Assembly (NCBI GenBank): GCA_947169975.1
Contig: CAMVRT010000005.1
Span: 1-64,000 of the forward strand
DNA length: 64,000 bases
Direction of reading: 5' to 3'
DNA from: an uncultured Oscillospiraceae bacterium
Lineage (GTDB): Bacteria; Bacillota; Clostridia; Oscillospirales; Oscillospiraceae
The notes beneath the pieces were generated by a model, which was given only the letters and a program-made list of their open reading frames with translations, was not told the DNA's origin and made no database searches. Numbering within the stretch: position 1 is the first letter of the stretch; every line of letters begins with the position of its first letter. This document shows, in pieces, positions 1-64,000 of this stretch. The translations under genes were made by a program, and so were the position numbers.

Positions 1-341
1 AGATTGGCGATTTCTGGCGGGCTCCCAGTGGCTTTTCTGGCGGCCCCGAACAGAGCTAAATCAAATCAACCATGTTTCCCCGTCTGCAACGATGCTCAAA
101 ATACGTTATTCGGAAAAAACGTGCCAAAAGCTGCTGTCCATTTTACCGCGAAAGATGAAAGTCTCTGTTTCATCAATAAAAGCATCCATTGAACACAGAC
201 GATGAATCGACTGCACATGGGATAGCAATCTTAAACTCTTGATCATACGAGAAAGACGGATGAGAGAGGACGTGAGCATAGCATGAGTGAGTTAACATTT
301 CAAGATCTGATTGGGAAAACCATTTTGGTTGGTCTGACACT

Positions 342-421
342 GAGAACACAGGGGACGGTTCTCTGTGTTCTCTTAAAAGGGGCGAGAGATAGCTGAACAC
401 ACAGAACCATCCTCTGTGTTC
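342..421. repeat. REP/BIME-like inverted pair, copy 1
   Basis: A palindromic unit at 342-372 (core ACAGGGGACGGTTCTCTGTG) is followed 22 bases later by an inverted copy at 395-421 (core ACAGAACCATCCTCTGTG). Each unit can fold as a hairpin. The head-to-tail inverted pairing is that of BIMEs made by REP-associated tyrosine transposases. No transposase gene is present in the window. Confidence 0.75.
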
Positions 422-479
422 TACGTATATAAGCGAAAGTTCAATATCTATCACCATCATTACCTGAGAGGTTTCTGAT

Positions 480-926
480 ATGAGAAATCGTATTTATTAT
501 TTATTCGTATCAATAGTCCTGCTGTTAGAATTGACGACAGGATGCGCCCGTCATGGGGACGCAGCCCTTGCCTACTTTCGTGATGACTTTGGCTTTAAAC
601 GGTCCGATGGGACCTTCTCGGTAAAAACGATTCTTGATACCCACGATCATTTCTTAGGAGATGGTGATTCCGTGTACCGCATGACGCCGGACGAAAAGGC
701 CCGCGCCTGGCTACAAGCGCGGGAGGTCCTACCCCTGCCGGTGGAAGGGCAAAACCTGATTGCCTGGATCAATGAGCAGTATGAACTGGAATTGTCTCCC
801 CCGGATACATGCCGCTGGGAATATCTGAACCGCTCCGACGACCGATCTGGCATGCCACCCAACGCTTCCTTCTTTTTTTACGACGAGGTAGAGAACGCTC
901 TCTACTTTATTCGGTATGATATGTAG
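480..926 (+). CDS. putative lipoprotein of unknown function
   Basis: The 148-residue product starts with a short basic segment, a hydrophobic stretch and a lipobox ending LTTGC (Cys about 22), so it should be lipidated and anchored on the outer face of the membrane. The mature part is acidic and soluble, with no family I recognise. A GAGAGG ribosome-binding site lies about 7 bases before the ATG. It stands alone between a REP pair and a 400-base gap. Its lower GC than the later chromosome suits an accessory island. Confidence 0.6.
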   Translation: MRNRIYYLFVSIVLLLELTTGCARHGDAALAYFRDDFGFKRSDGTFSVKTILDTHDHFLGDGDSVYRMTPDEKARAWLQAREVLPLPVEGQNLIAWINEQYELELSPPDTCRWEYLNRSDDRSGMPPNASFFFYDEVENALYFIRYDM

Positions 927-1198
927 CACGCTTTATGAGAACATGAGAACACAGGCAGACAATTATTGAAAAAGCTGTGTCAGAAACGCCAACTTTAGAA
1001 CAAGATAATAGTATTCCATTATGTTGTATGATGAATACTTTGGAGTGTCAGCGAATGGAGGAACTGTAGCCTTCAATGGATTTGCGCAGGATTCAGACTA
1101 AAGCAGCTTGTTCGTGTTTGTACGTATAACTGCAACACAGAAAGCCTTTTTCGAATAAGCCGACATCTGTATTTCCATGCGGACACAGTGACAGTAAA

Positions 1199-1236
1199 CA
1201 AGACCTCTTTTGCCTTCCACGGCAAAAGAGGTCTTG
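1199..1236. terminator. 16-bp perfect hairpin in the 926-1344 gap
   Basis: Stem 1199-1214 pairs perfectly with 1221-1236 around a six-base loop (TTCCAC). The downstream T-run is weak on both strands. It is the only notable structure in the gap between the lipoprotein and the membrane protein. It may be a terminator or the scar of a small palindromic element. I see no gene in the rest of 927-1343. Confidence 0.45.
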
Positions 1237-1343
1237 TCTATTCGGTTGCAGAACGGCCTTATGAGCGTTATAATAATAGCAAACCATTCGATCTTAATCT
1301 TTAAAAGTGTGTTTTGCCTTAAAAAGCAGTGAGGAGAATGCAG

Positions 1344-2516
1344 ATGTCGGATGAAGTGAAGTTTGTTTTGTTTACTGTCATTCCCATCATACAGGATGTG
1401 CTTATTATCATACTGTTTGCCCGCGGCACGATTCTGCATAGAAAACGAAAAGCGTCCAAATCTGATCGTATCGTATCTTTGAGTCCGATACTTCTGTGGG
1501 TCGGCGCAATTGGTGGCAGTTTGCTCAGTGTTCCGGGGACACTTTCCAGGGGGACGAATCAATGGCCTGACGGCGTATGGTATATATTCGAAGCGTTTAT
1601 TCTTGCCTGTATCGCCATGATGCTGGCCTATTGCAACGAGACGGTTACATATGAAGAATCGAAATTTGAGGCAAGCAATCTGCTCGGTATAAAACACACC
1701 TATGACTACGGGGAGATAACCGGAATTGCCAGCAAGGGCGGCGATACGATACTGTACTGCGGACGCAGGAGGATTCGCCTGGATACTATGTCCTCCGGTG
1801 GCGACAAGTTTGTGGCATATGCCGATAAGGCGTATTTCCGACAGCACAAGAAATACATCCCCGTTCGAATGTCCCGGAAGGATCCCATGAACGGGAATCT
1901 GGATACTCCGTGGCTGTATTTCTTTATCTATTTGCTTGGGTTTGCTTGTTTCGTCACAATGATCGTTTTTCCCGGCTATACTTTGAGACCGGCTGACAGC
2001 AAGCTTCCTGCCGATGCAATGGAGATCCGAACGTCCTTTTCGTCCTATGAGCGCACGAAGAAAGAACAAGGCACACTGATTCTGCACGCGGTAGATTATG
2101 AGAAGCCCTTTACCCTCTCATGGTTGTCTGGGTATGAAATCACTCTCCCCGATCCGGAGACACTGTGCAGCGGGGAGGAGTATGTCCTTACAATTGAAGA
2201 GGGCAAATCGAAATACTGGATATATTCCATGTCGACGGGCAATGGGCAGGAAATTATAAACGCCTACGATCGCAATACCGCCTACCGGAACACGCAGATC
2301 GCGCCTTGCATCGGACTGCTGATTTTTGGAACTCTGGGGTCAGTATTCTGCATTTTTGGCATCCTGGTCGGCAGGCATCCGGAACGCTATCCGGGTTGGT
2401 TCCGGGGCCTTTTTTACAAAGGATCTGCGTGGACATCCCCTACAGGTAATTACCTGAATGCCTATACTAAGCGACGCGGTAAGAAACGACACCACACAAA
2501 AAACAAAAAGAAGTGA
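1344..2516 (+). CDS. membrane protein with two N-terminal and two C-terminal transmembrane segments
   Basis: The predicted 390-residue protein has hydrophobic segments near residues 5-25, 50-65 and 80-95, a soluble stretch with a beta-rich, PH-like pattern (about 100-190), a transmembrane segment near 195-215, an extracellular domain and a last segment near 325-345. The tail is very basic (RRGKKRHHTKNKKK). GTG 1329 and ATG 1338 are also in frame, but ATG 1344 sits 7 bases after GAGGAG and is preferred. Function is unknown; the PH-like reading is an inference from pattern only. Confidence 0.6.
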   Translation: MSDEVKFVLFTVIPIIQDVLIIILFARGTILHRKRKASKSDRIVSLSPILLWVGAIGGSLLSVPGTLSRGTNQWPDGVWYIFEAFILACIAMMLAYCNETVTYEESKFEASNLLGIKHTYDYGEITGIASKGGDTILYCGRRRIRLDTMSSGGDKFVAYADKAYFRQHKKYIPVRMSRKDPMNGNLDTPWLYFFIYLLGFACFVTMIVFPGYTLRPADSKLPADAMEIRTSFSSYERTKKEQGTLILHAVDYEKPFTLSWLSGYEITLPDPETLCSGEEYVLTIEEGKSKYWIYSMSTGNGQEIINAYDRNTAYRNTQIAPCIGLLIFGTLGSVFCIFGILVGRHPERYPGWFRGLFYKGSAWTSPTGNYLNAYTKRRGKKRHHTKNKKK

Positions 2517-2595
2517 GTGCGATACGGCCACCCCTGTGTTCCCGGACAGCGAGGGCTGAGGGAAGATTAGCTTAACATCGATAGGAGGACCAATA

Positions 2596-2910
2596 ATGGG
2601 CATTGAACAGTGTTTGGAATACATCTGCGACTGGTATTATTCAGATACGATTGAGCTGATTGACCTGGTTTTATGCGATGATAATAACGACCCGCAATAT
2701 TCTGCTATTACAGCATTGAATCGGCTTTGGGTGTATCTACAATATAAACAGCAGTCCCAAGAAGAAGGATTCGATAAAAAGGACTTGTTTTCCTTGATCG
2801 AAGATGCGGGATATCCGGAAAAGGCTATTGAAATCATTAAGCAAAAAGCCAGAGATGAGCTTGAGGCTTATACTGGTGATGTACTGATCAGAGGTTTCCT
2901 TGAGGATTGA
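2596..2910 (+). CDS. small acidic hypothetical protein
   Basis: This 104-residue acidic protein is predicted to be mostly helical. A textbook AGGAGG lies 7 bases before the ATG. It is followed after 26 bases by another small gene with an equally strong ribosome-binding site, so the two are probably co-transcribed. Small acidic proteins in tandem beside no obvious enzyme are typical of immunity-gene clusters of polymorphic toxins, but no toxin is visible here, so that role is only a guess. Confidence 0.55.
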   Translation: MGIEQCLEYICDWYYSDTIELIDLVLCDDNNDPQYSAITALNRLWVYLQYKQQSQEEGFDKKDLFSLIEDAGYPEKAIEIIKQKARDELEAYTGDVLIRGFLED

Positions 2911-2936
2911 GTGATAAAAGGAGGAGGTGACAGCAG

Positions 2937-3404
2937 ATGAATGCCCATAGTGTTTGGGTTAAGGCCCAGTCTGTAGAACTCCAGGTTTCAGAAACCATCA
3001 TGCCCGGCTTTAACATAGGATTCGACAAGAATATTCCTGCAGAGACAGAAAAAGAGATGCGTGCATTCGTTAGCTGGGTGGAAGACAACTATCGTATTCC
3101 GATTACCCTGTGGGTGGATTTTGAATACAAGCACTATCTTAGGAGCCGCGAGGGAAAACGAGTGGGATATCTGTTCTACTGGGCTGACTTTGCATCTTAT
3201 CCCACGTTCAGCAGTCCGGAGGACATCCCGGTCATCCGGCTCCCGGTCAGAACAGAACACAGCACGATGGAAGAAATTCTTTCGTCCTTCATTGAGGCAA
3301 TCATGCACTATTACGCATGGATTTGCAACGAGCTGAACGACGAGTTTGTAGTGGATCAGGAAGATGTAGAGGAGATACTGCGGGCATACCTCCGATCGCG
3401 GTAA
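2937..3404 (+). CDS. hypothetical protein, possible immunity-type protein
   Basis: The 155-residue protein has no signal peptide or membrane segment. It contains aromatic-rich strands (around residues 55-90) and a helical C-terminus. Its start is set by a GGAGGAGGTGA ribosome-binding site. It forms a likely operon with the 104-residue gene upstream. I do not recognise the family. Size, acidity and neighbourhood would fit an immunity or antitoxin-like cargo protein, without direct evidence. Confidence 0.55.
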   Translation: MNAHSVWVKAQSVELQVSETIMPGFNIGFDKNIPAETEKEMRAFVSWVEDNYRIPITLWVDFEYKHYLRSREGKRVGYLFYWADFASYPTFSSPEDIPVIRLPVRTEHSTMEEILSSFIEAIMHYYAWICNELNDEFVVDQEDVEEILRAYLRSR

Positions 3405-3535
3405 CGAAGGTGGCCGTCAAGGACGAAAACAATACGGCGCGAGAAGTGTTTGCCTGTGTTTCCTGCGCAGACGGTTTCTTGACAGGAAATGGGGATATGC
3501 TTATAATTTTAAGCGGAAAAAGGATATCCAAAAGG

Positions 3536-3720
3536 GAACACACAGAACCGTCCCCTGTGTTTTCGATAGTTAATCCCAATGTCCTTGAGCACCGAATGGT
3601 TCATTTGCTGCTGCCTTTCTACACACAATAGACAGGAACAGGAACACAGGGGGACGGCTCTCTGTGTTCGCCCCAAAGGACGATGTTAAGAGGAACACAT
3701 AGAACCGTCCCCTGTGTTTC
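3536..3720. repeat. REP/BIME-like cluster, three units
   Basis: Units lie at about 3536-3564 (inverted), 3641-3669 (direct, core CAGGGGGACGGCTCTCTGTG) and 3692-3720 (inverted, core CATAGAACCGTCCCCTGTG). They fill most of the gene-free stretch 3405-3738. The spacing of the last two (22 bases) matches the pair at 342-421. Confidence 0.75.
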
Positions 3721-3738
3721 TTGCCGATGGGAGGTTGA

Positions 3739-4398
3739 GTGTCCATGCGTAGATTGTCGTGCTGTAATACCTATATGCAAATTGAAACTGCACCGCGCTT
3801 TATCGCGACTTACTATAGTTTCGGTATCCACCATAAAATTGAGATCACACAGGAATTAGACAACATTTGCCATGTGAGAGTTCTTGATAAAAATGGGGAT
3901 GTGTTTCAGTGGTCAACTAACAAAATGTACCTGGTTGGGCATATGATGTACGGAATATCTGTCTCTCCCATGGGCTACCAACTGTTCGCGCAACAGGAGC
4001 CCCACCCCGGAGGAATGATCTGTTTCGATCTGAAAACCGGAGCGGAGATTTGGCACCTTCCAACACGCGCTGAGATTGCAAACTTGTTTGTTGGCGATAA
4101 TACTTTGTGCTGCGCTAAGTCCAGGAAATCCATCGTATTGTATGATATGCTCACCGGGAAGCAGATTGCAGAGCACAAAACGCCTTTTGACAACCGCTTC
4201 ACGGTTTTGACTGAAAGGGCCGTTTTTTGCCATACTTATACAAGAGTGTGGGAGGTCATTGATCCGCAATCTCTTCGGGTTATGGAAGAGGTCAGACATG
4301 CAGACATGATGAAAGACTCGGGCTCCAATTGCAAACGTCTATTGGAAAAATATAATACAGGGGGACGGTTCTCTGTGTTCCCACCAAAAAGCGGATAA
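3739..4398 (+). CDS. PQQ-like beta-propeller fragment or small repeat protein
   Basis: The 219-residue product has blade-like repeats such as 'ICFDLKTGAEIWHL' and 'IVLYDMLTGKQIAEH', as in PQQ/WD-type propellers. It has too few repeats for a closed propeller, so it is either short or truncated. GTG 3739 is 4 bases from GGGAGG; ATG 3745 is an equally possible start. The last dozen codons (NTGGRFSVFPPKSG) are read out of a REP palindrome at 4353-4380, so the original C-terminus was apparently lost. Confidence 0.5.
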   Translation: MSMRRLSCCNTYMQIETAPRFIATYYSFGIHHKIEITQELDNICHVRVLDKNGDVFQWSTNKMYLVGHMMYGISVSPMGYQLFAQQEPHPGGMICFDLKTGAEIWHLPTRAEIANLFVGDNTLCCAKSRKSIVLYDMLTGKQIAEHKTPFDNRFTVLTERAVFCHTYTRVWEVIDPQSLRVMEEVRHADMMKDSGSNCKRLLEKYNTGGRFSVFPPKSG

Positions 4399-4430
4399 AA
4401 GCTGAACACACAGAAGCGTCCCCTGTATTC
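4353..4430. repeat. REP/BIME-like inverted pair overlapping a gene end
   Basis: The direct unit at about 4353-4380 and the inverted unit at 4404-4430 are again about 23 bases apart. The first unit supplies the last codons and stop region of the 3739 gene. Partial units (GAACACAG) also occur near 945-958 and 4965-4993. Confidence 0.7.
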
Positions 4431-4516
4431 CTCAAGTTCTTTATGGTCTCAAGAATTTGAAAGTGTTTGCATTAGATGGGATGTAAATTGAGATTATTAG
4501 TTGGAGGAAGACGCAA

Positions 4517-5014
4517 ATGTCTGTAGGAATTGATGAAGTGTTTGATATGCTAAGTTGGAATAGTGACGAAGAAACTCAGAGAAAAGGAATTGAGTTGGCT
4601 AAAAATGTTAGATGTTTTAGCGTGTTTCTGCAACCACGTGGATTAGAACACAGCAAAGATGTCTGGGAAAACTGTGCCAAAATATTAGCAGCATATTCTG
4701 ATGAAACCTTAAAATATTGTTTACAAGAATTGTTAGAATGGTTGGCGGACATGAATTGGCCCGGGGCGGAGATCGTGCTGCAGCGTTTAATTGAGTTTAG
4801 GGATCCAAAACTTCTTTCTTTATTTATTGAGCATTGTGTGAAAGAAGCGCTGGTATGTGACGACCAAGTGTGGTTGGGAAATATGGCTGCGTTGTTGGAA
4901 AATGAAAATCTTAAAAGACATCTTCCGAAAGATATTTATAATACTTTGTATTGCCGAACAAAACACAGGAACACAGACAGCGTGAACACAGACCATTTAG
5001 ATTCATCCCCGTAA
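4517..5014 (+). CDS. HEAT-like helical protein with DUF5071-like core
   Basis: The 165-residue, mostly helical protein contains 'LQELLEWLADMNWPGA', which matches the WL-D-NWP signature I associate with DUF5071 proteins (small HEAT-like proteins of unknown role, often near toxin or immunity genes). The ribosome-binding site is TTGGAGG, 8-9 bases from the ATG. The final residues (KHRNTDSVNTDH) are encoded by partial REP-type sequence with repeated GAACACAG, so the C-terminus looks secondarily acquired. Confidence 0.55.
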   Translation: MSVGIDEVFDMLSWNSDEETQRKGIELAKNVRCFSVFLQPRGLEHSKDVWENCAKILAAYSDETLKYCLQELLEWLADMNWPGAEIVLQRLIEFRDPKLLSLFIEHCVKEALVCDDQVWLGNMAALLENENLKRHLPKDIYNTLYCRTKHRNTDSVNTDHLDSSP

Positions 5015-5170
5015 AGCGAATATCATGAGCATTCATAGTGGTGATAGGACAATTATGGATTTTGCAGAGACATCGGAAAAGATGGACAACGCATAAATTG
5101 TTTTGGGGTGTGATTATATTACGGCACTCGGGCGGAATTAGGTGAGGAGTTGAAACAGAAATATTGAAAA

Positions 5171-5187
5171 TTACATATAATATGTAA
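5171..5187. repeat. 17-base AT palindrome
   Basis: TTACATAT-A-ATATGTAA is a perfect palindrome in the non-coding stretch 5015-5260 just outside the left attachment site. It could be a binding site. I see nothing else in this stretch. Confidence 0.4.
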
Positions 5188-5260
5188 AGTAAAATGTTCT
5201 GTAATTTCTCATAATTTTACAGATTCTGCAACTTCCTGGCTGAATAATGGCATATCCCAG

Positions 5261-5309
5261 AATGGCATTCAAGAGGTCAGCGGTTCGATCCCGCTTATCT
5301 CCACCAACT
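5261..5309 (+). repeat. left attachment site (3' part of tRNA-Ala GGC)
   Basis: The sequence starts inside the anticodon arm (loop ATGGCAT, anticodon GGC) and runs through the variable region, T-arm, acceptor strand and encoded CCA. The acceptor strand has T at position 70, matching the G3:U70 identity pair of tRNA-Ala. No 5' half lies upstream, so this is not an intact tRNA gene. Confidence 0.8.
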
Positions 5310-5312
5310 TTT

Positions 5313-5347
5313 GAGACGGAAACATGATCGTTTCCGTCTCTCTTTTT
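5313..5347 (+). terminator. terminator after left tRNA tail
   Basis: An 11-bp perfect stem (GAGACGGAAAC, 5313-5323 with 5330-5340) is followed by TCTTTTTG. It sits directly after the CCA of the left att copy, as expected if the element carries its own tRNA 3' end with a terminator. Confidence 0.75.
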
Positions 5348-5405
5348 GCTTTTTTCATAACTTTTTGTGTATAATGTGCTTGCTTGCACCTTTTGGGGTA
5401 AAACG

Positions 5406-5430
5406 AAAAACCCACACAAAAACCCACACG
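5406..5430 (+). repeat. integrase arm-type sites, left pair
   Basis: Two adjacent copies of AAAAACCCACAC lie about 100 bases inside the left att core. The same motif occurs three times about 130-175 bases inside the right core. Short direct repeats at both inner ends are the expected arm-type sites for a lambda-type integrase. Confidence 0.65.
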
Positions 5431-5454
5431 GGGGTAGAAAAACGGTAGAAAATG

Positions 5455-5481
5455 AGGCCGGACAGAGGTGATCTGCCCGGC
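5455..5481. terminator. hairpin terminator after the integrase gene
   Basis: GGCCGG..CCGGCC with an inner CAGA/TCTG pairing lies 7 bases past the integrase stop. The T-tract is better on the + strand (CCTTTCTTT) than on the integrase strand, so it may serve both directions. Confidence 0.6.
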
Positions 5482-5487
5482 CTTTCT

Positions 5488-6747
5488 TTATGCCTGTTTG
5501 ACTTCATCGGAGGACTTTTTCTTCAGCGCATCGCGGAAGATGTTGCCTGCCCGGCGGATGCTATCCTGGTCAGCGTGGGTATACATCTTCAGTGTGATCC
5601 CTTTGTTGGCGTGACCCAGCTTCTCGCTGACGGAGGCGATGTCCGCACCGTTGGTAATGGCGATGGAGGCGAAGGTGTGGCGCAGCTTGTGGGGGTGGAA
5701 GTCCTCGATACCGTACCGCTTGGCAAACTGCTTGAAGTACCGGGTTGGAGAGGAGGGATGCATCGGGTCAGTTGAGCCGCGCTGTGTAAAGACGAAGGTG
5801 GACAGGGCAGAGGAGGCCTGTTCCAGTCGAAGCTGCTTCAGGAGATCCATCACCTCCGGACTCACGTCAATGGTGCGGATTGATTTCGGCGTTTTCGGCG
5901 TGTCTGTGTAGACGCCCTTCCCGCCGGTCTTTTCCGGTGTGTAGAGAAGGTTGGTATCCAGGGTGATTGCTCCCGCCTTGAAATCAATGGCTTTCCAGCG
6001 GAGTCCGCAGACCTCACCCCGCCGACACCCGGTATCCACAAGCAGCATGACCAGTGCGCGCCACTTCAGGGGCTCGTGTTCGAGACAGGACAGAATGTAT
6101 TGCATTTCCTCCACGGTGAAGGTAGGCAGGTCATTGTCTGCTCGAACCTCGGATTTGGGGCGTCGGGGCTTCTTCACCTTGCGCATGGGATCGTCGGGAA
6201 TCATCCCGGTGTCCTCGGCTTCAGCGAAGAGCTGGCACAGGGGAACATAGATGGAGTTGATCGTGGAGGCAGAATATCCTGCGTTCTGCTTTTCCAGAAG
6301 GAGCGCCTCCAGATCGGCGCGGGTGATGTCGGTGAGCCTGCGGTCGCCCAAAGCAGAGTAGACGTGCTTTTTCAGTGCGTTCATGTAGAAGGCACGCGTG
6401 GACTCCGCAATGGCTTTCTTGCCGATCACACCGGCCATCTTCCCCGGCATGAGGATCTTCTCGCAGTACTGCTTCAGCGTGAGGATGCGTGCCTCCTCGG
6501 CGGCGCGTTCCGCAGCGGCTCTCGCTTCTGCGGCCTTACGCTCCTTCAGCGATGTGAACTCGCCGCTCTTGCAGCGCCGCTCAAAGTCGGCGGAGACCTT
6601 TGCCAGCTCACGCTGGATTGCCCGCTCGCTCCAACCGTCCGGTACAGGCCAGCGCATCGTCAGCTCCGGAGCGTCGCGCTTGACCCGGCACCGGATTTCG
6701 TAGAACGCCTGACCGTCCTTTGTAGTCCTCTTTCGTGTGGAAGCCAT
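5488..6747 (-). CDS. int: tyrosine-recombinase integrase
   Basis: This 419-residue site-specific recombinase has an N-terminal arm-binding region, a charged helical linker (about 60-90), a SAM-like core-binding domain (about 90-180) and the catalytic domain. Visible catalytic residues are R242 (TGCRRGE), K288 region, H353 and R356 (HKLRH), H379 (GHAN) and the nucleophile Y389 (MYTH). It lies beside the left att site, as usual for tRNA-targeting elements. It should integrate the element into tRNA-Ala and excise it with a directionality factor. Its ATG directly abuts the repressor stop, so the two are probably co-transcribed from the leftward switch promoter. Confidence 0.95.
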   Translation of the reverse strand: MASTRKRTTKDGQAFYEIRCRVKRDAPELTMRWPVPDGWSERAIQRELAKVSADFERRCKSGEFTSLKERKAAEARAAAERAAEEARILTLKQYCEKILMPGKMAGVIGKKAIAESTRAFYMNALKKHVYSALGDRRLTDITRADLEALLLEKQNAGYSASTINSIYVPLCQLFAEAEDTGMIPDDPMRKVKKPRRPKSEVRADNDLPTFTVEEMQYILSCLEHEPLKWRALVMLLVDTGCRRGEVCGLRWKAIDFKAGAITLDTNLLYTPEKTGGKGVYTDTPKTPKSIRTIDVSPEVMDLLKQLRLEQASSALSTFVFTQRGSTDPMHPSSPTRYFKQFAKRYGIEDFHPHKLRHTFASIAITNGADIASVSEKLGHANKGITLKMYTHADQDSIRRAGNIFRDALKKKSSDEVKQA

Positions 6748-7428
6748 TTATTCGCCCTCCTTCGACTGCTGCTCTTTCATCCAATCCACCAAACCTTCGG
6801 CAGCTTCTCCCAAGAAGCGAATTGCCTTCGCATATTCGGAGTCAATGACATCTCGGGTAGCTGCAACTCGGAAATACCCATTTGATCCGCTCCGAATAAT
6901 ACTGTCCGCTTCCATGGCAACCGCGTACTTTTTGTTGAGCTCTTCAAAACTCATATCGTCATAGTCGCTGGGAGCAGTTGCTTTATCCGCTGCATATGCC
7001 CGGACCGCGTTCATCCCACACCAGAAACGCATATCGCGGAACAAATGGCTGAATACAGAAGCAAAAGAGGGAAGATCTGGCCGGTCTGGGAATTGATTCA
7101 TTCGCAGAAATGCAGTGATAGCCTTCTCCGATAAACCGGTGTACTCAGATGCAGAACGGAGACTTGCGTCGGGTGACATGATCCTTGTACGACCGAGGAG
7201 GTAATCCACAGAGACGTTGAAAAAGTCTGCGATTTTTACGAGTGTCTCCCAGTCAGGGCTTGACGAGCCGTCCGAGTAATACCCAACCGCTTGACGCGTT
7301 TTTCCTATGGCTTTTCCGAGTTCAGATTGCGTAACCGAAGGGACACGATTTTCCATAAGTGTGCGGAGGGTGCGGGGAAAGTCGGAGTTGTACGCAGCTA
7401 CGGTGGGTGCGTTTTTCTTGCGCGCCAT
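6748..7428 (-). CDS. XRE/cI-like repressor of the element
   Basis: This 226-residue protein has a helix-turn-helix of the XRE type at about residues 30-78 ('QSELGKAIGKTRQAVGYYSDGSSSPDWETLVKIADFFNVSVDYLLG'). An unrecognised C-terminal region of about 150 residues follows. The ribosome-binding site AAGGAGG precedes the ATG. It is divergent from the excisionase-like gene across a switch whose two promoters share overlapping -10 boxes, the position of Stl/cI-type master repressors. It probably holds the replication genes and its own synthesis in check. The inducer is not evident from sequence. Confidence 0.85.
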   Translation of the reverse strand: MARKKNAPTVAAYNSDFPRTLRTLMENRVPSVTQSELGKAIGKTRQAVGYYSDGSSSPDWETLVKIADFFNVSVDYLLGRTRIMSPDASLRSASEYTGLSEKAITAFLRMNQFPDRPDLPSFASVFSHLFRDMRFWCGMNAVRAYAADKATAPSDYDDMSFEELNKKYAVAMEADSIIRSGSNGYFRVAATRDVIDSEYAKAIRFLGEAAEGLVDWMKEQQSKEGE

Positions 7429-7489
7429 TGTTTCAGACCTCCTTGATGTCGTTAACTGTTGCGTTTGGTATTGTGGTGGTTATTTTTAG

Positions 7490-7518
7490 TTGCGAGGGTT
7501 ACGTCCATTTGCTATAAT
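7490..7518 (+). promoter_or_regulatory. rightward switch promoter
   Basis: TTGCGA (7490-7495), a 17-base spacer and TATAAT (7513-7518) lead rightward to the excisionase-like and primase genes. The -35 lies in an inverted repeat (TTTTAG-TTGCGA against TCGCAA-CA-CTAAAA) that also contains the -35 of the opposing promoter, a likely operator. Confidence 0.8.
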
Positions 7519-7542
7519 ATCACAAGAAGCAAGAAATCGCAA
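7514..7542 (-). promoter_or_regulatory. leftward switch promoter (repressor-integrase)
   Basis: On the minus strand TTGCGA (7542-7537), a 17-base spacer and TATTAT (7519-7514) lead to the repressor. The two -10 boxes overlap by five bases, so polymerase can occupy only one at a time. The arrangement is nearly mirror-symmetric. Confidence 0.8.
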
Positions 7543-7568
7543 CACTAAAATGTAAGGAGCGTGAAATA

Positions 7569-7790
7569 ATGAGAGGTTACCAAGTACAGCGGGTGACTGC
7601 GGAAGATGCTGCCAGACCGTTCCTCAAGATCCAAGACGCCGTGGCGGTGACGGGGCTGAGCGCCTACTTCCTCCGGCGGGGGTGTCGGGACGGCTCGGTA
7701 CCCTGCGTCCTGTCCGGCAAGACGTACTACATTAATATCCCGGCGCTGCTGAAGAAGCTCGGGGCGACGGAGAACAGGAAGGAGAAATGA
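7569..7790 (+). CDS. excisionase-like helix-turn-helix protein
   Basis: This 73-residue protein has a winged-helix/MerR-like excisionase pattern: 'LKIQDAVAVTGLSAYFLRRGCRDGSVPCVLSGKTYYINIPALLKKL'. Such proteins bind DNA near att sites and favour excision, or act as early activators. It is the first gene of the rightward operon, 44 bases after the predicted start point, with AAGGAG 9 bases before ATG. Its stop overlaps the next start (ATGA). Confidence 0.75.
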   Translation: MRGYQVQRVTAEDAARPFLKIQDAVAVTGLSAYFLRRGCRDGSVPCVLSGKTYYINIPALLKKLGATENRKEK

Positions 7791-8092
7791 AAATGTACTA
7801 CACCAAACCGAGGAGAACACATTGGTCGGAGAACTGGATCCCGCTGGCATCGCTGAGAGTGACCCGAGGATGGCTGCCGGAGATCGGGTACTGCCCCACG
7901 GAGAAGTCGGCTTATAAATGGTGTGTCCAATTTGGCGGAAACGGGCACTACTTCAGATCCGCCGAGGGCGCCGTGGCGTATGCCCAGGGCCGTGGATGGT
8001 TAGCCAGTACCCTGGACGCAGAGCGGCTGGTGGACGATCTGGAGGCCGAATGCAAGGCGTGCGACGAGGAGGCCGCTGCCGATGGCGTATGA
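7787..8092 (+). CDS. small hypothetical protein of the replication operon
   Basis: The 101-residue protein has an aromatic, basic N-terminal half and an acidic C-terminal helix (ERLVDDLEAECKACDEEAA). It overlaps the preceding gene by 4 bases and the primase gene by 11, which points to translational coupling and a role with replication. The family is not recognised. Confidence 0.65.
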   Translation: MKMYYTKPRRTHWSENWIPLASLRVTRGWLPEIGYCPTEKSAYKWCVQFGGNGHYFRSAEGAVAYAQGRGWLASTLDAERLVDDLEAECKACDEEAAADGV

Positions 8093-10508
8093 CCATATTC
8101 CACAGGACCTCCGGGACACAGCCCGCTGGTGCTGTTGGAGATATGAACAGCGGGACGGTCAGGAGACGAAAATCCCCTACAACCCCCGTACCGGGGCAAA
8201 AGCGCGGCCGAACAACAGGAACACCTTCAGCAGTTTCCGGGCGGCCGTTGATGCCCTGCAGCGCAGGCCGGACAAGTACGACGGCATCGGCCTGGGACTG
8301 TTCGGTGATCTTGCGGGTATCGACATCGACCACTGTGTCAGCGAGGAGACGGGTGAACTGAAGCCGCTCGCGCAGGAGATCATCGAGAAGATGGGCAGTT
8401 ACACAGAGTGGTCCCCTTCCGGGGAAGGCATCCATATCTACTGCCGAGCACCCGGCCTTCGTCCAGACAAGGAACGCTACTACACAAAGCGGAGGGACCT
8501 GGAGATCTATGTGGCCGGAAGCACGAACCGCTATCTCACGGTGACCGGTGACGCCATCAACCAAGAGAGCCTGAACGAACGGTCGGCGGAGCTGGCTGAG
8601 GTGTTGGAGCGCTACATGCTTAAAAAGGACAAGCCGACAGTGGCACAGAGCAACGTGGTCACGAGAAGCAGCAACAGCACGTCGGACGACCCTCTCGCGG
8701 CGGCTATGGATGATGCAGAACTCATCGACCGGATGCTTCGCGCCAAGAACGGAGAGAAAATCCGGCGACTCTGGGAGGGCGATGCCTCCGATTACCTCAA
8801 GGATAACGGCGACCCGGACAATTCTGGGGCAGACCAGGCCCTCTGCAACCGCCTCGCATTCTGGACGCGGAAACACCCGGAGCAGATGGATAGGCTGTTC
8901 CGGCAGTCAGGCCTCATGAGGGATAAGTGGGACGAGCGGCGTGGTGCGGCAACCTACGGCGCCATCACCGTTCAGAAGGCTATCTCCGAATGCACGACCG
9001 TGTGGACGCCCGGATACCGCGCGGTCGAGCCCGGCGGGCAACAGGCGGCGCTGGGCTTCCTGAAGGCGTCCGATGTGGCCCACAGCACCCGCTATACCCA
9101 CGACGACGTGGGCGCCGGATACCTGCTGGCTGACTACCTGAAGTCCTTCGCCCGGTACGTACCGGAGAAAAAGGGGTGGCGCGTTTACGACGGCTTGTGC
9201 TGGAGAACCGACACCGGCGGGAAGACCATCGAGGCGGCGGCAAAGGATATGAGCCGTGCGCTGGCCGCCTACGCCTCCACCCTTGACGACAAGGACATGG
9301 CGGAATATCTCTCCTGGGCAGGGCGGTGGTCCAAGGCGACCAACCGTAAGACGTACATCTACGAGGCGACGTCCGTCTGGCCGGTATCGGAGAGCTGCTT
9401 TGACCGGGACCCCTGGCTATTGAACCTTAACAACGGAACACTGAACCTCAAGACGATGGAGCTGCGGGACCATGACCCAGACGATCTGATCACCCAGCTT
9501 GCACCTGTGGACTACGATCCGGCGGCTACCTGCCCCCGTTGGGACAGTTTTGTGCGGGAGACCATGGAGCCCGGAGACACGGAATGCCCCGGCGACAAGG
9601 ACACGGTTTTGACGGAAAAGGCCGCCTTTCTCCAGACCTACCTGGGGTACTGCCTGTCAGGAGACACCAGCGCGGAGGCCTTCCTGATCCTCTACGGAGC
9701 GACCAGCAGGAACGGAAAGAGCGTGTGTGTGGAGACGGTGCAGTCCATCCTCGGGAGCTACAGCCGAACGATGAACGCTGGCACCCTGATGGCGGCAAAG
9801 TTCCGCGACGGCAGTTCCCCCTCGGAGGATATTGCCCGTCTCGCCGGAGTGAGGATGGTATCTGTGGGTGAGATCCAGCAGGGTAGCAGGCTGGACGCAA
9901 GCAGGATCAAGACCCTGACCGGCGGCGACACGGTGACAGCCCGCTTTCTGGGTGAGAACTCCTTTGAATTTACACCCCGGTTCAAGCTGCTGCTGCACAC
10001 GAACCACCTGCCCCAGTGCAGTGACCTATCTGTGTTTGACAGTGGCAGAGCGCTGGTGTTGCCCTTCAGCCGCCATTTTGAGGAAGAGGAGCAGGACAAA
10101 GGACTGAAGCGCCTTTTCCGTGAGCCGGAGAATCAGAGCGCTATCCTGAACTGGCTGATTGCGGGGCTCCGGGAATACGTGTCTCACGGGCTTCACGCTC
10201 CGGCGGCGGTAAAGGCTGCGACGGCGGAATACCGGCGGGACTCTGACAAGGTGGCCCGGTTTATGGAAGAACGCCTGCGGCAGGGACCTGAACAGGCGGT
10301 GCGTTCATCGCTGGTATACGCCGCATACAAGCTCTGGTGTAAAGCAAATGGCCAGTACGTGGAGAGCAGTCGGCAGTTTCGTCAGAAGCTGCTAAGCACG
10401 GGCGTTAGAATTGAGAAGCGGCGTCCAGCGCCCACAGAGTGCGCCACTGATATGCTGATAGGTTATGCTCTTGTGGGGGACATGGACGACTTGCCGACCG
10501 CAGGATAA
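8082..10508 (+). CDS. P4-family primase-helicase (D5-like)
   Basis: This 808-residue replication protein has an N-terminal primase-polymerase-like domain (GIDIDHC near residue 80, 'WSPSGEGIHIY' near 110, 'NRYLTVTG' near 155). A D5-type region follows, then a superfamily 3 helicase with Walker A GATSRNGKS at about 539-547, a 'VGEIQQ' acidic motif and 'LLLHTNHLPQ' (sensor 1-like). A winged-helix-like tail ends the protein. It would prime and unwind the element's own origin, which probably lies just downstream (10532-10619). The presence of one protein doing both jobs is typical of P4-like satellites and PICIs. Length is usual for the family. Confidence 0.9.
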   Translation: MAYDHIPQDLRDTARWCCWRYEQRDGQETKIPYNPRTGAKARPNNRNTFSSFRAAVDALQRRPDKYDGIGLGLFGDLAGIDIDHCVSEETGELKPLAQEIIEKMGSYTEWSPSGEGIHIYCRAPGLRPDKERYYTKRRDLEIYVAGSTNRYLTVTGDAINQESLNERSAELAEVLERYMLKKDKPTVAQSNVVTRSSNSTSDDPLAAAMDDAELIDRMLRAKNGEKIRRLWEGDASDYLKDNGDPDNSGADQALCNRLAFWTRKHPEQMDRLFRQSGLMRDKWDERRGAATYGAITVQKAISECTTVWTPGYRAVEPGGQQAALGFLKASDVAHSTRYTHDDVGAGYLLADYLKSFARYVPEKKGWRVYDGLCWRTDTGGKTIEAAAKDMSRALAAYASTLDDKDMAEYLSWAGRWSKATNRKTYIYEATSVWPVSESCFDRDPWLLNLNNGTLNLKTMELRDHDPDDLITQLAPVDYDPAATCPRWDSFVRETMEPGDTECPGDKDTVLTEKAAFLQTYLGYCLSGDTSAEAFLILYGATSRNGKSVCVETVQSILGSYSRTMNAGTLMAAKFRDGSSPSEDIARLAGVRMVSVGEIQQGSRLDASRIKTLTGGDTVTARFLGENSFEFTPRFKLLLHTNHLPQCSDLSVFDSGRALVLPFSRHFEEEEQDKGLKRLFREPENQSAILNWLIAGLREYVSHGLHAPAAVKAATAEYRRDSDKVARFMEERLRQGPEQAVRSSLVYAAYKLWCKANGQYVESSRQFRQKLLSTGVRIEKRRPAPTECATDMLIGYALVGDMDDLPTAG

Positions 10509-10531
10509 GATCCACAGGAGTATGAAAGCGG

Positions 10532-10619
10532 TCTGTTGCGTCTGTTGCGTGATTACCGGGTCGTTCTTATGAGAAGACAAATATTTCACCGACCTATAAA
10601 TCAAGCAACAGACGCAACA
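10532..10619. other. candidate replication origin with iterons
   Basis: Two tandem copies of CTGTTGCGT (10532-10549) face two inverted copies (10604-10619), giving a perfect 16-bp inverted repeat (CTGTTGCGTCTGTTGC) separated by 56 mostly AT-rich bases. It starts 24 bases after the primase-helicase stop, the usual place of the origin in P4-like satellites and PICIs. A very long hairpin role is the alternative. Confidence 0.6.
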
Positions 10620-10675
10620 GGACCCAGATAAACAGCGGTCGCCCCCTCTGTGGGCGACGGAGAGGAGAGATGTGA

Positions 10676-11110
10676 ATGAGCGTTGAAAACCTGATCCAGT
10701 ACAACCCGGAGCGTTCAACACCGGAACAGCGCCGCGAGAATGCGAGAAAGGCCGGACTGGCCTCCGGCGTGGCGAGGCAGAAGCGGAAGAAGCTGCGGGA
10801 CGTGCTGGCCAACATGATGACCTTCCATGTGACGGAGGAGGAGCTCCGTGTGGCTTTGGAGACCGCCGGATACGAACCGACCCACGAGAACGCCATCGGT
10901 CTGGCGGCGATTATCAAGGCGTCCCACGGTGATATTGAGGCCGCCCGGTTCGTGAGAGACACGCTGGGAGAGAAGCCCACGGAGAGCTTCAACCTGGCGA
11001 CCACCGACCGTCCGATCCGGAGCCTGGATCTGAGCGGATACACCGATGCGGATCTGGAGGCTATCGCCGACGGACTGGATGACCCGGCGGAGCTTCCCCC
11101 TGCACGATGA
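10676..11110 (+). CDS. phage-type small protein, possible small-terminase-like
   Basis: The 144-residue protein begins 'NARKAGLASGVARQKRKKLRDVLANMM', continues with a helical segment and 'GDIEAARFVRDTLGEKPTE', a pattern I know from prophage genes near the packaging module. In a satellite it could redirect helper packaging or bind DNA, but that is inference. A GGAGAGGAG ribosome-binding site precedes the ATG. It follows the candidate origin and overlaps the next, broken gene by ATGA. Confidence 0.6.
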   Translation: MSVENLIQYNPERSTPEQRRENARKAGLASGVARQKRKKLRDVLANMMTFHVTEEELRVALETAGYEPTHENAIGLAAIIKASHGDIEAARFVRDTLGEKPTESFNLATTDRPIRSLDLSGYTDADLEAIADGLDDPAELPPAR

Positions 11111-11259
11111 CAAACGAGGAGCTGACCGTCGCGATCAAAGGCAGCGCTGATGACCTGATCCAGTGCATGTTTCTGTACAGGCCGTCGGAAACCGTTTGCC
11201 GGAATAAAACAGAAACGGCCGGGACAACATGTCCCGGCCATCCATTTGGCTTGCGTTGA
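11107..11259 (+). pseudogene. short 50-codon ORF, probably a truncated gene at the CRISPR module edge
   Basis: The ORF overlaps the preceding stop (ATGA), so it was translationally coupled. It begins convincingly (MTNEELTVAIKGSADDLIQCMFLYRP) but then runs through the inverted terminator of the CRISPR array (11217-11239) and stops. The last 20 or so residues are therefore encoded by the hairpin. The natural reading is that insertion of the CRISPR-cas9 module cut the 3' end of an older gene. Confidence 0.5.
11203..11239 (-). terminator. terminator of the CRISPR array transcript
   Basis: A 10-bp perfect stem GGCCGGGACA with a three-base loop (11217-11239) is followed on the minus strand by GTTTCTGTTTTATT. 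It lies 38 bases beyond the last, degenerate repeat in the predicted direction of array transcription. Confidence 0.75.
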
Positions 11260-11276
11260 ACATATCTGGTTTATTT

Positions 11277-11707
11277 CTCTGAGACCCATACGATATTACA
11301 CTGCTCTCAAACGTCATTGCCGGTCTTCCGGGACTTGCCCTCGTTTGAGACCCCTACGAAATTACACTGCTCTCAAACGTTACGCAAAAGCCTACCTATC
11401 TCGATTATGTTTGAGACCCCTACGAAATTACACTGCTCTCAAACATAAAGATCCGGGACAGCGTCCAGGCGCCTGTTTGAGACCCCTACGAAAATACACT
11501 GCTCTCAAACCATCTCGCTAATCATGCGCTGGATGCTCTGGTTTGAGACCCCTACGAAATTACACTGCTCTCAAACTCCGGGATATCGGCCTGCGGATGC
11601 TGACGGTTTGAGACCCCTACGAAAATACACTGCTCTCAAACCACCCTTATACACCACTTTCTCGAAATTCGGTTTGAGACCCCTACGAAAATACACTGCT
11701 CTCAAAC
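11277..11707 (-). CRISPR. type II CRISPR array, 7 repeats and 6 spacers
   Basis: The 36-base repeats begin GTTTGAGACCCC and end CTGCTCTCAAAC on the + strand. Positions are 11277-11312 (degenerate), 11343-11378, 11409-11444, 11475-11510, 11541-11576, 11606-11641 and 11672-11707. Spacers are 30 bases, one is 29. Repeats 2, 3 and 5 read GAAATTACAC, while repeats 4, 6 and 7 read GAAAATACAC. The crRNA strand must be minus, because only the minus-strand repeat (GTTTGAGAGCAG..) pairs with the tracrRNA. The degenerate repeat at the low-coordinate end and the promoter at the other end agree with this. The array lies downstream of cas9, in the same direction. Confidence 0.97.
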
Positions 11708-11769
11708 CTCAAATCCCAAACCCACGTTCGGGAGTGAGCGGGCTGCACCGCCGAGATCTGACCGCAGAA

Positions 11770-11781
11770 GGGGTCTCAAAC
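11770..11781. repeat. orphan half-repeat in the CRISPR leader
   Basis: GGGGTCTCAAAC on the + strand equals one end of the repeat in inverted orientation. In the leader transcript it reads GUUUGAGACCCC, able to pair with the 3' end of a repeat in the same RNA. It may be a relic of a former repeat or a regulatory element. Confidence 0.5.
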
Positions 11782-11871
11782 CATTCAGCTGATCTCACAG
11801 AGGGATTCGTCAACGATATACCTCTGCTCACCGGAGAGCCGCGTGTGCTCGCAACTCTCTACCATTAATAC

Positions 11872-11900
11872 ATTATACCGGTGCCGGATCACGGAATCAA
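11872..11900 (-). promoter_or_regulatory. promoter of the CRISPR array
   Basis: On the minus strand TTGATT (11900-11895), 17 bases and TATAAT (11877-11872) lie between the cas9 stop and the first repeat. The predicted leader RNA is about 158 bases. The 11708-11942 stretch holds only this promoter and the half-repeat. Confidence 0.7.
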
Positions 11901-11942
11901 GGAACAATCCCGCCTGATTGGCAACGACCACGGTCCGCCAGC

Positions 11943-14900
11943 TCATATCAATTCCAGCAGATTCCCGGAACGCTTCTCCCACAGACCGGAGGGTGAAGCG
12001 TCAATAAGCTGTACGTCTGAATAGTTTTTCTTCCAGTTGGAAACCGCGGCGCTAAAGCTGATGGTCGCTGCAGCCTTTCCTGCTCCGCCAATTGCCGTCA
12101 GGTCACAGCCGCCGGCAACCCTGCCAAAGACCTGATGGATGTTGAGCAGTGCCTTCGCCTGCTCCCAGGGAGACAATGCGCGGAATTTTTCCCGCCCCTT
12201 GCCCAGCAGTTCCGCGGGGGCGTTGATACGTTTCCGGTAGATAGAGTTCTGCAGCTTATCACAGTAAAGGTCAAACAGTTCCAAATTCTTTTCGGCAGAA
12301 ACCTTGTCGTATACCTCATCGAAGACATATTTCGGATTCCTGCCCATCTTTTCCGTCAGCATTTCCAACTTCTTCAAATAAAACTGCCAGAACGGATCCG
12401 CAGAAAACTGCATCATCGGCTGTGCAATCAGGCATCTGCCGCCGCTGGAACTGCCTGCAATGCACACCCGGAAACCATCCAAAGACAAAACGGTGTTGAT
12501 CTTCCAGGGACGCATTCCCAAGGGGAATGACACCTCATCCACGGATTTGTTCAAAATCTTGCTCAACCTGTTGTGCGCATATTCCTGCGCAAAAGCCGGA
12601 TCCTCAAGGAAGCGCTTCCCGTGAAGCAGTTCAACAGACATGACGAATACTTCGGACTTTTTTCCGGCCTTGTAGCGTACGGGAATAAAGAACATCACGC
12701 CGGCTTTGTTGTAACCGCCGTATTTTTCCGTCGGAAGATTCTTCTTGAGGGGAACGAGTCCCTCCGCTGCCGCCAAGGGCATCTGATCGAACAGACCGCC
12801 TTTTTTGAAGAAGCTGTATTTTGTGAAGTGAGCTGTGTTTTTGACGGCCGTCTTTTTCACCTGCGCCAGCATTTTTTCTCCATCCCAGACAGTTTTTCCG
12901 CCACACACCACCGGGTGAGTAAAGACCGTCCGGGTCTTGATGCTGTAGCGTGTATGGACGTTGAAGTTTTTCGTGAACTTCATGTTATATACGTTGCCGG
13001 TCACGATATTCAGATAGGCATCCACAGCATGGTGGAGATCATTGAAAGTCCTCGATTTCAGCAGATCAAATTCCTGCCGGAATTCTGAGGCCAGCTGCGC
13101 CTTGCAGTAGACGATCTCCGCATTGGGGAAGTGCTCCTTTAACAGTGTCGCTACCGCTTTGGTGGATTGGGAGGTCTCAGTCAGCTGCCGATTGATAAAC
13201 GCATATTTTTCTTCATCCGAAAAGGGTGTTGCACGAGTCAGACGCTTGTATTTCTCTTCGCTGAGCAAACCCGCTTCCTTCAGGAACCCCCAAAACCCCG
13301 TCATTTCATGACGGATCGCACTTGCAATGGGATAGCTGTCGCTCTTTGCTCCGTTTTCCTCCGACAGGACAAGCACCTTATTATTGATAATACTGTCATC
13401 CTTTACGAAGGCCTGCGGATAAATATGGTCGACATCATATTCTTTCGTGTTCAGTTTTTCCAGAGAAATCGGCTTGCCGCTATACATGGATCGGCCCAGT
13501 TGGAGATAATATAGGAACAGCTTGTCGCTCTGCAGCCTGCTGTCTGCACTGTCTCCCATCGCCTCCAACTGACTCCGGAGACGTGGAACGTCCTCATCCC
13601 GGCAACGCTCATACAGTTCCGTCAACTGCTGCTTGCGGGACTTGGTACGCTTGCCCTTTTGGTCCTCTCTTGCGCCTCGGGTCATTTCCACAAAAAACTT
13701 TTGCGGGTCGCCAAATGCTTTGGTGACGTCCTTCACAATATCAAGCGTTCTGAAAACCGAGCGCTTTACGGCACCGGAGAGATACATTTCATCCAAACGG
13801 TCAGACAGACTCTGCGGGTGCCGGGCATAGTACTCCCGCTGAAGTGTTTCGATCTCTGCGGCAAATGTAAACCGATCCGAAAGCAGCTCCATCAGGTTGC
13901 AGCCGGTGCTCCACAAGGCCTCGATGATCGTAAATGCCTCGCCGGTGTCCTTCGCCGCGCCAACAAGTTCAGAAAGAAACGTACGAGATAGACGACCGAA
14001 ATCCTTCCATCGCTGGCTGCACAGGAACCTACGATCCGTCTCTTCCAGATTGGGATATTCCTTTGCAAGCCACTTGGCGAGGCGGGTCTTATCCTCAGCA
14101 TAGGATGCCCGCTCGACAATACGCTCGGCGTCATCCTCTGTGAGTACTCCGGATTCCAACAGCCGCCGGAACGTGATTTGCGGTGTAAGATTCGACTTGA
14201 TTTCGTCGTCGATTCCTGTGACGCTACCCTCTTCGCCCCTATCTATGATTCCCTCCGAGAGCAGGTATTCCAACAGTTTTTTCTTGGAAACTTTCTTCTT
14301 GCACAGAAACAGTTCTCTGTAAATACGTTGCTTCAATTCGACCGGAATCCGTTCACCATTGATACGAAGGTTGTTGATTTCGTTGAGTACGGTGAATTTG
14401 TGATAGAGCAAGGAATCTTTAGGAAGTACCGGCTCACCGGGGAGATACGTGCATTTTCCTGTCAGGTTTCTGATAAAGGCATCTTCACTGGCGTCCAGAT
14501 CTACAATCTTTTCAAAATTCCACGGGAGTATTTTGCCGGGCTTGCGAACGACCCACGCCCGCTCAGATGCCGGGTTCAGCGGTCCGACAAAATAGGGGAT
14601 ACGGAACAGGAAAACAGACATCACCTTGTCGGCAACGCTTAATCCATCCCCATCTGTCTGTGTCAAAAAGGGAAGGTATGTCTGTGCATTATCCAAAATT
14701 TTCTGGAGTTCATACCAGTAAAGCTGATGAGGAATAACACGGTTATCTGTGTCTCGCTGTTTGGGCAAAAAAGTCCGCAGTTTCAGCCTGCTGAGCATAT
14801 CCTCAAACTGTGCGGCATCAGCAGCATCCGGTGTGATATCTTTGACTGCAGCAAGAACATATTTGGAAAAGTCCTCCTTGTTCTTCCACTTGAGTGTGGA

Positions 14901-16004
14901 TGTGTTCCCATCCTCCGTATGGTATGAATAAGCGGTATAGTTGTCCAGATTCAATGCTCGGAACATATCATCATACTTCTCCGGGCAATACCGTCGTATC
15001 ACTTTTTTCAAAAAGGCCAAATCTGTCCTGTGCTGGTTGTAGAGCTCCACCTTTGCCTCGGAGATCGTTGTGGCATCTCCGATGGCATCGACCAGAACCG
15101 ACCAGTCATACACACCGCGAAGAGCAGCAATCAACTCGAAATCATCTCCGATATTCGAAGCAATCTCTCCGAGCTTTTCATCGTCCATATCCAGTGAGAC
15201 GGAGCCAAAATCGGCATAGTCATCCCGATCAAACAAATCCTTCAACTTGCATGTCCCGCCAGAGAGCAGTTTGATGATGGCGGCCTGGCTGAAGGGGAAC
15301 TTCTCAGTGCGAGTTTTGGGTGCCTGTTTTCCATTAAGCAGTACGGCTGCCAACTCTTTTTCCTTAGCCGTAACGCCGGTTCGTTTGCGCAGAACCGAAC
15401 CGATTTGGTTTACGTCTGCGTCACCCCAGGGATACTCGCAGTCGTTCTGTTCAAAAAAACTGCGCAACAGTGCGTATGTACCGGAAAAGTCCTTCAGCTC
15501 GGAGAGATTATTCCTGTCAATCTTGCTGAGGAAATGACCACGGTGTGAAACCAACCATGCACAAGCGAGGTAAACAAGCCGGATATCATGCGGGTCCTTG
15601 CTGTTCATCAAGTCGCAAATGAGATGATGTATCGTTGGATACTGGGCATAATAATCTTTGTCTGTATAATCAGCGTCATTGAACAGAGGATACCGATCAC
15701 CTGTCTCGTCACGGTACAGAGCGCTCTCCCGAATTCGAATATAAAACCGGGAATCCTTTTTACTGATTTCCGAAGCGAACAGTTCCTGGATCAATGCAAC
15801 ACGCTGCTGTCGACGGTCTAAACGCCTTCTTGCGGTACGAAAGGCTCTACGCTCCGAACTTAGAGATGCCTCATCAAAAACGGTGACGCCCCATGCCGGC
15901 TCCCCACGGAATTTCAATAGATGGTATTGTTCGTTTGTAACGGCATAACCTACTGAATCCGTTCCTATATCCAATCCGAGATAGTAGCTTTTTTGCGTGC
16001 TCAT
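11943..16004 (-). CDS. cas9: Cas9 RNA-guided endonuclease (type II)
   Basis: The protein is 1353 residues, the size of the larger Firmicute (II-A-like) Cas9s. Order: RuvC-I with D12 (LGLDIGTDSVGYAV), an Arg-rich bridge helix (about 50-75), REC lobe, RuvC-II with E773 (FFVEMTRG), HNH with D859-H860 (DVDHIYPQ) and N875 (INNKVLVL), RuvC-III with H992 and D995 (HHAVDAYLN), and a PAM-interacting C-terminal domain. All nuclease residues are intact. Start ATG 16004 is chosen because GAGAGGAG precedes it and it begins right before RuvC-I. An in-frame extension upstream reads through the tracrRNA locus and is not coding. No cas1, cas2, csn2 or cas4 lies nearby. Expected to cut DNA matching the array's spacers, guided by crRNA:tracrRNA. 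Confidence 0.98.
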   Translation of the reverse strand: MSTQKSYYLGLDIGTDSVGYAVTNEQYHLLKFRGEPAWGVTVFDEASLSSERRAFRTARRRLDRRQQRVALIQELFASEISKKDSRFYIRIRESALYRDETGDRYPLFNDADYTDKDYYAQYPTIHHLICDLMNSKDPHDIRLVYLACAWLVSHRGHFLSKIDRNNLSELKDFSGTYALLRSFFEQNDCEYPWGDADVNQIGSVLRKRTGVTAKEKELAAVLLNGKQAPKTRTEKFPFSQAAIIKLLSGGTCKLKDLFDRDDYADFGSVSLDMDDEKLGEIASNIGDDFELIAALRGVYDWSVLVDAIGDATTISEAKVELYNQHRTDLAFLKKVIRRYCPEKYDDMFRALNLDNYTAYSYHTEDGNTSTLKWKNKEDFSKYVLAAVKDITPDAADAAQFEDMLSRLKLRTFLPKQRDTDNRVIPHQLYWYELQKILDNAQTYLPFLTQTDGDGLSVADKVMSVFLFRIPYFVGPLNPASERAWVVRKPGKILPWNFEKIVDLDASEDAFIRNLTGKCTYLPGEPVLPKDSLLYHKFTVLNEINNLRINGERIPVELKQRIYRELFLCKKKVSKKKLLEYLLSEGIIDRGEEGSVTGIDDEIKSNLTPQITFRRLLESGVLTEDDAERIVERASYAEDKTRLAKWLAKEYPNLEETDRRFLCSQRWKDFGRLSRTFLSELVGAAKDTGEAFTIIEALWSTGCNLMELLSDRFTFAAEIETLQREYYARHPQSLSDRLDEMYLSGAVKRSVFRTLDIVKDVTKAFGDPQKFFVEMTRGAREDQKGKRTKSRKQQLTELYERCRDEDVPRLRSQLEAMGDSADSRLQSDKLFLYYLQLGRSMYSGKPISLEKLNTKEYDVDHIYPQAFVKDDSIINNKVLVLSEENGAKSDSYPIASAIRHEMTGFWGFLKEAGLLSEEKYKRLTRATPFSDEEKYAFINRQLTETSQSTKAVATLLKEHFPNAEIVYCKAQLASEFRQEFDLLKSRTFNDLHHAVDAYLNIVTGNVYNMKFTKNFNVHTRYSIKTRTVFTHPVVCGGKTVWDGEKMLAQVKKTAVKNTAHFTKYSFFKKGGLFDQMPLAAAEGLVPLKKNLPTEKYGGYNKAGVMFFIPVRYKAGKKSEVFVMSVELLHGKRFLEDPAFAQEYAHNRLSKILNKSVDEVSFPLGMRPWKINTVLSLDGFRVCIAGSSSGGRCLIAQPMMQFSADPFWQFYLKKLEMLTEKMGRNPKYVFDEVYDKVSAEKNLELFDLYCDKLQNSIYRKRINAPAELLGKGREKFRALSPWEQAKALLNIHQVFGRVAGGCDLTAIGGAGKAAATISFSAAVSNWKKNYSDVQLIDASPSGLWEKRSGNLLELI

Positions 16005-16005
16005 A

Positions 16006-16034
16006 TTGACATCTCCTCTCTGATGCTGTATCAT
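16006..16034 (+). promoter_or_regulatory. tracrRNA promoter overlapping the cas9 start
   Basis: TTGACA (16006-16011), 17 bases and TATCAT (16029-16034) point rightward, giving a start near 16041, just before the anti-repeat. The promoter overlaps the cas9 ribosome-binding site on the other strand and begins 1 base from the cas9 start codon. Confidence 0.8.
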
Positions 16035-16040
16035 AACGAA

Positions 16041-16164
16041 GTAGTTTTGTAGACCCCTACGAAATTGCGCTGCGAGTTCAAATAAAAGAATTCTCAAATC
16101 GTTGGCTTGACCAACTGCACAGTGTGTGCATGAAGGGCTTCTTAGGTGAAGCCCTTTCTTTTTT
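16041..16164 (+). ncRNA. tracrRNA
   Basis: The anti-repeat (about 16051-16083) pairs with the minus-strand repeat. The lower stem is GUUUGA with UCAAAU, a bulge of GA opposite GAGU follows as in type II-A guides, and the upper stem GCAGUGUAAUUUCG pairs fully with CGAAAUUGCGCUGC using two G:U pairs. It continues with a nexus-like hairpin (UUGG-CUUGA-CCAA, 16102-16114), a 5-bp hairpin (UGCAC/GUGCA, 16116-16130) and a 9-bp terminator stem (AAGGGCTTC/GAAGCCCTT) with a T-run ending near 16164. It is divergent from cas9, about 37 bases from its start codon. Confidence 0.92.
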
Positions 16165-16204
16165 GCATTCTGGTCCTTTCCCGTCAAATATGACTATTTT
16201 GTTT

Positions 16205-16233
16205 ATTATAGCAAAGCAATCGCGAAATATCAA
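16205..16233 (-). promoter_or_regulatory. cas9 promoter
   Basis: On the minus strand TTGATA (16233-16228), 17 bases and TATAAT (16210-16205) predict a start near 16198. The cas9 mRNA would then have a leader of about 190 bases that is fully antisense to tracrRNA. The 12 bases TTTGCTATAATA around the -10 are identical to those of the rightward switch promoter. Confidence 0.75.
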
Positions 16234-16429
16234 TTATCACAAACCCTTCTGTTTCCAGATTCTGTTGTAGTTGTAGAATTCTTGTTGCTCTAATCATTCA
16301 TATCGGGTTGCGCGTTCGCGCTCTTATATGGTTATGCTTCTTAGATGTGATTCCGCCTCACTACCTTAGCAGTAACTCAACATTCCTACATTTGCAGTTC
16401 ATTTTTCAAAAATTGAAATAACACTGTGG

Positions 16430-16480
16430 TGCCCCCCGGGGTGCCCGCCGCGCGACGGACCCCACCCCCTACAATAGTAT
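16430..16480. other. GC-rich inverted-repeat patch between cas9 promoter and zinc-ribbon gene
   Basis: In the otherwise AT-rich gap 16234-16535 a short GC-rich patch contains GGTGCCCCCCGGGGTGCC and further C-runs. It may be a hairpin or a binding site. I see no gene in the gap. Confidence 0.3.
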
Positions 16481-16535
16481 CAGCCCCGAAATTTTGGAAT
16501 TTTGAAAATGTTTTAGCATACTTGTTATACCGCCG

Positions 16536-16564
16536 TTGCTTTTGCTTACCGACTCTGCTATACT
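16536..16564 (+). promoter_or_regulatory. promoter of the zinc-ribbon gene
   Basis: TTGCTT (16536-16541), 17 bases and TATACT (16559-16564) lie just upstream of AAAAGGAGGAG and the ATG at 16587, giving a very short leader. Confidence 0.7.
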
Positions 16565-16586
16565 GCAACAAAAAGGAGGAGATCCT

Positions 16587-16859
16587 ATGGCATACCCACT
16601 TGAGCCCGGCGGCGCGGTTCCGCACAAGTTTATTGTACAGGATCATGGCACTTGCGAAAACTGTCACGAGAAGGATGTAGATCTCTGCTGTATACCCGGA
16701 TACATGTGGCTGTGTGAGACTTGCTTTGGCGACCTCGACTGGTGCGATATCTGTGGAGAAGCGTTTGTGGATGGCGCGGAAGAATTCATCGAAACCTCTG
16801 ATGGGCGATATGTCTGCCCTTACTGCGCAGAGGCGTATGGCCTCGGGGAAGAAGAGTAA
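16587..16859 (+). CDS. small Cys-rich zinc-ribbon protein
   Basis: The 90-residue acidic protein has Cys pairs CENC, CC, CETC, CDIC and CPYC, enough for two zinc ribbons, and no other domain. A strong promoter, an ideal AAAGGAGGAG site and a strong terminator make it an independent, well-expressed cargo gene between the tracrRNA and the element's right end. Role unknown. It could bind nucleic acid or protein; proximity to cas9 makes a regulator or inhibitor conceivable but nothing in the sequence proves it. Confidence 0.7.
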   Translation: MAYPLEPGGAVPHKFIVQDHGTCENCHEKDVDLCCIPGYMWLCETCFGDLDWCDICGEAFVDGAEEFIETSDGRYVCPYCAEAYGLGEEE

Positions 16860-16872
16860 CACAAGAAATTAA

Positions 16873-16922
16873 AAACAGGGCCACCCTTTTGAAGTGTTAA
16901 CTTCAATCGGGTGGCCCTGTTT
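16873..16922. terminator. bidirectional terminator
   Basis: AAACAGGGCCACCC pairs with GGGTGGCCCTGTTT, with a second inner stem GAAGT/ACTTC. It ends the zinc-ribbon gene and any leftward transcript from the gene fragments to its right. Confidence 0.8.
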
Positions 16923-16929
16923 CACGGTA

Positions 16930-17175
16930 TTAGTCTTTCGGCGTGGATTTGCGATTCTTCTTCAGCCATGCCATGAACCATTCCTTGGCATCCTCGTACG
17001 CGGCCGTCCGGGCCTCCTCGCATGCATCGAAGAAGGCCCGCATCACGGGATCGTCGTTGGGGTTGTAGTCGGTCTGGTTACCTTCCGCGTCGGGGCGGAG
17101 GGTCGGGGAGTATCGATAGTCACACACCCGCCCAAAAGGCTTGCCATACGTGTTGACAAAACGGTCTGCGTTGTT
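16930..17175 (-). pseudogene. 3' remnant of an unrecognised gene
   Basis: The frame is open from 17175 to the stop at 16930 and reads like protein (RFVNTYGKPFGRVCDYRYSPTLRPDAEGNQTDYNPNDDPVMRAFF..WFMAWLKKN), but it has no ATG. A GTG at 17127 lacks a good ribosome-binding site. Best explained as the C-terminal end of a gene whose 5' part was lost. Confidence 0.4.
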
Positions 17176-17215
17176 CTACCTATGAAAGAGTAGCTTGCAC
17201 CCGTCCCTTGGGCAT

Positions 17216-17611
17216 TCAGAGGCCCAGGGGTTCGCGCGGAAGGATTGTTGAATCCCAAAGCGCGTAGGAGGTGCGGGGCTCTTTTTTTGTCTGCGTAGAC
17301 GACGTTTCGCTCCGATACGTCCCACGGGTGGTTCCCTTGACAATCTCCAGCAGGTCTGCTACACTCATAGTAGAGGTGTCCATCAAAGGGTCAATGGCTG
17401 CCGAGGTTTCCTCGGTGTAGCTACCCTGGTGGTGGGCCTCTACTTTTTTTGCCTGGATTCCCTTGAGCACGTAGTAGAGAGTGGGGAGATTATCTATAGT
17501 GACTTCTCCGGCATCTATGTTATACTGTTCCACAGAAGATGGTTCGGTCCCGAGTATCGCCGGTGCGTTGTCAGGAGCACTCCGCTCCTGCGTAACCGTG
17601 TCGAGGGGCAC
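17216..17611 (-). CDS. doubtful ORF, possibly a gene remnant
   Basis: The 131-codon frame (GTG start at 17611) has protein-like composition in its middle ('VTIDNLPTLYYVLKGIQAKKVEAHHQG', 'SVADLLEIVKG'). The frame stays open upstream to about 17650 without an ATG, and the ribosome-binding site is poor. It may be a second decayed gene. No family recognised. Confidence 0.3.
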   Translation of the reverse strand: MPLDTVTQERSAPDNAPAILGTEPSSVEQYNIDAGEVTIDNLPTLYYVLKGIQAKKVEAHHQGSYTEETSAAIDPLMDTSTMSVADLLEIVKGTTRGTYRSETSSTQTKKEPRTSYALWDSTILPREPLGL

Positions 17612-17670
17612 CGTCTTCTTTGCTATCGGTAATCGTTGTTTTACATAGAATCAGTTAAGGAGATGCAGGG

Positions 17671-17976
17671 ATGGAGGAGAAGAAACACGACAAGGTACTC
17701 ACGTGGGTCATAGCAGGCATAGTCATTGTGATACTGTTCGGACTGATCAGCGCTGGCCACGCTGCTGAAGAGCGTGCGCGGACGGCTGGCTATTGGTCGG
17801 GGCACGAAGACGGGTATTCCGAGGGGTACAATGTCGCTAGTCAAGAGTATCAAGACGAAATCGAGGATCTTATGCGTGAGTCAGAACGTTCCAGCGAGTC
17901 TGCATATTCAGATGGCTACAATGAGGGTTATCAGCAGGGATATGAAGACGCAGAGAACGACTATGCAGGGGGTTAA
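17671..17976 (+). CDS. small single-pass membrane protein with Gly-Tyr repeats
   Basis: The 101-residue protein has a cytoplasmic basic start, one transmembrane helix (about 10-30, WVIAGIVIVILFGLISAG) and an acidic tail with repeated D-G-Y-x-E-G-Y units (GYSEGYN, DGYNEGYQQGYEDAEN). AAGGAG lies 8 bases before the ATG. It is the last gene before the element's right end. Function unknown. Confidence 0.65.
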   Translation: MEEKKHDKVLTWVIAGIVIVILFGLISAGHAAEERARTAGYWSGHEDGYSEGYNVASQEYQDEIEDLMRESERSSESAYSDGYNEGYQQGYEDAENDYAGG

Positions 17977-18006
17977 AGATAGTTGATGCCAGTCTCCGGC
18001 TGATAT

Positions 18007-18051
18007 AAAAACCCCACACAAAAACCCACACCGACATGAAAAAACCCACAC
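18007..18051 (+). repeat. integrase arm-type sites, right triplet
   Basis: Three copies of AAAAACCCACAC (18007-18019 with one extra C, 18020-18031, 18039-18051) match the pair at the left end. The rest of 17977-18181 shows no gene. Confidence 0.65.
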
Positions 18052-18181
18052 CGAGAGTTCACGATAGATGACAACAAGCTACGACAAGTAAAACCAGGAA
18101 TCCGTTGGTATCAGAGGGAAAGCACGATTATAATAGAGTGCAACAGAGTGGGCTGTAGTAGGCTGGTTTTGACGAAAAATT

Positions 18182-18230
18182 AGAATGGCATTCAAGAGGT
18201 CAGCGGTTCGATCCCTCTTATCTCCACCAA
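18182..18230 (+). repeat. right attachment site (3' part of tRNA-Ala GGC)
   Basis: Identical to the left copy except for one base in the T-arm (ccT against ccG). It carries the anticodon loop, T-arm, acceptor strand and CCA, then a terminator and chromosomal genes. No 5' half is present. Confidence 0.8.
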
Positions 18231-18232
18231 AA

Positions 18233-18265
18233 AGAAGGACAGGCAAAAGCCTGTCCTTCTTTTTG
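18233..18265 (+). terminator. tRNA-Ala terminator
   Basis: AAGGACAGGC-aaaa-GCCTGTCCTT is followed by CTTTTTGG. The stem can extend outward to 24 perfect base pairs (18221-18244 with 18249-18272), taking in the acceptor end and CCA of the tRNA remnant. Confidence 0.85.
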
Positions 18266-18275
18266 GTGGAGACCG

Positions 18276-18352
18276 GTGCGGGAGAATCAGTCCGGTTCGA
18301 ACGTGCGGCCACAGGCCGCACGGCATGGCGGCGCAGCCGCCATATCCCGCAC
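18276..18352. repeat. three-helix palindromic element
   Basis: GTGCGGGA (18276-18283) pairs with TCCCGCAC (18345-18352) and encloses two perfect 8-bp hairpins: GTGCGGCC-aca-GGCCGCAC (18303-18321) and ATGGCGGC-gca-GCCGCCAT (18325-18343). The compact cruciform design suggests a dispersed structured repeat rather than a gene. Confidence 0.5.
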
Positions 18353-18433
18353 GCCTTTAGAAGAATGACGCAACAGTCAGGCGCTTTTGGTTGGGGGAGA
18401 TAATAGAAATCACATGGAAAACAACGCCGGTTC

Positions 18434-18462
18434 TTGCGTTTTGTCCGGAACTGTTTTATTAT
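18434..18462 (+). promoter_or_regulatory. folD operon promoter
   Basis: TTGCGT, 17 bases and TATTAT lie about 55 bases upstream of the folD start. Confidence 0.6.
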
Positions 18463-18517
18463 ATTGCGTGACGGTATTTCGTCTCACGATCAGATCCAAT
18501 TCAGGGAGGCATAAATT

Positions 18518-19369
18518 ATGGCTGAATTATTGAAGGGCGCGCCGGTGGCGGCGGCTCTGTGCGAAAAAACGGCTGCTGACGCGGCGGCACTGCGGGAACA
18601 GGGAATCATTCCTACGCTGGCGATCCTGCGTGTCGGTGCGCGGGACGATGATCTATCCTATGAGCGCGGCGCCATGAAGCGCTGCGAAAAGGTGGGCGTT
18701 GCGGTGAAGAACGTGGTGCTGCCCGTAGATGTGGACAGCGAGACCTTTTTCAACACCCTGGAATCGCTGAACAACGATCCGGCTGTACACGGCATCCTGA
18801 TGTTCCGCCCGCTGCCTAAACAACTGGACGGTGAGCGTGCGCGGAAATGTCTGTCGCCCCAAAAGGATGTGGACGGCTGCACGGACGGATCTCTCGCCGG
18901 TGTATTTACCGGCACGCCGCTGGGTTTTCCGCCCTGTACTGCCCGGGCCGCCATGGAGATCCTGCATCACTACGGTGTGGAGCTGAAGGGCAAGCGTGTG
19001 GCGGTTATCGGTCGCAGCCTTGTTATCGGCCGTCCGGTGGCCATGATGCTGATGCATGAAAATGCCACCGTCACCATCTGCCACACCAGGACCGTGGACG
19101 TTCCCTCTGTGACACGGGAGGCGGACATTGTGGTCGCCGCATCCGGTCAGATGGAGAGCGTCGGCGCTGACTATCTTCGCCCCGGTCAGGTGGTTGTGGA
19201 CGTGGGCATCGGCTGGAACGAGACCAAGCAGAAGCTCTGTGGCGACGTCCGCTTTGATGAGGCGGAGCCCATCGTGTCCGCTATCACCCCGGTGCCCGGC
19301 GGCGTGGGCAGTGTGACCACCGCCGTGCTGTGCCGCCACGTGGTGGAGGCCGCCCAGCGCACGCTATGA
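18518..19369 (+). CDS. folD: FolD-type methylenetetrahydrofolate dehydrogenase/cyclohydrolase
   Basis: This 283-residue protein converts 5,10-methylene-THF to methenyl-THF and normally on to 10-formyl-THF. Motifs include PLPKQLD, QKDVDG, 'IGRSLVIGRPVAMML' (NADP binding) and TPVPGGVGSVT. The catalytic YxxxK motif is altered: Y48 is followed by ERGA, so Ala52 stands where the cyclohydrolase Lys belongs, with a Lys two positions later (K54). The enzyme may therefore lack or have reduced cyclohydrolase activity. GGGAGGC precedes ATG. It overlaps the next folate gene (ATGA) and precedes glyA. Confidence 0.92.
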   Translation: MAELLKGAPVAAALCEKTAADAAALREQGIIPTLAILRVGARDDDLSYERGAMKRCEKVGVAVKNVVLPVDVDSETFFNTLESLNNDPAVHGILMFRPLPKQLDGERARKCLSPQKDVDGCTDGSLAGVFTGTPLGFPPCTARAAMEILHHYGVELKGKRVAVIGRSLVIGRPVAMMLMHENATVTICHTRTVDVPSVTREADIVVAASGQMESVGADYLRPGQVVVDVGIGWNETKQKLCGDVRFDEAEPIVSAITPVPGGVGSVTTAVLCRHVVEAAQRTL

Positions 19370-20244
19370 CGATCAAACGCAATCACATCGCGGGGGAAGA
19401 GCCGATCCGCATGGCACAGAGTCCAGATGTGTATCTTGTGCCCTGCAAAAATGGGCCGGAATGCGGCTTGCCGAAGCCGCCGGAGGAGCTGCTCCGCGGA
19501 ACGAAAACAGTGATCCTGTGGGTGGATCAGCCCGTGGAGGAGCAGGAGCTTCGCTCCGCTCTGGACACGGCAGGGGAGGATGGCGCCGTTGTCGTCAACT
19601 GCCCCGCAGCTCATGTAGAGGCCATCCGCGCCGCGATCCCTCCGGCACTGCGCAGATGGCAGCGCAGAAGGAAGATCCGGGCGCGGAACGACTTGTCGCC
19701 GGAGGAGCGGGCGAAACGGTCTGCCGGAGCCGTAGAACGGCTGACGGAGAGCGATCTCTTCCGCAACGCCCGGACCGTGATGATCTACGACCATGTACGG
19801 GGCGAGCTTTCGCTGGACAGCCTGCTGACGCACCCGGCGTCTGCCGGAAAGCGGTTCTGTTATCCGCTGTGCGTCAGCGACACGGAGATGATCGCCATGG
19901 TGCCCGGCGCATGGCGTCCCGGCGCCTTCGGCATTCGGGAGCCGGTACGGGAGCTGTCGCTGGAGATCCCGCCGGAGGAGATCGACCTGGTGGTGTGCCC
20001 CGGCACAGCCTTTGACCCAGCCTGCAACCGGATGGGAATGGGCGGCGGATACTACGACCGGTATCTGCCGCGGTGCGTCCGTGCCCATGTGGTGATGGTC
20101 GCCTTCGAGGTGCAGAAGGTGCCGGTTCTGCCGGTGGATCTGTGGGATCAGCCGGTGGAGGCTGTGTTCACCGAGGCGCGTGTCTATCGCCGGGATGAGC
20201 CGTATACGGCGGAAACAGACGTTTTTCCGGAACAGAAGACTTGA
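19366..20244 (+). CDS. 5-formyltetrahydrofolate cyclo-ligase with N-terminal extension
   Basis: The C-terminal 195 residues are a 5-formyl-THF cyclo-ligase (MTHFS): 'RKIRARNDLSPEERAKRSAGAVERL', 'VVCPGTAFDPACNRMGMGGGYYDRYL'. The enzyme uses ATP to return 5-formyl-THF to methenyl-THF. The family is usually about 180-200 residues; here about 95 residues precede it (positions 1-95, with 'TVILWVDQPVEEQELRSALDTAGEDGAVVVNC'), of unknown function. Start ATG 19366 overlaps the folD stop, so the two are coupled. Confidence 0.85.
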   Translation: MTIKRNHIAGEEPIRMAQSPDVYLVPCKNGPECGLPKPPEELLRGTKTVILWVDQPVEEQELRSALDTAGEDGAVVVNCPAAHVEAIRAAIPPALRRWQRRRKIRARNDLSPEERAKRSAGAVERLTESDLFRNARTVMIYDHVRGELSLDSLLTHPASAGKRFCYPLCVSDTEMIAMVPGAWRPGAFGIREPVRELSLEIPPEEIDLVVCPGTAFDPACNRMGMGGGYYDRYLPRCVRAHVVMVAFEVQKVPVLPVDLWDQPVEAVFTEARVYRRDEPYTAETDVFPEQKT

Positions 20245-20330
20245 CTTTCCGCCGGGAGCGTATTACAGTTGCAAATAGCGAGTTTACGCGCCGTCCGGCG
20301 CGAGCATTATCATGAAGTGGAGGAAACATC

Positions 20331-21578
20331 ATGCTGAAAGAATCACTGGAACGGCTGACTGCTTATGACAGAGAGGTCGGCGATGCCATGCAGGCGGAGT
20401 TCGCCCGGCAGAGCAGAAACCTGGAGCTGATCGCATCGGAGAATATCGTCTCCGAGGAGGTCATGATGGCCATGGGCAGCGTGCTGACCAACAAATATGC
20501 TGAGGGCTATCCCGGCAAGCGCTACTACGGCGGCTGCGAGTGCGTCGACGTGGTGGAGAATATCGCCATCGAGCGGGCCAAGAAGCTGTTTGGCTGCGAC
20601 TATGCCAACGTGCAGCCCCACTCCGGCGCACAGGCCAATATGGCTGTGTTCTTCGCCATTCTGAATCCCGGCGACACCTTCATGGGCATGGATCTGTCCA
20701 ACGGCGGCCATCTGACTCACGGCAGCCCCGTGAACATGTCCGGCAAGTATTTCAAGGCCGTCTCCTACGGCGTGGATGAGAACGGCATCATCGACTATGA
20801 GGATGTCCGTGCCAAGGCGCTGGAGTATCGCCCCAAGCTGATCGTGGCCGGCGCCAGCGCATATTGCCGCATCATCGACTTTCCCCGTTTCCGCGAGATC
20901 TGCGATGAGGTCGGCGCGGTGCTGATGGTCGATATGGCTCACATCGCCGGTCTCGTGGCTGCCGGTGTGCATCCCAGTCCCTTCCCCTATGCCGACGTGG
21001 TCACTACCACCACCCACAAGACGCTGCGCGGTCCCCGCGGCGGCATGATCCTGGCCAATCAGGCGGCTGTGGATAAGTTCAACTTCAACAAGGCCATCTT
21101 CCCCGGCATCCAGGGCGGCCCGCTGATGCACGTCATCGCCGGCAAGGCTGTGGCGCTGGGCGAGGCTATGAAGCCGGAGTTCAAGGCCTATCAGGAGCAG
21201 GTGGTGCGCAACGCCAAGGCACTGGCCGCCGCGCTGCAGGCACGTGGCCAGAAGATCGTCTCCGGCGGCACGGACAACCATCTGATGCTGCTGGATCTGA
21301 TCGGTCTGGACGTCACCGGCAAGGAGCTGCAGAACCGTCTGGACGAGGTGTATATCACCGTCAACAAGAACACCGTTCCCGGCGAGCCCAGAAGCCCCTT
21401 CGTCACCTCCGGCATCCGCATCGGCACCCCCGCCGTCACCACCCGCGGTCTGGTGGAGTCCGACATGGAGAAGCTGGCCAAGCTGATCGATCTTGCCATC
21501 CGTGACTTCGATGAGAACAAGGAGTACATCCGCGGTGAGGTCATCAAGCTGACCGAAAAGTACCCCATCTATCGGTAA
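20331..21578 (+). CDS. glyA: serine hydroxymethyltransferase
   Basis: This 415-residue PLP enzyme converts serine and THF to glycine and methylene-THF, supplying the substrate of FolD. Typical motifs: '[16 protein letters not shown]', '[15 protein letters not shown]', '[14 protein letters not shown]', the PLP Lys in '[14 protein letters not shown]', and '[14 protein letters not shown]'. Full family length. GGAGG lies 8 bases upstream of the ATG. It follows the cyclo-ligase by 86 bases with a possible promoter of its own (TTGACT upstream). Confidence 0.98.
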
Positions 21579-21587
21579 ACAAACGCA

Positions 21588-21635
21588 TAAAAATATCCGC
21601 CCTGTCCGGAAGTACCGGACAGGGCGGATATTTTT
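21588..21635. terminator. bidirectional terminator between glyA and the YitT gene
   Basis: A 21-bp perfect stem with a five-base loop, A-run before and T-run after, serves both convergent genes. Confidence 0.9.
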
Positions 21636-21667
21636 ATTGAGCTGATGACGGGACGGTCCGGGTCGGA

Positions 21668-22576
21668 TCAGGTGTTCACGTCCCGGGGCTTGAAGCCCTC
21701 GCCGAAAGCGGCGTCCACGGAGCTGACCATGATGAAGGATTTTTCATCCAGCGTGTACACGATGCGCTTGACCTTGTAGACCTGCGCGTTGGAGCAGGCG
21801 CAGAGAAGGATGTTTTTGTTCTCGCCGGAATAGGAGCCTTTTCCGTTGATGATGGTGACGCCGCGGGAGACCTCGTCATTGATGCGGCGGGAGATCTCGT
21901 CACCCTTGACAGTGATGATCGTCAGCAGCTTGCGGGAATCGTTGCCCAGCATGATCTTGTCGATGATAAGACTGTAGGTAATGGTCATCAGCAGGCCGTA
22001 CAGCGCCGCATCCACGGCGCCGTAGACAATGCCGCCCAGCAGGATCACGACGCCGTCCACCGCCAGGGACACAATGCCGATGGAGAGGTGGGGGTTCTTC
22101 TTTTGAATGGCAAGGATTACGAAGTCAGAGCCGCCGGTGGAGGAGTCGCGCATATAGATGCAGGAGAGACCTGCGCCGGCCAGCACGCCGCCGAAGATAG
22201 CCGCCAGCATGGGTGAGCCCTGATACGTCCACAGATGAGGCATCAGATGGTCAACGATCAGGGACGAGATGAGTATCGTTTTGACGGAGCGGAAGAAAAA
22301 CTCCAGTCCCAGCGCCTTGTAGCAGAAGATCACAATGGGGATATTGATCAGGATCATGGCGAGACCGATGGAGATCCCCCCGTGGAAGAAGGGGATGTCC
22401 CGGGTCAGAATGTTGATCAGAATGGAAAGGCCCGACACACCGCCGGGAGCGAAATTGGCAGTATAAGCGAAGTTATAGATGCCGGCGCCGTACAGCACAC
22501 AGCCGATTATATCGAAGATAACGTCTGTGGCAAAGGTTTTGGGGTCGAGCTTCAGGTTTTTCAGACGGTTTTTCAT
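21668..22576 (-). CDS. YitT family (DUF161/DUF2179) membrane protein
   Basis: The 302-residue protein has five or six transmembrane segments in the first 200 residues ('GAGIYNFAYTANFAPGGVSGLSILI', 'STGGSDFVILAIQKK') and a C-terminal cytosolic DUF2179 domain ('SRGVTIINGKGSYSGENKNILLCACSNAQVYKVKRIV'). Transport role for the family is not firmly known. Start ATG 22576 is chosen over upstream in-frame codons because it directly precedes the basic start MKNRLKN. It is divergent from the macro-domain gene. Confidence 0.88.
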   Translation of the reverse strand: MKNRLKNLKLDPKTFATDVIFDIIGCVLYGAGIYNFAYTANFAPGGVSGLSILINILTRDIPFFHGGISIGLAMILINIPIVIFCYKALGLEFFFRSVKTILISSLIVDHLMPHLWTYQGSPMLAAIFGGVLAGAGLSCIYMRDSSTGGSDFVILAIQKKNPHLSIGIVSLAVDGVVILLGGIVYGAVDAALYGLLMTITYSLIIDKIMLGNDSRKLLTIITVKGDEISRRINDEVSRGVTIINGKGSYSGENKNILLCACSNAQVYKVKRIVYTLDEKSFIMVSSVDAAFGEGFKPRDVNT

Positions 22577-22667
22577 TGCGTTCTCTCTCTTTATCTCTTT
22601 AATACATCCAGATACGGCGGCAAGACATTTCCCTACAGCGGAAACGCGGATCACCACCAAGCTCTAT

Positions 22668-22697
22668 ATAATACACTCCCGGATTGGAATTCGTCAA
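22668..22697 (-). promoter_or_regulatory. YitT gene promoter
   Basis: Minus-strand TTGACG (22697-22692), 18 bases and TATTAT (22673-22668). Confidence 0.55.
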
Positions 22698-22701
22698 CCC
22701 C

Positions 22702-22755
22702 CATTCTGCACGAAAACGTGTCTCCGAACATTCTGCACGAAAACGTGTCTCCGAA
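22702..22755. repeat. two perfect tandem 27-bp repeats with CACG-AAAA-CGTG core
   Basis: Units 22702-22728 and 22729-22755 are identical. Each holds the inverted repeat CACGAAAACGTG. They lie between the divergent YitT and macro-domain promoters. They are flanked by GTCAACCCCC (22693-22702, overlapping the first unit by one base) and GTTGACCAC (22759-22767), the same two blocks that lie almost side by side upstream of the VWA gene. Confidence 0.85.
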
Positions 22756-22767
22756 GGAGTTGACCAC

Positions 22768-22796
22768 TTGTCAGACCGGCGGAGAGAAGATATAAT
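22768..22796 (+). promoter_or_regulatory. macro-domain gene promoter
   Basis: TTGTCA, 17 bases and TATAAT end 36 bases before the ATG at 22832. Confidence 0.65.
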
Positions 22797-22831
22797 GATA
22801 ATAAGATAACCGCAAAGATGGAGGCGAGACC

Positions 22832-23920
22832 ATGCCCTTTGAAATCGTGCGCAATGACATTACGAAAATGCACGTGGACGCCATCGTCAACACCGCCAAT
22901 CCCCAACCGGTGATCGGGGCGGGCACGGACTCCGCCGTCCACACAGCAGCAGGACCGAAGCTGCTGGCGGCGCGGAAAAAGATCGGCGCCATTGAGGTGG
23001 GCAATTCTATGGCCACCAAAGGCTATGATCTGCCCGCCAGATACGTGCTGCATACCGTCAGCCCCGCATGGCAGGACGGTGCGCATGGCGAGGAGACGCT
23101 GCTGCGCCGTGCCTATGACGCGGCGCTGACGCTGGCCGGCCGGCTGAAATGCCGGTCCGTGGCCTTCCCGCTGATGGCGGCGGGGAGCTACGGCTTTCCC
23201 CATGATCTAGCGCTTTCCGTGGCGATCCGGGCCTTTACGGACTATCTTCTAACCCACGACATGCAGATCTATCTGGTGATCTTCAACGCCGAGGCGTTCC
23301 GTCTGGCCGGCTCGCTGTTCGACGATCTGAAGAGCTATGTGGACGATCAATATGTCAGCGAGCAGACGGAGCGGGAGTACGCCGCCGGGCGTCCGTACCG
23401 CCGGGAATGGGACGAGCAGGAGACCGCCTGCGAGTCAGCACCGTCCTTCAACAGCGCAGGCCTCGCCAACAACGCCCACATTGCGAAAGATATGGCAGCT
23501 CTCCGCCCGTGGCGGAGGAACAAAGCGCAAGCCGCCGCGCCTCAGGCGGTGGGGAGCCTGCAGGATTTCCTCAACCAGACGGAGAGCACCTTTACCGAGT
23601 ATCTGCTGGATCTGCTGCAGGAGAGGGGAGAGAAGGACTCCTCCGTCTATCACCGGGCCCAGATGAGCCGCCAGCTCTTCAACAAGATTATCAATAAGAA
23701 GGACTATCAGCCCAGCAAGAACACCGCCATCCAGCTGGCTATCGGATTGCAGCTGGACCTGAACAAAACCCAGAAGCTGCTGGGCAAGGCGGGCTATGCC
23801 CTGACCCGCAGCAGCAAGTCGGATCTGGTGGTGCAGTACTTCATCCAGCACGGGGAGTACAGCATCGTGACCATCAACACCGCCCTGTACGACAGCGATC
23901 TGCCGCTGCTGACCAAGTAA
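22832..23920 (+). CDS. macro-domain protein with C-terminal HTH-like domain
   Basis: Residues 1-170 are a macro domain (ADP-ribose binding or hydrolysing): 'DAIVNTANPQPVIGAGTDSAVH', 'LPARYVLHTVSP', 'SVAFPLMAAGSYGFP'. After a linker, residues about 245-362 form a helical domain ('SRQLFNKIINKKDYQPSKNTAIQLAIGLQLDLNKTQKLLGKAGYALT') resembling the HTH-like tails in Clostridial stress proteins. GGAGGCGAG precedes ATG. The next gene is a VWA protein with a shared upstream motif, so the two are probably co-regulated. Substrate unknown. Confidence 0.85.
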   Translation: MPFEIVRNDITKMHVDAIVNTANPQPVIGAGTDSAVHTAAGPKLLAARKKIGAIEVGNSMATKGYDLPARYVLHTVSPAWQDGAHGEETLLRRAYDAALTLAGRLKCRSVAFPLMAAGSYGFPHDLALSVAIRAFTDYLLTHDMQIYLVIFNAEAFRLAGSLFDDLKSYVDDQYVSEQTEREYAAGRPYRREWDEQETACESAPSFNSAGLANNAHIAKDMAALRPWRRNKAQAAAPQAVGSLQDFLNQTESTFTEYLLDLLQERGEKDSSVYHRAQMSRQLFNKIINKKDYQPSKNTAIQLAIGLQLDLNKTQKLLGKAGYALTRSSKSDLVVQYFIQHGEYSIVTINTALYDSDLPLLTK

Positions 23921-23924
23921 AAAT

Positions 23925-23944
23925 GTCAACCCCCGGTTGACCAC
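23925..23944. promoter_or_regulatory. shared operator-like motif upstream of the VWA gene
   Basis: GTCAACCCCC followed after one base by GTTGACCAC contains the inverted repeat GTCAACC/GGTTGAC. Both blocks recur upstream of the macro gene, separated there by the tandem repeats. An extended -10 (TGTTATACT, 23960-23968) lies 16 bases downstream. Confidence 0.55.
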
Positions 23945-23999
23945 GACCGCCTTCGGACTTGTTATACTGATGCCAACAAATCTGAAGGAGGTCACTTAC

Positions 24000-24650
24000 A
24001 TGAACAACAATTTGACGGAGATCGTATTCATCCTTGACCGCAGCGGCTCCATGGCGGGGCTGGAGGCGGACACCATCGGCGGCTTCAACGCCATGGTGGA
24101 AAAGCAGAAGAAGGAGCCGGGCGAGGCGCTGCTGTCGGCGGTGCTCTTCGACAACGAGAGCCAGGTCATCTACGACCGCGTTGACATCCGCAAGGTGGAG
24201 CCCATGACGGACCGGCAGTATCAGGTGCGGGGCTGCACCGCGTTGCTGGACGCCATCGGCGGCGCCGTGCACCACATCGCCAACGTCCACAAGTACGCCC
24301 GGGAGGAGGACCGTCCCGGCAAGACCGTGTTCGTCATCACCACCGACGGCATGGAGAACGCCAGCCGCCGCTACACCTATGCCCAGGTGCAGAAGATGGT
24401 GAAGCACGAGCAGGAGAAGTACGGCTGGGAGTTTTTGTTCCTGGGCGCCAACATGGACGCCATTTCCGCCGCCCGAAGCTTCGGTATCCGGGAGGACAGA
24501 GCCGTGCGCTACGAGTGCGACGGCGCCGGCACCGCCCTGAACTTCGCCGTGGTCAGCAAGACCATCGGCAAGCTGCGCAAGGGCGCGCCGATCCAGGCGG
24601 ACTGGGCCTGCGAGATTCAGGAGGACTACGAGACCAGAGGCAGTAAATAA
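24000..24650 (+). CDS. VWA-domain protein
   Basis: The 216-residue protein is a single von Willebrand A domain with a complete MIDAS: DRSGS (about 14-18), Thr in 'GCTALLDAIGG', and TTDGMEN. No signal peptide, so it is cytosolic like TerY-type proteins. AAGGAGG lies 9 bases before the ATG. It pairs with the macro-domain gene, a combination I associate with tellurite/stress-type modules, but no Ter genes are visible. Metal-dependent protein binding is the likely activity. Confidence 0.85.
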   Translation: MNNNLTEIVFILDRSGSMAGLEADTIGGFNAMVEKQKKEPGEALLSAVLFDNESQVIYDRVDIRKVEPMTDRQYQVRGCTALLDAIGGAVHHIANVHKYAREEDRPGKTVFVITTDGMENASRRYTYAQVQKMVKHEQEKYGWEFLFLGANMDAISAARSFGIREDRAVRYECDGAGTALNFAVVSKTIGKLRKGAPIQADWACEIQEDYETRGSK

Positions 24651-24724
24651 GCACATATCCCATGGCGTCCCGCGGCAAATGCTGCGGGACGCTTCCTTTT
24701 GCGGGACGGGCGACAGGCAAGCCC

Positions 24725-24752
24725 TTGCGGATTTGCCGTTTTGTGGTATAAT
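24725..24752 (+). promoter_or_regulatory. C69 peptidase promoter
   Basis: TTGCGG, 16 bases and TATAAT, 38 bases before the ATG. Confidence 0.6.
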
Positions 24753-24790
24753 ACCCATCGGTAAAGTAAAAAAACAAGGAGGACAAAACC

Positions 24791-26254
24791 ATGCCCTGTA
24801 CCACCATTCTGGTTGGCAAAAACGCCAGCAACGACGGCTCTACCATGATCGCCCGCACCGACGACGGCCACTTTGACGTGAAGAAGGTCATCGTAGTGGA
24901 CCCCAAAGACCATAAAAAGAAATATAAAAGCGTCCTCTCCCACGTGGAGGTGGAGCTGCCCGATAACCCCCTGCGCTTTACCGCCTGCCCCAACGTGAAT
25001 CCCGACGAGGGCATCTGGGGCACCACCGGTATCAATGCGGCGGGCGTGGGCATGACTGCCACCGAGACCATCACCTCCAACCCCCGCGTGCTCTCGGCGG
25101 ATCCCATGGTGGAGCTGCGCAAGGCGACGAGAAGAGGGGAGAAGGACGTTCCCGGCGGCATCGGCGAGGAGGATATCCTCATGCTGGTGCTGCCCTATAT
25201 CCGCTCCGCCCGCGAGGGCGTGCTTCGTCTGGCGTCTCTGTTGGAGCAGTACGGCACCTACGAGTCCAACGGCATCGCCTTCAACGACGAGAACGAGGTA
25301 TGGTGGATGGAGACCATCGGCGGTCACCACTGGATCGCCCGCCGTGTGCCGGACGACGGCTGTGTCATCGCCCCCAACCAGTTCGGTCTGGACGACTTCG
25401 ATCTGGACGACGCCTTCGGCGCCCAGCGTGATCACATGTGCTCTGCCGATCTGCGGGAGTTCATCGCGGAAAATAAGCTGGACTGCAACTGCGGCGGCGT
25501 GTTCAACCCCCGTGACGTCTTCGGCTCCCACACCGACTCCGACCACGTCTACAACACGCCCCGGGCCTGGTTCATGGGACGTTATCTGACCCCGTATTCC
25601 CACCGCTGGGACGGCGAGAATGCCGAGTTCGGCCCCGAGAGCGACAACATCCCCTGGTGCCTGACGCCGGACCGGAAGGTAACGGTGGAGGACGTGAAGT
25701 ATCTGCTGTCCGCCCACTATCAGGGTACGCCCTATGACCCCTACACCAGCCAGAACACCGGCAAGCGGGGCATGTACCGCTCCATCGGCATCAACCGTAC
25801 CGGCGTCACGGCCCTGTGCCAGATCCGCGGCAATATGCCGGAGGAGATCAAGGCGGTGGAGTGGATCTGCTTTGGCTCCACCACGTTCAATGCCATGGTG
25901 CCCGTGTACCCCGACGTGGCAAAGATGCCCAAATATCTCAGCAACGTGACCATGGACGCCTCCACGGAGAACTTCTACTGGGCCAGCCGCATGATCGCCG
26001 CTCTGGCCGACCACAACTACGCCACCTCCATTCAGCACATTGAGCGCTACCAGAGCGCCATGTTCACCGAGGGCCGCCGCCTTATCCGGGAGTATGACGA
26101 GAAGATGATGCAATCCGGCGATTACAGCCTGAAGACCGAGGCCAATGAGGCCCTGTGCAAGATGGCGAAGGAGCGCACCACGGACACGCTGAACAAGGTG
26201 CTGCAGGACGCCAGCGTCCACATGAAGAACGGCTATAACCGTGCCGACAACTGA
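24791..26254 (+). CDS. C69 family dipeptidase
   Basis: The 487-residue Ntn-hydrolase begins MPCTT; Cys3 would be the nucleophile after removal of the first residues. Conserved features: 'NASNDGSTMIARTDDG', 'GTTGINAAGVGMTATETI', 'VWWMETIGGHHWIARRVPD'. Family members hydrolyse dipeptides in the cytosol. AAGGAGG precedes ATG. It is followed by mrnC after 18 bases. Confidence 0.9.
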   Translation: MPCTTILVGKNASNDGSTMIARTDDGHFDVKKVIVVDPKDHKKKYKSVLSHVEVELPDNPLRFTACPNVNPDEGIWGTTGINAAGVGMTATETITSNPRVLSADPMVELRKATRRGEKDVPGGIGEEDILMLVLPYIRSAREGVLRLASLLEQYGTYESNGIAFNDENEVWWMETIGGHHWIARRVPDDGCVIAPNQFGLDDFDLDDAFGAQRDHMCSADLREFIAENKLDCNCGGVFNPRDVFGSHTDSDHVYNTPRAWFMGRYLTPYSHRWDGENAEFGPESDNIPWCLTPDRKVTVEDVKYLLSAHYQGTPYDPYTSQNTGKRGMYRSIGINRTGVTALCQIRGNMPEEIKAVEWICFGSTTFNAMVPVYPDVAKMPKYLSNVTMDASTENFYWASRMIAALADHNYATSIQHIERYQSAMFTEGRRLIREYDEKMMQSGDYSLKTEANEALCKMAKERTTDTLNKVLQDASVHMKNGYNRADN

Positions 26255-26272
26255 TTTAACAGGAGAACCGCC

Positions 26273-26680
26273 ATGACGGACTACTTCCACACGTCCCTGC
26301 AGCCGGATGAGATCCGCGCCATCAGCAGCATCGGCCTTGCCCATCTGGGCGACGCAGTGTACGAGCTGCTGGTGCGCACCTGGTTGTGCGCCCACGGCAA
26401 GGCCACCGGTAAGGGACTCCACCGCGCCACCATCGAGCTGGTCTGCGCTCCGGCCCAGGCTCGGTTCAGTGCGCGGATCCTGCCCATGCTGACGGAGGAG
26501 GAGCACGACGTATTCCGCCGCGGCCGCAACGCCAACGTCCACTCCATTCCCCAGCACGCCAGCCGCGCCGAGTACCAGCAGGCCACGGCGCTGGAGGCCC
26601 TGCTGGGCTGGCTGTGGCTCCGCGGGGAGCACGTACGGATCAACGAGCTGTTCACCGCCATGATGGAGGAGGAAGACTGA
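26273..26680 (+). CDS. mrnC: mini-ribonuclease III
   Basis: The 135-residue protein is an RNase III catalytic domain without a dsRNA-binding domain ('IGLAHLGDAVYELLVRTWL', 'RRGRNANVHSIPQHASRAEYQQATALEALLGWL'). In Bacillus this enzyme matures 23S rRNA ends. GGAG lies before the ATG. The stop overlaps the rqcH start (TGATG), so the two are coupled. Confidence 0.92.
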   Translation: MTDYFHTSLQPDEIRAISSIGLAHLGDAVYELLVRTWLCAHGKATGKGLHRATIELVCAPAQARFSARILPMLTEEEHDVFRRGRNANVHSIPQHASRAEYQQATALEALLGWLWLRGEHVRINELFTAMMEEED

Positions 26681-28392
26681 TGCCGCTGGACGCCGTCTGT
26701 CTGCGCGCCGTAGTGGGGGAACTGACCCCGCAGATCACAGGCGCACGCATCGAAAAGATCCAGCAGCCCGCCCGGGATCAGGTGGTGCTGCTGCTGCGCC
26801 ACGGCCGCCGCGTGCTGCTGTGCGCCAACCCCAACCAACCCCGCATCCATATGACCGAACTCCAGCGCGACAATCCCGCCCAGCCGCCCATGTTCTGCAT
26901 GCTGCTGCGCAAATACCTGCAGGGCGGCGCTATCGTGGCCGTGGAGCAGGCGCCGCTGGAGCGTGTGGTGTGGCTTACCGTCCGCGCCGCCGATGAGCTG
27001 GGCGAACTAAGCGACTATCGTCTTATACTGGAACTGATGGGACGCCGGGCCAATCTGATCCTATGCGGCTCCGACGGCCGGATCATCGACTGCCTGCGCC
27101 GTGTGGATTTGGAGATGTCCGAGAGCCGGCAGGTGCTGCCGGGACTCTATTACCGTCTGCCGCCTGCCCAGAAGAAGCTGTCGCCGCTGGAGATCGGGGA
27201 GGAGGACTTCGCCGCTCTGCTGTCCCGGCGTCCGGAGGGAACGCCCTTGGATAAATGGCTGGTGGACACCTTTACCGCCATGTCTCCGCTGGTAGCCCGT
27301 GAGATCGTTTTTCGCGCCGACGAGGAGCCGTCCGCTCTGTGGCAGAGCTTTTCCAGATGGCAGAATGATGTAAGGTATGAACACTTTACACCGATTATTA
27401 TTAAACGAGAAAATAAACTAATGGACTTCACCTATCTGCCTGTTGCGCAGTACGGCGACTATGCCGTCAGCGAGGAGGCGGAGAGCTTCGGCACGCTGCT
27501 GGACGACTTCTATGAGCAGCGGGAGCAGGCGGACCGCGTGCACCAGCGGGGACAGGACCTGCTGAAGACCGCCACCAACGCACGGGACCGTATCCGCCGC
27601 AAGATTGCCATGCAGGAGAAGGAGTATGAGCGCACGCTGGACCGTGACCGCCTGCGGATCTTCGGCGAGCTGATCACCGCCAATTTCTACCGTATGGAGC
27701 GGGGACAGGCCCGTCTTGTGGCCCAGAACTACTATGAGGAGAACTGCCCGGACGTGGAGATCCCGCTGGACGTGCGCCTTTCCCCTCAGGAGAACGCCGC
27801 CAGATACTTCAAGCAGTACGCCAAGGCCAAGACGGCCCAGCGCGTTCTGACGGAGCAGTTGGAAAAGGGCAGGGAAGAGCTTGCTTATTTGGAAAGCGTG
27901 CTGCAGGAGCTGAATCAGGCGGAGAGCGAGCAGGACTTCAACGACATCCGAGCCGAGCTGGAGAGCGGCGGCTACCTGCGGAGCAGAGGCAAGAAGCAGG
28001 CGGGCTTCCAGCGTGCTTCCAAGCCCCGGGAGTACCGATCCTCCAGCGGATTGCGTATTCTGGTGGGGCGCAACAACCGGCAGAACGACAAGCTGACGAA
28101 GGATGCCCAGCGCTGGGACGTCTGGCTCCACACACAGAAGATCCACGGCTCCCACGTGATCCTCTGCACCGAAGGAGCGGACCCGGACGAGCGAAGCCTC
28201 TATGAAGCGGCGGTGCTGGCGGCGTACTATTCTCAGGGCAGAGACGGCGGCAAGGTCAGCGTGGATTATACGCCTGCACGGTACGTGAAAAAGCCAGCGG
28301 GCAGCCGGCCCGGCATGGTGGTGTACACCACCTACCAGACCATGGCAGTGACGCCGGATGAGACGGTGGTCAAGAGCCTGAAAAGTAAGTAA
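26680..28392 (+). CDS. rqcH: RqcH, ribosome quality-control factor (NFACT family)
   Basis: The 570-residue protein has the NFACT-N domain (about 1-170, 'QITGARIEKIQQPARDQVVLLLR'), a helix-hairpin-helix, a coiled coil (about 270-430) and the NFACT-R domain ('SSGLRILVGRNNRQNDKLT', 'WLHTQKIHGSHVIL'). It binds stalled 50S subunits with peptidyl-tRNA and recruits tRNA-Ala to add alanine tails. Start ATG 26680 overlaps the mrnC stop. A clear terminator follows. Confidence 0.94.
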   Translation: MPLDAVCLRAVVGELTPQITGARIEKIQQPARDQVVLLLRHGRRVLLCANPNQPRIHMTELQRDNPAQPPMFCMLLRKYLQGGAIVAVEQAPLERVVWLTVRAADELGELSDYRLILELMGRRANLILCGSDGRIIDCLRRVDLEMSESRQVLPGLYYRLPPAQKKLSPLEIGEEDFAALLSRRPEGTPLDKWLVDTFTAMSPLVAREIVFRADEEPSALWQSFSRWQNDVRYEHFTPIIIKRENKLMDFTYLPVAQYGDYAVSEEAESFGTLLDDFYEQREQADRVHQRGQDLLKTATNARDRIRRKIAMQEKEYERTLDRDRLRIFGELITANFYRMERGQARLVAQNYYEENCPDVEIPLDVRLSPQENAARYFKQYAKAKTAQRVLTEQLEKGREELAYLESVLQELNQAESEQDFNDIRAELESGGYLRSRGKKQAGFQRASKPREYRSSSGLRILVGRNNRQNDKLTKDAQRWDVWLHTQKIHGSHVILCTEGADPDERSLYEAAVLAAYYSQGRDGGKVSVDYTPARYVKKPAGSRPGMVVYTTYQTMAVTPDETVVKSLKSK

Positions 28393-28413
28393 GAAGAAGC
28401 CTGTTATTTCGAA

Positions 28414-28442
28414 GAAAATGCCGCCCGATGGGCGGCATTTTC
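28414..28442 (+). terminator. rqcH terminator
   Basis: AAAATGCCGCCC-gat-GGGCGGCATTTT. Confidence 0.85.
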
Positions 28443-28473
28443 TGTGGAAATCCGCCCTGAGAAGTGAAACACG

Positions 28474-28512
28474 GATTGCCACGGCCCCGATGGGGTCTCG
28501 CAATGACAGTTT
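28474..28512. repeat. palindromic intergenic repeat
   Basis: An imperfect palindrome running from ATTGCCACGGCCCC to TCTCGCAATGAC. Elements of this GATTGCCACG...CTCGCAATGAC type are, from memory, dispersed in related Clostridia. It ends at the DUF378 stop. Confidence 0.45.
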
Positions 28513-28719
28513 TTAGTCGCGGTGGTCGTAGTCGCGGAACAGCAGCGTGATGCACCACAGTCCGGCGATGCCCACCAGTGAGTAAATGATGCGGCTGAAC
28601 GTGCCCATCTGGCCGCCGAACAGGAAAGCTACGCAGTCAAAGCCGAACAGGCCCACGCTGCCCCAGTTCAGTGCGCCGACGATCACGAGGATCAGCGCGA
28701 TCCGATCGATGAGTTTCAT
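28513..28719 (-). CDS. DUF378 small membrane protein
   Basis: The 68-residue protein has two transmembrane helices with the DUF378 signature 'ALILVIVGALNWGSVGLFGFDCVAFLFGG' and 'RIIYSLVGIAGLW'. ATG 28719 follows GGAGGG; the longer in-frame version is not needed. Function of the family is unknown. Confidence 0.85.
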   Translation of the reverse strand: MKLIDRIALILVIVGALNWGSVGLFGFDCVAFLFGGQMGTFSRIIYSLVGIAGLWCITLLFRDYDHRD

Positions 28720-28909
28720 ATTGATTCCCTCCAGTTTCGCATTTGATGCTGCCGATAGCATCCGCCAATGGCCGCCGATTTATACATGAAATCGGGCAAA
28801 CGCGCAAAAATTATTTGCGCAGACGATTGAAAAGCCTGTCCGTATTTTGTATAATGATAAACGGAATATGGCGGCCTGTGCCGCCCGGAAGGATTGAAGG
28901 AGGAAAACC

Positions 28910-30190
28910 ATGAACGAGAAGTTTGACAAGCTGGGCTTTTATCCCGCCGATATCCTGCTGCCCAAGGGCCAGGATATGACCAAATGGGCCGTGGTGGCCT
29001 GCGACCAGTTCACCTCTGAGCCCGAGTACTGGGCCGCGGTGGAGCAGCAGGTGGGCGACGCGCCTTCCACCCTGCGTCTGATCCTGCCGGAGGCCAATCT
29101 GAAGGCCCCCAACGTGGACGAGCTGATCGGCGATATCAACGCTTCCATGGACAAATATATGGCTGACGGCGTGTTCGAGACCCTGCCCGGCTCCCTGATC
29201 TATATCGAGCGCGAGCAGTCCGACGGTAAGATTCGCCACGGCCTCATCGGCATGGTGGATCTGGACGATTACGATTTCACCCCCGGCAGCGGCGCTCTGA
29301 TCCGTGCCACCGAGGCCACTGTCACCGAGCGCATCCCGCCCCGCGCCCGCGTGCGCCGCAACGCCCCCATCGAGCTGCCCCACGTGATGCTGCTGATCGA
29401 TGACCCCGACAAGACCGTCATCGAGCCGCTGACCGCCGCCGCCGACACCATGGAGGTGGTGTACGACTTTGATCTGATGCAGAACGGCGGCCACATCAAG
29501 GGCTACAAGCTCTCCGAGGGGCAGCTGGATGCCGTGGCCGACGCCCTGCGCGGCCTGTGCTCCGACGAGGCTCAGATGGCCAAGTACAATCTCTCCGGCG
29601 CAGCGCCTCTGCTGTTCGCCGTGGGTGACGGCAACCACTCTCTGGCTACCGCCAAGGCCTGCTACGAGGAGCAGAAGAAGGGTCTCACCGAGGAGGAGTG
29701 GAAAAAGCTGCCCGCCCGTTACGCGCTGGTGGAGGTGGTCAACAACCACGACGACGCCCTGCAGTTCGAGCCCATTCACCGCGTGCTGTTCGGCGTAGAC
29801 AAGGACGACTTTATGGCCGCCTTTCAGGCTGCCTATCCCGACGCCTACGAGGGCAAGGGCGAGGGCCACGTGATCGAGTTCGTCTGGCCCGGCCACGACA
29901 CCTTCTTCACCGTGCCCCATCCCGCCAAGCAGCTTGCCGTCGCCACCCTGCAGACCTTCCTGGACGGCTATCTGAAGGGCAAGGACGTGGAGATCGACTA
30001 CATCCACGGCGATGAGGTCACCCGGGAGCTGGGCGGCAAGGAGGGCAACATGGGCTTCCTGCTGCCCGCCATGGGCAAGGAGCAGCTGTTCAAGACCGTT
30101 ATGGCCGACGGCGTGCTGCCCCGCAAGACCTTCTCCATGGGCCACGCCCAGGACAAGCGCTACTACATCGAAGCCCGCAAGATTCGGTAA
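28910..30190 (+). CDS. DUF1015 family protein
   Basis: The 426-residue cytosolic protein matches DUF1015: 'ADILLPKGQDMTKWAVVACDQFTSEPEYW', 'LLFAVGDGNHSLATAKACYEE', 'FEPIHRVLFGVD', and a terminal 'RKTFSMGHAQDKRYYIEARKI'. Function is not established. AAGGAGG lies 8 bases before ATG; a terminator follows. Confidence 0.88.
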   Translation: MNEKFDKLGFYPADILLPKGQDMTKWAVVACDQFTSEPEYWAAVEQQVGDAPSTLRLILPEANLKAPNVDELIGDINASMDKYMADGVFETLPGSLIYIEREQSDGKIRHGLIGMVDLDDYDFTPGSGALIRATEATVTERIPPRARVRRNAPIELPHVMLLIDDPDKTVIEPLTAAADTMEVVYDFDLMQNGGHIKGYKLSEGQLDAVADALRGLCSDEAQMAKYNLSGAAPLLFAVGDGNHSLATAKACYEEQKKGLTEEEWKKLPARYALVEVVNNHDDALQFEPIHRVLFGVDKDDFMAAFQAAYPDAYEGKGEGHVIEFVWPGHDTFFTVPHPAKQLAVATLQTFLDGYLKGKDVEIDYIHGDEVTRELGGKEGNMGFLLPAMGKEQLFKTVMADGVLPRKTFSMGHAQDKRYYIEARKIR

Positions 30191-30208
30191 TTGATTCATT
30201 TGATCTGG

Positions 30209-30240
30209 AAAGCCGCCGGGGTCTCCTCGGCGGCTTTCAT
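30209..30240 (+). terminator. DUF1015 gene terminator
   Basis: AAAGCCGCCG pairs with CGGCGGCTTT around a 9-base loop, then CATCCC. Confidence 0.75.
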
Positions 30241-30263
30241 CCCATTTCCCGAGAGGTGATTCC

Positions 30264-31454
30264 ATGTTCCGTATCTGGATCGGCACGCTTGTGATCCCGG
30301 CGCTGATGCTGCTGTACGCGGCGCTGAGTGCTCTGTTCCCCAATGCGCTGGGTTATCCCCGGGCGCTGCCGATACAATTGAAAAAAGTAGCCAACGGGAT
30401 CTTTCTGCCCTGGCTGTGGAAGCTGGCGCTGGCCTTTGCCGCCCTCAGCTTCATGCTGATGCAGTCCACCCGCCTGATGGAGGAGAACCCGCAGCGCCTC
30501 ATCGCCTTTGCCGTGATGCTGGCGGAGGCGCTTTTGGCGGCGGCTGTGGTGATCCCCGTGGAGCGTGTACTGGGGGAGCAGGCGGAAAATGAACCGGCGG
30601 AGATCACTGTTACCGAACAGGCCGCCGCCAAGGTAAATTTGCTGCTGAATGTAGGCCGCAAGCGGGAGGACGGTTACCACGAATTGGTGAGCGTCATGCA
30701 GACGGTGGGGGTGTACGACACCGTGACCGTCACCGCACATACCGGCGGCGGCATCCATCTCACCTGCGATGAGCCGAACCTGGCAACAGACGAGACAAAC
30801 CTTTGCTATAAAGCTGCTGTAAAGTTCTTTACCTATACAGGAACAGAAAACGACGGCGTGTCCATCGATCTTCAAAAACGGCTTCCCATGCAGGCGGGAC
30901 TGGGCGGCGGCAGCGCCGATGCGGCTGCGGTTCTGCGCGCCATGCGGCGGCTGTATGCACCGGATCTGTCCGATGAGGAACTGGAAACCATGGCGGCGGA
31001 GCTGGGCAGCGACGTGCCCTTCTGTGTCCGGGGCGGAATGGCTTTGGCCTGCGGCAGGGGGGAAGAGCTGACGGTCCTTTCGCCTCTTCCGGCCTGCTGG
31101 TTCGTGCTGGTGAAGCCGGAGGCCGCCTTCTCAACGGGGAAGATGTACGGTCTCATCGACCAGCGCCGCTGCTACGACGAGGACGGCGCCGACGCCATGC
31201 TCGCCGCGCTGAAAGCCGGTGATCTGAAAGCGGTCTGCGCCGCCATGGGCAATACCTTTGAGCGCATCCTCCCGCCGGACAGCGAGATCTTTGCTATCCA
31301 GCACCGCCTGCGGGATCTTGGCGCGCTGAGCGCCATGATGTCCGGCAGCGGCAGCGCCGTGTTCGGCGTGTTTGACGACGAGGATAGAGCGCGGATGGCC
31401 TGTTCCGCCCTGCGGGGCACGTATCCGGCATCTTTTTGCGGTAAAAGTGAATAA
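30264..31454 (+). CDS. ispE: IspE (CDP-ME kinase) with N-terminal membrane domain
   Basis: Residues about 113-396 are 4-diphosphocytidyl-2-C-methyl-D-erythritol kinase of the MEP isoprenoid pathway: 'AAAKVNLLLNVGRKREDGYHELVSVMQ', the GHMP loop 'PMQAGLGGGSADAA', and 'MSGSGSAVFGVF'. Normal length is about 280-300. Here the first 110 residues carry three hydrophobic helices (about 5-25, 45-70, 80-100). No ATG, GTG or ribosome-binding site is visible at the usual start, so the fusion appears real. GAGAGGTG precedes ATG 30264. spoIIR follows. Confidence 0.88.
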   Translation: MFRIWIGTLVIPALMLLYAALSALFPNALGYPRALPIQLKKVANGIFLPWLWKLALAFAALSFMLMQSTRLMEENPQRLIAFAVMLAEALLAAAVVIPVERVLGEQAENEPAEITVTEQAAAKVNLLLNVGRKREDGYHELVSVMQTVGVYDTVTVTAHTGGGIHLTCDEPNLATDETNLCYKAAVKFFTYTGTENDGVSIDLQKRLPMQAGLGGGSADAAAVLRAMRRLYAPDLSDEELETMAAELGSDVPFCVRGGMALACGRGEELTVLSPLPACWFVLVKPEAAFSTGKMYGLIDQRRCYDEDGADAMLAALKAGDLKAVCAAMGNTFERILPPDSEIFAIQHRLRDLGALSAMMSGSGSAVFGVFDDEDRARMACSALRGTYPASFCGKSE

Positions 31455-31465
31455 AAAACGAAAGT

Positions 31466-31503
31466 ACCGTCCATCATTCAGTCAAATCTGATTGATGGAC
31501 GGT
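31466..31503 (+). terminator. hairpin between ispE and spoIIR
   Basis: ACCGTCCATCA (31466-31476) pairs with TGATGGACGGT (31493-31503). It ends 6 bases before the preferred spoIIR start and buries the alternative ATG at 31495, so it may act as terminator or translation control. Confidence 0.55.
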
Positions 31504-31509
31504 GTTTCT

Positions 31510-32136
31510 ATGCGTAACTATCAAAACAAACTACATCCCATTGAAATCGCTCTACTGCTGGCGCTGGCGCTGACTGCCCTGTGGGGCGCCTGGTCGCTGC
31601 AGCGGCAGGATCAACTGGAGCGAAAGATGATCCGCCTTCACGTGATCGCCAACTCCGATGAGGAGGCGGACCAGGCGCTGAAGCTGCAGGTGCGGGATCG
31701 TGTCCTGACGCTGGCGGAGGGGATTCTGCGTCGATCCGACACCCGGGAGGAGGCCATGGCGGAGCTGCAGGCAGCACTTCCCACCGTGGAAAAAGCCGCC
31801 GCCGAGGAGATCGCAAAGCAGGGGTATGATTACAGCGTCAAGGCCCGGCTGGAACCGGCGGAGTTTCCCCATAAAACCTACGACGGGTTTGCCCTGCCTG
31901 CCGGCGAGTACATGGCTCTGCGTGTGGTGATCGGCGAGGGGAGAGGGCAGAACTGGTGGTGCGTGGTGTTTCCGCCCCTTTGCACCACGGCAGCGTCGGA
32001 CCGCAATGAGACGGCCATTGCTGCCGGCTGGGAGCAGGATGACCTGGGCCTTGTGACGGAGGAAGACACAGGGTATGTGCTGAAGTTCCGCTCTGTGGAG
32101 TTATGGGAGACCATCCGTCGCTGGCTGGGAAAATGA
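31510..32136 (+). CDS. spoIIR: stage II sporulation protein R
   Basis: The 208-residue protein has an N-terminal signal/transmembrane segment (about 8-27) and the SpoIIR domain: 'IRLHVIANSDEEADQALKLQVRDRVL', 'GYDYSVKARLEPAEFPHKTYDGFALPAGEYMALRVVIGEGRGQNWWCVVFPPLC'. It is made in the forespore and triggers SpoIIGA to activate sigma-E. Its presence indicates an endospore former. ATG 31510 is preferred over TTG 31492 and ATG 31495, which lie in a hairpin; the ribosome-binding site is weak (GGTG). Confidence 0.93.
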   Translation: MRNYQNKLHPIEIALLLALALTALWGAWSLQRQDQLERKMIRLHVIANSDEEADQALKLQVRDRVLTLAEGILRRSDTREEAMAELQAALPTVEKAAAEEIAKQGYDYSVKARLEPAEFPHKTYDGFALPAGEYMALRVVIGEGRGQNWWCVVFPPLCTTAASDRNETAIAAGWEQDDLGLVTEEDTGYVLKFRSVELWETIRRWLGK

Positions 32137-32149
32137 TGGGACGGCGCAA

Positions 32150-32180
32150 GAGGCCGGACGGTGTTCCGTCCGGCCTCAGA
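32150..32180 (+). terminator. spoIIR terminator
   Basis: GAGGCCGGACGG-tgtt-CCGTCCGGCCTC, 12-bp perfect stem; T-run is poor. Confidence 0.7.
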
Positions 32181-32218
32181 CTGTAGACAAAGGCAATTGG
32201 CCGAAAGACTGCGACACG

Positions 32219-32378
32219 CATGGGGGATTGTGAAGGGGAAATCAGCGAAGCGCCGCCGGTGGCGGATGAAGCGAGCTGATTTCGAGGAAGTGTCCCGGCG
32301 GCCGGGCACGTAAGTGCTCGGGCACCTGCTGACACAACGGTGGGGCTAACGGGACTCCCCCTTCACGTGAAATCCATG
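32219..32378 (+). ncRNA. candidate structured RNA of unknown class
   Basis: Non-coding sequence with nested perfect helices: CATGG/CCATG and GTGAAGGGG/CCCCTTCAC (32230-32238 with 32358-32366) close the structure; AAATCAGC/GCTGATTT (32239-32246 with 32275-32282) closes an inner arm with CGCC/GGCG; GTGTC/GACAC closes another containing GCAC-GTAA-GTGC, a GNRA tetraloop that favours the + strand. It does not match any riboswitch, SRP, 6S or RNase P pattern I can recall. It sits between spoIIR and the ATP synthase promoter, and is followed by two hairpins and a terminator. Confidence 0.55.
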
Positions 32379-32452
32379 CAAATGCAGGAACATGATTCAA
32401 TGGTTCTGCATTTGCCTCTTATGCTGTTGATACGTTTTCGACAGCATAAGAG
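32378..32452 (+). other. two long hairpins after the structured RNA
   Basis: GCAAATGCAG (32378-32387) pairs with CTGCATTTGC (32406-32415), and CTCTTATGCTGT (32416-32427) pairs perfectly with ACAGCATAAGAG (32441-32452). They directly precede the terminator. Confidence 0.55.
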
Positions 32453-32453
32453 A

Positions 32454-32479
32454 CCGGACGGAACGCCGTCCGGCCTTTT
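32454..32479 (+). terminator. terminator of the structured-RNA locus
   Basis: CCGGACGG-aacg-CCGTCCGG followed by CCTTTT. Confidence 0.8.
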
Positions 32480-32501
32480 GTGTCCAAGGAGGCTCTTTAT
32501 C

Positions 32502-32531
32502 TTGACACAGTCACAAGATATAGTGTAAAAT
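32502..32531 (+). promoter_or_regulatory. ATP synthase operon promoter
   Basis: TTGACA, 18 bases and TAAAAT, 58 bases upstream of the first gene. Confidence 0.7.
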
Positions 32532-32589
32532 AAAGTGTCAGATTGTTTACATTAGCTTGTAGAAGTGACTGCGTAAGGGGGCGTGCGAT

Positions 32590-32895
32590 TTGCTTGTCAG
32601 TATTGCGGCGGGCTTGCTGTTGGGTTTTGCTGTAGCCGGGGTGAACACTGCCGTCACGGCGCGCGCTATGCGCACCGGCAGTTCCGGAGCGCTGACCGGC
32701 GCCGTGGTGATTCGGACGGTGCTGGATCTTCTGGCGCTGGCTGCCGTCTTTTTGACGAGGAATGTACTTCCGATCCGGTTTGAACCTGCGCTCCTCGCCA
32801 CCGCAGCAGGGTTGAGCTCCGGAATCATTGCCCTTTCGATCCTCACTTCGCGTCAGAAAAGCCGGGGAGACCGTCCGGAAAAGGAGGATGAGTAA
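32590..32895 (+). CDS. AtpI-like small membrane protein
   Basis: The 101-residue product has two to three hydrophobic helices ('LVSIAAGLLLGFAVAGVNTAV', 'VVIRTVLDLLALAAVFL', 'LLATAAGLSSGIIALSIL'), and a charged tail. Position as first gene of the atp operon suggests AtpI, a chaperone for c-ring assembly, or a related subunit; similarity by eye is weak. Starts with TTG after AAGGGGGCG. Confidence 0.6.
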   Translation: MLVSIAAGLLLGFAVAGVNTAVTARAMRTGSSGALTGAVVIRTVLDLLALAAVFLTRNVLPIRFEPALLATAAGLSSGIIALSILTSRQKSRGDRPEKEDE

Positions 32896-32898
32896 GCG

Positions 32899-33579
32899 AT
32901 GGGAGAAGTTCATAATGCCTTGTTCTCCATCGGCCCGCTGGAGGTCACAAGACCGGTGGTGACCATGTGGGTCATTATCGCTGTGTTGGGCCTTGTGTCG
33001 TTCCTGGCCACGAGACGGCTCAAGGATGTACCGGGTCCTGTTCAGAACGCAGCCGAATTCCTGGTGGATAAGCTGCGGGGGCTCTACTCCGACGGCTTGA
33101 ACAGGGATGCATTAAATCGGTATCTGCCTGTGCTGGGAACATTTTTCATCTTCATCATCACCTGCAACTACACCGGACTGCTGCCCGGTGCGGGGAAGTT
33201 GTTTGCAGTCCCTACCGCCAGTTTGTCTGTCACGGCGGGGTTGGGTGTCAGCAGCTTTCTGATCAGCTTTTACGCAGGTTTTCGAAAGCGGGGCATATGG
33301 GGGTACATCAAAGCGCTGATGTCTCCGCTGCCGCTGTTTATCCTGATGCTGCCGCTGAATCTCATTGAACAGCTGGTCAGGCCCGTTTCACTTGCCATGC
33401 GTCTTTACGGCAATATTCTCGGCGAGGAGACGGCTGTGGAGCAGATGGGGCATGTGCTGCCTCTGGTGCTGCCGGTGATCATGCAGGTTCTGAGCATCCT
33501 GTTCGGCGCCATTCAGGCCATCGTTTTCACCAAGTTGGTAGCCGCCTATCTGGAGGAGGCCACTGAGATTGAAGAGTAA
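32899..33579 (+). CDS. atpB: F0F1 ATP synthase subunit a
   Basis: The 226-residue membrane protein has five hydrophobic segments and the conserved stator Arg in 'PVSLAMRLYGNILGEETAVEQM', plus 'GAIQAIVFTKLVAAYLEEAT'. It forms the ion half-channels beside the c-ring. It lies 3 bases after the AtpI-like gene and 33 before atpE. Confidence 0.96.
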   Translation: MGEVHNALFSIGPLEVTRPVVTMWVIIAVLGLVSFLATRRLKDVPGPVQNAAEFLVDKLRGLYSDGLNRDALNRYLPVLGTFFIFIITCNYTGLLPGAGKLFAVPTASLSVTAGLGVSSFLISFYAGFRKRGIWGYIKALMSPLPLFILMLPLNLIEQLVRPVSLAMRLYGNILGEETAVEQMGHVLPLVLPVIMQVLSILFGAIQAIVFTKLVAAYLEEATEIEE

Positions 33580-33612
33580 ATCTGTTCATCATTCATTTTA
33601 GGAGGAAATAAT

Positions 33613-33843
33613 ATGGAGACTTCTGCTGTCATCGCCCTGGCCGCCGCCTTAAGCGTGGCTGTAAGCGTCATCTTTGCCTCTCTGGCGCAGGGCAAGTTCG
33701 CCGCATCCGCAATGGACGCCATCGGCCGTCAGCCCGAGGCTGCCAAGGATGTTAAGAGCAGCATGCTGCTGCCGCTGGCGCTGATGGAGGCACTGGCAAT
33801 CTACGGTACCGTGGTTGCCATGATGCTGGTGGGTAAGATCTGA
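33613..33843 (+). CDS. atpE: F0F1 ATP synthase subunit c
   Basis: This 76-residue hairpin of two helices has the polar loop 'GRQPEA' (about 38-43) and the ion-binding carboxylate E59 in 'LALMEALAIYG'. The residue after E59 is Ala and no Gln is evident in helix 1, so the known Na+ signature is not seen and proton coupling is more likely. AGGAGG precedes ATG. Confidence 0.96.
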   Translation: METSAVIALAAALSVAVSVIFASLAQGKFAASAMDAIGRQPEAAKDVKSSMLLPLALMEALAIYGTVVAMMLVGKI

Positions 33844-33872
33844 GGAGGAGCGCCGAGAAGGAGGCACCCAAA

Positions 33873-34304
33873 TTGAGCATCAACATTTCAGAGATGATCT
33901 GGACGATCATCTGCTTCTTTGTGCTGCTGCTCGTCCTGAAGACCTTTCTCTTCGGCCCGCTGATTCGCCACATGGATGAGCGGCGCAGCCGCATTGACGC
34001 CGGCCTTGGCGAGGCGCGCAGGGCGGAGGACGCCAAAAAAGCGGCCCGTCAGGCAGCGGAGGAGAGCTGGCATCAGAGCAGCGATGAAGCCCGCACAGCC
34101 ATAACGCTTGGAAAAACCCGGGCGGCAACCCGCCGCGCCGAGGATCTGAAGCAGGCGCACGAACGGGGGGCGCAGCTTATCAGCGACGCCCGCGCTGATT
34201 CTGCACGGGAGGAAGAGACTGCCCGCGATACCGTTTCCCGCCGTGCGCGGGAACTGGCCAACCAGCTGGCGGATCGTCTGCTGGACGGCGGGGAAGAGAG
34301 GTGA
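33873..34304 (+). CDS. atpF: F0F1 ATP synthase subunit b
   Basis: The 143-residue protein has one N-terminal transmembrane helix ('[23 protein letters not shown]') and a long charged coiled coil ('[16 protein letters not shown]' at the end), as in peripheral-stalk b. It starts with TTG 8 bases after GAAGGAGG. It is followed after 7 bases by the b'-delta-alpha fusion, which carries a second b-like segment. Confidence 0.88.
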
Positions 34305-34311
34305 GACGGCT

Positions 34312-36558
34312 ATGACAGAAAAAGAAGTCCTGTTTGCCGTCATCAACTTTCTCATTCTGGTCGGACTGGTCTTTATCTTCGGCCACAGGAAAATCCGCGA
34401 CATCCTGCGCGGCCACCGGGATCAGGTGGTGCAGGATCTGAATGACGCGGAGCGTGCCCGGGCAGAGGCAACCACAATGGACGCCGAGCTGGCGAAGATC
34501 CGCTCCGATGAGACAGAGCGGGAGCAGAGGCTTCTGGCCGAGACCCGGTCCGCTGTGAATGAGAACGACCGGATCGAGCAGAGTGGGAGCGACGAGGATT
34601 GCCGCCGCATAATGGACGCGGCGCGCTCCGATGCCGACCAGCTTCACTGGGAGATGCAGCGCCGTTTCTGCGGCGACGCCGTGGAGCAGGTAACCCGGGA
34701 AACCGCCCGTGTGCTGGCAGAGCCGCGCCATGCATCGGCTCTTTCCGCACTGCGCAGCCGCATGCTGCGGCGGATCGGCCCGGAGATCCGGCTCACGGTG
34801 TATGACAGGATCCAGCTGGAGCGCCATCACAAACTGGAGCTTATTGTCACCGGTACGGAGCCCTTGACGGAAGCGGAGCGGCGCGAGCTGGAAACGGCGG
34901 TGCGCAGCGGGCTCAACCTGTCCGGGGAGGACGAACTGGTGATCCGCGATCATCCGGACAGAAACGTGCTGGGCGGCATCCGGGTTACCGTGGGGGACGC
35001 TGTATATGACGGGACGGTCTCCCATCGTCTTGCCCGGATGCGCGACGGAGATGGGGAGTCCGATAACGCCGACTCAGCCATGGCTGCGCTGCTTGCCCGG
35101 CTTGCACAAACCGGCGATGAGCTGGACGTGTATCAATTCGGCCATGTTGCCCGTGTGTCCGACGGCATCTGCAAGGTTACAGGTCTATCCGACGTCATGT
35201 CCGGCGAGCTGCTGGACTTTGCCGGCGGTGTGCGCGGCATGGTGATGGATCTGGAGGTCGGCAGCGTGGGCGTCATGATGCTGGGCGACTACTCCCGTGT
35301 GCAGGAGGGCGACGAGGTGCGCCGCACCGGGCGGATCATCCAGATCCCCGTGGGCGAGGCCATGATCGGCCGCGTTGTGGATGCGCTGGGCCGTCCCCTG
35401 GACGGACGCGGCCCGATCCGGGCAGAGACATACCGCCCGGTGGAGAGTCCCGCTCCCGGCATCCCGGACCGGCAGGCTGTTAACGTGCCCCTGCAGACCG
35501 GCATCAAGGCCATCGACGCCCTGATCCCCATCGGCCGTGGCCAGCGCGAGCTGATCATCGGCGACAGACAGACCGGCAAGACTTCCATCGCACTGGACAC
35601 CATCATCAACCAGAAGGGCAAGGACGTGATCTGCGTCTATGTGGCCGTCGGCCAAAAGGAATCCACCGTGGCCGATGTGGTGCGCAAGCTCCGGGATCAC
35701 GGCGCCATGGAGTACACCGTTGTGGTCTCCGCAGCGGCTTCGGACAGCGCGCCGATGCAGTATCTTGCGCCCTATTCCGGCACCGCTGTGGGCGAGCATT
35801 TCATGTATCAGGGCAGGGACGTGCTCATCGTCTTTGACGATCTTTCCAAGCAGGCCACTGCTTTCCGCGAGATCTCTCTTCTGCTGCAGCGCCCGCCCGG
35901 ACGGGAGGCTTATCCCGGCGACGTGTTTTATCTCCACTCCCGTCTGTTGGAGCGCTCCGCCAGACTCAGCGATGCGCTGGGCGGCGGCAGCATGACGGCG
36001 CTGCCCATTATCGAGACCCAGGCGGGGGATATCTCCGCCTATATTCCCACCAACGTTATCTCCATCACCGACGGTCAGATTTTCCTGGAGACAGGACTTT
36101 TCCACGCGGGCATCCGACCCGCCGTCAATGTGGGCCTTTCCGTGTCCCGTGTGGGCGGTGCAGCCCAGCTGGGCGCCATGAAGCAGGTGGCTTCCCGCCT
36201 GCGCATGGATCTGGCCCAGTACCGCGAGCTGGCGGTCTTTACCCAGTTCGGCGCCGATCTGGATAAGGCAACCCGTGACACGCTCCGCCGCGGCGAACGG
36301 ATGACGGAGCTTCTGAAGCAGCCCCGTTACGCGCCTATGGACGCGGCGGATCAGGTCATTGTCATCTTTGCCGCCGCAGAGGGCTATGCCGACGACCTGC
36401 CCGTGGAAGAGATCGCGCGCTTCGAGTCGGAGCTGATCCCCTTTGTGCGCCGGAAGATGCCGGAACTGGCGGACGCCATCCACAGCGGCAAAAAGATTCC
36501 GAACGACATGCTGGAGCAGCTGCGCAGCGTTATCACAGCCATGAAGGAACGGTTCTGA
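34312..36558 (+). CDS. fused b'-delta-alpha subunit of F0F1 ATP synthase
   Basis: One 748-codon frame holds three subunits. Residues 1-130 are b-like: a transmembrane helix ('[23 protein letters not shown]') and coiled coil. Residues about 145-245 match the delta C-terminal domain ('[27 protein letters not shown]', '[25 protein letters not shown]'). After an acidic linker ([11 protein letters not shown]) residues 257-748 are a full alpha subunit: Walker [10 protein letters not shown] (417-425), 'FDDLSKQA', and '[12 protein letters not shown]' with the Arg-finger region. No stop separates them, and internal ATGs at 35038 and 35080 lack a properly spaced ribosome-binding site. b-delta fusions are known in mycobacteria; adding alpha is unusual because F1 has three alpha but one delta. 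Confidence 0.9.
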
Positions 36559-36593
36559 TCGGTTGAAACCCGAAGGAGAGGAGGCGGTGCGCC

Positions 36594-37451
36594 GTGGCCA
36601 ATGTCCGTGAGATCCGCGGACGGATCAAAAGCGTAAAAAGCACCCAGCAGATCACCAAGGCCATGAAAATGGTCTCGGCGGCCAAGCTGCGCCGCATCCA
36701 GGGCGGCATGGACGCCGTCAAGCTGTTTGCCGCACGGTCCCGCGAGATCGTGGATCTTCTCTCCGGAATCGATACGGACGAGCCGCTGCTGACGCCGCGG
36801 CAGGAGGTCAGAACCGTCTGCTACGTGGTGTTTATCGGAAACCGCGGATTGTGCAGCCTCTACAACATCTCCCTCGTGCATGAGCTCCGGGAGCTTCTGG
36901 CAGCGGAGGAGCATGCCGCCGTTGTAGTGGCAGCCGGACGGTGGGGCAAGGACGTGATGGAGGACGAGGGAATCCCGGTCATCCGATGGTTTTCCGATTT
37001 GGGCGACCTGCCCACGCAGGCAGATGCCGCCAGACTGGCGGACTATATGAAAGAGCTGTTTCTCAGCGGAGAGGTGGATGAGATCCGTCTTCTCTATCAG
37101 CAGTACCACACCGCATTCCGTCAGACGCCGGTATGTGTGCCGTTCCTGCCGGTAAGGCGGGAAAACGGAGAGCAGCCGGACTGCCTGATCGAGCCGTCCC
37201 GTGCCGCCGTAATCCACAACGCGGTGGAGATCTATGTGAATGCCGTGGTGATGGACGCCCTGCGGGAAGCCCGCCAGGGCGAGCAGGCGGCCCGTATGAC
37301 CGACATGACCGCCGCAACGGACGCCACTACGGAGCTGATCGACCAGTTGAGTCTGGAGCTCAACCGCGCACGTCAGGCCGCCGTGACAACGGAGATAGCG
37401 GATATCGTGGGCGGCACCAAGGCCATGAAGGCCGGAACCATCCACTCTTGA
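36594..37451 (+). CDS. atpG: F0F1 ATP synthase subunit gamma
   Basis: The 285-residue protein begins with the conserved N-terminal helix 'VREIRGRIKSVKSTQQITKAMKMVSAAKLRR' and ends with the paired C-terminal helix ('LNRARQAAVTTEIADIVGGTKAM'). It is the rotor shaft linking the c-ring to alpha3beta3. It starts with GTG at 36594 after GGAGAGGAGG. Confidence 0.95.
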   Translation: MANVREIRGRIKSVKSTQQITKAMKMVSAAKLRRIQGGMDAVKLFAARSREIVDLLSGIDTDEPLLTPRQEVRTVCYVVFIGNRGLCSLYNISLVHELRELLAAEEHAAVVVAAGRWGKDVMEDEGIPVIRWFSDLGDLPTQADAARLADYMKELFLSGEVDEIRLLYQQYHTAFRQTPVCVPFLPVRRENGEQPDCLIEPSRAAVIHNAVEIYVNAVVMDALREARQGEQAARMTDMTAATDATTELIDQLSLELNRARQAAVTTEIADIVGGTKAMKAGTIHS

Positions 37452-38852
<1,401 letters not shown>

Positions 38853-38862
38853 GAGGTGACCT

Positions 38863-39186
38863 ATGGACGACCGGATCCATTTGCAGATTGTCACGCCCTC
38901 TGCTATCATCGTTGACGAGATGGCGGGCTATGTGCGCCTGCCGCTGGAGGGCGGCAGCATCGGTGTGCTGCACGGCCATGCGCCGCTGATCGGCGCGTTG
39001 ACAGCCGGTGTCGTCAAGTACACCTGCGGCGGTAAGGACTGCTACGCCGCCGTCGATGGCGGCGTGGTCAAGGTGGGGGCCGATGAGATCGCCCTGCTGG
39101 TGCGCAGTGCTTCCTGCGCCGCTACCCTTGACGCAGCCCGCGAGATGGTGCGGCAGATGAGAAAAACGAAGGAATCATGCGTATAA
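38863..39186 (+). CDS. atpC: F0F1 ATP synthase subunit epsilon, short form
   Basis: The 107-residue protein covers the N-terminal beta-sandwich ('VTPSAIIVDEMAGYVRLPLEGGSIGVLHGHAPLIGAL', 'VDGGVVKVGADEIALLV') but has only about 25 residues after it instead of the usual 45-50 helical hairpin. The inhibitory C-terminal arm is therefore shortened. Lies 10 bases after atpD; a strong terminator follows. Confidence 0.93.
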   Translation: MDDRIHLQIVTPSAIIVDEMAGYVRLPLEGGSIGVLHGHAPLIGALTAGVVKYTCGGKDCYAAVDGGVVKVGADEIALLVRSASCAATLDAAREMVRQMRKTKESCV

Positions 39187-39187
39187 T

Positions 39188-39230
39188 CGTCTCAATATGC
39201 CGGCGTTTGCCGGCATATTGAGACGTTTCT
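39188..39230 (+). terminator. ATP synthase operon terminator
   Basis: A 17-bp perfect stem (39188-39204 with 39209-39225, loop GTTT) followed by TTTCT. Confidence 0.9.
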
Positions 39231-39302
39231 CTACATTTCCCCCGGATGTGGGGCGATTTTGGGACAGTGACCGCGGTACACTGTCCCCGGAGGTGAGGTA
39301 GA

Positions 39303-42300
39303 ATGCTGTCCATTTGGATCGGACGGGCGGGTTCCGGCAAATCCCGCCGCGTGCTGGAGCGGATGAAGGAGCGCAGGAATCTGCGTCCTCAGGCACTGAT
39401 CGTGCCGGAGCATGTGACCCATGAGGCGGAGATGGATCTCTGCCGCGCGCTGGGGCCAACAGCCTCCCGCTGCGCAGAGGTGCTCAGCTTTCGCTCGCTG
39501 TCCGGCCGCGTGCTGGCCGAGCAGGGAGGACTGTCCGACTTCACATTGGATGCCGGCGGCAAATTGCTGACGGTACGTCTGGTGCTGCAGGAGCTCCACA
39601 GCCAGCTCAAGGTGTTCGGCCGCCCGTCCCGGCGTTCTGTTTTCCTGCGCCAGTTGACGGAACTGATCGACGAGCTGTATGCCTATGAAATCCCTCCCGA
39701 GACCATGTATGAGCGCATTGCCGGGATCCCCGGCGCAGCCGGTGACAAGCTGCGTGACGTGGCGCTGATCTACGCCGCCTACGACGGCAAGCTGCGCGCC
39801 GGCGGTATCGACCGCCGCAGCCGCGTGCAGAAGCTTCGTGACCGCATGGCAGATTCCGGGTACCTGAAGGGAAAGGACGTTTATCTGGACGGCTTTTCCT
39901 ATTTCAACAAGACCGAGGAGTCTATTCTGGAAACGCTGCTGGGCCAGCAGTGCGATGTGGTGGTTACCCTGCTGGGCGACCGGAAGAACGACAACCTTTT
40001 CTACAATGCCGTCCGCCAGCGCCAGCGCCTTGCGGACATGGCCCGCCGTGCCGGCGTGCCCTGCGAGATCGTCTGGCTCACCGACACACCATCCGGCCCA
40101 TTGGGGCATTTGGAGCGCTGCGTGTTCGGGGATGATGAAGCGTGGGAGGGCGAGCCGGAGGGCATCGAGCTTTATCAGGCCGGCACAGCCTTTACCGAGG
40201 TGGAGTACGTGGCCCATGAGATCCGCGCGCTGACGGCACAGGGAGTGCGTTGCCGTGAGATCGGCGTCATGGCCCGCAACATGGACGTATACGGTCCCAT
40301 TCTGGAAAACGTGTTTCACCGGGATGCCATTCCGTTCTACCTCAGCCGCCGCAGCGATATCCTGAAAAAGCCGGTGCTTACCCTGCTCTTGAGCGCTGTA
40401 GACGCCGTCACCGGCGGCTTTGAATACGAGGATATGTTCCGCTACCTGAAAACCGGCATGGCAGGCATTACGGAGGCGGAGTGCGACTTGCTGGAGAACT
40501 ACGTTATTACCTGGGAAATTCGGGGCAGCATGTGGCTGCGTGACACGGCGTGGACGGCCTGCCCCGATGGATACGGGCAGGAGATGACGCCGGAGCGCAA
40601 GGCGCGTCTGGATGAGATCAACGCCATCCGTGCCAGAGTCCGCGCTCCGCTGCTCCCCTTAAGCGAGGGACTGAAAGCCAACGCATCAGCAGAGGGGAAA
40701 GCAAAAATACTTTACGAGTTTGCCGAGCGCTCCGGCGTTCCAGAAACCCTCATGGTGAAGGCACAGGAGCTGGTGGAGGCCGGTGAACATCAGCTGGCGG
40801 AGGAATACAGTCAGCTCTGGGGCATCTTCTGCTCCGTGCTGGATCAGTTTGTGGAGATCCTGGGCCAGACGCCTCTGGACGGCGAGGAGTTTGCCCGTCT
40901 GCTGCGGCTGGTGCTGGGTGAATACAGCGTGGGAACGATTCCCGCCACACTGGATCAGGTGAAGATCAGCGACATCACCCGCAATGACCGCCATAACGTC
41001 CGCTGCCTTTTCCTGCTGGGCGCCAATGACCATGTGCTGCCCCAGGTGAGCGGCAACGGCGGCCTGTTGGATGACGAGGCAAGGGACCTGCTGCGCAGCC
41101 AGGAAATCACGTTGTCCGACGCCACTTTCGACGAGCTGGATAACGAGCTGCAGAACATCTATGCGGCGTTGGTCCAGCCAACAGAGCGGCTGACGGTCAG
41201 CTATCCCGTGACGGATTTCAACGGCGCGGAGCTCCGTCCGTCCTTCCTTGTCAGCCGCATAGAGCGGCTGTTCCCCGCGCTGCGGGTCAAGCGGGAGGAT
41301 CTGGGCTTCCGTGCCCACATGGAGGCAACGGCACTGGAGATGGCCGGTGAGGATCCGGACGGCCCGCTGTGGCGCCGGTTTGCCGCCACAGGGCAGTACG
41401 ATGACGTGCTTGCCGCCATGTCCCGTGCCCGGGAGATGGGACGCGGCCGGCTGTCGCCGGATGCCGTGCAGGTTCTCTACGGCCGGACGGTTCGTATGTC
41501 CGCCTCCCGGATGGACCGCCTGCGCAGCTGCCATTTCCAGTACTTTATGGAGTACGGCCTCAAGGCAAAGGAACGCAGGAGCGCCGGCTTTGAGGCGCCG
41601 GAGATCGGCACGTTTATCCACTATCTGCTGGAGAACGTCACCCGCGACGTGATGGATCGCGGCGGCTACAGCGCTGTGGAGCGAGACGAGCTGCACCGCA
41701 TTGTCAACCACTATGTAAAGGAATATACCTTAACAGAGATACCGGACTATCCGGAGAAGAGCGCCCGGTTCCGCTATCTGTTTTCCCGCCTGAAACGCAT
41801 GGCGCTGAACATCATGGACGACGTAGCCGGCGAGCTTGCTGAGTCGGATTTTAAGCCCATTGAATTTGAACTGGGCTTCGGCGGCAAGGATGCGCCCCTC
41901 CAGCCGGTCATCATCCGCGAGGCAGACACCACGCTGTCGGTCAGCGGAAAAGTCGACCGGGTGGACGGCTGGGAGAAGGACGGCAAGCTCTATCTTCGCG
42001 TCGTGGATTACAAGACGGGCAAAAAGTCCTTCAATTTGGGCGATGTGAAGGCAGGTCTCGGCATACAGATGCTGCTGTATCTCTTTACGCTGGCGGAAAG
42101 CGGCGAGTCGTATTTCCGCAAACCCATCGTCCCCGCCGGCGTTTTGTACATGCCGGCCAGAGACGTGATCCTCTCCCGTGACCGGAACATCACGCCGGAG
42201 GAGCTGGAGAAGGATCTTCGCAAGGAGCTGCGGCGCAGCGGTCTTGTGCTGGACGATCCGGCTGTGCTGCAGGCCATGGAGCACAGCGCGCTGGAGAGCC

Positions 42301-42617
42301 CCTGCTATCTGCCCATGAGCGTGAAAAAGGACGGCACCATCAGCGGAAGCATTGCATCGGCTGCCCGTTTGGGTAAATTGAGCCGCTACGTGGACAAGCT
42401 GCTGCATCAGATCACCCGCGAGCTGCGCCAGGGCAATATCGACGCCGATCCCTGCACCCGCGGCGAAGCAGACAGCGCCTGCACCTACTGTCCCTTCAAG
42501 GCGGCCTGCCACTTCGATGAGAACAGGGACAGGCGCAACTGGCTCCGAAATGTGAAAGACGACGAATTCTGGCAGTTTATCGATAAGGAAACAGGAGAGG
42601 AGGGAGACCATGCCTGA
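39303..42617 (+). CDS. addB: AddB subunit of the AddAB helicase-nuclease
   Basis: The 1104-residue protein starts with a Walker A 'IGRAGSGKSRR', carries an inactivated UvrD-like fold, and ends with a RecB-type nuclease ('VVDYKTGKKSF') and Fe-S cluster cysteines ('RSCHFQYF' upstream and 'CTYCPFKAAC' near the end). With AddA it resects double-strand breaks to Chi-like sites and degrades foreign DNA. The final 8 bases overlap addA. Confidence 0.95.
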   Translation: MLSIWIGRAGSGKSRRVLERMKERRNLRPQALIVPEHVTHEAEMDLCRALGPTASRCAEVLSFRSLSGRVLAEQGGLSDFTLDAGGKLLTVRLVLQELHSQLKVFGRPSRRSVFLRQLTELIDELYAYEIPPETMYERIAGIPGAAGDKLRDVALIYAAYDGKLRAGGIDRRSRVQKLRDRMADSGYLKGKDVYLDGFSYFNKTEESILETLLGQQCDVVVTLLGDRKNDNLFYNAVRQRQRLADMARRAGVPCEIVWLTDTPSGPLGHLERCVFGDDEAWEGEPEGIELYQAGTAFTEVEYVAHEIRALTAQGVRCREIGVMARNMDVYGPILENVFHRDAIPFYLSRRSDILKKPVLTLLLSAVDAVTGGFEYEDMFRYLKTGMAGITEAECDLLENYVITWEIRGSMWLRDTAWTACPDGYGQEMTPERKARLDEINAIRARVRAPLLPLSEGLKANASAEGKAKILYEFAERSGVPETLMVKAQELVEAGEHQLAEEYSQLWGIFCSVLDQFVEILGQTPLDGEEFARLLRLVLGEYSVGTIPATLDQVKISDITRNDRHNVRCLFLLGANDHVLPQVSGNGGLLDDEARDLLRSQEITLSDATFDELDNELQNIYAALVQPTERLTVSYPVTDFNGAELRPSFLVSRIERLFPALRVKREDLGFRAHMEATALEMAGEDPDGPLWRRFAATGQYDDVLAAMSRAREMGRGRLSPDAVQVLYGRTVRMSASRMDRLRSCHFQYFMEYGLKAKERRSAGFEAPEIGTFIHYLLENVTRDVMDRGGYSAVERDELHRIVNHYVKEYTLTEIPDYPEKSARFRYLFSRLKRMALNIMDDVAGELAESDFKPIEFELGFGGKDAPLQPVIIREADTTLSVSGKVDRVDGWEKDGKLYLRVVDYKTGKKSFNLGDVKAGLGIQMLLYLFTLAESGESYFRKPIVPAGVLYMPARDVILSRDRNITPEELEKDLRKELRRSGLVLDDPAVLQAMEHSALESPCYLPMSVKKDGTISGSIASAARLGKLSRYVDKLLHQITRELRQGNIDADPCTRGEADSACTYCPFKAACHFDENRDRRNWLRNVKDDEFWQFIDKETGEEGDHA

Positions 42618-45600
42618 CGTCAAGCTGACACCCCAGCAGCACACGGCGGTGACGGATCGGGGCGGCGCTCTGCTGGTCTCCGCCGCGGCGGGCTCCGGCA
42701 AGACGAAGGTGCTGGTGGAACGCATCTTCGACTACATGGCCCGGGAACACTGCAGTGTGGACGATTTTCTGGTCATCACCTTCACCAAAGCGGCCGCATC
42801 GGAGCTGCGGGGCAAGATCGCCGTGGAGCTGGGCCGCCGCGTGGCGCAGCACCCGGAGGATGATCACCTGCGCCGCCAGCTGTTCCGTGTCTATCAGGCG
42901 GATATCAAGACGGTGGATGCCTTCTGCGGCGATATCCTTCGCCAGAATGCCCATCTTTTGAGCGCAGTGGACGGCAGATCCCTGACGCCGGACTTCCGCG
43001 TTCTGGACGACGCGGAGGCGGAGCTGCTGCGCGTACGTGTGCTCCAGCGTGTGCTGGACGGCTTCTACGAGAAGCTGGAGCAGGGGGATGAGGATGCCCT
43101 GCTGCTGGCCGAAACGCTGGGCTTCGGCCGCGATGACCGGGTGCTTGAGGAGCTTGTGCTGCTGCTCCACAAGAAGATCCAGAGCCATCCCTATCCGTTG
43201 GACTGGCTGCGCCGTGTAGGCGAGAGCTGGGATCATCTCCCCGGCGATCTGTCTGAATCGAGATTCGGTGAGATCCTGATGCATTCCACCGTGCGCCGGG
43301 CCAATTATCTGGCGTCACTTCTGGAGCGTGAGGTGCAGAATCTGGAGGACTGCCCGGAGATCCGGGACAAGTATGCCCCTGACTATCTGAACGTGGCCGC
43401 CCAGCTGCGCCGCTATGAGGCGGCTGCCAAAGAGGGCTGGGATGCCATGCGGGAGGCGTGTCCTGTTTTCCCCTCCCGGTTGAGTATGGTGCGCGACAAA
43501 AGTCTGGCGGAGCGAAAAGACCGGGCAAAAGCGCCGTGGGATCGCTGCAAGAAGGAGGTCCGGGAGAAGATCGCACCCCTCTACAGCATTACCTCGGCGG
43601 AGTATCTGGAGGATCTATCCGCCATGGCTCCGGCCATGCGTGCCCTTGTGGCGCTGACCACGGACTTCTCCAACGCATACCAGGCGGAGAAGGTGCGCCG
43701 CAACTGCATGGATTTCTCCGATCAGGAGCATTACGCCGTAGAACTCCTGTTGGAGCCGGACGGCTCACCCACAGAGCTGGCCAACCAGCTGAGCAGCCGG
43801 TATCGGGAGGTCATGGTGGACGAGTATCAGGACAGCAACGAGGTGCAGGACTGGATCTACCGGGCTGTATCTGACGGCGGACGGCGGCTCTTCGTCGTGG
43901 GCGACGTGAAGCAGAGTATCTACCGCTTCCGCCTGGCGGACCCGACCATCTTTCTGAAAAAATATAACGACTATCCGCTTGCCGGGAAGGCGGAGGACGG
44001 CAAGCCGCGGAAGGTGCTGCTCCAGAGCAACTTTCGATCCCGCAGGCAGGTGCTGGATGCGGTGAACTTCGTATTTTCCGCCATTCTGTCCGAGGATATG
44101 GGCGAGATGAACTACGGCCCGGACGAGCAGCTCAACCTTGGCGCGGAGACCTATCTGCCCCGCACGGATGTTGACACGGAATTCCACCTGATCTCCGTGG
44201 AGAACACGGAGGAGGAGACCGTGGACCGCACGGAGACGGAGGCTCGCTTTATCGCGCACCGGATCCGGCAGATGCTGGACGAGGGTTATCCCGTCCAGAC
44301 CGGTGATGGAACGTTCCGCCCGGTGGAGCCGGAGGACATCGTGATCCTCATGCGCTCCGCCAATCCCCGGCTGGCCGCCGTTGCCGCAGCCATGGCAAGG
44401 GAAAATATCCCCTTTGCCGGCGATGAGAACGAAGACTTCTTCTCCACCGTGGAGATCGCCGTAGCGCTCTCTTTTCTGGAGATTATCGACAATCCCCGTC
44501 AGGATGTGCCGCTGATCTCGGTGATGCGCTCGCCTCTGTTCGGCTTTTCCCCCGACCGTCTGGCTGAGATCCGGGCGCTTCAGCCCTCCGGCGACTATTA
44601 TGACGCCGTGCTGCTGGATGAGAAGGAGGACACGGCTGCGTTCCGCACCATGCTGGACGGGCTGCGCCGTGCCGCCCGTGATCTGACGGCCGACGGTGTG
44701 CTGTGGCGCATCTATACCGACTGCCATGCTCTGGCCATCTTCGGCGCTATGGAGGGAGGCGGACAGCGAAAGGATAACCTGCTGACGCTGTTTTCCTATG
44801 CCGGAGATCTGGCGGCGGCAGGGAAGGGCGGACTGTTTGATTTTGTCACCCACCTGCACGACCTGCTCCAACGGGGTGATAAACCGAAGCTCACGTCCCG
44901 CCGCAGCGGCGGAGGCGTGCGCCTCATGAGCATCCACAAATCCAAGGGCCTGGAATTCCCGGTGGTTTTTCTGGCCGATCTCAATAAGGACTTTAACCGG
45001 GACGATCTGCGCAAGCCCGTGCTGGTTCATCCGGAGCTGGGGCTGGGCCCGGACTGTGTGGACCGTCAGCGACGCATCCGGTTTCAGACCGCCGCAAAAG
45101 CGGCTGTGAAGCTGCAGCTTGACCGGGAGAGCAAGGCCGAGGAGATGCGGATCCTGTACGTAGCCATGACCCGCGCCAAGGAAAAGCTGATCCTTGTGGA
45201 CTGCATCAAACAGTCTCCCCGCAAGCATGTTGCCGATCTGATCGGCGTTGCCTCCATACCCGCCGATCCCGAGGCGGTGGCTGCCTGCAGGAGTCTGGGC
45301 GACTGGGTGCTGCTGCCGCTGGTGTGCTCCGATGCGGGCGCACCCATCTGCCGCTGGGCAGAGCAGACAACGTCTCAGGAGCTGATTTCCGCTCCCGGCT
45401 GGAAGGTACAGGTCTGGGAGAACCCCTCCGCGCAGCCTGCCCGTTTCGAGAAGACGACAGAGCAGGCTGAAGCGGACGATGCCGGCCTTGCCGACCTCTC
45501 CTATGTCTATCCCCACCGGCGCGCGGCGATGATCCCCACCAAGGTTACTGCCACGCAGCTCAAGGGCAGGGAGCTGGATCAGGAGATCGCCGAAGGCACT

Positions 45601-46167
45601 GTCGTGCCGCGCCGCGTGCCCTCCTTTGATAAGCCCCGTTTTCTCCGGGGAGGACGTGAACTTACCGGCGCCGAGCGCGGCACCGCCATGCACCTTGCCA
45701 TGCAGTTCGTGGATTTCTCCGCTGCCGACGAGGCGGCCGTATCCGGTCGTATCGCGGAACTGGAGAGGCTGCGTCTTCTGACGCCGGAGCAGGCGGCGGC
45801 CGTGGACTGCGCCGCCATAGCAGCCTTTCTGCGCTCTTCTCTGGGGCGGCGGATCGCCGCAGCCGACAAGGTGTATAGAGAGTACCGCTTTGCGCTTTTG
45901 ATGCCCGCCTCCATCTATGACCCCGCCGTCACGGATGAGGAGATGCTGCTGCAGGGCGTGGTGGACTGCGCCTTTGACACAACCGACGGACTTGTCATCG
46001 TGGACTTCAAGACCGACCGCATCGTCCCCGGCGGCGAGACGGAGCGCGCGGAAAGCTACCGCCCCCAGCTGGAGGCCTACGCCGCCGCGTTGAGCCGCGT
46101 GCTGGAACGCCCGGTGGCGGAAAAGTGGCTTTATTTCTTCACCACAGGCCGTGAAATATCTCTGTAA
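42610..46167 (+). CDS. addA: AddA subunit of the AddAB helicase-nuclease
   Basis: The 1185-residue superfamily 1 helicase has Walker A 'SAAAGSGKTKVLVERI', motif II 'DEYQDSN', 'GDVKQSIYRFRLADPTIF', 'LMSIHKSKGLEFPVVF', 'YVAMTRAKEKLIL', and a C-terminal nuclease 'VIVDFKTDRI'. It unwinds 3'-5' and cuts. Coupled to addB by overlap (GGAGAGGAGGGAG before ATG). Confidence 0.96.
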   Translation: MPDVKLTPQQHTAVTDRGGALLVSAAAGSGKTKVLVERIFDYMAREHCSVDDFLVITFTKAAASELRGKIAVELGRRVAQHPEDDHLRRQLFRVYQADIKTVDAFCGDILRQNAHLLSAVDGRSLTPDFRVLDDAEAELLRVRVLQRVLDGFYEKLEQGDEDALLLAETLGFGRDDRVLEELVLLLHKKIQSHPYPLDWLRRVGESWDHLPGDLSESRFGEILMHSTVRRANYLASLLEREVQNLEDCPEIRDKYAPDYLNVAAQLRRYEAAAKEGWDAMREACPVFPSRLSMVRDKSLAERKDRAKAPWDRCKKEVREKIAPLYSITSAEYLEDLSAMAPAMRALVALTTDFSNAYQAEKVRRNCMDFSDQEHYAVELLLEPDGSPTELANQLSSRYREVMVDEYQDSNEVQDWIYRAVSDGGRRLFVVGDVKQSIYRFRLADPTIFLKKYNDYPLAGKAEDGKPRKVLLQSNFRSRRQVLDAVNFVFSAILSEDMGEMNYGPDEQLNLGAETYLPRTDVDTEFHLISVENTEEETVDRTETEARFIAHRIRQMLDEGYPVQTGDGTFRPVEPEDIVILMRSANPRLAAVAAAMARENIPFAGDENEDFFSTVEIAVALSFLEIIDNPRQDVPLISVMRSPLFGFSPDRLAEIRALQPSGDYYDAVLLDEKEDTAAFRTMLDGLRRAARDLTADGVLWRIYTDCHALAIFGAMEGGGQRKDNLLTLFSYAGDLAAAGKGGLFDFVTHLHDLLQRGDKPKLTSRRSGGGVRLMSIHKSKGLEFPVVFLADLNKDFNRDDLRKPVLVHPELGLGPDCVDRQRRIRFQTAAKAAVKLQLDRESKAEEMRILYVAMTRAKEKLILVDCIKQSPRKHVADLIGVASIPADPEAVAACRSLGDWVLLPLVCSDAGAPICRWAEQTTSQELISAPGWKVQVWENPSAQPARFEKTTEQAEADDAGLADLSYVYPHRRAAMIPTKVTATQLKGRELDQEIAEGTVVPRRVPSFDKPRFLRGGRELTGAERGTAMHLAMQFVDFSAADEAAVSGRIAELERLRLLTPEQAAAVDCAAIAAFLRSSLGRRIAAADKVYREYRFALLMPASIYDPAVTDEEMLLQGVVDCAFDTTDGLVIVDFKTDRIVPGGETERAESYRPQLEAYAAALSRVLERPVAEKWLYFFTTGREISL

Positions 46168-46185
46168 ATATTGCAAAAAAAGTGC

Positions 46186-46214
46186 TTGCATTCAGGTGAA
46201 AAGTGTGCTATAGT
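46186..46214 (+). promoter_or_regulatory. rpmE promoter
   Basis: TTGCAT, 17 bases and TATAGT, 62 bases before the ATG. Confidence 0.65.
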
Positions 46215-46276
46215 TACCGTTGCGTTTGTGGGCGACCACAGGCGACAAGTGAACCGGAAAGGGGTGAACAAGAGCA

Positions 46277-46480
46277 ATGAAGGAAGGAATCCATCCCAAT
46301 TATCAGCAGACTACTATCAAATGCGCCTGCGGTAATGTGATTGAGACAGGTTCTACGAAGAAGGATATTCGCGTGGAAGTCTGCTCTAAGTGTCACCCCT
46401 TCTTCACCGGCAAGCAGAAGCTGGTGGATACCGGCGGACGCGTGGCCAAGTTCAACAAGCGTTTCGGCCTGGACAAGTAA
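46277..46480 (+). CDS. rpmE: ribosomal protein bL31, zinc-binding form
   Basis: The 67-residue protein has '[20 protein letters not shown]' and '[29 protein letters not shown]'. The Cys residues (CxC and CxxC) show it is the zinc-binding (C+) paralogue. GAAAGGGGTG upstream. Own promoter and terminator. Confidence 0.97.
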
Positions 46481-46496
46481 ACGTCGATGTGACACG

Positions 46497-46526
46497 AGCC
46501 CCCGTACGATGGTACGGGGGCTTTTT
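46497..46526 (+). terminator. rpmE terminator
   Basis: AGCCCCCGTAC-gatg-GTACGGGGGCT followed by TTTTC. Confidence 0.92.
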
Positions 46527-46611
46527 CTGTTTCCGGCCGGAAAATTTTTTGTTTTACTTTTCCAGCTGGATATACTATAATGACTATAACTGTGATAATT
46601 GCGAGGTCTGT

Positions 46612-47907
46612 ATGGAACAAACCACGGAAAAGAAAAGAGATTACGCGGTATTGGTAGGCCTGCGCTCGCCGGTGCTGGGCGCGGACAGCGCCGACGAGGA
46701 GAGCATGGAGGAACTGGCCGCTCTGGTTGACACCGCCGGGGGTCAGGTGGTGGGCGTGATCCTGCAGGGCAGGGACAAGCCCGATCCCCACAGCTTTATC
46801 GGCGAGGGCAAGGTGGAGGAGGTCAAGCAGATGGTGACCGACAACGAGGCCACCATGGTGATCTTCGACAATGAGCTGTCCCCGTCCCAGATCCGGGTGC
46901 TGACGGAGCTCACCGGCGTACAGGTCATCGACCGCAGCGGCCTGATCCTGGACATCTTCGCCCAGCGGGCCCGCACAAAGGAGGGCTGTCTCCAGGTGGA
47001 GCTGGCCCAGTACCAGTACCTGCTGCCCCGCCTGGTGGGCATGTGGACCCATCTGGAGCGTCAGGCCGGCACCAGCGGCAAAGGCCCCATCGGTTCCAAA
47101 GGCCCCGGCGAGACCCAGCTGGAGACGGACCGCCGCCACATCCACCGTAAGATCGACAAGCTGAAGGCAGAGCTGGAGGAGGTTCGCCGCGTCCGGGGTA
47201 CCCAGCGCCAGCGCCGCATGAAAAACGAGATCCCGGTGGTGGCCATTGTGGGTTACACCAATGCGGGCAAATCCACCCTGCTCAACGCCTTGACCGGCGC
47301 CGCCATCCCCGCCAACAACCGCCTGTTCGACACGCTGGACACCACCACGCGCCTCCTCACCGTGTCCGACACGCTGGATGTGGTGATTTCCGACACCGTG
47401 GGCTTCATCCGCAAACTGCCCCACCAGCTGGTGGAGGCCTTCAAGGCCACGCTGGAGGAACTGGAGTACGCGGATCTGCTGCTCCACGTCATCGACGCCT
47501 CCCATCCCCAGTGGCTCACCCAGCAGTCCATCGTGGACGATCTGATCCGGGAGCTGGGCGCCGAGCATATCCCCTGTATCCGCGTCTATAACAAGTCCGA
47601 CCTGGCTTTTTCCGGCGAGTGGCCCCGGCAGGAGAACGCCGTGTCCATCTCCGCCAAAACGGGGGAGGGACTGGACGATCTGCTGGAGCTCATTGACCGG
47701 AAGCTGGACAAGGGCAAGAAACGTGTCACCATCCACCTGCCCTATAACAAGACGGGACTTCTGGATGAGCTGTACCGGGAGGGCAAGGTGGAGAACGTGG
47801 AATACGGCGAGACCGTAGATGTGATAGCAGTGTGTCCGCCCCGCCTGCTGGGGAGGATGCAGGACTATATTGAGAACTGGCATCCGCCCAAGGAGGACTG
47901 GGAATGA
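46612..47907 (+). CDS. hflX: GTPase HflX
   Basis: The 431-residue ribosome-associated GTPase has the HflX N-domain ('HSFIGEGKVEEVKQM', 'LSPSQIRVLTELTGVQVIDRSGLILDIFAQRARTKEG', 'GPGETQLETDRR') and a G domain with GYTNAGKST (G1), DTVGF (G3) and NKSD (G4). It splits stalled ribosomes. ATG 46612 after GCGAGG is chosen; earlier in-frame codons run into rpmE and its terminator. Its stop overlaps the next gene (ATGA). Confidence 0.95.
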   Translation: MEQTTEKKRDYAVLVGLRSPVLGADSADEESMEELAALVDTAGGQVVGVILQGRDKPDPHSFIGEGKVEEVKQMVTDNEATMVIFDNELSPSQIRVLTELTGVQVIDRSGLILDIFAQRARTKEGCLQVELAQYQYLLPRLVGMWTHLERQAGTSGKGPIGSKGPGETQLETDRRHIHRKIDKLKAELEEVRRVRGTQRQRRMKNEIPVVAIVGYTNAGKSTLLNALTGAAIPANNRLFDTLDTTTRLLTVSDTLDVVISDTVGFIRKLPHQLVEAFKATLEELEYADLLLHVIDASHPQWLTQQSIVDDLIRELGAEHIPCIRVYNKSDLAFSGEWPRQENAVSISAKTGEGLDDLLELIDRKLDKGKKRVTIHLPYNKTGLLDELYREGKVENVEYGETVDVIAVCPPRLLGRMQDYIENWHPPKEDWE

Positions 47908-48539
47908 GCGACGTGATCCGCGTTCCCTTCGAGGCCGCCCAGAGCGAGTTTACGGAGAAGCGTTCCCGCTTCATCAGCCACATCTGGAAGGTGGAGAGCG
48001 AGGAGGAGGCTCTGGCCCACATCAAGGCCATGAAGAGCAGGTACTACGACGCCCGTCACAACTGCTGGTGCTACATCGTGGGGCAGAACACCGTCCGCTA
48101 CAGCGACGACGGCGAGCCCCAGGGCACGGCGGGGCAGCCCATGCTGAAGGTGTTTGAACGGGAGAACGTTACCAACGTATGCTGCGTGGTGACCCGCTAT
48201 TTCGGCGGCATCCTTCTGGGCGCAGGCGGCCTGACCCGCGCTTACAGCCGGGGCGCCAAGGACGCCCTCTCAGCAGCCGGTGCGGCGGTGCTGGGGGAGT
48301 GGGTCACGGCGGAGATCCCCTGCGCCTATCCGCTCTTTGAGCAGGTGAAGCTGGAGCTTGCCGGACAGGGCGGCGTTGTGGACGCCGTGGACTACGGCGC
48401 CTCTGTGACCATCACGGCCTCCGTTCCGGCGGAGAACGTGGCGGCGCTGCAAAACCGCATGACGGAGCTTTCCGCCGGCGCCATAACGGTATCGGAGCTG
48501 GACAGGGAATACCGCCCCGGACCGCGGCAGGACATTTGA
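47904..48539 (+). CDS. YigZ/IMPACT family protein
   Basis: The 211-residue protein has the UPF0029 domain: 'SRFISHIWKVESEEEALAHIKAMKSRYYDARHNCWCYIVG', 'SDDGEPQGTAGQPML', 'VTRYFGGILLGAGGLTRAY', then a DUF1949-like C-terminal domain. Function in bacteria is uncertain. Coupled to hflX. Confidence 0.9.
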   Translation: MSDVIRVPFEAAQSEFTEKRSRFISHIWKVESEEEALAHIKAMKSRYYDARHNCWCYIVGQNTVRYSDDGEPQGTAGQPMLKVFERENVTNVCCVVTRYFGGILLGAGGLTRAYSRGAKDALSAAGAAVLGEWVTAEIPCAYPLFEQVKLELAGQGGVVDAVDYGASVTITASVPAENVAALQNRMTELSAGAITVSELDREYRPGPRQDI

Positions 48540-48568
48540 CCGGATCATACTTGAAAGGAGTATCATAT

Positions 48569-50005
48569 ATGGCAGTATTGGACCACCTGGAACCGAAAAG
48601 CGTTTTCCACTATTTTGAGGAGCTTTGCTCCATGCCCCACGGCTCCGGCAACACGAAGCTTGTCAGCGACTGGCTGGTGTCCTTTGCCCGGGAGCGCAGC
48701 CTGGAATACTATCAGGACGAGCTGAACAACGTCATCATCATCAAGGAGGCCACCCCCGGCTATGAGGACGCCGAGCCGGTGATCCTCCAGGGCCACATGG
48801 ACATGGTGTGCGAGAAAGCCCCCGACTGCACCAAGGATATGGCCGCCGAAGGCCTGGACCTTGCCGTAGAGGGCGACACCGTGCTGGCACGGGGTACCAC
48901 CCTGGGCGGCGATGACGGCATCGCCGTGGCCATCATGCTGGCTGCACTGGACGATGCCGAGCTGGCTCATCCCCGGATGGAGTGCATCTTCACCGTGGAC
49001 GAGGAAACGGGCATGGACGGCGCGATGGGACTGGACGTGTCCATGCTGAAGGGCCGTCGGCTGCTGAATCTGGACTCCGAGGTAGAGGGTATTTTTACCG
49101 TCAGCTGCGCCGGCGGCAACATGACCACCTGCACGCTGCCCATCAGCCGGGCGGATTTTGACGGCACGGTTCTGACGGTGACAGTGAGCGGTCTGCTGGG
49201 CGGCCACTCCGGCGCCGAAATCCACAAGGAGCGCGCCAACGCCAATATGGTGATGGGGCGTGTATTGTGCGCTATGTCCGGCCGCACGGAAATGCGGCTC
49301 ATCTCAGTTGACGGCGGTTTGAAGGACAACGCCATTCCCGTCTCCGCGGTGGCGGTGGTCTCTGTCTCCGATCCCGACAGCGCCATGGCGCTGGTGGAGG
49401 AGATGGACGCCGCGCTGCGCGTTGAATACTGCGTCACCGACCCGGGCATCCGCGTCAATGCCGAGGAGTCCGGCAAGGGCGTACCCATGGATCGGGCGTC
49501 CACCGAGAAGATCATCTGCCTGCTGACCTGCGCGCCCAACGGCATTCAGGCTATGAGCGCCGACATTCAGGGACTGGTACAGACGTCCCTGAACCTGGGC
49601 ATTCTGGCCACCGGCTATACGGAGGTGGAGGCGTCCTTCTGCGTGCGCAGCAGCGTGGAAAGCCAGAAGGAGATGCTGGTGGATCGGCTGAACTGCCTTG
49701 TGGGTCAGCTGGGCGGCCACATTTCCGTAGCGGGCGATTATCCCGGCTGGCAGTACCGTCAGGAGTCCCCTCTGCGGGATCTGCTGACCGAGGTGTTTAC
49801 GGAACAGTACGGTCACGCACCCCGGGTGGAGGCCATCCATGCCGGACTGGAGTGCGGCCTCTTCTGCGGCAAGCTGCCCGGCCTGGACTGCGTGTCCGTC
49901 GGCCCGGACCTGGATGAGATCCACACCTTCCGCGAGCGGCTCCACATCGCGTCCACCCAGCGCCTCTGGGCCATGGTCACCGAGGCACTGCGCCGCATGA
50001 AGTGA
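48569..50005 (+). CDS. pepD: aminoacyl-histidine dipeptidase PepD (M20)
   Basis: The 478-residue metallopeptidase has 'VILQGHMDMVCEK' (metal His and Asp), 'GTTLGGDDGIAVA', 'FTVDEETGMDGA', and 'GLLGGHSGAEIHKERANA'. It hydrolyses Xaa-His and related dipeptides. ATG 48569 lies 8 bases after GAAAGGAG; the 11 upstream in-frame codons overlap the YigZ stop and are not needed. Confidence 0.93.
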   Translation: MAVLDHLEPKSVFHYFEELCSMPHGSGNTKLVSDWLVSFARERSLEYYQDELNNVIIIKEATPGYEDAEPVILQGHMDMVCEKAPDCTKDMAAEGLDLAVEGDTVLARGTTLGGDDGIAVAIMLAALDDAELAHPRMECIFTVDEETGMDGAMGLDVSMLKGRRLLNLDSEVEGIFTVSCAGGNMTTCTLPISRADFDGTVLTVTVSGLLGGHSGAEIHKERANANMVMGRVLCAMSGRTEMRLISVDGGLKDNAIPVSAVAVVSVSDPDSAMALVEEMDAALRVEYCVTDPGIRVNAEESGKGVPMDRASTEKIICLLTCAPNGIQAMSADIQGLVQTSLNLGILATGYTEVEASFCVRSSVESQKEMLVDRLNCLVGQLGGHISVAGDYPGWQYRQESPLRDLLTEVFTEQYGHAPRVEAIHAGLECGLFCGKLPGLDCVSVGPDLDEIHTFRERLHIASTQRLWAMVTEALRRMK

Positions 50006-50016
50006 GGTGAAAAAGC

Positions 50017-50202
50017 ATGGATGAGAAAACCATTCGCACCAACCGCGCCAAGATGTATATCGTGTTCGCCATTGCGGCCGTCGTTTTCTTCTTCCTTCTG
50101 ACAGGCACCATCCGCCGCGTTGCGCTGGCGGTCTGCGCCGTCTACTGCATCGGCATGGCCTATTACAATTTCCGCAAGGCAAGGGATGAGGACGGGAAAT
50201 AA
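50017..50202 (+). CDS. small two-helix membrane protein
   Basis: The 61-residue protein has hydrophobic helices at about 13-28 and 34-48, with a charged N-terminus and C-terminus. GAGGTG lies 8-9 bases before the ATG. It follows pepD by 11 bases and is probably co-transcribed. Function unknown. Confidence 0.7.
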   Translation: MDEKTIRTNRAKMYIVFAIAAVVFFFLLTGTIRRVALAVCAVYCIGMAYYNFRKARDEDGK

Positions 50203-50229
50203 CGCCCGGCACAAGTGCATATGTATCGT

Positions 50230-50266
50230 AAACGGCTGCCTTTCTAATGGGAAGGCAGCCGTTTTC
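50230..50266 (+). terminator. pepD operon terminator
   Basis: AAACGGCTGCCTT pairs with AAGGCAGCCGTTT, then TCAAC. Confidence 0.8.
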
Positions 50267-50370
50267 AACATTTTTTACGCATATCGTGAACTTTTTGTGA
50301 ACGTGGATTTCTTTAAGGCTGTTTTCAGTTTTCTCCCGTACAATGCCATCAAACAAAGGAGGTGAGCCCC

Positions 50371-51114
50371 ATGTCTGATATCTGTATCTTCCGGCGCTAT
50401 GAAAAGAAATACCTGATTGACCCCCGGCAGCGGCGGCAGCTGATGGCCCGGATTGCCCAGCATCTGAAATGCGATGAACACGGCCGGAGCACCGTGTGCA
50501 GCCTGTATCTGGACACGCCGGACTGGCTGCTGATCCGCAACTCCATCGAGGCGACCACCTATAAGGAAAAGCTGCGGCTGCGCAGCTACGGTACTCCCGG
50601 CCCGGACAGCCGCGTGTTTTTGGAGTTGAAGAAGAAATATCAGGGCGTGGTGTATAAACGCCGCGTGGCCCTGACGGAGCGTCAGGCAGAGGCCTATCTC
50701 CGCTCCGGCATCAAGCCCTTCGACTCCCAGATCTTCCGGGAGCTGGACTATGCCATGCACCTTTACCGCAGCCCGAAACCTGCCGTGGCGTTGAGCTATG
50801 AGAGAGAAGCCTTTACCGTCCCCGACGTACCCGATCTGCGCCTGACCTTTGACTCCCATGTCCGCTACCGCGCCGACGACCTTACACTTACGGCGGGTTC
50901 GGCGGGGAAGGAGATCCTCCCGGCAGACACGGTGATCCTGGAGATCAAGACCGGTGGGGCCATGCCCCTGTGGCTCAGCTGTGCGCTGGATGAATGCGGG
51001 ATCCGTCCGGCTTCCTTCTCTAAATACGGCGAGGCCTACCGCGACATGTGCCGCGGGGAGAACACGAATGAAAACGACAAGAACGACCACAAGGAGGTAA
51101 AACGATATGCTTGA
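50371..51114 (+). CDS. VTC-domain polyphosphate polymerase-like protein
   Basis: The 247-residue protein resembles the VTC/CYTH tunnel domain: 'FRRYEKKYLIDPRQRRQL', 'STVCSLYLDTPDWLLIRNSIEATTYKEKLRLRSYG', 'VFLELKKKYQGVVYKRR', 'VILEIKTGGAMPLWLS'. In eukaryotes the domain makes polyphosphate from ATP; the bacterial role is not proven. ATG 50371 is 8 bases after AAAGGAGG (GTG 50362 also in frame). Overlaps the DUF4956 gene by 8 bases. Confidence 0.85.
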   Translation: MSDICIFRRYEKKYLIDPRQRRQLMARIAQHLKCDEHGRSTVCSLYLDTPDWLLIRNSIEATTYKEKLRLRSYGTPGPDSRVFLELKKKYQGVVYKRRVALTERQAEAYLRSGIKPFDSQIFRELDYAMHLYRSPKPAVALSYEREAFTVPDVPDLRLTFDSHVRYRADDLTLTAGSAGKEILPADTVILEIKTGGAMPLWLSCALDECGIRPASFSKYGEAYRDMCRGENTNENDKNDHKEVKRYA

Positions 51115-51775
51115 TCTGTTCACATCTATCAGCGCCGAAGGCGCCAATACCACCACATTCCTGATCGGCCTCGCCGTATCCCTGATCTGCGGCGCAATGA
51201 CTGCCGCCGCTGCCGCCTATCGCAGCCGCGTTTCCGCCGGTTTTCTGGCGTCGCTGGTGCTACTGCCCGCCATCGTCATGACCGTCATCGCCCTGGTCAA
51301 CGGCAACGTGGGCACCGGCGTGGCCGTTATGGGAGCCTTCTCCCTGATCCGCTTCCGCAGCGTGCCCGGCAAAGCCCGCGACATTGTGGCTATCTTTCTG
51401 GTGATGACAGCAGGCCTTGCCTGTGCCGGAGGCTATGTAGCTGTCGCCCTGGCCGTCACGGTCATCGTCTGCATCTGCATGGTGCTGTTTGCCCGTCTGC
51501 CGCTGCGCGGTCAGCAGATGCTGGATCTGCGCATCACCGTCCCCGAATCCCTCCACTTTGAAGGCGCTTTTGACGAGGTGTTTGACGAGTATCTCTCCCA
51601 TCGGGAGCTGCGCAGCGTCAAGACCAGCAATATGGGCAGCCTCTATAAGCTGACCTATGAGGTGGAGATGAAAAACGAAAACCGGATGCAGGCTTTTATC
51701 GACGCCCTGCGTTGCTGCAACGGCAATCTGGAGATCGCACTGAACCGTGCGGAGGAGAGGAGTGAGGCGCTGTGA
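51107..51775 (+). CDS. DUF4956 membrane protein
   Basis: The 222-residue protein has four transmembrane helices in its first 135 residues with the family core 'GTGVAVMGAFSLIRFRSVPGKARDI', then a cytosolic alpha-beta domain. It is overlapped on both sides by the VTC and lipoprotein genes, a linkage I know from other Firmicutes. It may anchor the VTC-like enzyme; function unproven. Confidence 0.87.
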   Translation: MLDLFTSISAEGANTTTFLIGLAVSLICGAMTAAAAAYRSRVSAGFLASLVLLPAIVMTVIALVNGNVGTGVAVMGAFSLIRFRSVPGKARDIVAIFLVMTAGLACAGGYVAVALAVTVIVCICMVLFARLPLRGQQMLDLRITVPESLHFEGAFDEVFDEYLSHRELRSVKTSNMGSLYKLTYEVEMKNENRMQAFIDALRCCNGNLEIALNRAEERSEAL

Positions 51776-53301
51776 AAAAAACCGTTTCCATGATTCTGGC
51801 CCTGCTGCTCTCTCTCAGTCTACTGCTGACAGCTTGCGGCAGCAAAAGCAGCGGCGCAGCTTCGTCCGGGGGTGACGTGTCGTCTTCCGTCGACGTGAGC
51901 AGCTACAGCTTCACCGACCGCGATATGGACCCCGCCTATGATACGGCGTCCGCTAAAATTGCTTTGTCAGACAGCGGCAGCACCTCAGACGGCAGCGGCG
52001 TCACAGTGGACGGCGCCGGCGTGACCGTCACCGCCGCCGGCACGTATGTGATCTCCGGCACGCTGACCGCCGGCAGCATCACCGTGGCGGCAGGGGAGGA
52101 GGACAAGGTGCAGCTGGTGCTCTCCGGCGTCTCCATCACCAATCCCGACGGGCCCGCCCTCTATATCAAATCCGCCGACAAGGTGTTCCTGACCCTTGCC
52201 GACGGCACGGAAAACACCCTTTCCGACGGCGTTGATGCCGCCGCCACGGACGATGACAAGGAGCTGGACGGCGCGGTATACAGCCGCTCGGATCTGACCA
52301 TCAACGGCTCCGGCAAACTGACCGTCTGCGGAAACAGCAAGCACGGCGTGGTCTCCAAGGACGATCTGGTCATCACCGGCGGCACCATCACCGTTACGGC
52401 GCAGAACGTGGCGCTCAGCGGCAAGGACTGCGTCAAGGTCGCAGAAGCCACGCTGGATCTCAACGCCGGCACCGACGGCATCCGCTCTGACAACGACACC
52501 GATGAAGGACGCGGTTATGTCTATATTCAGAGCGGCGATATTACCATCATCTCCGGCTCCGACGGCATCCAGGCTGCCACCCAACTGTATGTGGCGGACG
52601 GCGCGCTGAACATCACCTCCGGCGGCGGGAAGGCCGCTGCCCCCGTTCAAAGCGGCTGGGGCGGCTGGGGTGACTGGGAAGATACATCCTCTGAAAGTGC
52701 CAAGGGTCTGAAGGCCGGCGAGACGCTGACGATCAGCGGCGGAACGATCACCGTTGACGCCTATGACGACGGACTCCACAGCAACGACTCTATGACGATC
52801 ACCGGCGGCGAACTGACCATCGCGTCAGGCGATGACGGTGCCCATGCCGACGAGACCCTCACCGTCAATGGCGGGACCCTGGTGATCACGGCGGCCGAGG
52901 GACTGGAGGCCACGGTCGTCACCGTCAACAACGGCGACATCTCCATTACCGCTTCCGACGACGGCATCAACGCGGCCCGGAAATCCGCAGCACTCTCGCC
53001 CCTGGTGGAGATCAACGGCGGCAGCGTCACCATCATCATGGGTGCCGGAGACACGGACGGCATCGACTCCAACGGCGACATCGTCATCAACGGAGGCACT
53101 GTCTCTGTGACCGGAAACTCCCCCTTCGACTACGACGGCAGCGGCGTCATCAACGGTGGCACTGTCAACGTCAACGGCCAGCAGGTCACCACCCTCCCCA
53201 ATCAGATGATGGGCGGCGGTATGGTCGGTCCCGGCGGTCAGGGAGGACATGGCGGAGGTCCCGGCGGTCAGGGCGGCTGGGGCGGTCCAGGCAGACCCTG
53301 A
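51772..53301 (+). CDS. beta-helix carbohydrate-binding lipoprotein (Cthe_2159-like)
   Basis: The 509-residue lipoprotein (lipobox LLTAC, Cys about 22) is made of repeated 'ITISGGTITVDA'-type strands, a right-handed beta-helix as in Cthe_2159-like proteins that bind pectin or cellulose. Conserved 'GTYVISGTLTAGSITV' and 'SKHGVVSKDDLVITGG' are typical. It ends in a Gly-rich tail (GGQGGHGGGPGG). Starts with GTG after GGAGGAGAGGAG; overlaps DUF4956 by 4 bases. Ca-rich Asp repeats are likely. Confidence 0.85.
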   Translation: MKKTVSMILALLLSLSLLLTACGSKSSGAASSGGDVSSSVDVSSYSFTDRDMDPAYDTASAKIALSDSGSTSDGSGVTVDGAGVTVTAAGTYVISGTLTAGSITVAAGEEDKVQLVLSGVSITNPDGPALYIKSADKVFLTLADGTENTLSDGVDAAATDDDKELDGAVYSRSDLTINGSGKLTVCGNSKHGVVSKDDLVITGGTITVTAQNVALSGKDCVKVAEATLDLNAGTDGIRSDNDTDEGRGYVYIQSGDITIISGSDGIQAATQLYVADGALNITSGGGKAAAPVQSGWGGWGDWEDTSSESAKGLKAGETLTISGGTITVDAYDDGLHSNDSMTITGGELTIASGDDGAHADETLTVNGGTLVITAAEGLEATVVTVNNGDISITASDDGINAARKSAALSPLVEINGGSVTIIMGAGDTDGIDSNGDIVINGGTVSVTGNSPFDYDGSGVINGGTVNVNGQQVTTLPNQMMGGGMVGPGGQGGHGGGPGGQGGWGGPGRP

Positions 53302-53342
53302 TCCTGAATCACGCTTCACTTTGAAAACCCCTCTGTCTCTAT

Positions 53343-53386
53343 GCAGCGCAGCTCCGACCGATACGGCCGGAGCTGCGCTGCGTTCC
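53343..53386 (+). terminator. terminator of the VTC-DUF4956-lipoprotein operon
   Basis: GCAGCGCAGCTCC pairs with GGAGCTGCGCTGC, with an inner stem; weak T-run. Confidence 0.7.
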
Positions 53387-53422
53387 GCTTTCACCCGGAC
53401 GGCGGCGGGAAATACTTTCTGC

Positions 53423-53451
53423 TTGCCATTTTGGAGGATGTAGTATATAAT
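53423..53451 (+). promoter_or_regulatory. msrA promoter
   Basis: TTGCCA, 17 bases and TATAAT, 38 bases before the start codon. Confidence 0.7.
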
Positions 53452-53489
53452 TCAGTTTAATGTGTAATAGAGGAAAGGGGTGACGGACT

Positions 53490-53987
53490 TTGAAGACCAT
53501 CTATCTGGCCGGCGGATGCTTCTGGGGCACCCAGCGGTTCTTTCAGCAGTTTTCCGGCGTGAAGGAGACCGAGACCGGGTATGCCAACGGCCGTACGGAC
53601 ACTCCCAGCTATGAAGATGTGCGTTACCGTGACACCGGCCACGCAGAGACGGTACGCATTGTCTACGATGAGGAGCAGCTTCCCACGGAGAAGCTTCTGG
53701 CCTACTATTTCATGACCATTGATCCACTGTCCATCAACCGTCAGGGCGAAGACATCGGCAGTCAGTACCGCACAGGCATTTATTATACGGATGACACACT
53801 GCTCCCGGCCATCTGCACCGCCGTTACGGAGGAAGAGAAGAAGGTCGGCGCAAAGCTGGAGGTGGAGGTGCTTCCGCTCCGGAACTTCTGGCCGGCTGAG
53901 GAATACCACCAGGATTATCTGATGAAGAATCCGGGCGGATACTGCCATATCCCGCTGCATTTGATGCATCTGTCAGAGAAGCATTAG
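53490..53987 (+). CDS. msrA: peptide methionine sulfoxide reductase MsrA
   Basis: The 165-residue enzyme reduces Met-S-sulfoxide. The catalytic Cys10 lies in 'AGGCFWGTQRFF'; 'TGYANGRTDTPSYEDV', 'GHAETVRIVYD', 'DIGSQYRTGIYY' and 'EYHQDYLMKNPGGYC' are canonical. It starts with TTG after GAAAGGGGTG. Confidence 0.96.
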   Translation: MKTIYLAGGCFWGTQRFFQQFSGVKETETGYANGRTDTPSYEDVRYRDTGHAETVRIVYDEEQLPTEKLLAYYFMTIDPLSINRQGEDIGSQYRTGIYYTDDTLLPAICTAVTEEEKKVGAKLEVEVLPLRNFWPAEEYHQDYLMKNPGGYCHIPLHLMHLSEKH

Positions 53988-54096
53988 TCCGGTTTTCTTC
54001 TGAATGATCGCTCTGCAGTTTTTTGTGCGGACGTACAGACATGCAGATGCGGCAACAGACAAATTTAGGATATTCCATAAAATTTTCATAAAACCA

Positions 54097-54125
54097 TTGC
54101 GGAAATTGTTATTCTGTGATATATT
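54097..54125 (+). promoter_or_regulatory. M3 peptidase promoter
   Basis: TTGCGG, 17 bases and TATATT. The 120-base leader to the ATG contains CGCGGTC/GACCGCG, a small inverted repeat (about 54169-54194). Confidence 0.55.
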
Positions 54126-54247
54126 TGCTTAATAGGAAGGGTCGAATTTGGAAGATATGCATAACGTTCGCGGTCGAAAGACATTGACCGCGGGATTTGT
54201 GCTTCCCTCATAAACATTGCCCGTTTTTTCGCGAAAAGGAGAACAGC

Positions 54248-55951
54248 ATGAAGTTTTCAGAGATGATCTATACCCGTCCTGATGCCGATGCCGTGAAGGC
54301 AAGGTTGGCGGACTTGACGAATAAATTAGCCAATGCCGCCAGCTATGAAGAGGCGAAAAGCATCTTCCTGGCGGAGGAGGAGAACGCGAAGGATGTCATG
54401 ACCATGATGACACTGGCCAGCATCCGTCACTCCATCGATACCCGCGACAAGTTCTACGACGAGGAAGAACAGTTCTGGAACGTTTTTGGCCCCGAACTGC
54501 AGGAGTATACCCAGGCTTGGACCATGGCCCTGCTGGAGAGCCCCTACCGCGCTGATTTCGCCGCCGAGTTCGGCGATCTCATGTTCGTCAATGCCGAGAT
54601 CGCGCTCAAGGCCTTCTCTCCGGAGATCATCCCTGAGATGCAGAAGGAGAACGAACTGACCCAGGCTTATGAAAAGCTGCTGGCTTCCGCGCAGATCCCC
54701 TTTGAGGGCAAGATCTACACCCTGTCCCAGCTGACCCCCTACAAGACCGACAGCGACGACAGCCGCCGTCTGGCCGCCTGGAAGGCCGAGGGTCAGTGGT
54801 ACAAGGACAATCAAGCGCAGCTGGATGATATCTACGATCAGCTGGTTCATCTGCGCGATCAGATGGGCAGGAAGCTGGGCTATGAGGGCTATACCACACT
54901 GGGTTATTACCGCATGGGCCGCAACTGCTACACCAAGGAGGACGTGGAAAAGTTCCGCGCCGCCGTGCAGAAGTATCTGGTGCCCGTGGCCGAGGATATT
55001 TATAAGGAGCAGGCCAAGCGCCTGGGCAAGTCCTACCCGCTGAGCTTTGCCGACGCGGCGCTTAGCTTCCGCAGCGGCAATCCCCGTCCCGCCGGCACGG
55101 CTGACGACATTCTGGCCCAGGGCAAGAAGTTTTACGACGAGCTGTCCCCCGAGACCAGCGAATTCTTCCGCACCATGCTGGACGGCAATCTGCTGGACGT
55201 CCTGTCCACCGAGGGCAAGCAGTCCGGCGGCTACTGCACCGGTCTTCCCCGGTACGAGGTGCCCTTTATCTTTGCTAACTTCAACGGCACCCAGGGCGAC
55301 GTGGAGGTGGTGACCCATGAGGCCGGCCATGCCTTCGCCTACTGGATGAACCGCAAGCGCATCCCCCTGGATTACGCCTGGCCCAGCATGGAGGCCTGCG
55401 AGGTTCACTCCATGAGCATGGAGTTCTTCGGCTGGATGAACGCCTCCGGCTTCTTCGGACCGGACGAGCGCAAGTTCCTCTACAGCCATCTGGCCTCCAG
55501 CGTGACCTTCATCCCCTACGGAACCATGGTGGACCATTTCCAGCACATCGTCTATGAGCATCCCGAGCTGACCCCCGCCCAGCGCCACGCCGAGTGGAAG
55601 CGCCTGCTGGGAATCTACATGCCCTGGATGAAGCTGGACGGCGACATTCCCTTCTACAGCGAGGGCGAGGGGTGGCAGCGTCAGCACCACATCTATTCCA
55701 GCCCCTTCTACTATATTGATTACTGCCTGGCCCAGACGGTGGCTCTGGAGTTCTGGGCCATGATTCAGAAGGACCGTGCCGACGCCTGGAAGCATTACAT
55801 GGCCTATACCCGTCAGGGCGGCAGCCACACCTTCACCGATTTGTTGAAGAACGCCGATCTGGAGACGCCGTTCGACGAGAGCTGCCTGCGCGGCGTGTGC
55901 CAGGTGGCCCGCCAGTGGCTGGCCGACTTTGACCTCACCGGGATCGAGTAA
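54248..55951 (+). CDS. M3 family oligoendopeptidase
   Basis: The 567-residue zinc peptidase has the active site 'VVTHEAGHAFAYWM' and downstream Glu in 'MEACEVHSMSMEFFGW', and ends with the typical helical region 'YYIDYCLAQTVALEFW'. It resembles PepF-like oligoendopeptidases that clear short peptides in the cytosol, fitting the oligopeptide importer nearby. ATG 54248 follows AAAAGGAG; upstream in-frame codons are not used. Confidence 0.93.
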   Translation: MKFSEMIYTRPDADAVKARLADLTNKLANAASYEEAKSIFLAEEENAKDVMTMMTLASIRHSIDTRDKFYDEEEQFWNVFGPELQEYTQAWTMALLESPYRADFAAEFGDLMFVNAEIALKAFSPEIIPEMQKENELTQAYEKLLASAQIPFEGKIYTLSQLTPYKTDSDDSRRLAAWKAEGQWYKDNQAQLDDIYDQLVHLRDQMGRKLGYEGYTTLGYYRMGRNCYTKEDVEKFRAAVQKYLVPVAEDIYKEQAKRLGKSYPLSFADAALSFRSGNPRPAGTADDILAQGKKFYDELSPETSEFFRTMLDGNLLDVLSTEGKQSGGYCTGLPRYEVPFIFANFNGTQGDVEVVTHEAGHAFAYWMNRKRIPLDYAWPSMEACEVHSMSMEFFGWMNASGFFGPDERKFLYSHLASSVTFIPYGTMVDHFQHIVYEHPELTPAQRHAEWKRLLGIYMPWMKLDGDIPFYSEGEGWQRQHHIYSSPFYYIDYCLAQTVALEFWAMIQKDRADAWKHYMAYTRQGGSHTFTDLLKNADLETPFDESCLRGVCQVARQWLADFDLTGIE

Positions 55952-55954
55952 GCC

Positions 55955-56530
55955 GTGGCAGAGAAGAAAAAGCGCAAAGGCCGCCGGGCCTACCTTAACG
56001 ACTTTTACACCGACGTCAGCGGTAATATCGTCTACAACGGTGTTATGTACCGCTACGAAGGCGATATGCCTTTTAACAAGGCGTATCGTCGGTTGGGAGC
56101 GCTGTGCGGACTTGTTTTCCTGTCTGTTTTCGCTGTTGCGTGTATTCCCGCTCCGTCTATGCTGGGGTATGGGAAGCTGTATGTGATTTTACCCTTCCTC
56201 TTCGAGGCTCTCGGCGTGCTGCTGACCGTGTGGGCGGCTATCCGCCTCCGTGCCAACGGTCCGGATCTGCGCTCCTACGTCTGGGAGGCCACCGTCAAGA
56301 AGCTGCCCTGGTGGCTTGAGATGACCGCGTTTTTCGCCGGTGCCAGCGCGGTGTGCAACGTGATCTATCTGGCAATCAATGGCTTCGAAGGCAAGGTGTT
56401 TCTTGGCCTGCTGGCAGTGGCGCTGCATATCACGGCTGTCGTGTCTGCTCTGCTGAGTATTCGTGCGCTGCGAAGCATGACATGGATCGCCGGGGAAGGG
56501 GAGAGACTCCCTCCCAAATCTGAGGACTGA
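55955..56530 (+). CDS. four-helix membrane protein of unknown function
   Basis: The 191-residue product has a basic, Tyr-rich N-terminus ('GNIVYNGVMYRYEGD') and transmembrane segments at about 48-66, 75-95, 122-140 and 150-168. It starts with GTG 3 bases after the M3 peptidase stop and is probably translated by coupling. No family recognised. Confidence 0.65.
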   Translation: MAEKKKRKGRRAYLNDFYTDVSGNIVYNGVMYRYEGDMPFNKAYRRLGALCGLVFLSVFAVACIPAPSMLGYGKLYVILPFLFEALGVLLTVWAAIRLRANGPDLRSYVWEATVKKLPWWLEMTAFFAGASAVCNVIYLAINGFEGKVFLGLLAVALHITAVVSALLSIRALRSMTWIAGEGERLPPKSED

Positions 56531-56619
56531 ATCCTCACACATTTTATTTATTTGTGAATTACGGATAGCAAGGTCCGTTTTTCAAAATTCATCCTAAAAT
56601 TTAAAAAGGAGGAACCAAG

Positions 56620-59007
56620 ATGAAAAAAGCACTTGCACTGATCCTTGCGCTCGTCATGGCTCTGGCTCTTGTGGCTTGCGGCGGCAACAACCCCACCAAG
56701 CCCAGTGAATCCGGGAAGCCCGGCGAGTCCACCACCCCTGTGGATCCCGGTAAAGTTGACCTCGAGATCCCCGAAGGTCCTACTTTCCCCGGCCGCACCC
56801 CCGAGAACAAGACGCTGCAGGTGGCCTACAGCCCCTTCAACAGCAAGTTCTCCCCCTTCTTCTCCCAGACTGCCTATGATCAGGATGCCTGCGCTATGAC
56901 TCAGATCGGTCTTCTGACCTCTGACCGTACCGGCGCCATCATTCTGAACGGCATTCAGGGCGAAACCATCAACTACAACGGCACGGACTATACCTACTAT
57001 GGCCCCGCCAACCTGAAGATCACCGAGAACACTGACGGCACTGTGGAGTATTTCTTCACTCTCCGCAATGACATCACCTTCTCCGATGGTGAGCCCCTCA
57101 CCATTGATGACGTCATCTTCACCATGTACGTTCTTGCTGACCCCGCTTTCGATGGCAACAGCACCTTCTACGCTCTGCCTATCAAGGGCATGGAAGAGTA
57201 TCGTTCCGGTATGGGCACCATGGTCAAGTACCTGATGGACATTGCCGGCGAGGGCAAGCATGATTCCTCTATCGTCTCCGACGACGTTGCCAACGCCTTC
57301 TGGGAGAAGTATCACGCTGCTACCAAGGCCCTGGCTCAGGAGATCGTGGATTACTGCCTGGAGAACTATGCCGACTACGGCGCTGTGGATGTTTACACCT
57401 CCGCCGGCCTGTGGGGCTTTGATCTGGAAGAGGGCGCCACGGTTGAGGACTTTGCCGTCGCTCTGGAGGATGCCTATGGCTCCGACATCGCCGGTATGAT
57501 CAACACCGAGAGCGCTGGCTCCAGCGTTGAGGATCTGTTCCCCGGCCTGTCCGACTACATGGGAACCATCACCTATGGTGATACCGCTCCCAACATCACC
57601 GGTATTGAGAAGCTGGATGATTACCACATGCGCATCACTCTGACCGAGGTGGATGCTACTGCTATCTATCAGCTGGGCACGTACATCACCCCGCTGCACT
57701 ACTATGGCGACAAGGCACAGTTTGACTATGCCAACAACAAGTTCGGCTTCCCCAAGGGCGATGTCAGCATGATGCATGCCAAGGACACCCAGCCTCTGGG
57801 CGCCGGCCCCTACAAGTTCGTCAAGTTTGAGAACGGCGTTATCAACTACGAGGCCAACGAGACCTACTTCCTGGGTTGCCCCTACACCAAGTATGTCAAC
57901 TTCGTTGAGACCAACTCCGATGATCAGAAGCTGAACGGCGTTATCACCGGCACCATCGATATCACCGATCCTTCCTTCTCCAACGATACTGTTGGCTCCA
58001 TCAAGGAGAACAACAGCAACGGTGAGGTCACCGGTGACAAGATCACCACTGATACCGTTGACAACCTGGGTTACGGCTACATCGGCCAGAACGCCATCAA
58101 CGTCAGCGTTGGCGGTGATCCTGGTTCCGAGCAGTCCAAGGCCCTGCGTCACGCCTTCGCCACCGTGTTCTCCGTGTATCGTGATGTCGCTATCGACTCC
58201 TACTACGGCGACCGCGCGGCCGTGATCAACTACCCCATCTCCAACACCTCCTGGGCTGCTCCTCGTCCCGCTGATGACGGTTATCAGATCGCCTTCTCCG
58301 TTGACGTTGACGGCAAGCCTCTGTACACCTCCGACATGACCCCCGACCAGAAGTACGCTGCTGCCCTGCAGGGCGCTCTGGGCTTCTTTGAGAAGGCCGG
58401 TTACACTGTCGAGAACGGCAAGCTGACCGCTGCTCCTGCCGGCGCCAAGCTGGAGTACACCTTCTGGATCCCCGGCGATGGTACTGGTGATCACCCCGCC
58501 TTCATGATCGTTGACGAGGCTTCCAGAGCTCTTGCTTCCATCGGCATGACTCTGAACATCAAGGATCTGGCCAACAGCCAGGATCTGTGGAACAATCTGG
58601 ACGCTCTGCAGGTTGAGATGTGGGCCGCCGCTTGGGGCTCCACCGTCGATCCCGACATGACCCAGATTTACTTCTCTGACGTTGCCAATGGTCCTTCCAC
58701 CGGTGACCGCATGAACCCCAACGGTGGTCCTAACCAGGGCGGCTCCAACTATGAGTACTGCATCGCTGATCCCGATCTGGATAAGAACATCAAGGACGCC
58801 AAGGCCTCCACTGATCAGGCTTACCGTAAGGCCATCTATAAGGAGTGCCTGGACATTGTCATTGACTGGGCTTGCGAGATCCCGACCTATCAGCGTCAGA
58901 ACGCCATCATCTTCTCCACCGAGCGTGTCAACCTCGACACTGTGACTCCCGACATCACCACCTTCTATGGCTGGATGGCCGAGGTCCAGAACCTGAAGAT
59001 GAACTGA
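56620..59007 (+). CDS. oligopeptide ABC transporter substrate-binding lipoprotein
   Basis: This family-5 binding protein of 795 residues has a lipobox LVACG (Cys about 20). Conserved elements include 'FTLRNDITFSDGEPLTIDDVIFTM', 'GAGPYKFVKFENG' and 'RHAFATVFSVYRDVAI'. It is longer than usual (about 500-600), with an insertion near residues 190-330. It captures peptides outside the cell for the permeases encoded next. AAAGGAGG precedes ATG. Codon use is strongly biased, suggesting high expression. Confidence 0.92.
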   Translation: MKKALALILALVMALALVACGGNNPTKPSESGKPGESTTPVDPGKVDLEIPEGPTFPGRTPENKTLQVAYSPFNSKFSPFFSQTAYDQDACAMTQIGLLTSDRTGAIILNGIQGETINYNGTDYTYYGPANLKITENTDGTVEYFFTLRNDITFSDGEPLTIDDVIFTMYVLADPAFDGNSTFYALPIKGMEEYRSGMGTMVKYLMDIAGEGKHDSSIVSDDVANAFWEKYHAATKALAQEIVDYCLENYADYGAVDVYTSAGLWGFDLEEGATVEDFAVALEDAYGSDIAGMINTESAGSSVEDLFPGLSDYMGTITYGDTAPNITGIEKLDDYHMRITLTEVDATAIYQLGTYITPLHYYGDKAQFDYANNKFGFPKGDVSMMHAKDTQPLGAGPYKFVKFENGVINYEANETYFLGCPYTKYVNFVETNSDDQKLNGVITGTIDITDPSFSNDTVGSIKENNSNGEVTGDKITTDTVDNLGYGYIGQNAINVSVGGDPGSEQSKALRHAFATVFSVYRDVAIDSYYGDRAAVINYPISNTSWAAPRPADDGYQIAFSVDVDGKPLYTSDMTPDQKYAAALQGALGFFEKAGYTVENGKLTAAPAGAKLEYTFWIPGDGTGDHPAFMIVDEASRALASIGMTLNIKDLANSQDLWNNLDALQVEMWAAAWGSTVDPDMTQIYFSDVANGPSTGDRMNPNGGPNQGGSNYEYCIADPDLDKNIKDAKASTDQAYRKAIYKECLDIVIDWACEIPTYQRQNAIIFSTERVNLDTVTPDITTFYGWMAEVQNLKMN

Positions 59008-59043
59008 TTGCGGCAGGAAACTGCAGCAAACTAAACCGTATGA

Positions 59044-59133
59044 GCCCTGCGGCCTTCGGGCCGCAGGGCCACTCCAACCGCCGCATATCGAGGGACAGCG
59101 TTTTTTTAGAAAGGGATGTCTCTCGATATGCGG
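59044..59133 (+). terminator. two hairpins between the binding protein and permease genes
   Basis: GCCCTGCGGCC-ttcg-GGCCGCAGGGC (59044-59069) is followed by CCGCATATCGAG/CTCGATATGCGG (59081-59092 with 59122-59133) whose loop has seven T. They probably stabilise the binding-protein mRNA or reduce read-through so the binding protein is made in excess. Confidence 0.75.
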
Positions 59134-59212
59134 CAGTAAGGAGCCGTAATTTGGCTAATTCAAGCAGTTTTGCTTTTGCACCCCAAAACCTTAGAGAACG
59201 GAGGGTTCTTCT

Positions 59213-60199
59213 GTGGGCAAATATATCCTCAAGCGCCTGTTTTTGTCGGTGATCATCTTCTTTTTCGTGATGCTCATCGTCTACGCATTGATTCGCGGCC
59301 TTCCCAGCTCTTTCGTTGAGAATGTCGCTCGCGCAAAATCCCAGATGCCCGGATCCAAGAGCTATGATGAATGGCTGAAACAGCTCAATGCTATGTACGG
59401 CCTGGATAAGGGTATCTTCGCAGGTTATCTATCCTGGCTCGGCCAGTTCTTCACCGGTAATTTCGGCGACAGCTGGAAATACACGGTTCCCGTTATTCAG
59501 AAGTTTAACGAAGTGGTTTGGATCAGCTTTATTATGGGCGTCATCACGATGGTTCTCGAACTGCTGATCTCCATTCCTCTGGGCATTATTGCTGCTACAA
59601 AGCAGTACTCAAAGACAGACTACGCCATCTCCATACTTGCCCTAACGTTTATCTCGCTGCCGACGTTCTTCTTTATTGCGCTGCTGCAGCTGGTGTTCTC
59701 CGTGAAATTGGGCTGGTTTGAACCCTTTGGATTGGTGGGTCGTTACTACAGCCAGATGGATGGCTGGCATCAGTTCCTTGACAAGGCATACCACCTGGTA
59801 CTTCCCATTGTTACCTTGGTCATTATCAGCATCGGTGGTCTGATGCGTTACACCCGTACCAACATGCTGGAAGTTTTGAACGCCGACTATATCCGCACTG
59901 CTCGTGCCAAAGGCGTCAGTGAGCATAAGGTTATCTATTATCACGCCTTCCGCAACACCTTGATTCCCCTGGTTACTATTGTTGGCGGTTCTCTGCCCGG
60001 TTTGTTCTCCGGCGCACTGTTTACGGAAACTATGTTTAAGATCAACGGCATTGGTTACATTTCTTATCAGTGCATGATCGAAGGCGATATTCCGTTTTCC
60101 ATGTTCTATCTGGCATTCTTGTCCATACTGACGCTGCTCGGCAACTTGATTGCTGATATTCTGTACGCTGTGGTTGACCCGCGCGTACGCCTGGCTTAA
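59213..60199 (+). CDS. oppB: oligopeptide ABC transporter permease OppB/DppB type
   Basis: The 328-residue permease has six transmembrane helices: 'ILKRLFLSVIIFFFVMLIVYALIRGLP' at the start, and the EAA-type loop 'VLNADYIRTARAKGVSEHKVIYYHAFRNTLIP'. It starts with GTG after GAACGGAGGG. Normal length. Confidence 0.95.
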   Translation: MGKYILKRLFLSVIIFFFVMLIVYALIRGLPSSFVENVARAKSQMPGSKSYDEWLKQLNAMYGLDKGIFAGYLSWLGQFFTGNFGDSWKYTVPVIQKFNEVVWISFIMGVITMVLELLISIPLGIIAATKQYSKTDYAISILALTFISLPTFFFIALLQLVFSVKLGWFEPFGLVGRYYSQMDGWHQFLDKAYHLVLPIVTLVIISIGGLMRYTRTNMLEVLNADYIRTARAKGVSEHKVIYYHAFRNTLIPLVTIVGGSLPGLFSGALFTETMFKINGIGYISYQCMIEGDIPFSMFYLAFLSILTLLGNLIADILYAVVDPRVRLA

Positions 60200-60216
60200 G
60201 AGGGGAGGCGACGGAA

Positions 60217-61836
60217 ATGAGTGATAATATGGAAAACAAGACCAACACCACCCCCAATGAGGAGATTGAAAACGAGAACAATCAGACCCAATACTCCCTG
60301 AATGATGACCGCCGCGTCAAGGTTTTGTCCCCGGGCGCCATGGTGGCCAAGCGATTCTTCCGCAACCGCATCGCTGTTGTGGGTCTTTGCATTCTTGCTT
60401 TCATGTTTATCTTTTCCTTTGTGGGTGGACTCATCACCCCCTATAAGGAAGATCAAAAATTCCAGCGCATCGAAATCCAGAATAAGGAGTTCGCAGGCGT
60501 AAAAGAGAATGATGACCTTAAATATCTGGACGCTGAAGGTATTGAGCGGGGTCGTCTTAATGCTGAAATCGGCAAAAAAATCAGAGACAAATTAGCTGAT
60601 GATAGTTCCGATTCAGCGTCTACTACTCTAAAGCATAACGGAGTCGTTTACAGAATCACAAAAGAAGGAACAGATTTCTATACGATTACTGATATTAAAG
60701 AAAATAAAGTTATCGGCATAGAATACAAGGACATCATCTCCAACAGCAAGGACAACAGCGATTTTTCATATGACTTCAAGTTCAATGCGCTGAAGGCTTA
60801 CAGCAATCAGTTGTCGTCCTTTACCGCTGATGGTAAGAACTATGCGCTTGCCGACGACGGCTCAATCATGGTCGGCGATGAGGAGATTGGCTTTATCAGC
60901 CGCTATCAGATCAACACGGTTCATGCTGATGTCTTCCTGTCCCGTGCTTTTAAGGATGAACTTCTTGTAGAACTGGAAAAGGCTGAGACTGATAAGAGCA
61001 TCGATTCCTTCTCCTTCACCGATGAAAACGGTGAAAAGAGCATTTATACTCTTGAGTATAAGCCCGCTACTGATGAGTGGATTATTTACAAGGGTACACC
61101 TACCAATGTTTTCGACACCTATTCTTTCCCCACCAAGGATCACTGGCTTGGTACGGATAGAAACGGTATGGATATGTTGACTCGTCTGATGTACGGCGGC
61201 CGCGTATCTCTGGTCATTGGCTTTATTGTTGAGGCTATTGCTACGATCCTCGGTATCATTATGGGCGGATTGGCCGGCTACTTCGGCAAGTGGGTCGATC
61301 AGCTCATCATGCGTATCGTCGATATCTTCTACTGCATCCCGTCCACTCCTCTGCTGATTATCATTGGTGCTGTTATGGATGCCAATTCGACGCCTAACAG
61401 ACTGCGAATGATTTTCCTGATGCTGATTCTGGGCTTCCTGGGCTGGCCTGGTATGGCCCGTTTGATCCGTGGTCAGATTCTGTCTCTGCGTGAGCAGGAG
61501 TTTATGACTGCTACCGAGGCCGGTGGTATCTCTGTATCCCGCCGTATCTTCAAGCATCTGGTTCCCAACGTAATCCCCCAGATCATTGTCTCCGTCACTA
61601 TGGGCGTCGGCGGCACCATCATCACCGAGGCGTCTTTGTCCTTCCTGGGCTTGGGCGTCAGATTCCCGTTCGCATCTTGGGGCAACATTATCAACGACGT
61701 CAACAGATTCTACGTTCTCACCAATTACTGGTTTATCTGGATTCCCGCCGGTATTCTGCTGCTGCTCACCGTGCTGGCATTCAACCTGGTGGGTGACGGT
61801 CTGCGCGATGCGTTTGACCCGAAGATGAAGCGATAA
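60217..61836 (+). CDS. oppC: oligopeptide ABC transporter permease OppC/DppC type with large insertion
   Basis: The 539-residue protein has the usual C-half ('HWLGTDRNGMDMLTRLMYGGRVSLVIGFIVE', EAA loop 'FMTATEAGGISVSRRIFKHLVPNV'). About 230 residues (70-305) separate the first transmembrane helix from the conserved 'HWLGTDRNG' instead of about 30-40. The insertion is predicted extracellular, rich in Lys, Asp and Glu, and its DNA is AT-richer than its neighbours (about 60550-60720). 18 bases after oppB. Confidence 0.93.
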   Translation: MSDNMENKTNTTPNEEIENENNQTQYSLNDDRRVKVLSPGAMVAKRFFRNRIAVVGLCILAFMFIFSFVGGLITPYKEDQKFQRIEIQNKEFAGVKENDDLKYLDAEGIERGRLNAEIGKKIRDKLADDSSDSASTTLKHNGVVYRITKEGTDFYTITDIKENKVIGIEYKDIISNSKDNSDFSYDFKFNALKAYSNQLSSFTADGKNYALADDGSIMVGDEEIGFISRYQINTVHADVFLSRAFKDELLVELEKAETDKSIDSFSFTDENGEKSIYTLEYKPATDEWIIYKGTPTNVFDTYSFPTKDHWLGTDRNGMDMLTRLMYGGRVSLVIGFIVEAIATILGIIMGGLAGYFGKWVDQLIMRIVDIFYCIPSTPLLIIIGAVMDANSTPNRLRMIFLMLILGFLGWPGMARLIRGQILSLREQEFMTATEAGGISVSRRIFKHLVPNVIPQIIVSVTMGVGGTIITEASLSFLGLGVRFPFASWGNIINDVNRFYVLTNYWFIWIPAGILLLLTVLAFNLVGDGLRDAFDPKMKR

Positions 61837-61849
61837 GGAGGGAGAAGTC

Positions 61850-62998
61850 ATGGCAAAGAAAAAATCTGAAGGATATCTTTCCGCGAAGGAATCCAGACGG
61901 ATCTCCCGGGAAAACCGTAAGATCACCAACGTATTTGAGAAGCAGCGCAAGCGCAAGAACGTACCTGAGGAGGAGTACCTCACTCAGATGCATGATCCCA
62001 AAAACGCAGTTGAGTTTGATGATCTGCACACCTATTTCTATACCGATGCCGGTACTGTTAAGGCCGTCGATGGCGTGACCTATGAGGTTCCCATCGGCAA
62101 GACCGTCGGCGTCGTGGGTGAGTCCGGCTGCGGCAAGTCCGTTACCAGCCTTTCCCTGATGCAGCTTTTGCAGCGTCCACAGGGTCAGATTACCTCCGGC
62201 GCGATTCGCCTGAATTTGGGTGATAAGTGCTATGATGTGACCAAGGCCCCCGATGATGTGATGCAGAAGATCCGCGGCAATATCGTCTCTATGATTTTCC
62301 AGGAGCCTATGACCGCGCTGAACCCCGTGTTCCGTATCGGCGCGCAGATCGAGGAGGTCATTTCCCTTCACGATGCCACCGGTATGAACGAGGAGCAAAT
62401 GAAAGCTCGTACCATTGAGCTGCTGGAGATGGTCGGTATCGCCAACAGCGAGGGCGTCTACAAGATGTATCCCCATGAGCTGTCCGGCGGTATGCGTCAG
62501 CGTGTTGTTATCGCTATGGCTCTGGCCTGCAACCCCAGAGTGATTATCGCCGATGAGCCCACCACTGCTCTGGATGTGACCATTCAGGCTCAGATTCTGG
62601 ACCTGCTGCGGAACCTGAAGGATAAGATCAACTCCTCCATCATGTTCATCACCCATGACCTGGGCGTCATTGCTGAGATGGCGGACTACGTGGTGGTCAT
62701 GTACGCAGGCCGTATCGTGGAAAAAGGCACCGCCGATGATATTTTCCATCATCCCGCTCACCCCTACACCATTGGCCTGATGGCTTCCAAGCCGGTTGTC
62801 GGCAAGCAGGTCGACAAGCTGTATTCCATCCCTGGCAAGGTTCCTAATCCCATCAACATGCCCGACTACTGCTACTTCAAAGATCGCTGCGAGATGTGTG
62901 TCGAGAAGTGCAATGGCGAGTATCCCTGCGAGGTCAAGCTGTCTGATACCCATTATGTCAGCTGCTATCGCTACTATGACCAGAGGAAGGAGGATTGA
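61850..62998 (+). CDS. oppD: oligopeptide ABC transporter ATPase OppD/DppD type
   Basis: The 382-residue ATPase has Walker A 'GESGCGKS', Q-loop 'IFQEPMTALNP', signature 'LSGGMRQR', Walker B 'VIIADEPTTALD', H-loop 'ITHDLG' and the C-terminal oligopeptide-transporter region with Cys residues ('CYFKDRCEMCVEKC'). A basic N-terminal extension of about 50 residues precedes the ABC domain. GGAGGGAG precedes ATG. Confidence 0.96.
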   Translation: MAKKKSEGYLSAKESRRISRENRKITNVFEKQRKRKNVPEEEYLTQMHDPKNAVEFDDLHTYFYTDAGTVKAVDGVTYEVPIGKTVGVVGESGCGKSVTSLSLMQLLQRPQGQITSGAIRLNLGDKCYDVTKAPDDVMQKIRGNIVSMIFQEPMTALNPVFRIGAQIEEVISLHDATGMNEEQMKARTIELLEMVGIANSEGVYKMYPHELSGGMRQRVVIAMALACNPRVIIADEPTTALDVTIQAQILDLLRNLKDKINSSIMFITHDLGVIAEMADYVVVMYAGRIVEKGTADDIFHHPAHPYTIGLMASKPVVGKQVDKLYSIPGKVPNPINMPDYCYFKDRCEMCVEKCNGEYPCEVKLSDTHYVSCYRYYDQRKED

Positions 62999-63000
62999 CC

Positions 63001-64000
63001 ATGAGTGAAGAGAAAAATCCCAATCTCGTGATTGACGATACCTATGAGCCGGTCACCTATGATCCGCAGTACATTCTGATGGTCAATAACCTGAAGAAGT
63101 ACTTTCCCATCAAGGGTGGTCTGATTCCCCATACCGTCGGCTATGTCAAGGCTGTGGATGGCGTCACCTTCAATCTGAAGCGCGGCACCACCATGGGCCT
63201 GGTGGGCGAGTCCGGCTGCGGCAAGACCACCGCCGGCCGTACCATCCTGCGTTTGTCCGGTGAGAAGACTGGCGGTCAGGTGCTCTTCAATGGCCAGGAG
63301 GTCTATGACCTCTCTTCCAAAGAGATGCGCGCCATGCGCCCCAAGATGCAGATCATCTTCCAGGATCCGTTTTCCAGTCTGTCTCCCCGCCTTCCGGTCG
63401 GTGAGATTATCGGCGAAGCGGTGCGTGAGCACAATCTGGTGCCCAAAGAAGAGTTCAACGACTACATCGATCAGATCATGGATGACTGCGGTCTGCAGTC
63501 CTTCCACAAGGATCGTTATCCTCATGAGTTCTCCGGCGGTCAGCGCCAGCGTATCTGCATCGCCCGCGCTCTGGCTCTGAACCCCGAATTCGTGGTCTGC
63601 GATGAGCCCGTTTCTGCTCTGGACGTGTCGATCCAGGCTCAGATTATTAACCTGCTGGAGGATCTGCAGCAGAAGCACAACCTGACCTATCTGTTTATCT
63701 CCCACGATCTGTCCGTGGTGGAGCATATCTCCGATACTGTCGGTGTTATGTATCTGGGCAGCCTGGTGGAGTACGGCGAGACGGTGGATATCTTCCGTAA
63801 TCCGCTGCACCCCTATACCAAGGCCCTGTTCTCCGCTATCCCTATCCCCGATCCGGATGCCAAGATGAACCGTATCGTGCTGGAAGGCTCCATTCCTTCT
63901 CCTGCAAATCCCCCCAAGGGCTGCAAGTTCCACACTCGCTGCGCTATGTGCAAGGAGATCTGCAAGGAAGTTGTGCCTGAGCAGCGTGAGATTGAGCCGG
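63001..64000 (+). CDS. oppF: oligopeptide ABC transporter ATPase OppF/DppF type, cut by window end
   Basis: The open frame starts with ATG 63001, 2 bases after the oppD stop, and runs to the window edge (333 codons). It has Walker A 'GESGCGKTT', Q-loop '[11 protein letters not shown]', signature 'FSGGQRQR', Walker B '[12 protein letters not shown]', H-loop 'ISHDLS' and the family tail '[15 protein letters not shown]'. With OppD it powers peptide import. The 3' end lies beyond the window. Confidence 0.95.

Follow-up and report, generated by a model that had tools for sequence, protein, structure and literature searches.

The window, a 64,000-nt stretch of contig CAMVRT010000005.1 from an uncultured Oscillospiraceae bacterium, contains at 5259-18230 a 13-kb island enclosed by 49-bp direct repeats (48/49 identical). 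Both repeats consist of positions 30-76 of tRNA-Ala(GGC), the 3' half of the tRNA, with one flanking base on each side. The tRNA-Ala direct repeats of the original prediction are real, but neither is a whole tRNA gene; a tRNA search found no tRNA in the window, and no Rfam family was found there. The predicted integrase arm sites are matched by a 24-nt repeat close to both ends (Table 1).

Table 1. Features of the island: name, position in the window, strand and supporting evidence.
Feature	Position	Strand	Evidence
Left attachment repeat, tRNA-Ala(GGC) 3' half	5259..5307	+	48/49 direct repeat; full tRNA here in G417, then the same DNA
Candidate arm-type integrase site, left	5406..5429		24-nt direct repeat, 23/24 versus 18008-18031
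Tyrosine integrase	5488..6747	-	PF00589 110 bits, phrog_1; 97.5% identical in G417
Helix-turn-helix repressor	6748..7428	-	PF01381, phrog_8
Excisionase-like small gene	7569..7790	+	divergent from int-repressor; 65% (L266) and 70% (L265) identical genes by related integrases
101-aa gene	7787..8092	+	ORF between excisionase-like gene and primase
P4-type primase-helicase	8082..10508	+	TIGR01613 236 bits, D5_N, phrog_1829
Candidate replication origin	10533..10620		31-nt inverted repeat with CTGTTGCGT units, directly 3' of primase; putative function
TerS-position protein	10676..11110	+	phrog_2412 78 bits; homologues align over most of length
CRISPR array, transcribed leftwards	11277..11707	-	7 repeats (36 nt), 6 spacers (29-30 nt)
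Spacer 5	11577..11605	-	28/29 match to phage-type C5 methyltransferase gene in congener
Array leader	11708..11784	-	ends GGGATTTGAG at first repeat
53-codon in-frame fusion	11785..11946	-	13 codons from the start of cas1 joined to about 40 from the end of csn2; between cas9 and array
Promoter-like site TTGATT-17-TATAAT into array	11872..11900	-	inside csn2 remnant
cas9, 1353 aa from ATG at 16004	11943..16004	-	TIGR01865 858 bits; RuvC and HNH motifs in translation and PDB alignment
tracrRNA with anti-repeat (16046) and terminator hairpin	16046..16166	+	duplex with crRNA repeat
Zinc-ribbon-like small protein	16587..16859	+	CxxC pairs in translation; sub-threshold Pfam match
65-aa ORF	16930..17127	-	no PHROGs or PADLOC family matched
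131-aa ORF	17216..17611	-	G187 relative, 67% over 60 aa; no family match
101-aa ORF, hydrophobic stretch near start	17671..17976	+	weak matches to PHROGs of unknown function
Candidate arm-type integrase site, right	18008..18031		24-nt direct repeat, 23/24 versus 5406-5429
Right attachment repeat	18182..18230	+	direct repeat; 120 bp rightward has homologues after intact tRNA-Ala (G427, G409)

The island encodes 11 predicted proteins, ten of which were scanned against Pfam (all except the 65-aa ORF) and ten against PHROGs (all except Cas9). As predicted, the integrase and repressor genes are divergent from an excisionase-like gene; no family model matched the latter, which is named after its position and its kin. 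The primase-helicase and the candidate origin of the original prediction were also recovered, the origin from its inverted repeat. Homologues of the TerS-position gene lie immediately 5' of terL in all six annotated phage records opened. The structure model of its product was of low confidence (57.2), and that of the 131-aa ORF of very low confidence (mean pLDDT 46.5), so that neither was used for fold search. From int to terS, the genes are full-length open reading frames in satellite order. The predicted lack of capsid, tail and conjugation genes was borne out, with no match to capsid, tail, portal or relaxase families among the 11 proteins (ten per scan). No scanned protein matched a relaxase or secretion family, and in this the island differs from a conjugative carrier of the CampyICE1 type. 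Family scans recognised no gene for capsid-size remodelling or helper interference in the element, where four small ORFs are functionally unassigned. The arrangement is PICI-like: an integrase-regulator pair divergent from excision and replication genes, with a primase and an origin (excisionase called by position and kin, origin by inverted repeat), and a terS homologue, itself with a low-confidence structure model, in the absence of terL and virion genes.

The insertion site was compared with 29 tRNA-Ala(GGC) loci from the genus search, by scoring the DNA 3' of the tRNA against the right flank. Window 18231-18350 has a homologue directly 3' of an intact tRNA-Ala in congeners G427 and G409 (scores 91 and 90, versus 27 for the next locus and at most 24 for shuffles). 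On the left side, G417 has an intact tRNA-Ala followed by the integrase end (94% DNA identity), its integrase being 97.5% identical over 361 aa; the G417 sequence stops within int, and its cargo region is thus out of view. Integrase and attachment repeats therefore bound a segment that is absent in relatives with an unoccupied tRNA-Ala, as for a PICI, with a short right-flank homology (120 bp) that stops at about 18350, no match to the unoccupied sites being found further right. Since the 5' half of the tRNA is missing from the left repeat, the insertion is more complex than a simple single event, and the island is probably in tandem with something on its left. A whole tRNA-Ala adjoining folD in relatives was considered and set aside, as none of the 11 folD loci of the genus had a tRNA in its flanks (up to 1.5 kb per side). 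Given this result and the end of the right homology near 18350, the 120 bp of homology could also mark the end of a different insertion. The genome is a MAG-like draft of 46 contigs, one of which (C33) ends inside the tRNA repeat, as might be expected if an assembly artefact or a binning error had joined unrelated pieces. However, two congeners have homologues of the right flank at their tRNA-Ala, G417 shares the left end, and the CRISPR cassette has a parallel in a further congener (see below), so that such an error is highly improbable.

No close relative of the Cas9 or of the integrase was found in viral_contigs, where primase relatives (44 loci) reached at best 34% identity over most of the protein and at most 40% over the first 300 residues. 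Likewise, no close backbone relative with a visible cargo region was found, primases of the family being at most 46% identical. A 9-kb element of the same genus carries a related int (50%), an xis-like gene (65%) and a head-scaffolding gene, with no recognised capsid gene or terL. An island at tRNA-Leu, with primase and integrase of the window's kind, carries Gabija and Wadjet genes. The element could be an ordinary integrative island or a decayed prophage, with int, repressor, primase and terS-like gene as prophage leftovers and Cas9 as incidental cargo. This would fit the lack of a known helper and of a recognised capsid-remodelling gene, the draft state of the genome with its likely tandem neighbour, and the short right-flank homology. 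It is nevertheless unlikely, since the int-to-terS frames are intact and in satellite order, both island ends have counterparts in congeners, and a related int or primase gene is found again in separate tRNA-bounded islands that lack recognised virion genes (partly by eye). We consider that the island is probably a PICI-type phage satellite at the tRNA-Ala(GGC) 3' half, carrying an interference-only CRISPR cargo as portable immune memory.

The array, cas9 and tracrRNA are all present, as predicted. Its leftward direction was assigned from the tracrRNA and from the degenerate repeat that closes the array at 11277. The full-length Cas9 has intact catalytic motifs, and the crRNA repeat:tracrRNA duplex has an energy of -50.2 kcal/mol, versus -21.2 ± 3.5 for shuffles. 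The G+C content of the CRISPR cassette is 0.497, versus 0.579 for the backbone. The Cas9 is type II-A derived, and it comes with a tracrRNA and 36-nt repeats, as in type II-A systems. Full cas1, cas2 and csn2 genes are missing, as had been noted, and no cas1 match was found in the 46-contig draft of the same genome; but the loss left a trace, since the deletion that removed cas1-cas2-csn2 produced the in-frame fusion of the cas1 start to the csn2 end. The module is therefore a derivative rather than a complete type II-A member. Of the original proposal of a PICI-like satellite with a complete Cas9-only system, the satellite part is sustained by the anatomy, the TerS-position gene and the unoccupied tRNA-Ala of relatives, and "complete" holds for interference only.

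The adaptation-gene deletion likely spared the array promoter: in five of six complete systems scanned, the csn2 frame has a similar promoter-like site 115-127 nt before its end. Among 23 Cas9 loci, 15 lie beside a full cas1, and systems of this sort include the nearest relatives. Three of these (L007, L010, L011) resemble the window in their Cas9 (best segment 63-64% identical) and in a promoter-like site inside csn2, and L007 also in repeat type, but they have kept cas1-cas2-csn2 where the window has only the fusion. Of the 21 loci with this region visible, 6 show loss or decay of the adaptation genes, and deletions with other junctions occur in this Cas9 family in G123, G084 and G066.

Congener G426 carries the same cassette, with a Cas9 76% identical and the same deletion junction. 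It lies outside any recognisable satellite, and the cassette is therefore cargo, not part of the backbone. The G426 check for cas1, cas2 and csn2, made with the L007 genes, covered a 34-kb stretch. In a tree of 14 of the 23 loci (nine were dropped by a length and motif filter), the two Cas9s group as sisters (support 100/100). The two arrays have no spacer in common, and in each lineage the repeat differences parallel those of the tracrRNA, which suggests that the arrays were renewed after the loss of adaptation, perhaps in trans. A tentative scenario is that adaptation was lost once, in an ancestor shared with G426, and that both arrays were fully renewed later. Foreign Cas1-Cas2-Csn2 would insert spacers at the intact leader, and this portable memory would be updated in II-A hosts and used in hosts without II-A. 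The fusion, with a low dN/dS (0.217/1.45), may help such acquisition. Alternatively, the same deletion could have arisen twice, independently, from complete II-A systems, with normal spacer turnover before each loss and no need for trans adaptation. Deletions with other junctions do recur, the array promoter would naturally limit the csn2-side end, and the low dN/dS is also expected if most divergence precedes the deletion. Against this, the two fusions align ungapped with the junction at the same codon, no long microhomology was seen there (by eye), the Cas9s are sisters, and G426 has an eroded cas1 part, so that its deletion is not recent. Two separate deletions thus appear somewhat unlikely.

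A convincing match was obtained for one of the six spacers only, spacer 5, whose target lies at G421:C158:27568-27595 (E 2.2e-7). Among named phages, no spacer found a match at an E below 2, and the seeds of spacers 5 and 6 had none in viral_contigs. The predicted use of Cas9 against rival phages is in line with this phage-type gene, to the extent of that one spacer. It could be that the module is a dying relic, with adaptation gone, a few old spacers and little function. It has lost cas1-cas2-csn2, holds six spacers and has no cas1 in its own genome, and losses of this kind are not rare among the Cas9 loci. However, its Cas9 is intact, with a dN of 0.168 versus G426 (dS saturated), repeat and tracrRNA changes are matched in each lineage, the promoter-like site was spared, and one spacer is still 28/29 identical to a congener sequence. 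We regard a relic as quite unlikely.

The probable satellite is thus integrated at the tRNA-Ala(GGC) 3' half, and its cargo of tracrRNA, Cas9 and a short array lies in the stretch from the TerS-position gene to the right end. The module stems from a type II-A ancestor that lost cas1-cas2-csn2 by deletion, the array promoter likely being kept. Once expressed, Cas9 with the crRNA:tracrRNA pair would cut phages bearing matching DNA, and lysogen and satellite would be shielded from competitors to their benefit. Mobilisation would depend on a helper phage. The module most likely works as portable immune memory.

That phage satellites can carry defence genes is well established, and P4 has a P4-family primase, as does the present element. 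P4-like satellites are described with defence hotspots and variable anti-phage cargo (PMC9122126), a likeness to the element; they differ in hosts and gene order, and the element's own cargo is guided by RNA and has a spacer memory. In PICIs, SaPIs and StCIs (PMC13376191), accessory genes lie between terS and the 3' end, along with integrase, excision, replication and packaging genes and no virion genes, all as here; unlike them, the element has CRISPR-Cas9 as cargo. Phage-encoded CRISPR systems (ICP1 type I-F and others) are also used by a mobile element in inter-element conflicts, but there the phage targets a satellite with it (PMC11656645), whereas here the probable satellite carries it. 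The closest known case is CampyICE1, a Campylobacter ICE whose report (PMC8743540) presents a Cas9 without cas1/cas2, few spacers and competing mobile elements as predicted targets. The island likewise has a Cas9 on an integrated element, no cas1/cas2, few spacers and, in the present reading, competitors as its predicted targets. CampyICE1 is described there as conjugative, with a type II-C Cas9 of 965 aa, three arrays and spacers mostly matching plasmids; the window has a II-A-derived Cas9 of 1353 aa, one array, a satellite backbone, a phage-gene target and a visible deletion scar. Trans adaptation was raised by its authors as speculation. Two Cas9 records of phage collections, MT835488 and Listeria phage LM 4-14-1, were rejected as precedents, since neither is Cas9-only, both having kept cas1 and cas2. 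Our literature search found no report of Cas9 memory or CRISPR-Cas9 cargo on a phage satellite. New here are the II-A descent of the Cas9, the deletion fusion with its promoter-like site and the G426 cassette with the same junction.

These loci point to a repeated route from type II-A to interference-only systems in which the array promoter is likely kept. Because the two cassettes share the deletion scar but none of their spacers, whether a resident type II system can update a cas1-less array in trans becomes a question that can be tested directly. If the module is functional, a satellite can move sequence-specific immunity between hosts.

The element lies in a contig (C5) whose start is the start of the window, in a draft genome of 46 contigs (2.16 Mb). 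Its bounding 49-bp direct repeats, 48/49 identical, consist of positions 30-76 (the 3' half) of a tRNA-Ala(GGC) plus one flanking base on each side. A 24-nt repeat close to both ends (23/24 identical) fits arm-type integrase sites. The G+C content is 0.595 in the chromosome, 0.579 in the island backbone and 0.497 in the CRISPR cassette, as expected for inserted cargo.

Features of the island and its flanks, listed from left to right
Feature	Position	Direction	Remark
Region left of the island	1-5258
Left direct repeat	5259-5307
24-nt repeat, left copy	5406		candidate arm-type site
Integrase, then repressor	left part of island	leftward
Excisionase-like gene	right of repressor	rightward	small
101-aa gene	after excisionase-like gene	rightward
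P4-type primase-helicase	after 101-aa gene	rightward	808 aa
31-nt inverted repeat	after primase-helicase		may be the origin
TerS-position gene	10676-11110	rightward	144 aa
CRISPR array	11277-11707	leftward	7 repeats, 6 spacers
Spacer 5	11577-11605	leftward
Inverted copy of repeat end	11771-11782		in leader
Fusion ORF	11785-11946	leftward	between array and cas9
Promoter-like site	11900-11872	into array	TTGATT-17-TATAAT
cas9	ATG at 16004		1353 aa
tracrRNA	upstream of cas9	divergent from cas9
Four small ORFs	right end, beyond tracrRNA
24-nt repeat, right copy	18008		candidate arm-type site
Right direct repeat	18182-18230
Right flank compared	18231-18350		120 bp

The island ends were compared with 32 genomes of the genus, among which three congeners (G427, G409 and G417) were informative. 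In G427 and G409, an intact tRNA-Ala is directly followed by a homologue of the right flank, with 84% identity over 80 bp and 97% over 35 bp in the former, the two blocks being separated by a 50-odd-base extra stretch, and 78% over 101 bp in the latter. Scored against the DNA following tRNA-Ala in 29 loci, this flank reached 91 and 90 in the two congeners, compared with 27 in the next locus and at most 24 for shuffled sequences. The match includes a terminator-like hairpin, and no homology was found beyond 18350. Within these limits, the two loci show the unoccupied site viewed from the right. A further limit is that no tRNA stands beside folD in any of 11 genus loci (flanks up to 1.5 kb a side). 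The third congener, G417, has the same island left end directly after an intact tRNA-Ala (94% over 1315 bp). The integrase there matches ours at 97.5% identity over 361 aa; the G417 contig terminates inside the integrase gene, short of any cargo region. In G309 (C23; L224, L225) the same tRNA-Ala half borders a prophage of 33 kb, in which integrase and terS were recognised by PHROGs and the remainder by eye; this prophage is a competitor for the site or a possible helper type. Partial copies of the half occur in G428, G426, G422, G036 and G418.

A tRNA search found no whole tRNA in the window. The genome has one intact tRNA-Ala, on contig C7. Because the left repeat lacks the tRNA 5' half, and a second tRNA-Ala 5' half on contig C33 (L006, 1-154) runs to a contig end inside the att repeat, we think that the island is probably a tandem insertion behind another one. 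About 100 bp upstream of this 5' half lies an additional truncated copy of the tRNA 5' part, and together they are a sign of repeated integration. The region left of the island is low in GC (0.452), with short repeated sequences and ORFs that read by eye as immunity-like and lipoprotein-like; it is probably another tandem insertion at the same tRNA-Ala.

The 144-aa protein matches phrog_2412, of unknown function in PHROGs, and has 15 homologues in phage records, 14 of them Streptococcus phages, with alignments covering most of its length. Seven records were inspected for terL context, MT835491, which lacks annotation, being left out of the count. In all six annotated ones (EJ-1 and Javan316, 420, 377, 174 and 141) the homologue directly precedes terL, overlapping it in five and lying 2 bases apart in the remaining one, which is where the small terminase subunit is encoded. 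PICIs carry a small terminase subunit to redirect packaging. Family searches recognised no capsid, tail, other virion or conjugation genes among the scanned proteins of the element.

Primase homologues were found in 25 other genomes among 400 of the family, at 46% identity or less (50% in two short stretches). Apart from the islands described here, relatives of the backbone are distant. In the same genus, G410 (C152; L266, L276) carries a 9-kb island at a tRNA-Thr (86-bp repeat, 80%), with an integrase 50% and an excisionase-like gene 65% identical to those of the window, and also a primase, a head-scaffolding gene (phrog_233) and a sigma factor. Neither capsid nor terL was recognised in it (five proteins by PHROGs, the others by eye), and this small island is PICI-like. 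A tRNA-Leu island in G132 (C1; L076, L277; 77-bp att repeat, 98.7%) shares integrase (30%) and primase (44%), next to a further leftward gene, possibly a repressor, and a small gene without family match. Its cargo is GajA/GajB (Gabija) and JetA-D (Wadjet), so such backbones transport defence systems. In G151, integrase, repressor and primase kin adjoin a tRNA-Leu. These related islands support the satellite reading, and with the TerS-position gene and the unoccupied tRNA-Ala of congeners it is strengthened. The original observation itself is confirmed. A primase element in G368 (C119; L073, 458-1615) has by eye an HK97-capsid-like gene nearby and is perhaps a capsid-forming satellite.

Cas9 is full length, and its RuvC and HNH motifs read as intact, both in translation and in an alignment with solved Cas9 that stops short of its end. 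A terminator hairpin forms the end of the tracrRNA, whose pairing with the crRNA repeat was computed at -50.2 kcal/mol, versus -21.2 ± 3.5 for 200 shuffles. The leader terminates in ATTTGAG, which we take to be the II-A leader anchor. Within the leader, the end of the repeat also recurs in inverted form over 12 nt (GGGGTCTCAAAC); at the same place, the leader of a congener, G426, has a stretch partly similar to the inverted repeat end.

We compared 23 Cas9 loci: the window, G426 and 21 others. A full cas1 directly adjoins cas9 in 15, adaptation genes are lost or decayed in six (window, G426, G123, G084, G066 and G197), and two end too early to judge. The closest Cas9s apart from the sister G426 (L007, L008, L010 and L011) all belong to full-cas1 loci, with csn2 visible in L007, L010 and L011. 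After the window's cas9, the fusion ORF joins 13 codons of the cas1 start to about 40 of the csn2 end, 53 in all; the csn2 end is also retained in G123 and G084. The promoter-like site lies within the csn2 part, 115 nt before the frame end. Similar sites are found 115-127 nt before the csn2 frame end in five of six complete systems (L007, L010, L011, L012 and L013), the nearest measured site in the sixth (L059) being at 184 nt. The deletion thus removed adaptation while sparing what is likely the point where array transcription begins. The module is an interference-only descendant of type II-A. The original prediction of a complete, Cas9-only system holds for the array, full-length Cas9 and tracrRNA, but completeness is confined to interference, and cas1 and csn2 persist as remnants. 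Adaptation genes are deleted or decayed in four additional type II-A loci of the family (L061, L064, L016 and L060).

The whole array was run as a contiguous search against the 32 genus genomes. Spacer 5 matched contig C158 of G421 at 28/29 nt (E 2.2e-7 in that genome), with its sole mismatch at the PAM-distal end; the five other spacers gave no convincing match, these genomes included. The target, which may belong to a rival or a helper, lies inside a 683-aa phage-type DNA methyltransferase (phrog_116), and the 3' flank of the protospacer is TGTAGTACC. Among four proteins scanned from this contig, which also encodes a protein bearing an endolysin-type stretch, neither a terminase nor a portal was recognised. 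Because the diverged sites of other genomes carry 4-7 mismatches, the near-perfect match looks recent. No self-targeting was found, as the own genome holds no second copy of any spacer at E 1. The best reading of the CRISPR module is that of a portable memory against phages.

The titles and abstract beginnings found by searching an open-access library contained no report of CRISPR-Cas9 borne by a phage satellite, and the main text of a 2024 review on CRISPR in mobile elements does not use the word 'satellite' (PMC11656645). In the literature so covered, the closest known case is CampyICE1, an ICE that bears a II-C system with Cas9 only and with spacers that mostly match plasmids (PMC8743540), whereas here a II-A-derived system sits on a satellite-like island.

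Cas9 was detected in 2 of the 32 genus genomes (sets of 10 and 22). The G426 cassette (Cas9 76% identical, DNA 72% over 4.9 kb) lies by eye between a serine-recombinase region and sugar-uptake genes, with no significant match to the island integrase, primase or terS within 34 kb. The repeats differ from those of the window by two bases in every copy, and these changes are mirrored in the tracrRNA of each lineage. No resemblance was seen in any of the 42 spacer pairs, whose best score (14/30 nt) is at shuffle level (mean 14.3, maximum 18). The junction codon of the fusion ORF is identical in both, in an ungapped alignment; alternatively to a common deletion, two separate deletions could have occurred at one junction in the two lineages. 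With 53 codons, and so little data, dN of 0.217 and dS of 1.45 fit either selection on a small peptide or a late deletion. If the two cassettes have the deletion from a common ancestor, both arrays were renewed after cas1 loss. Renewal in trans by the Cas1-Cas2-Csn2 of another host, or exchange of the whole array, would explain the differing arrays.
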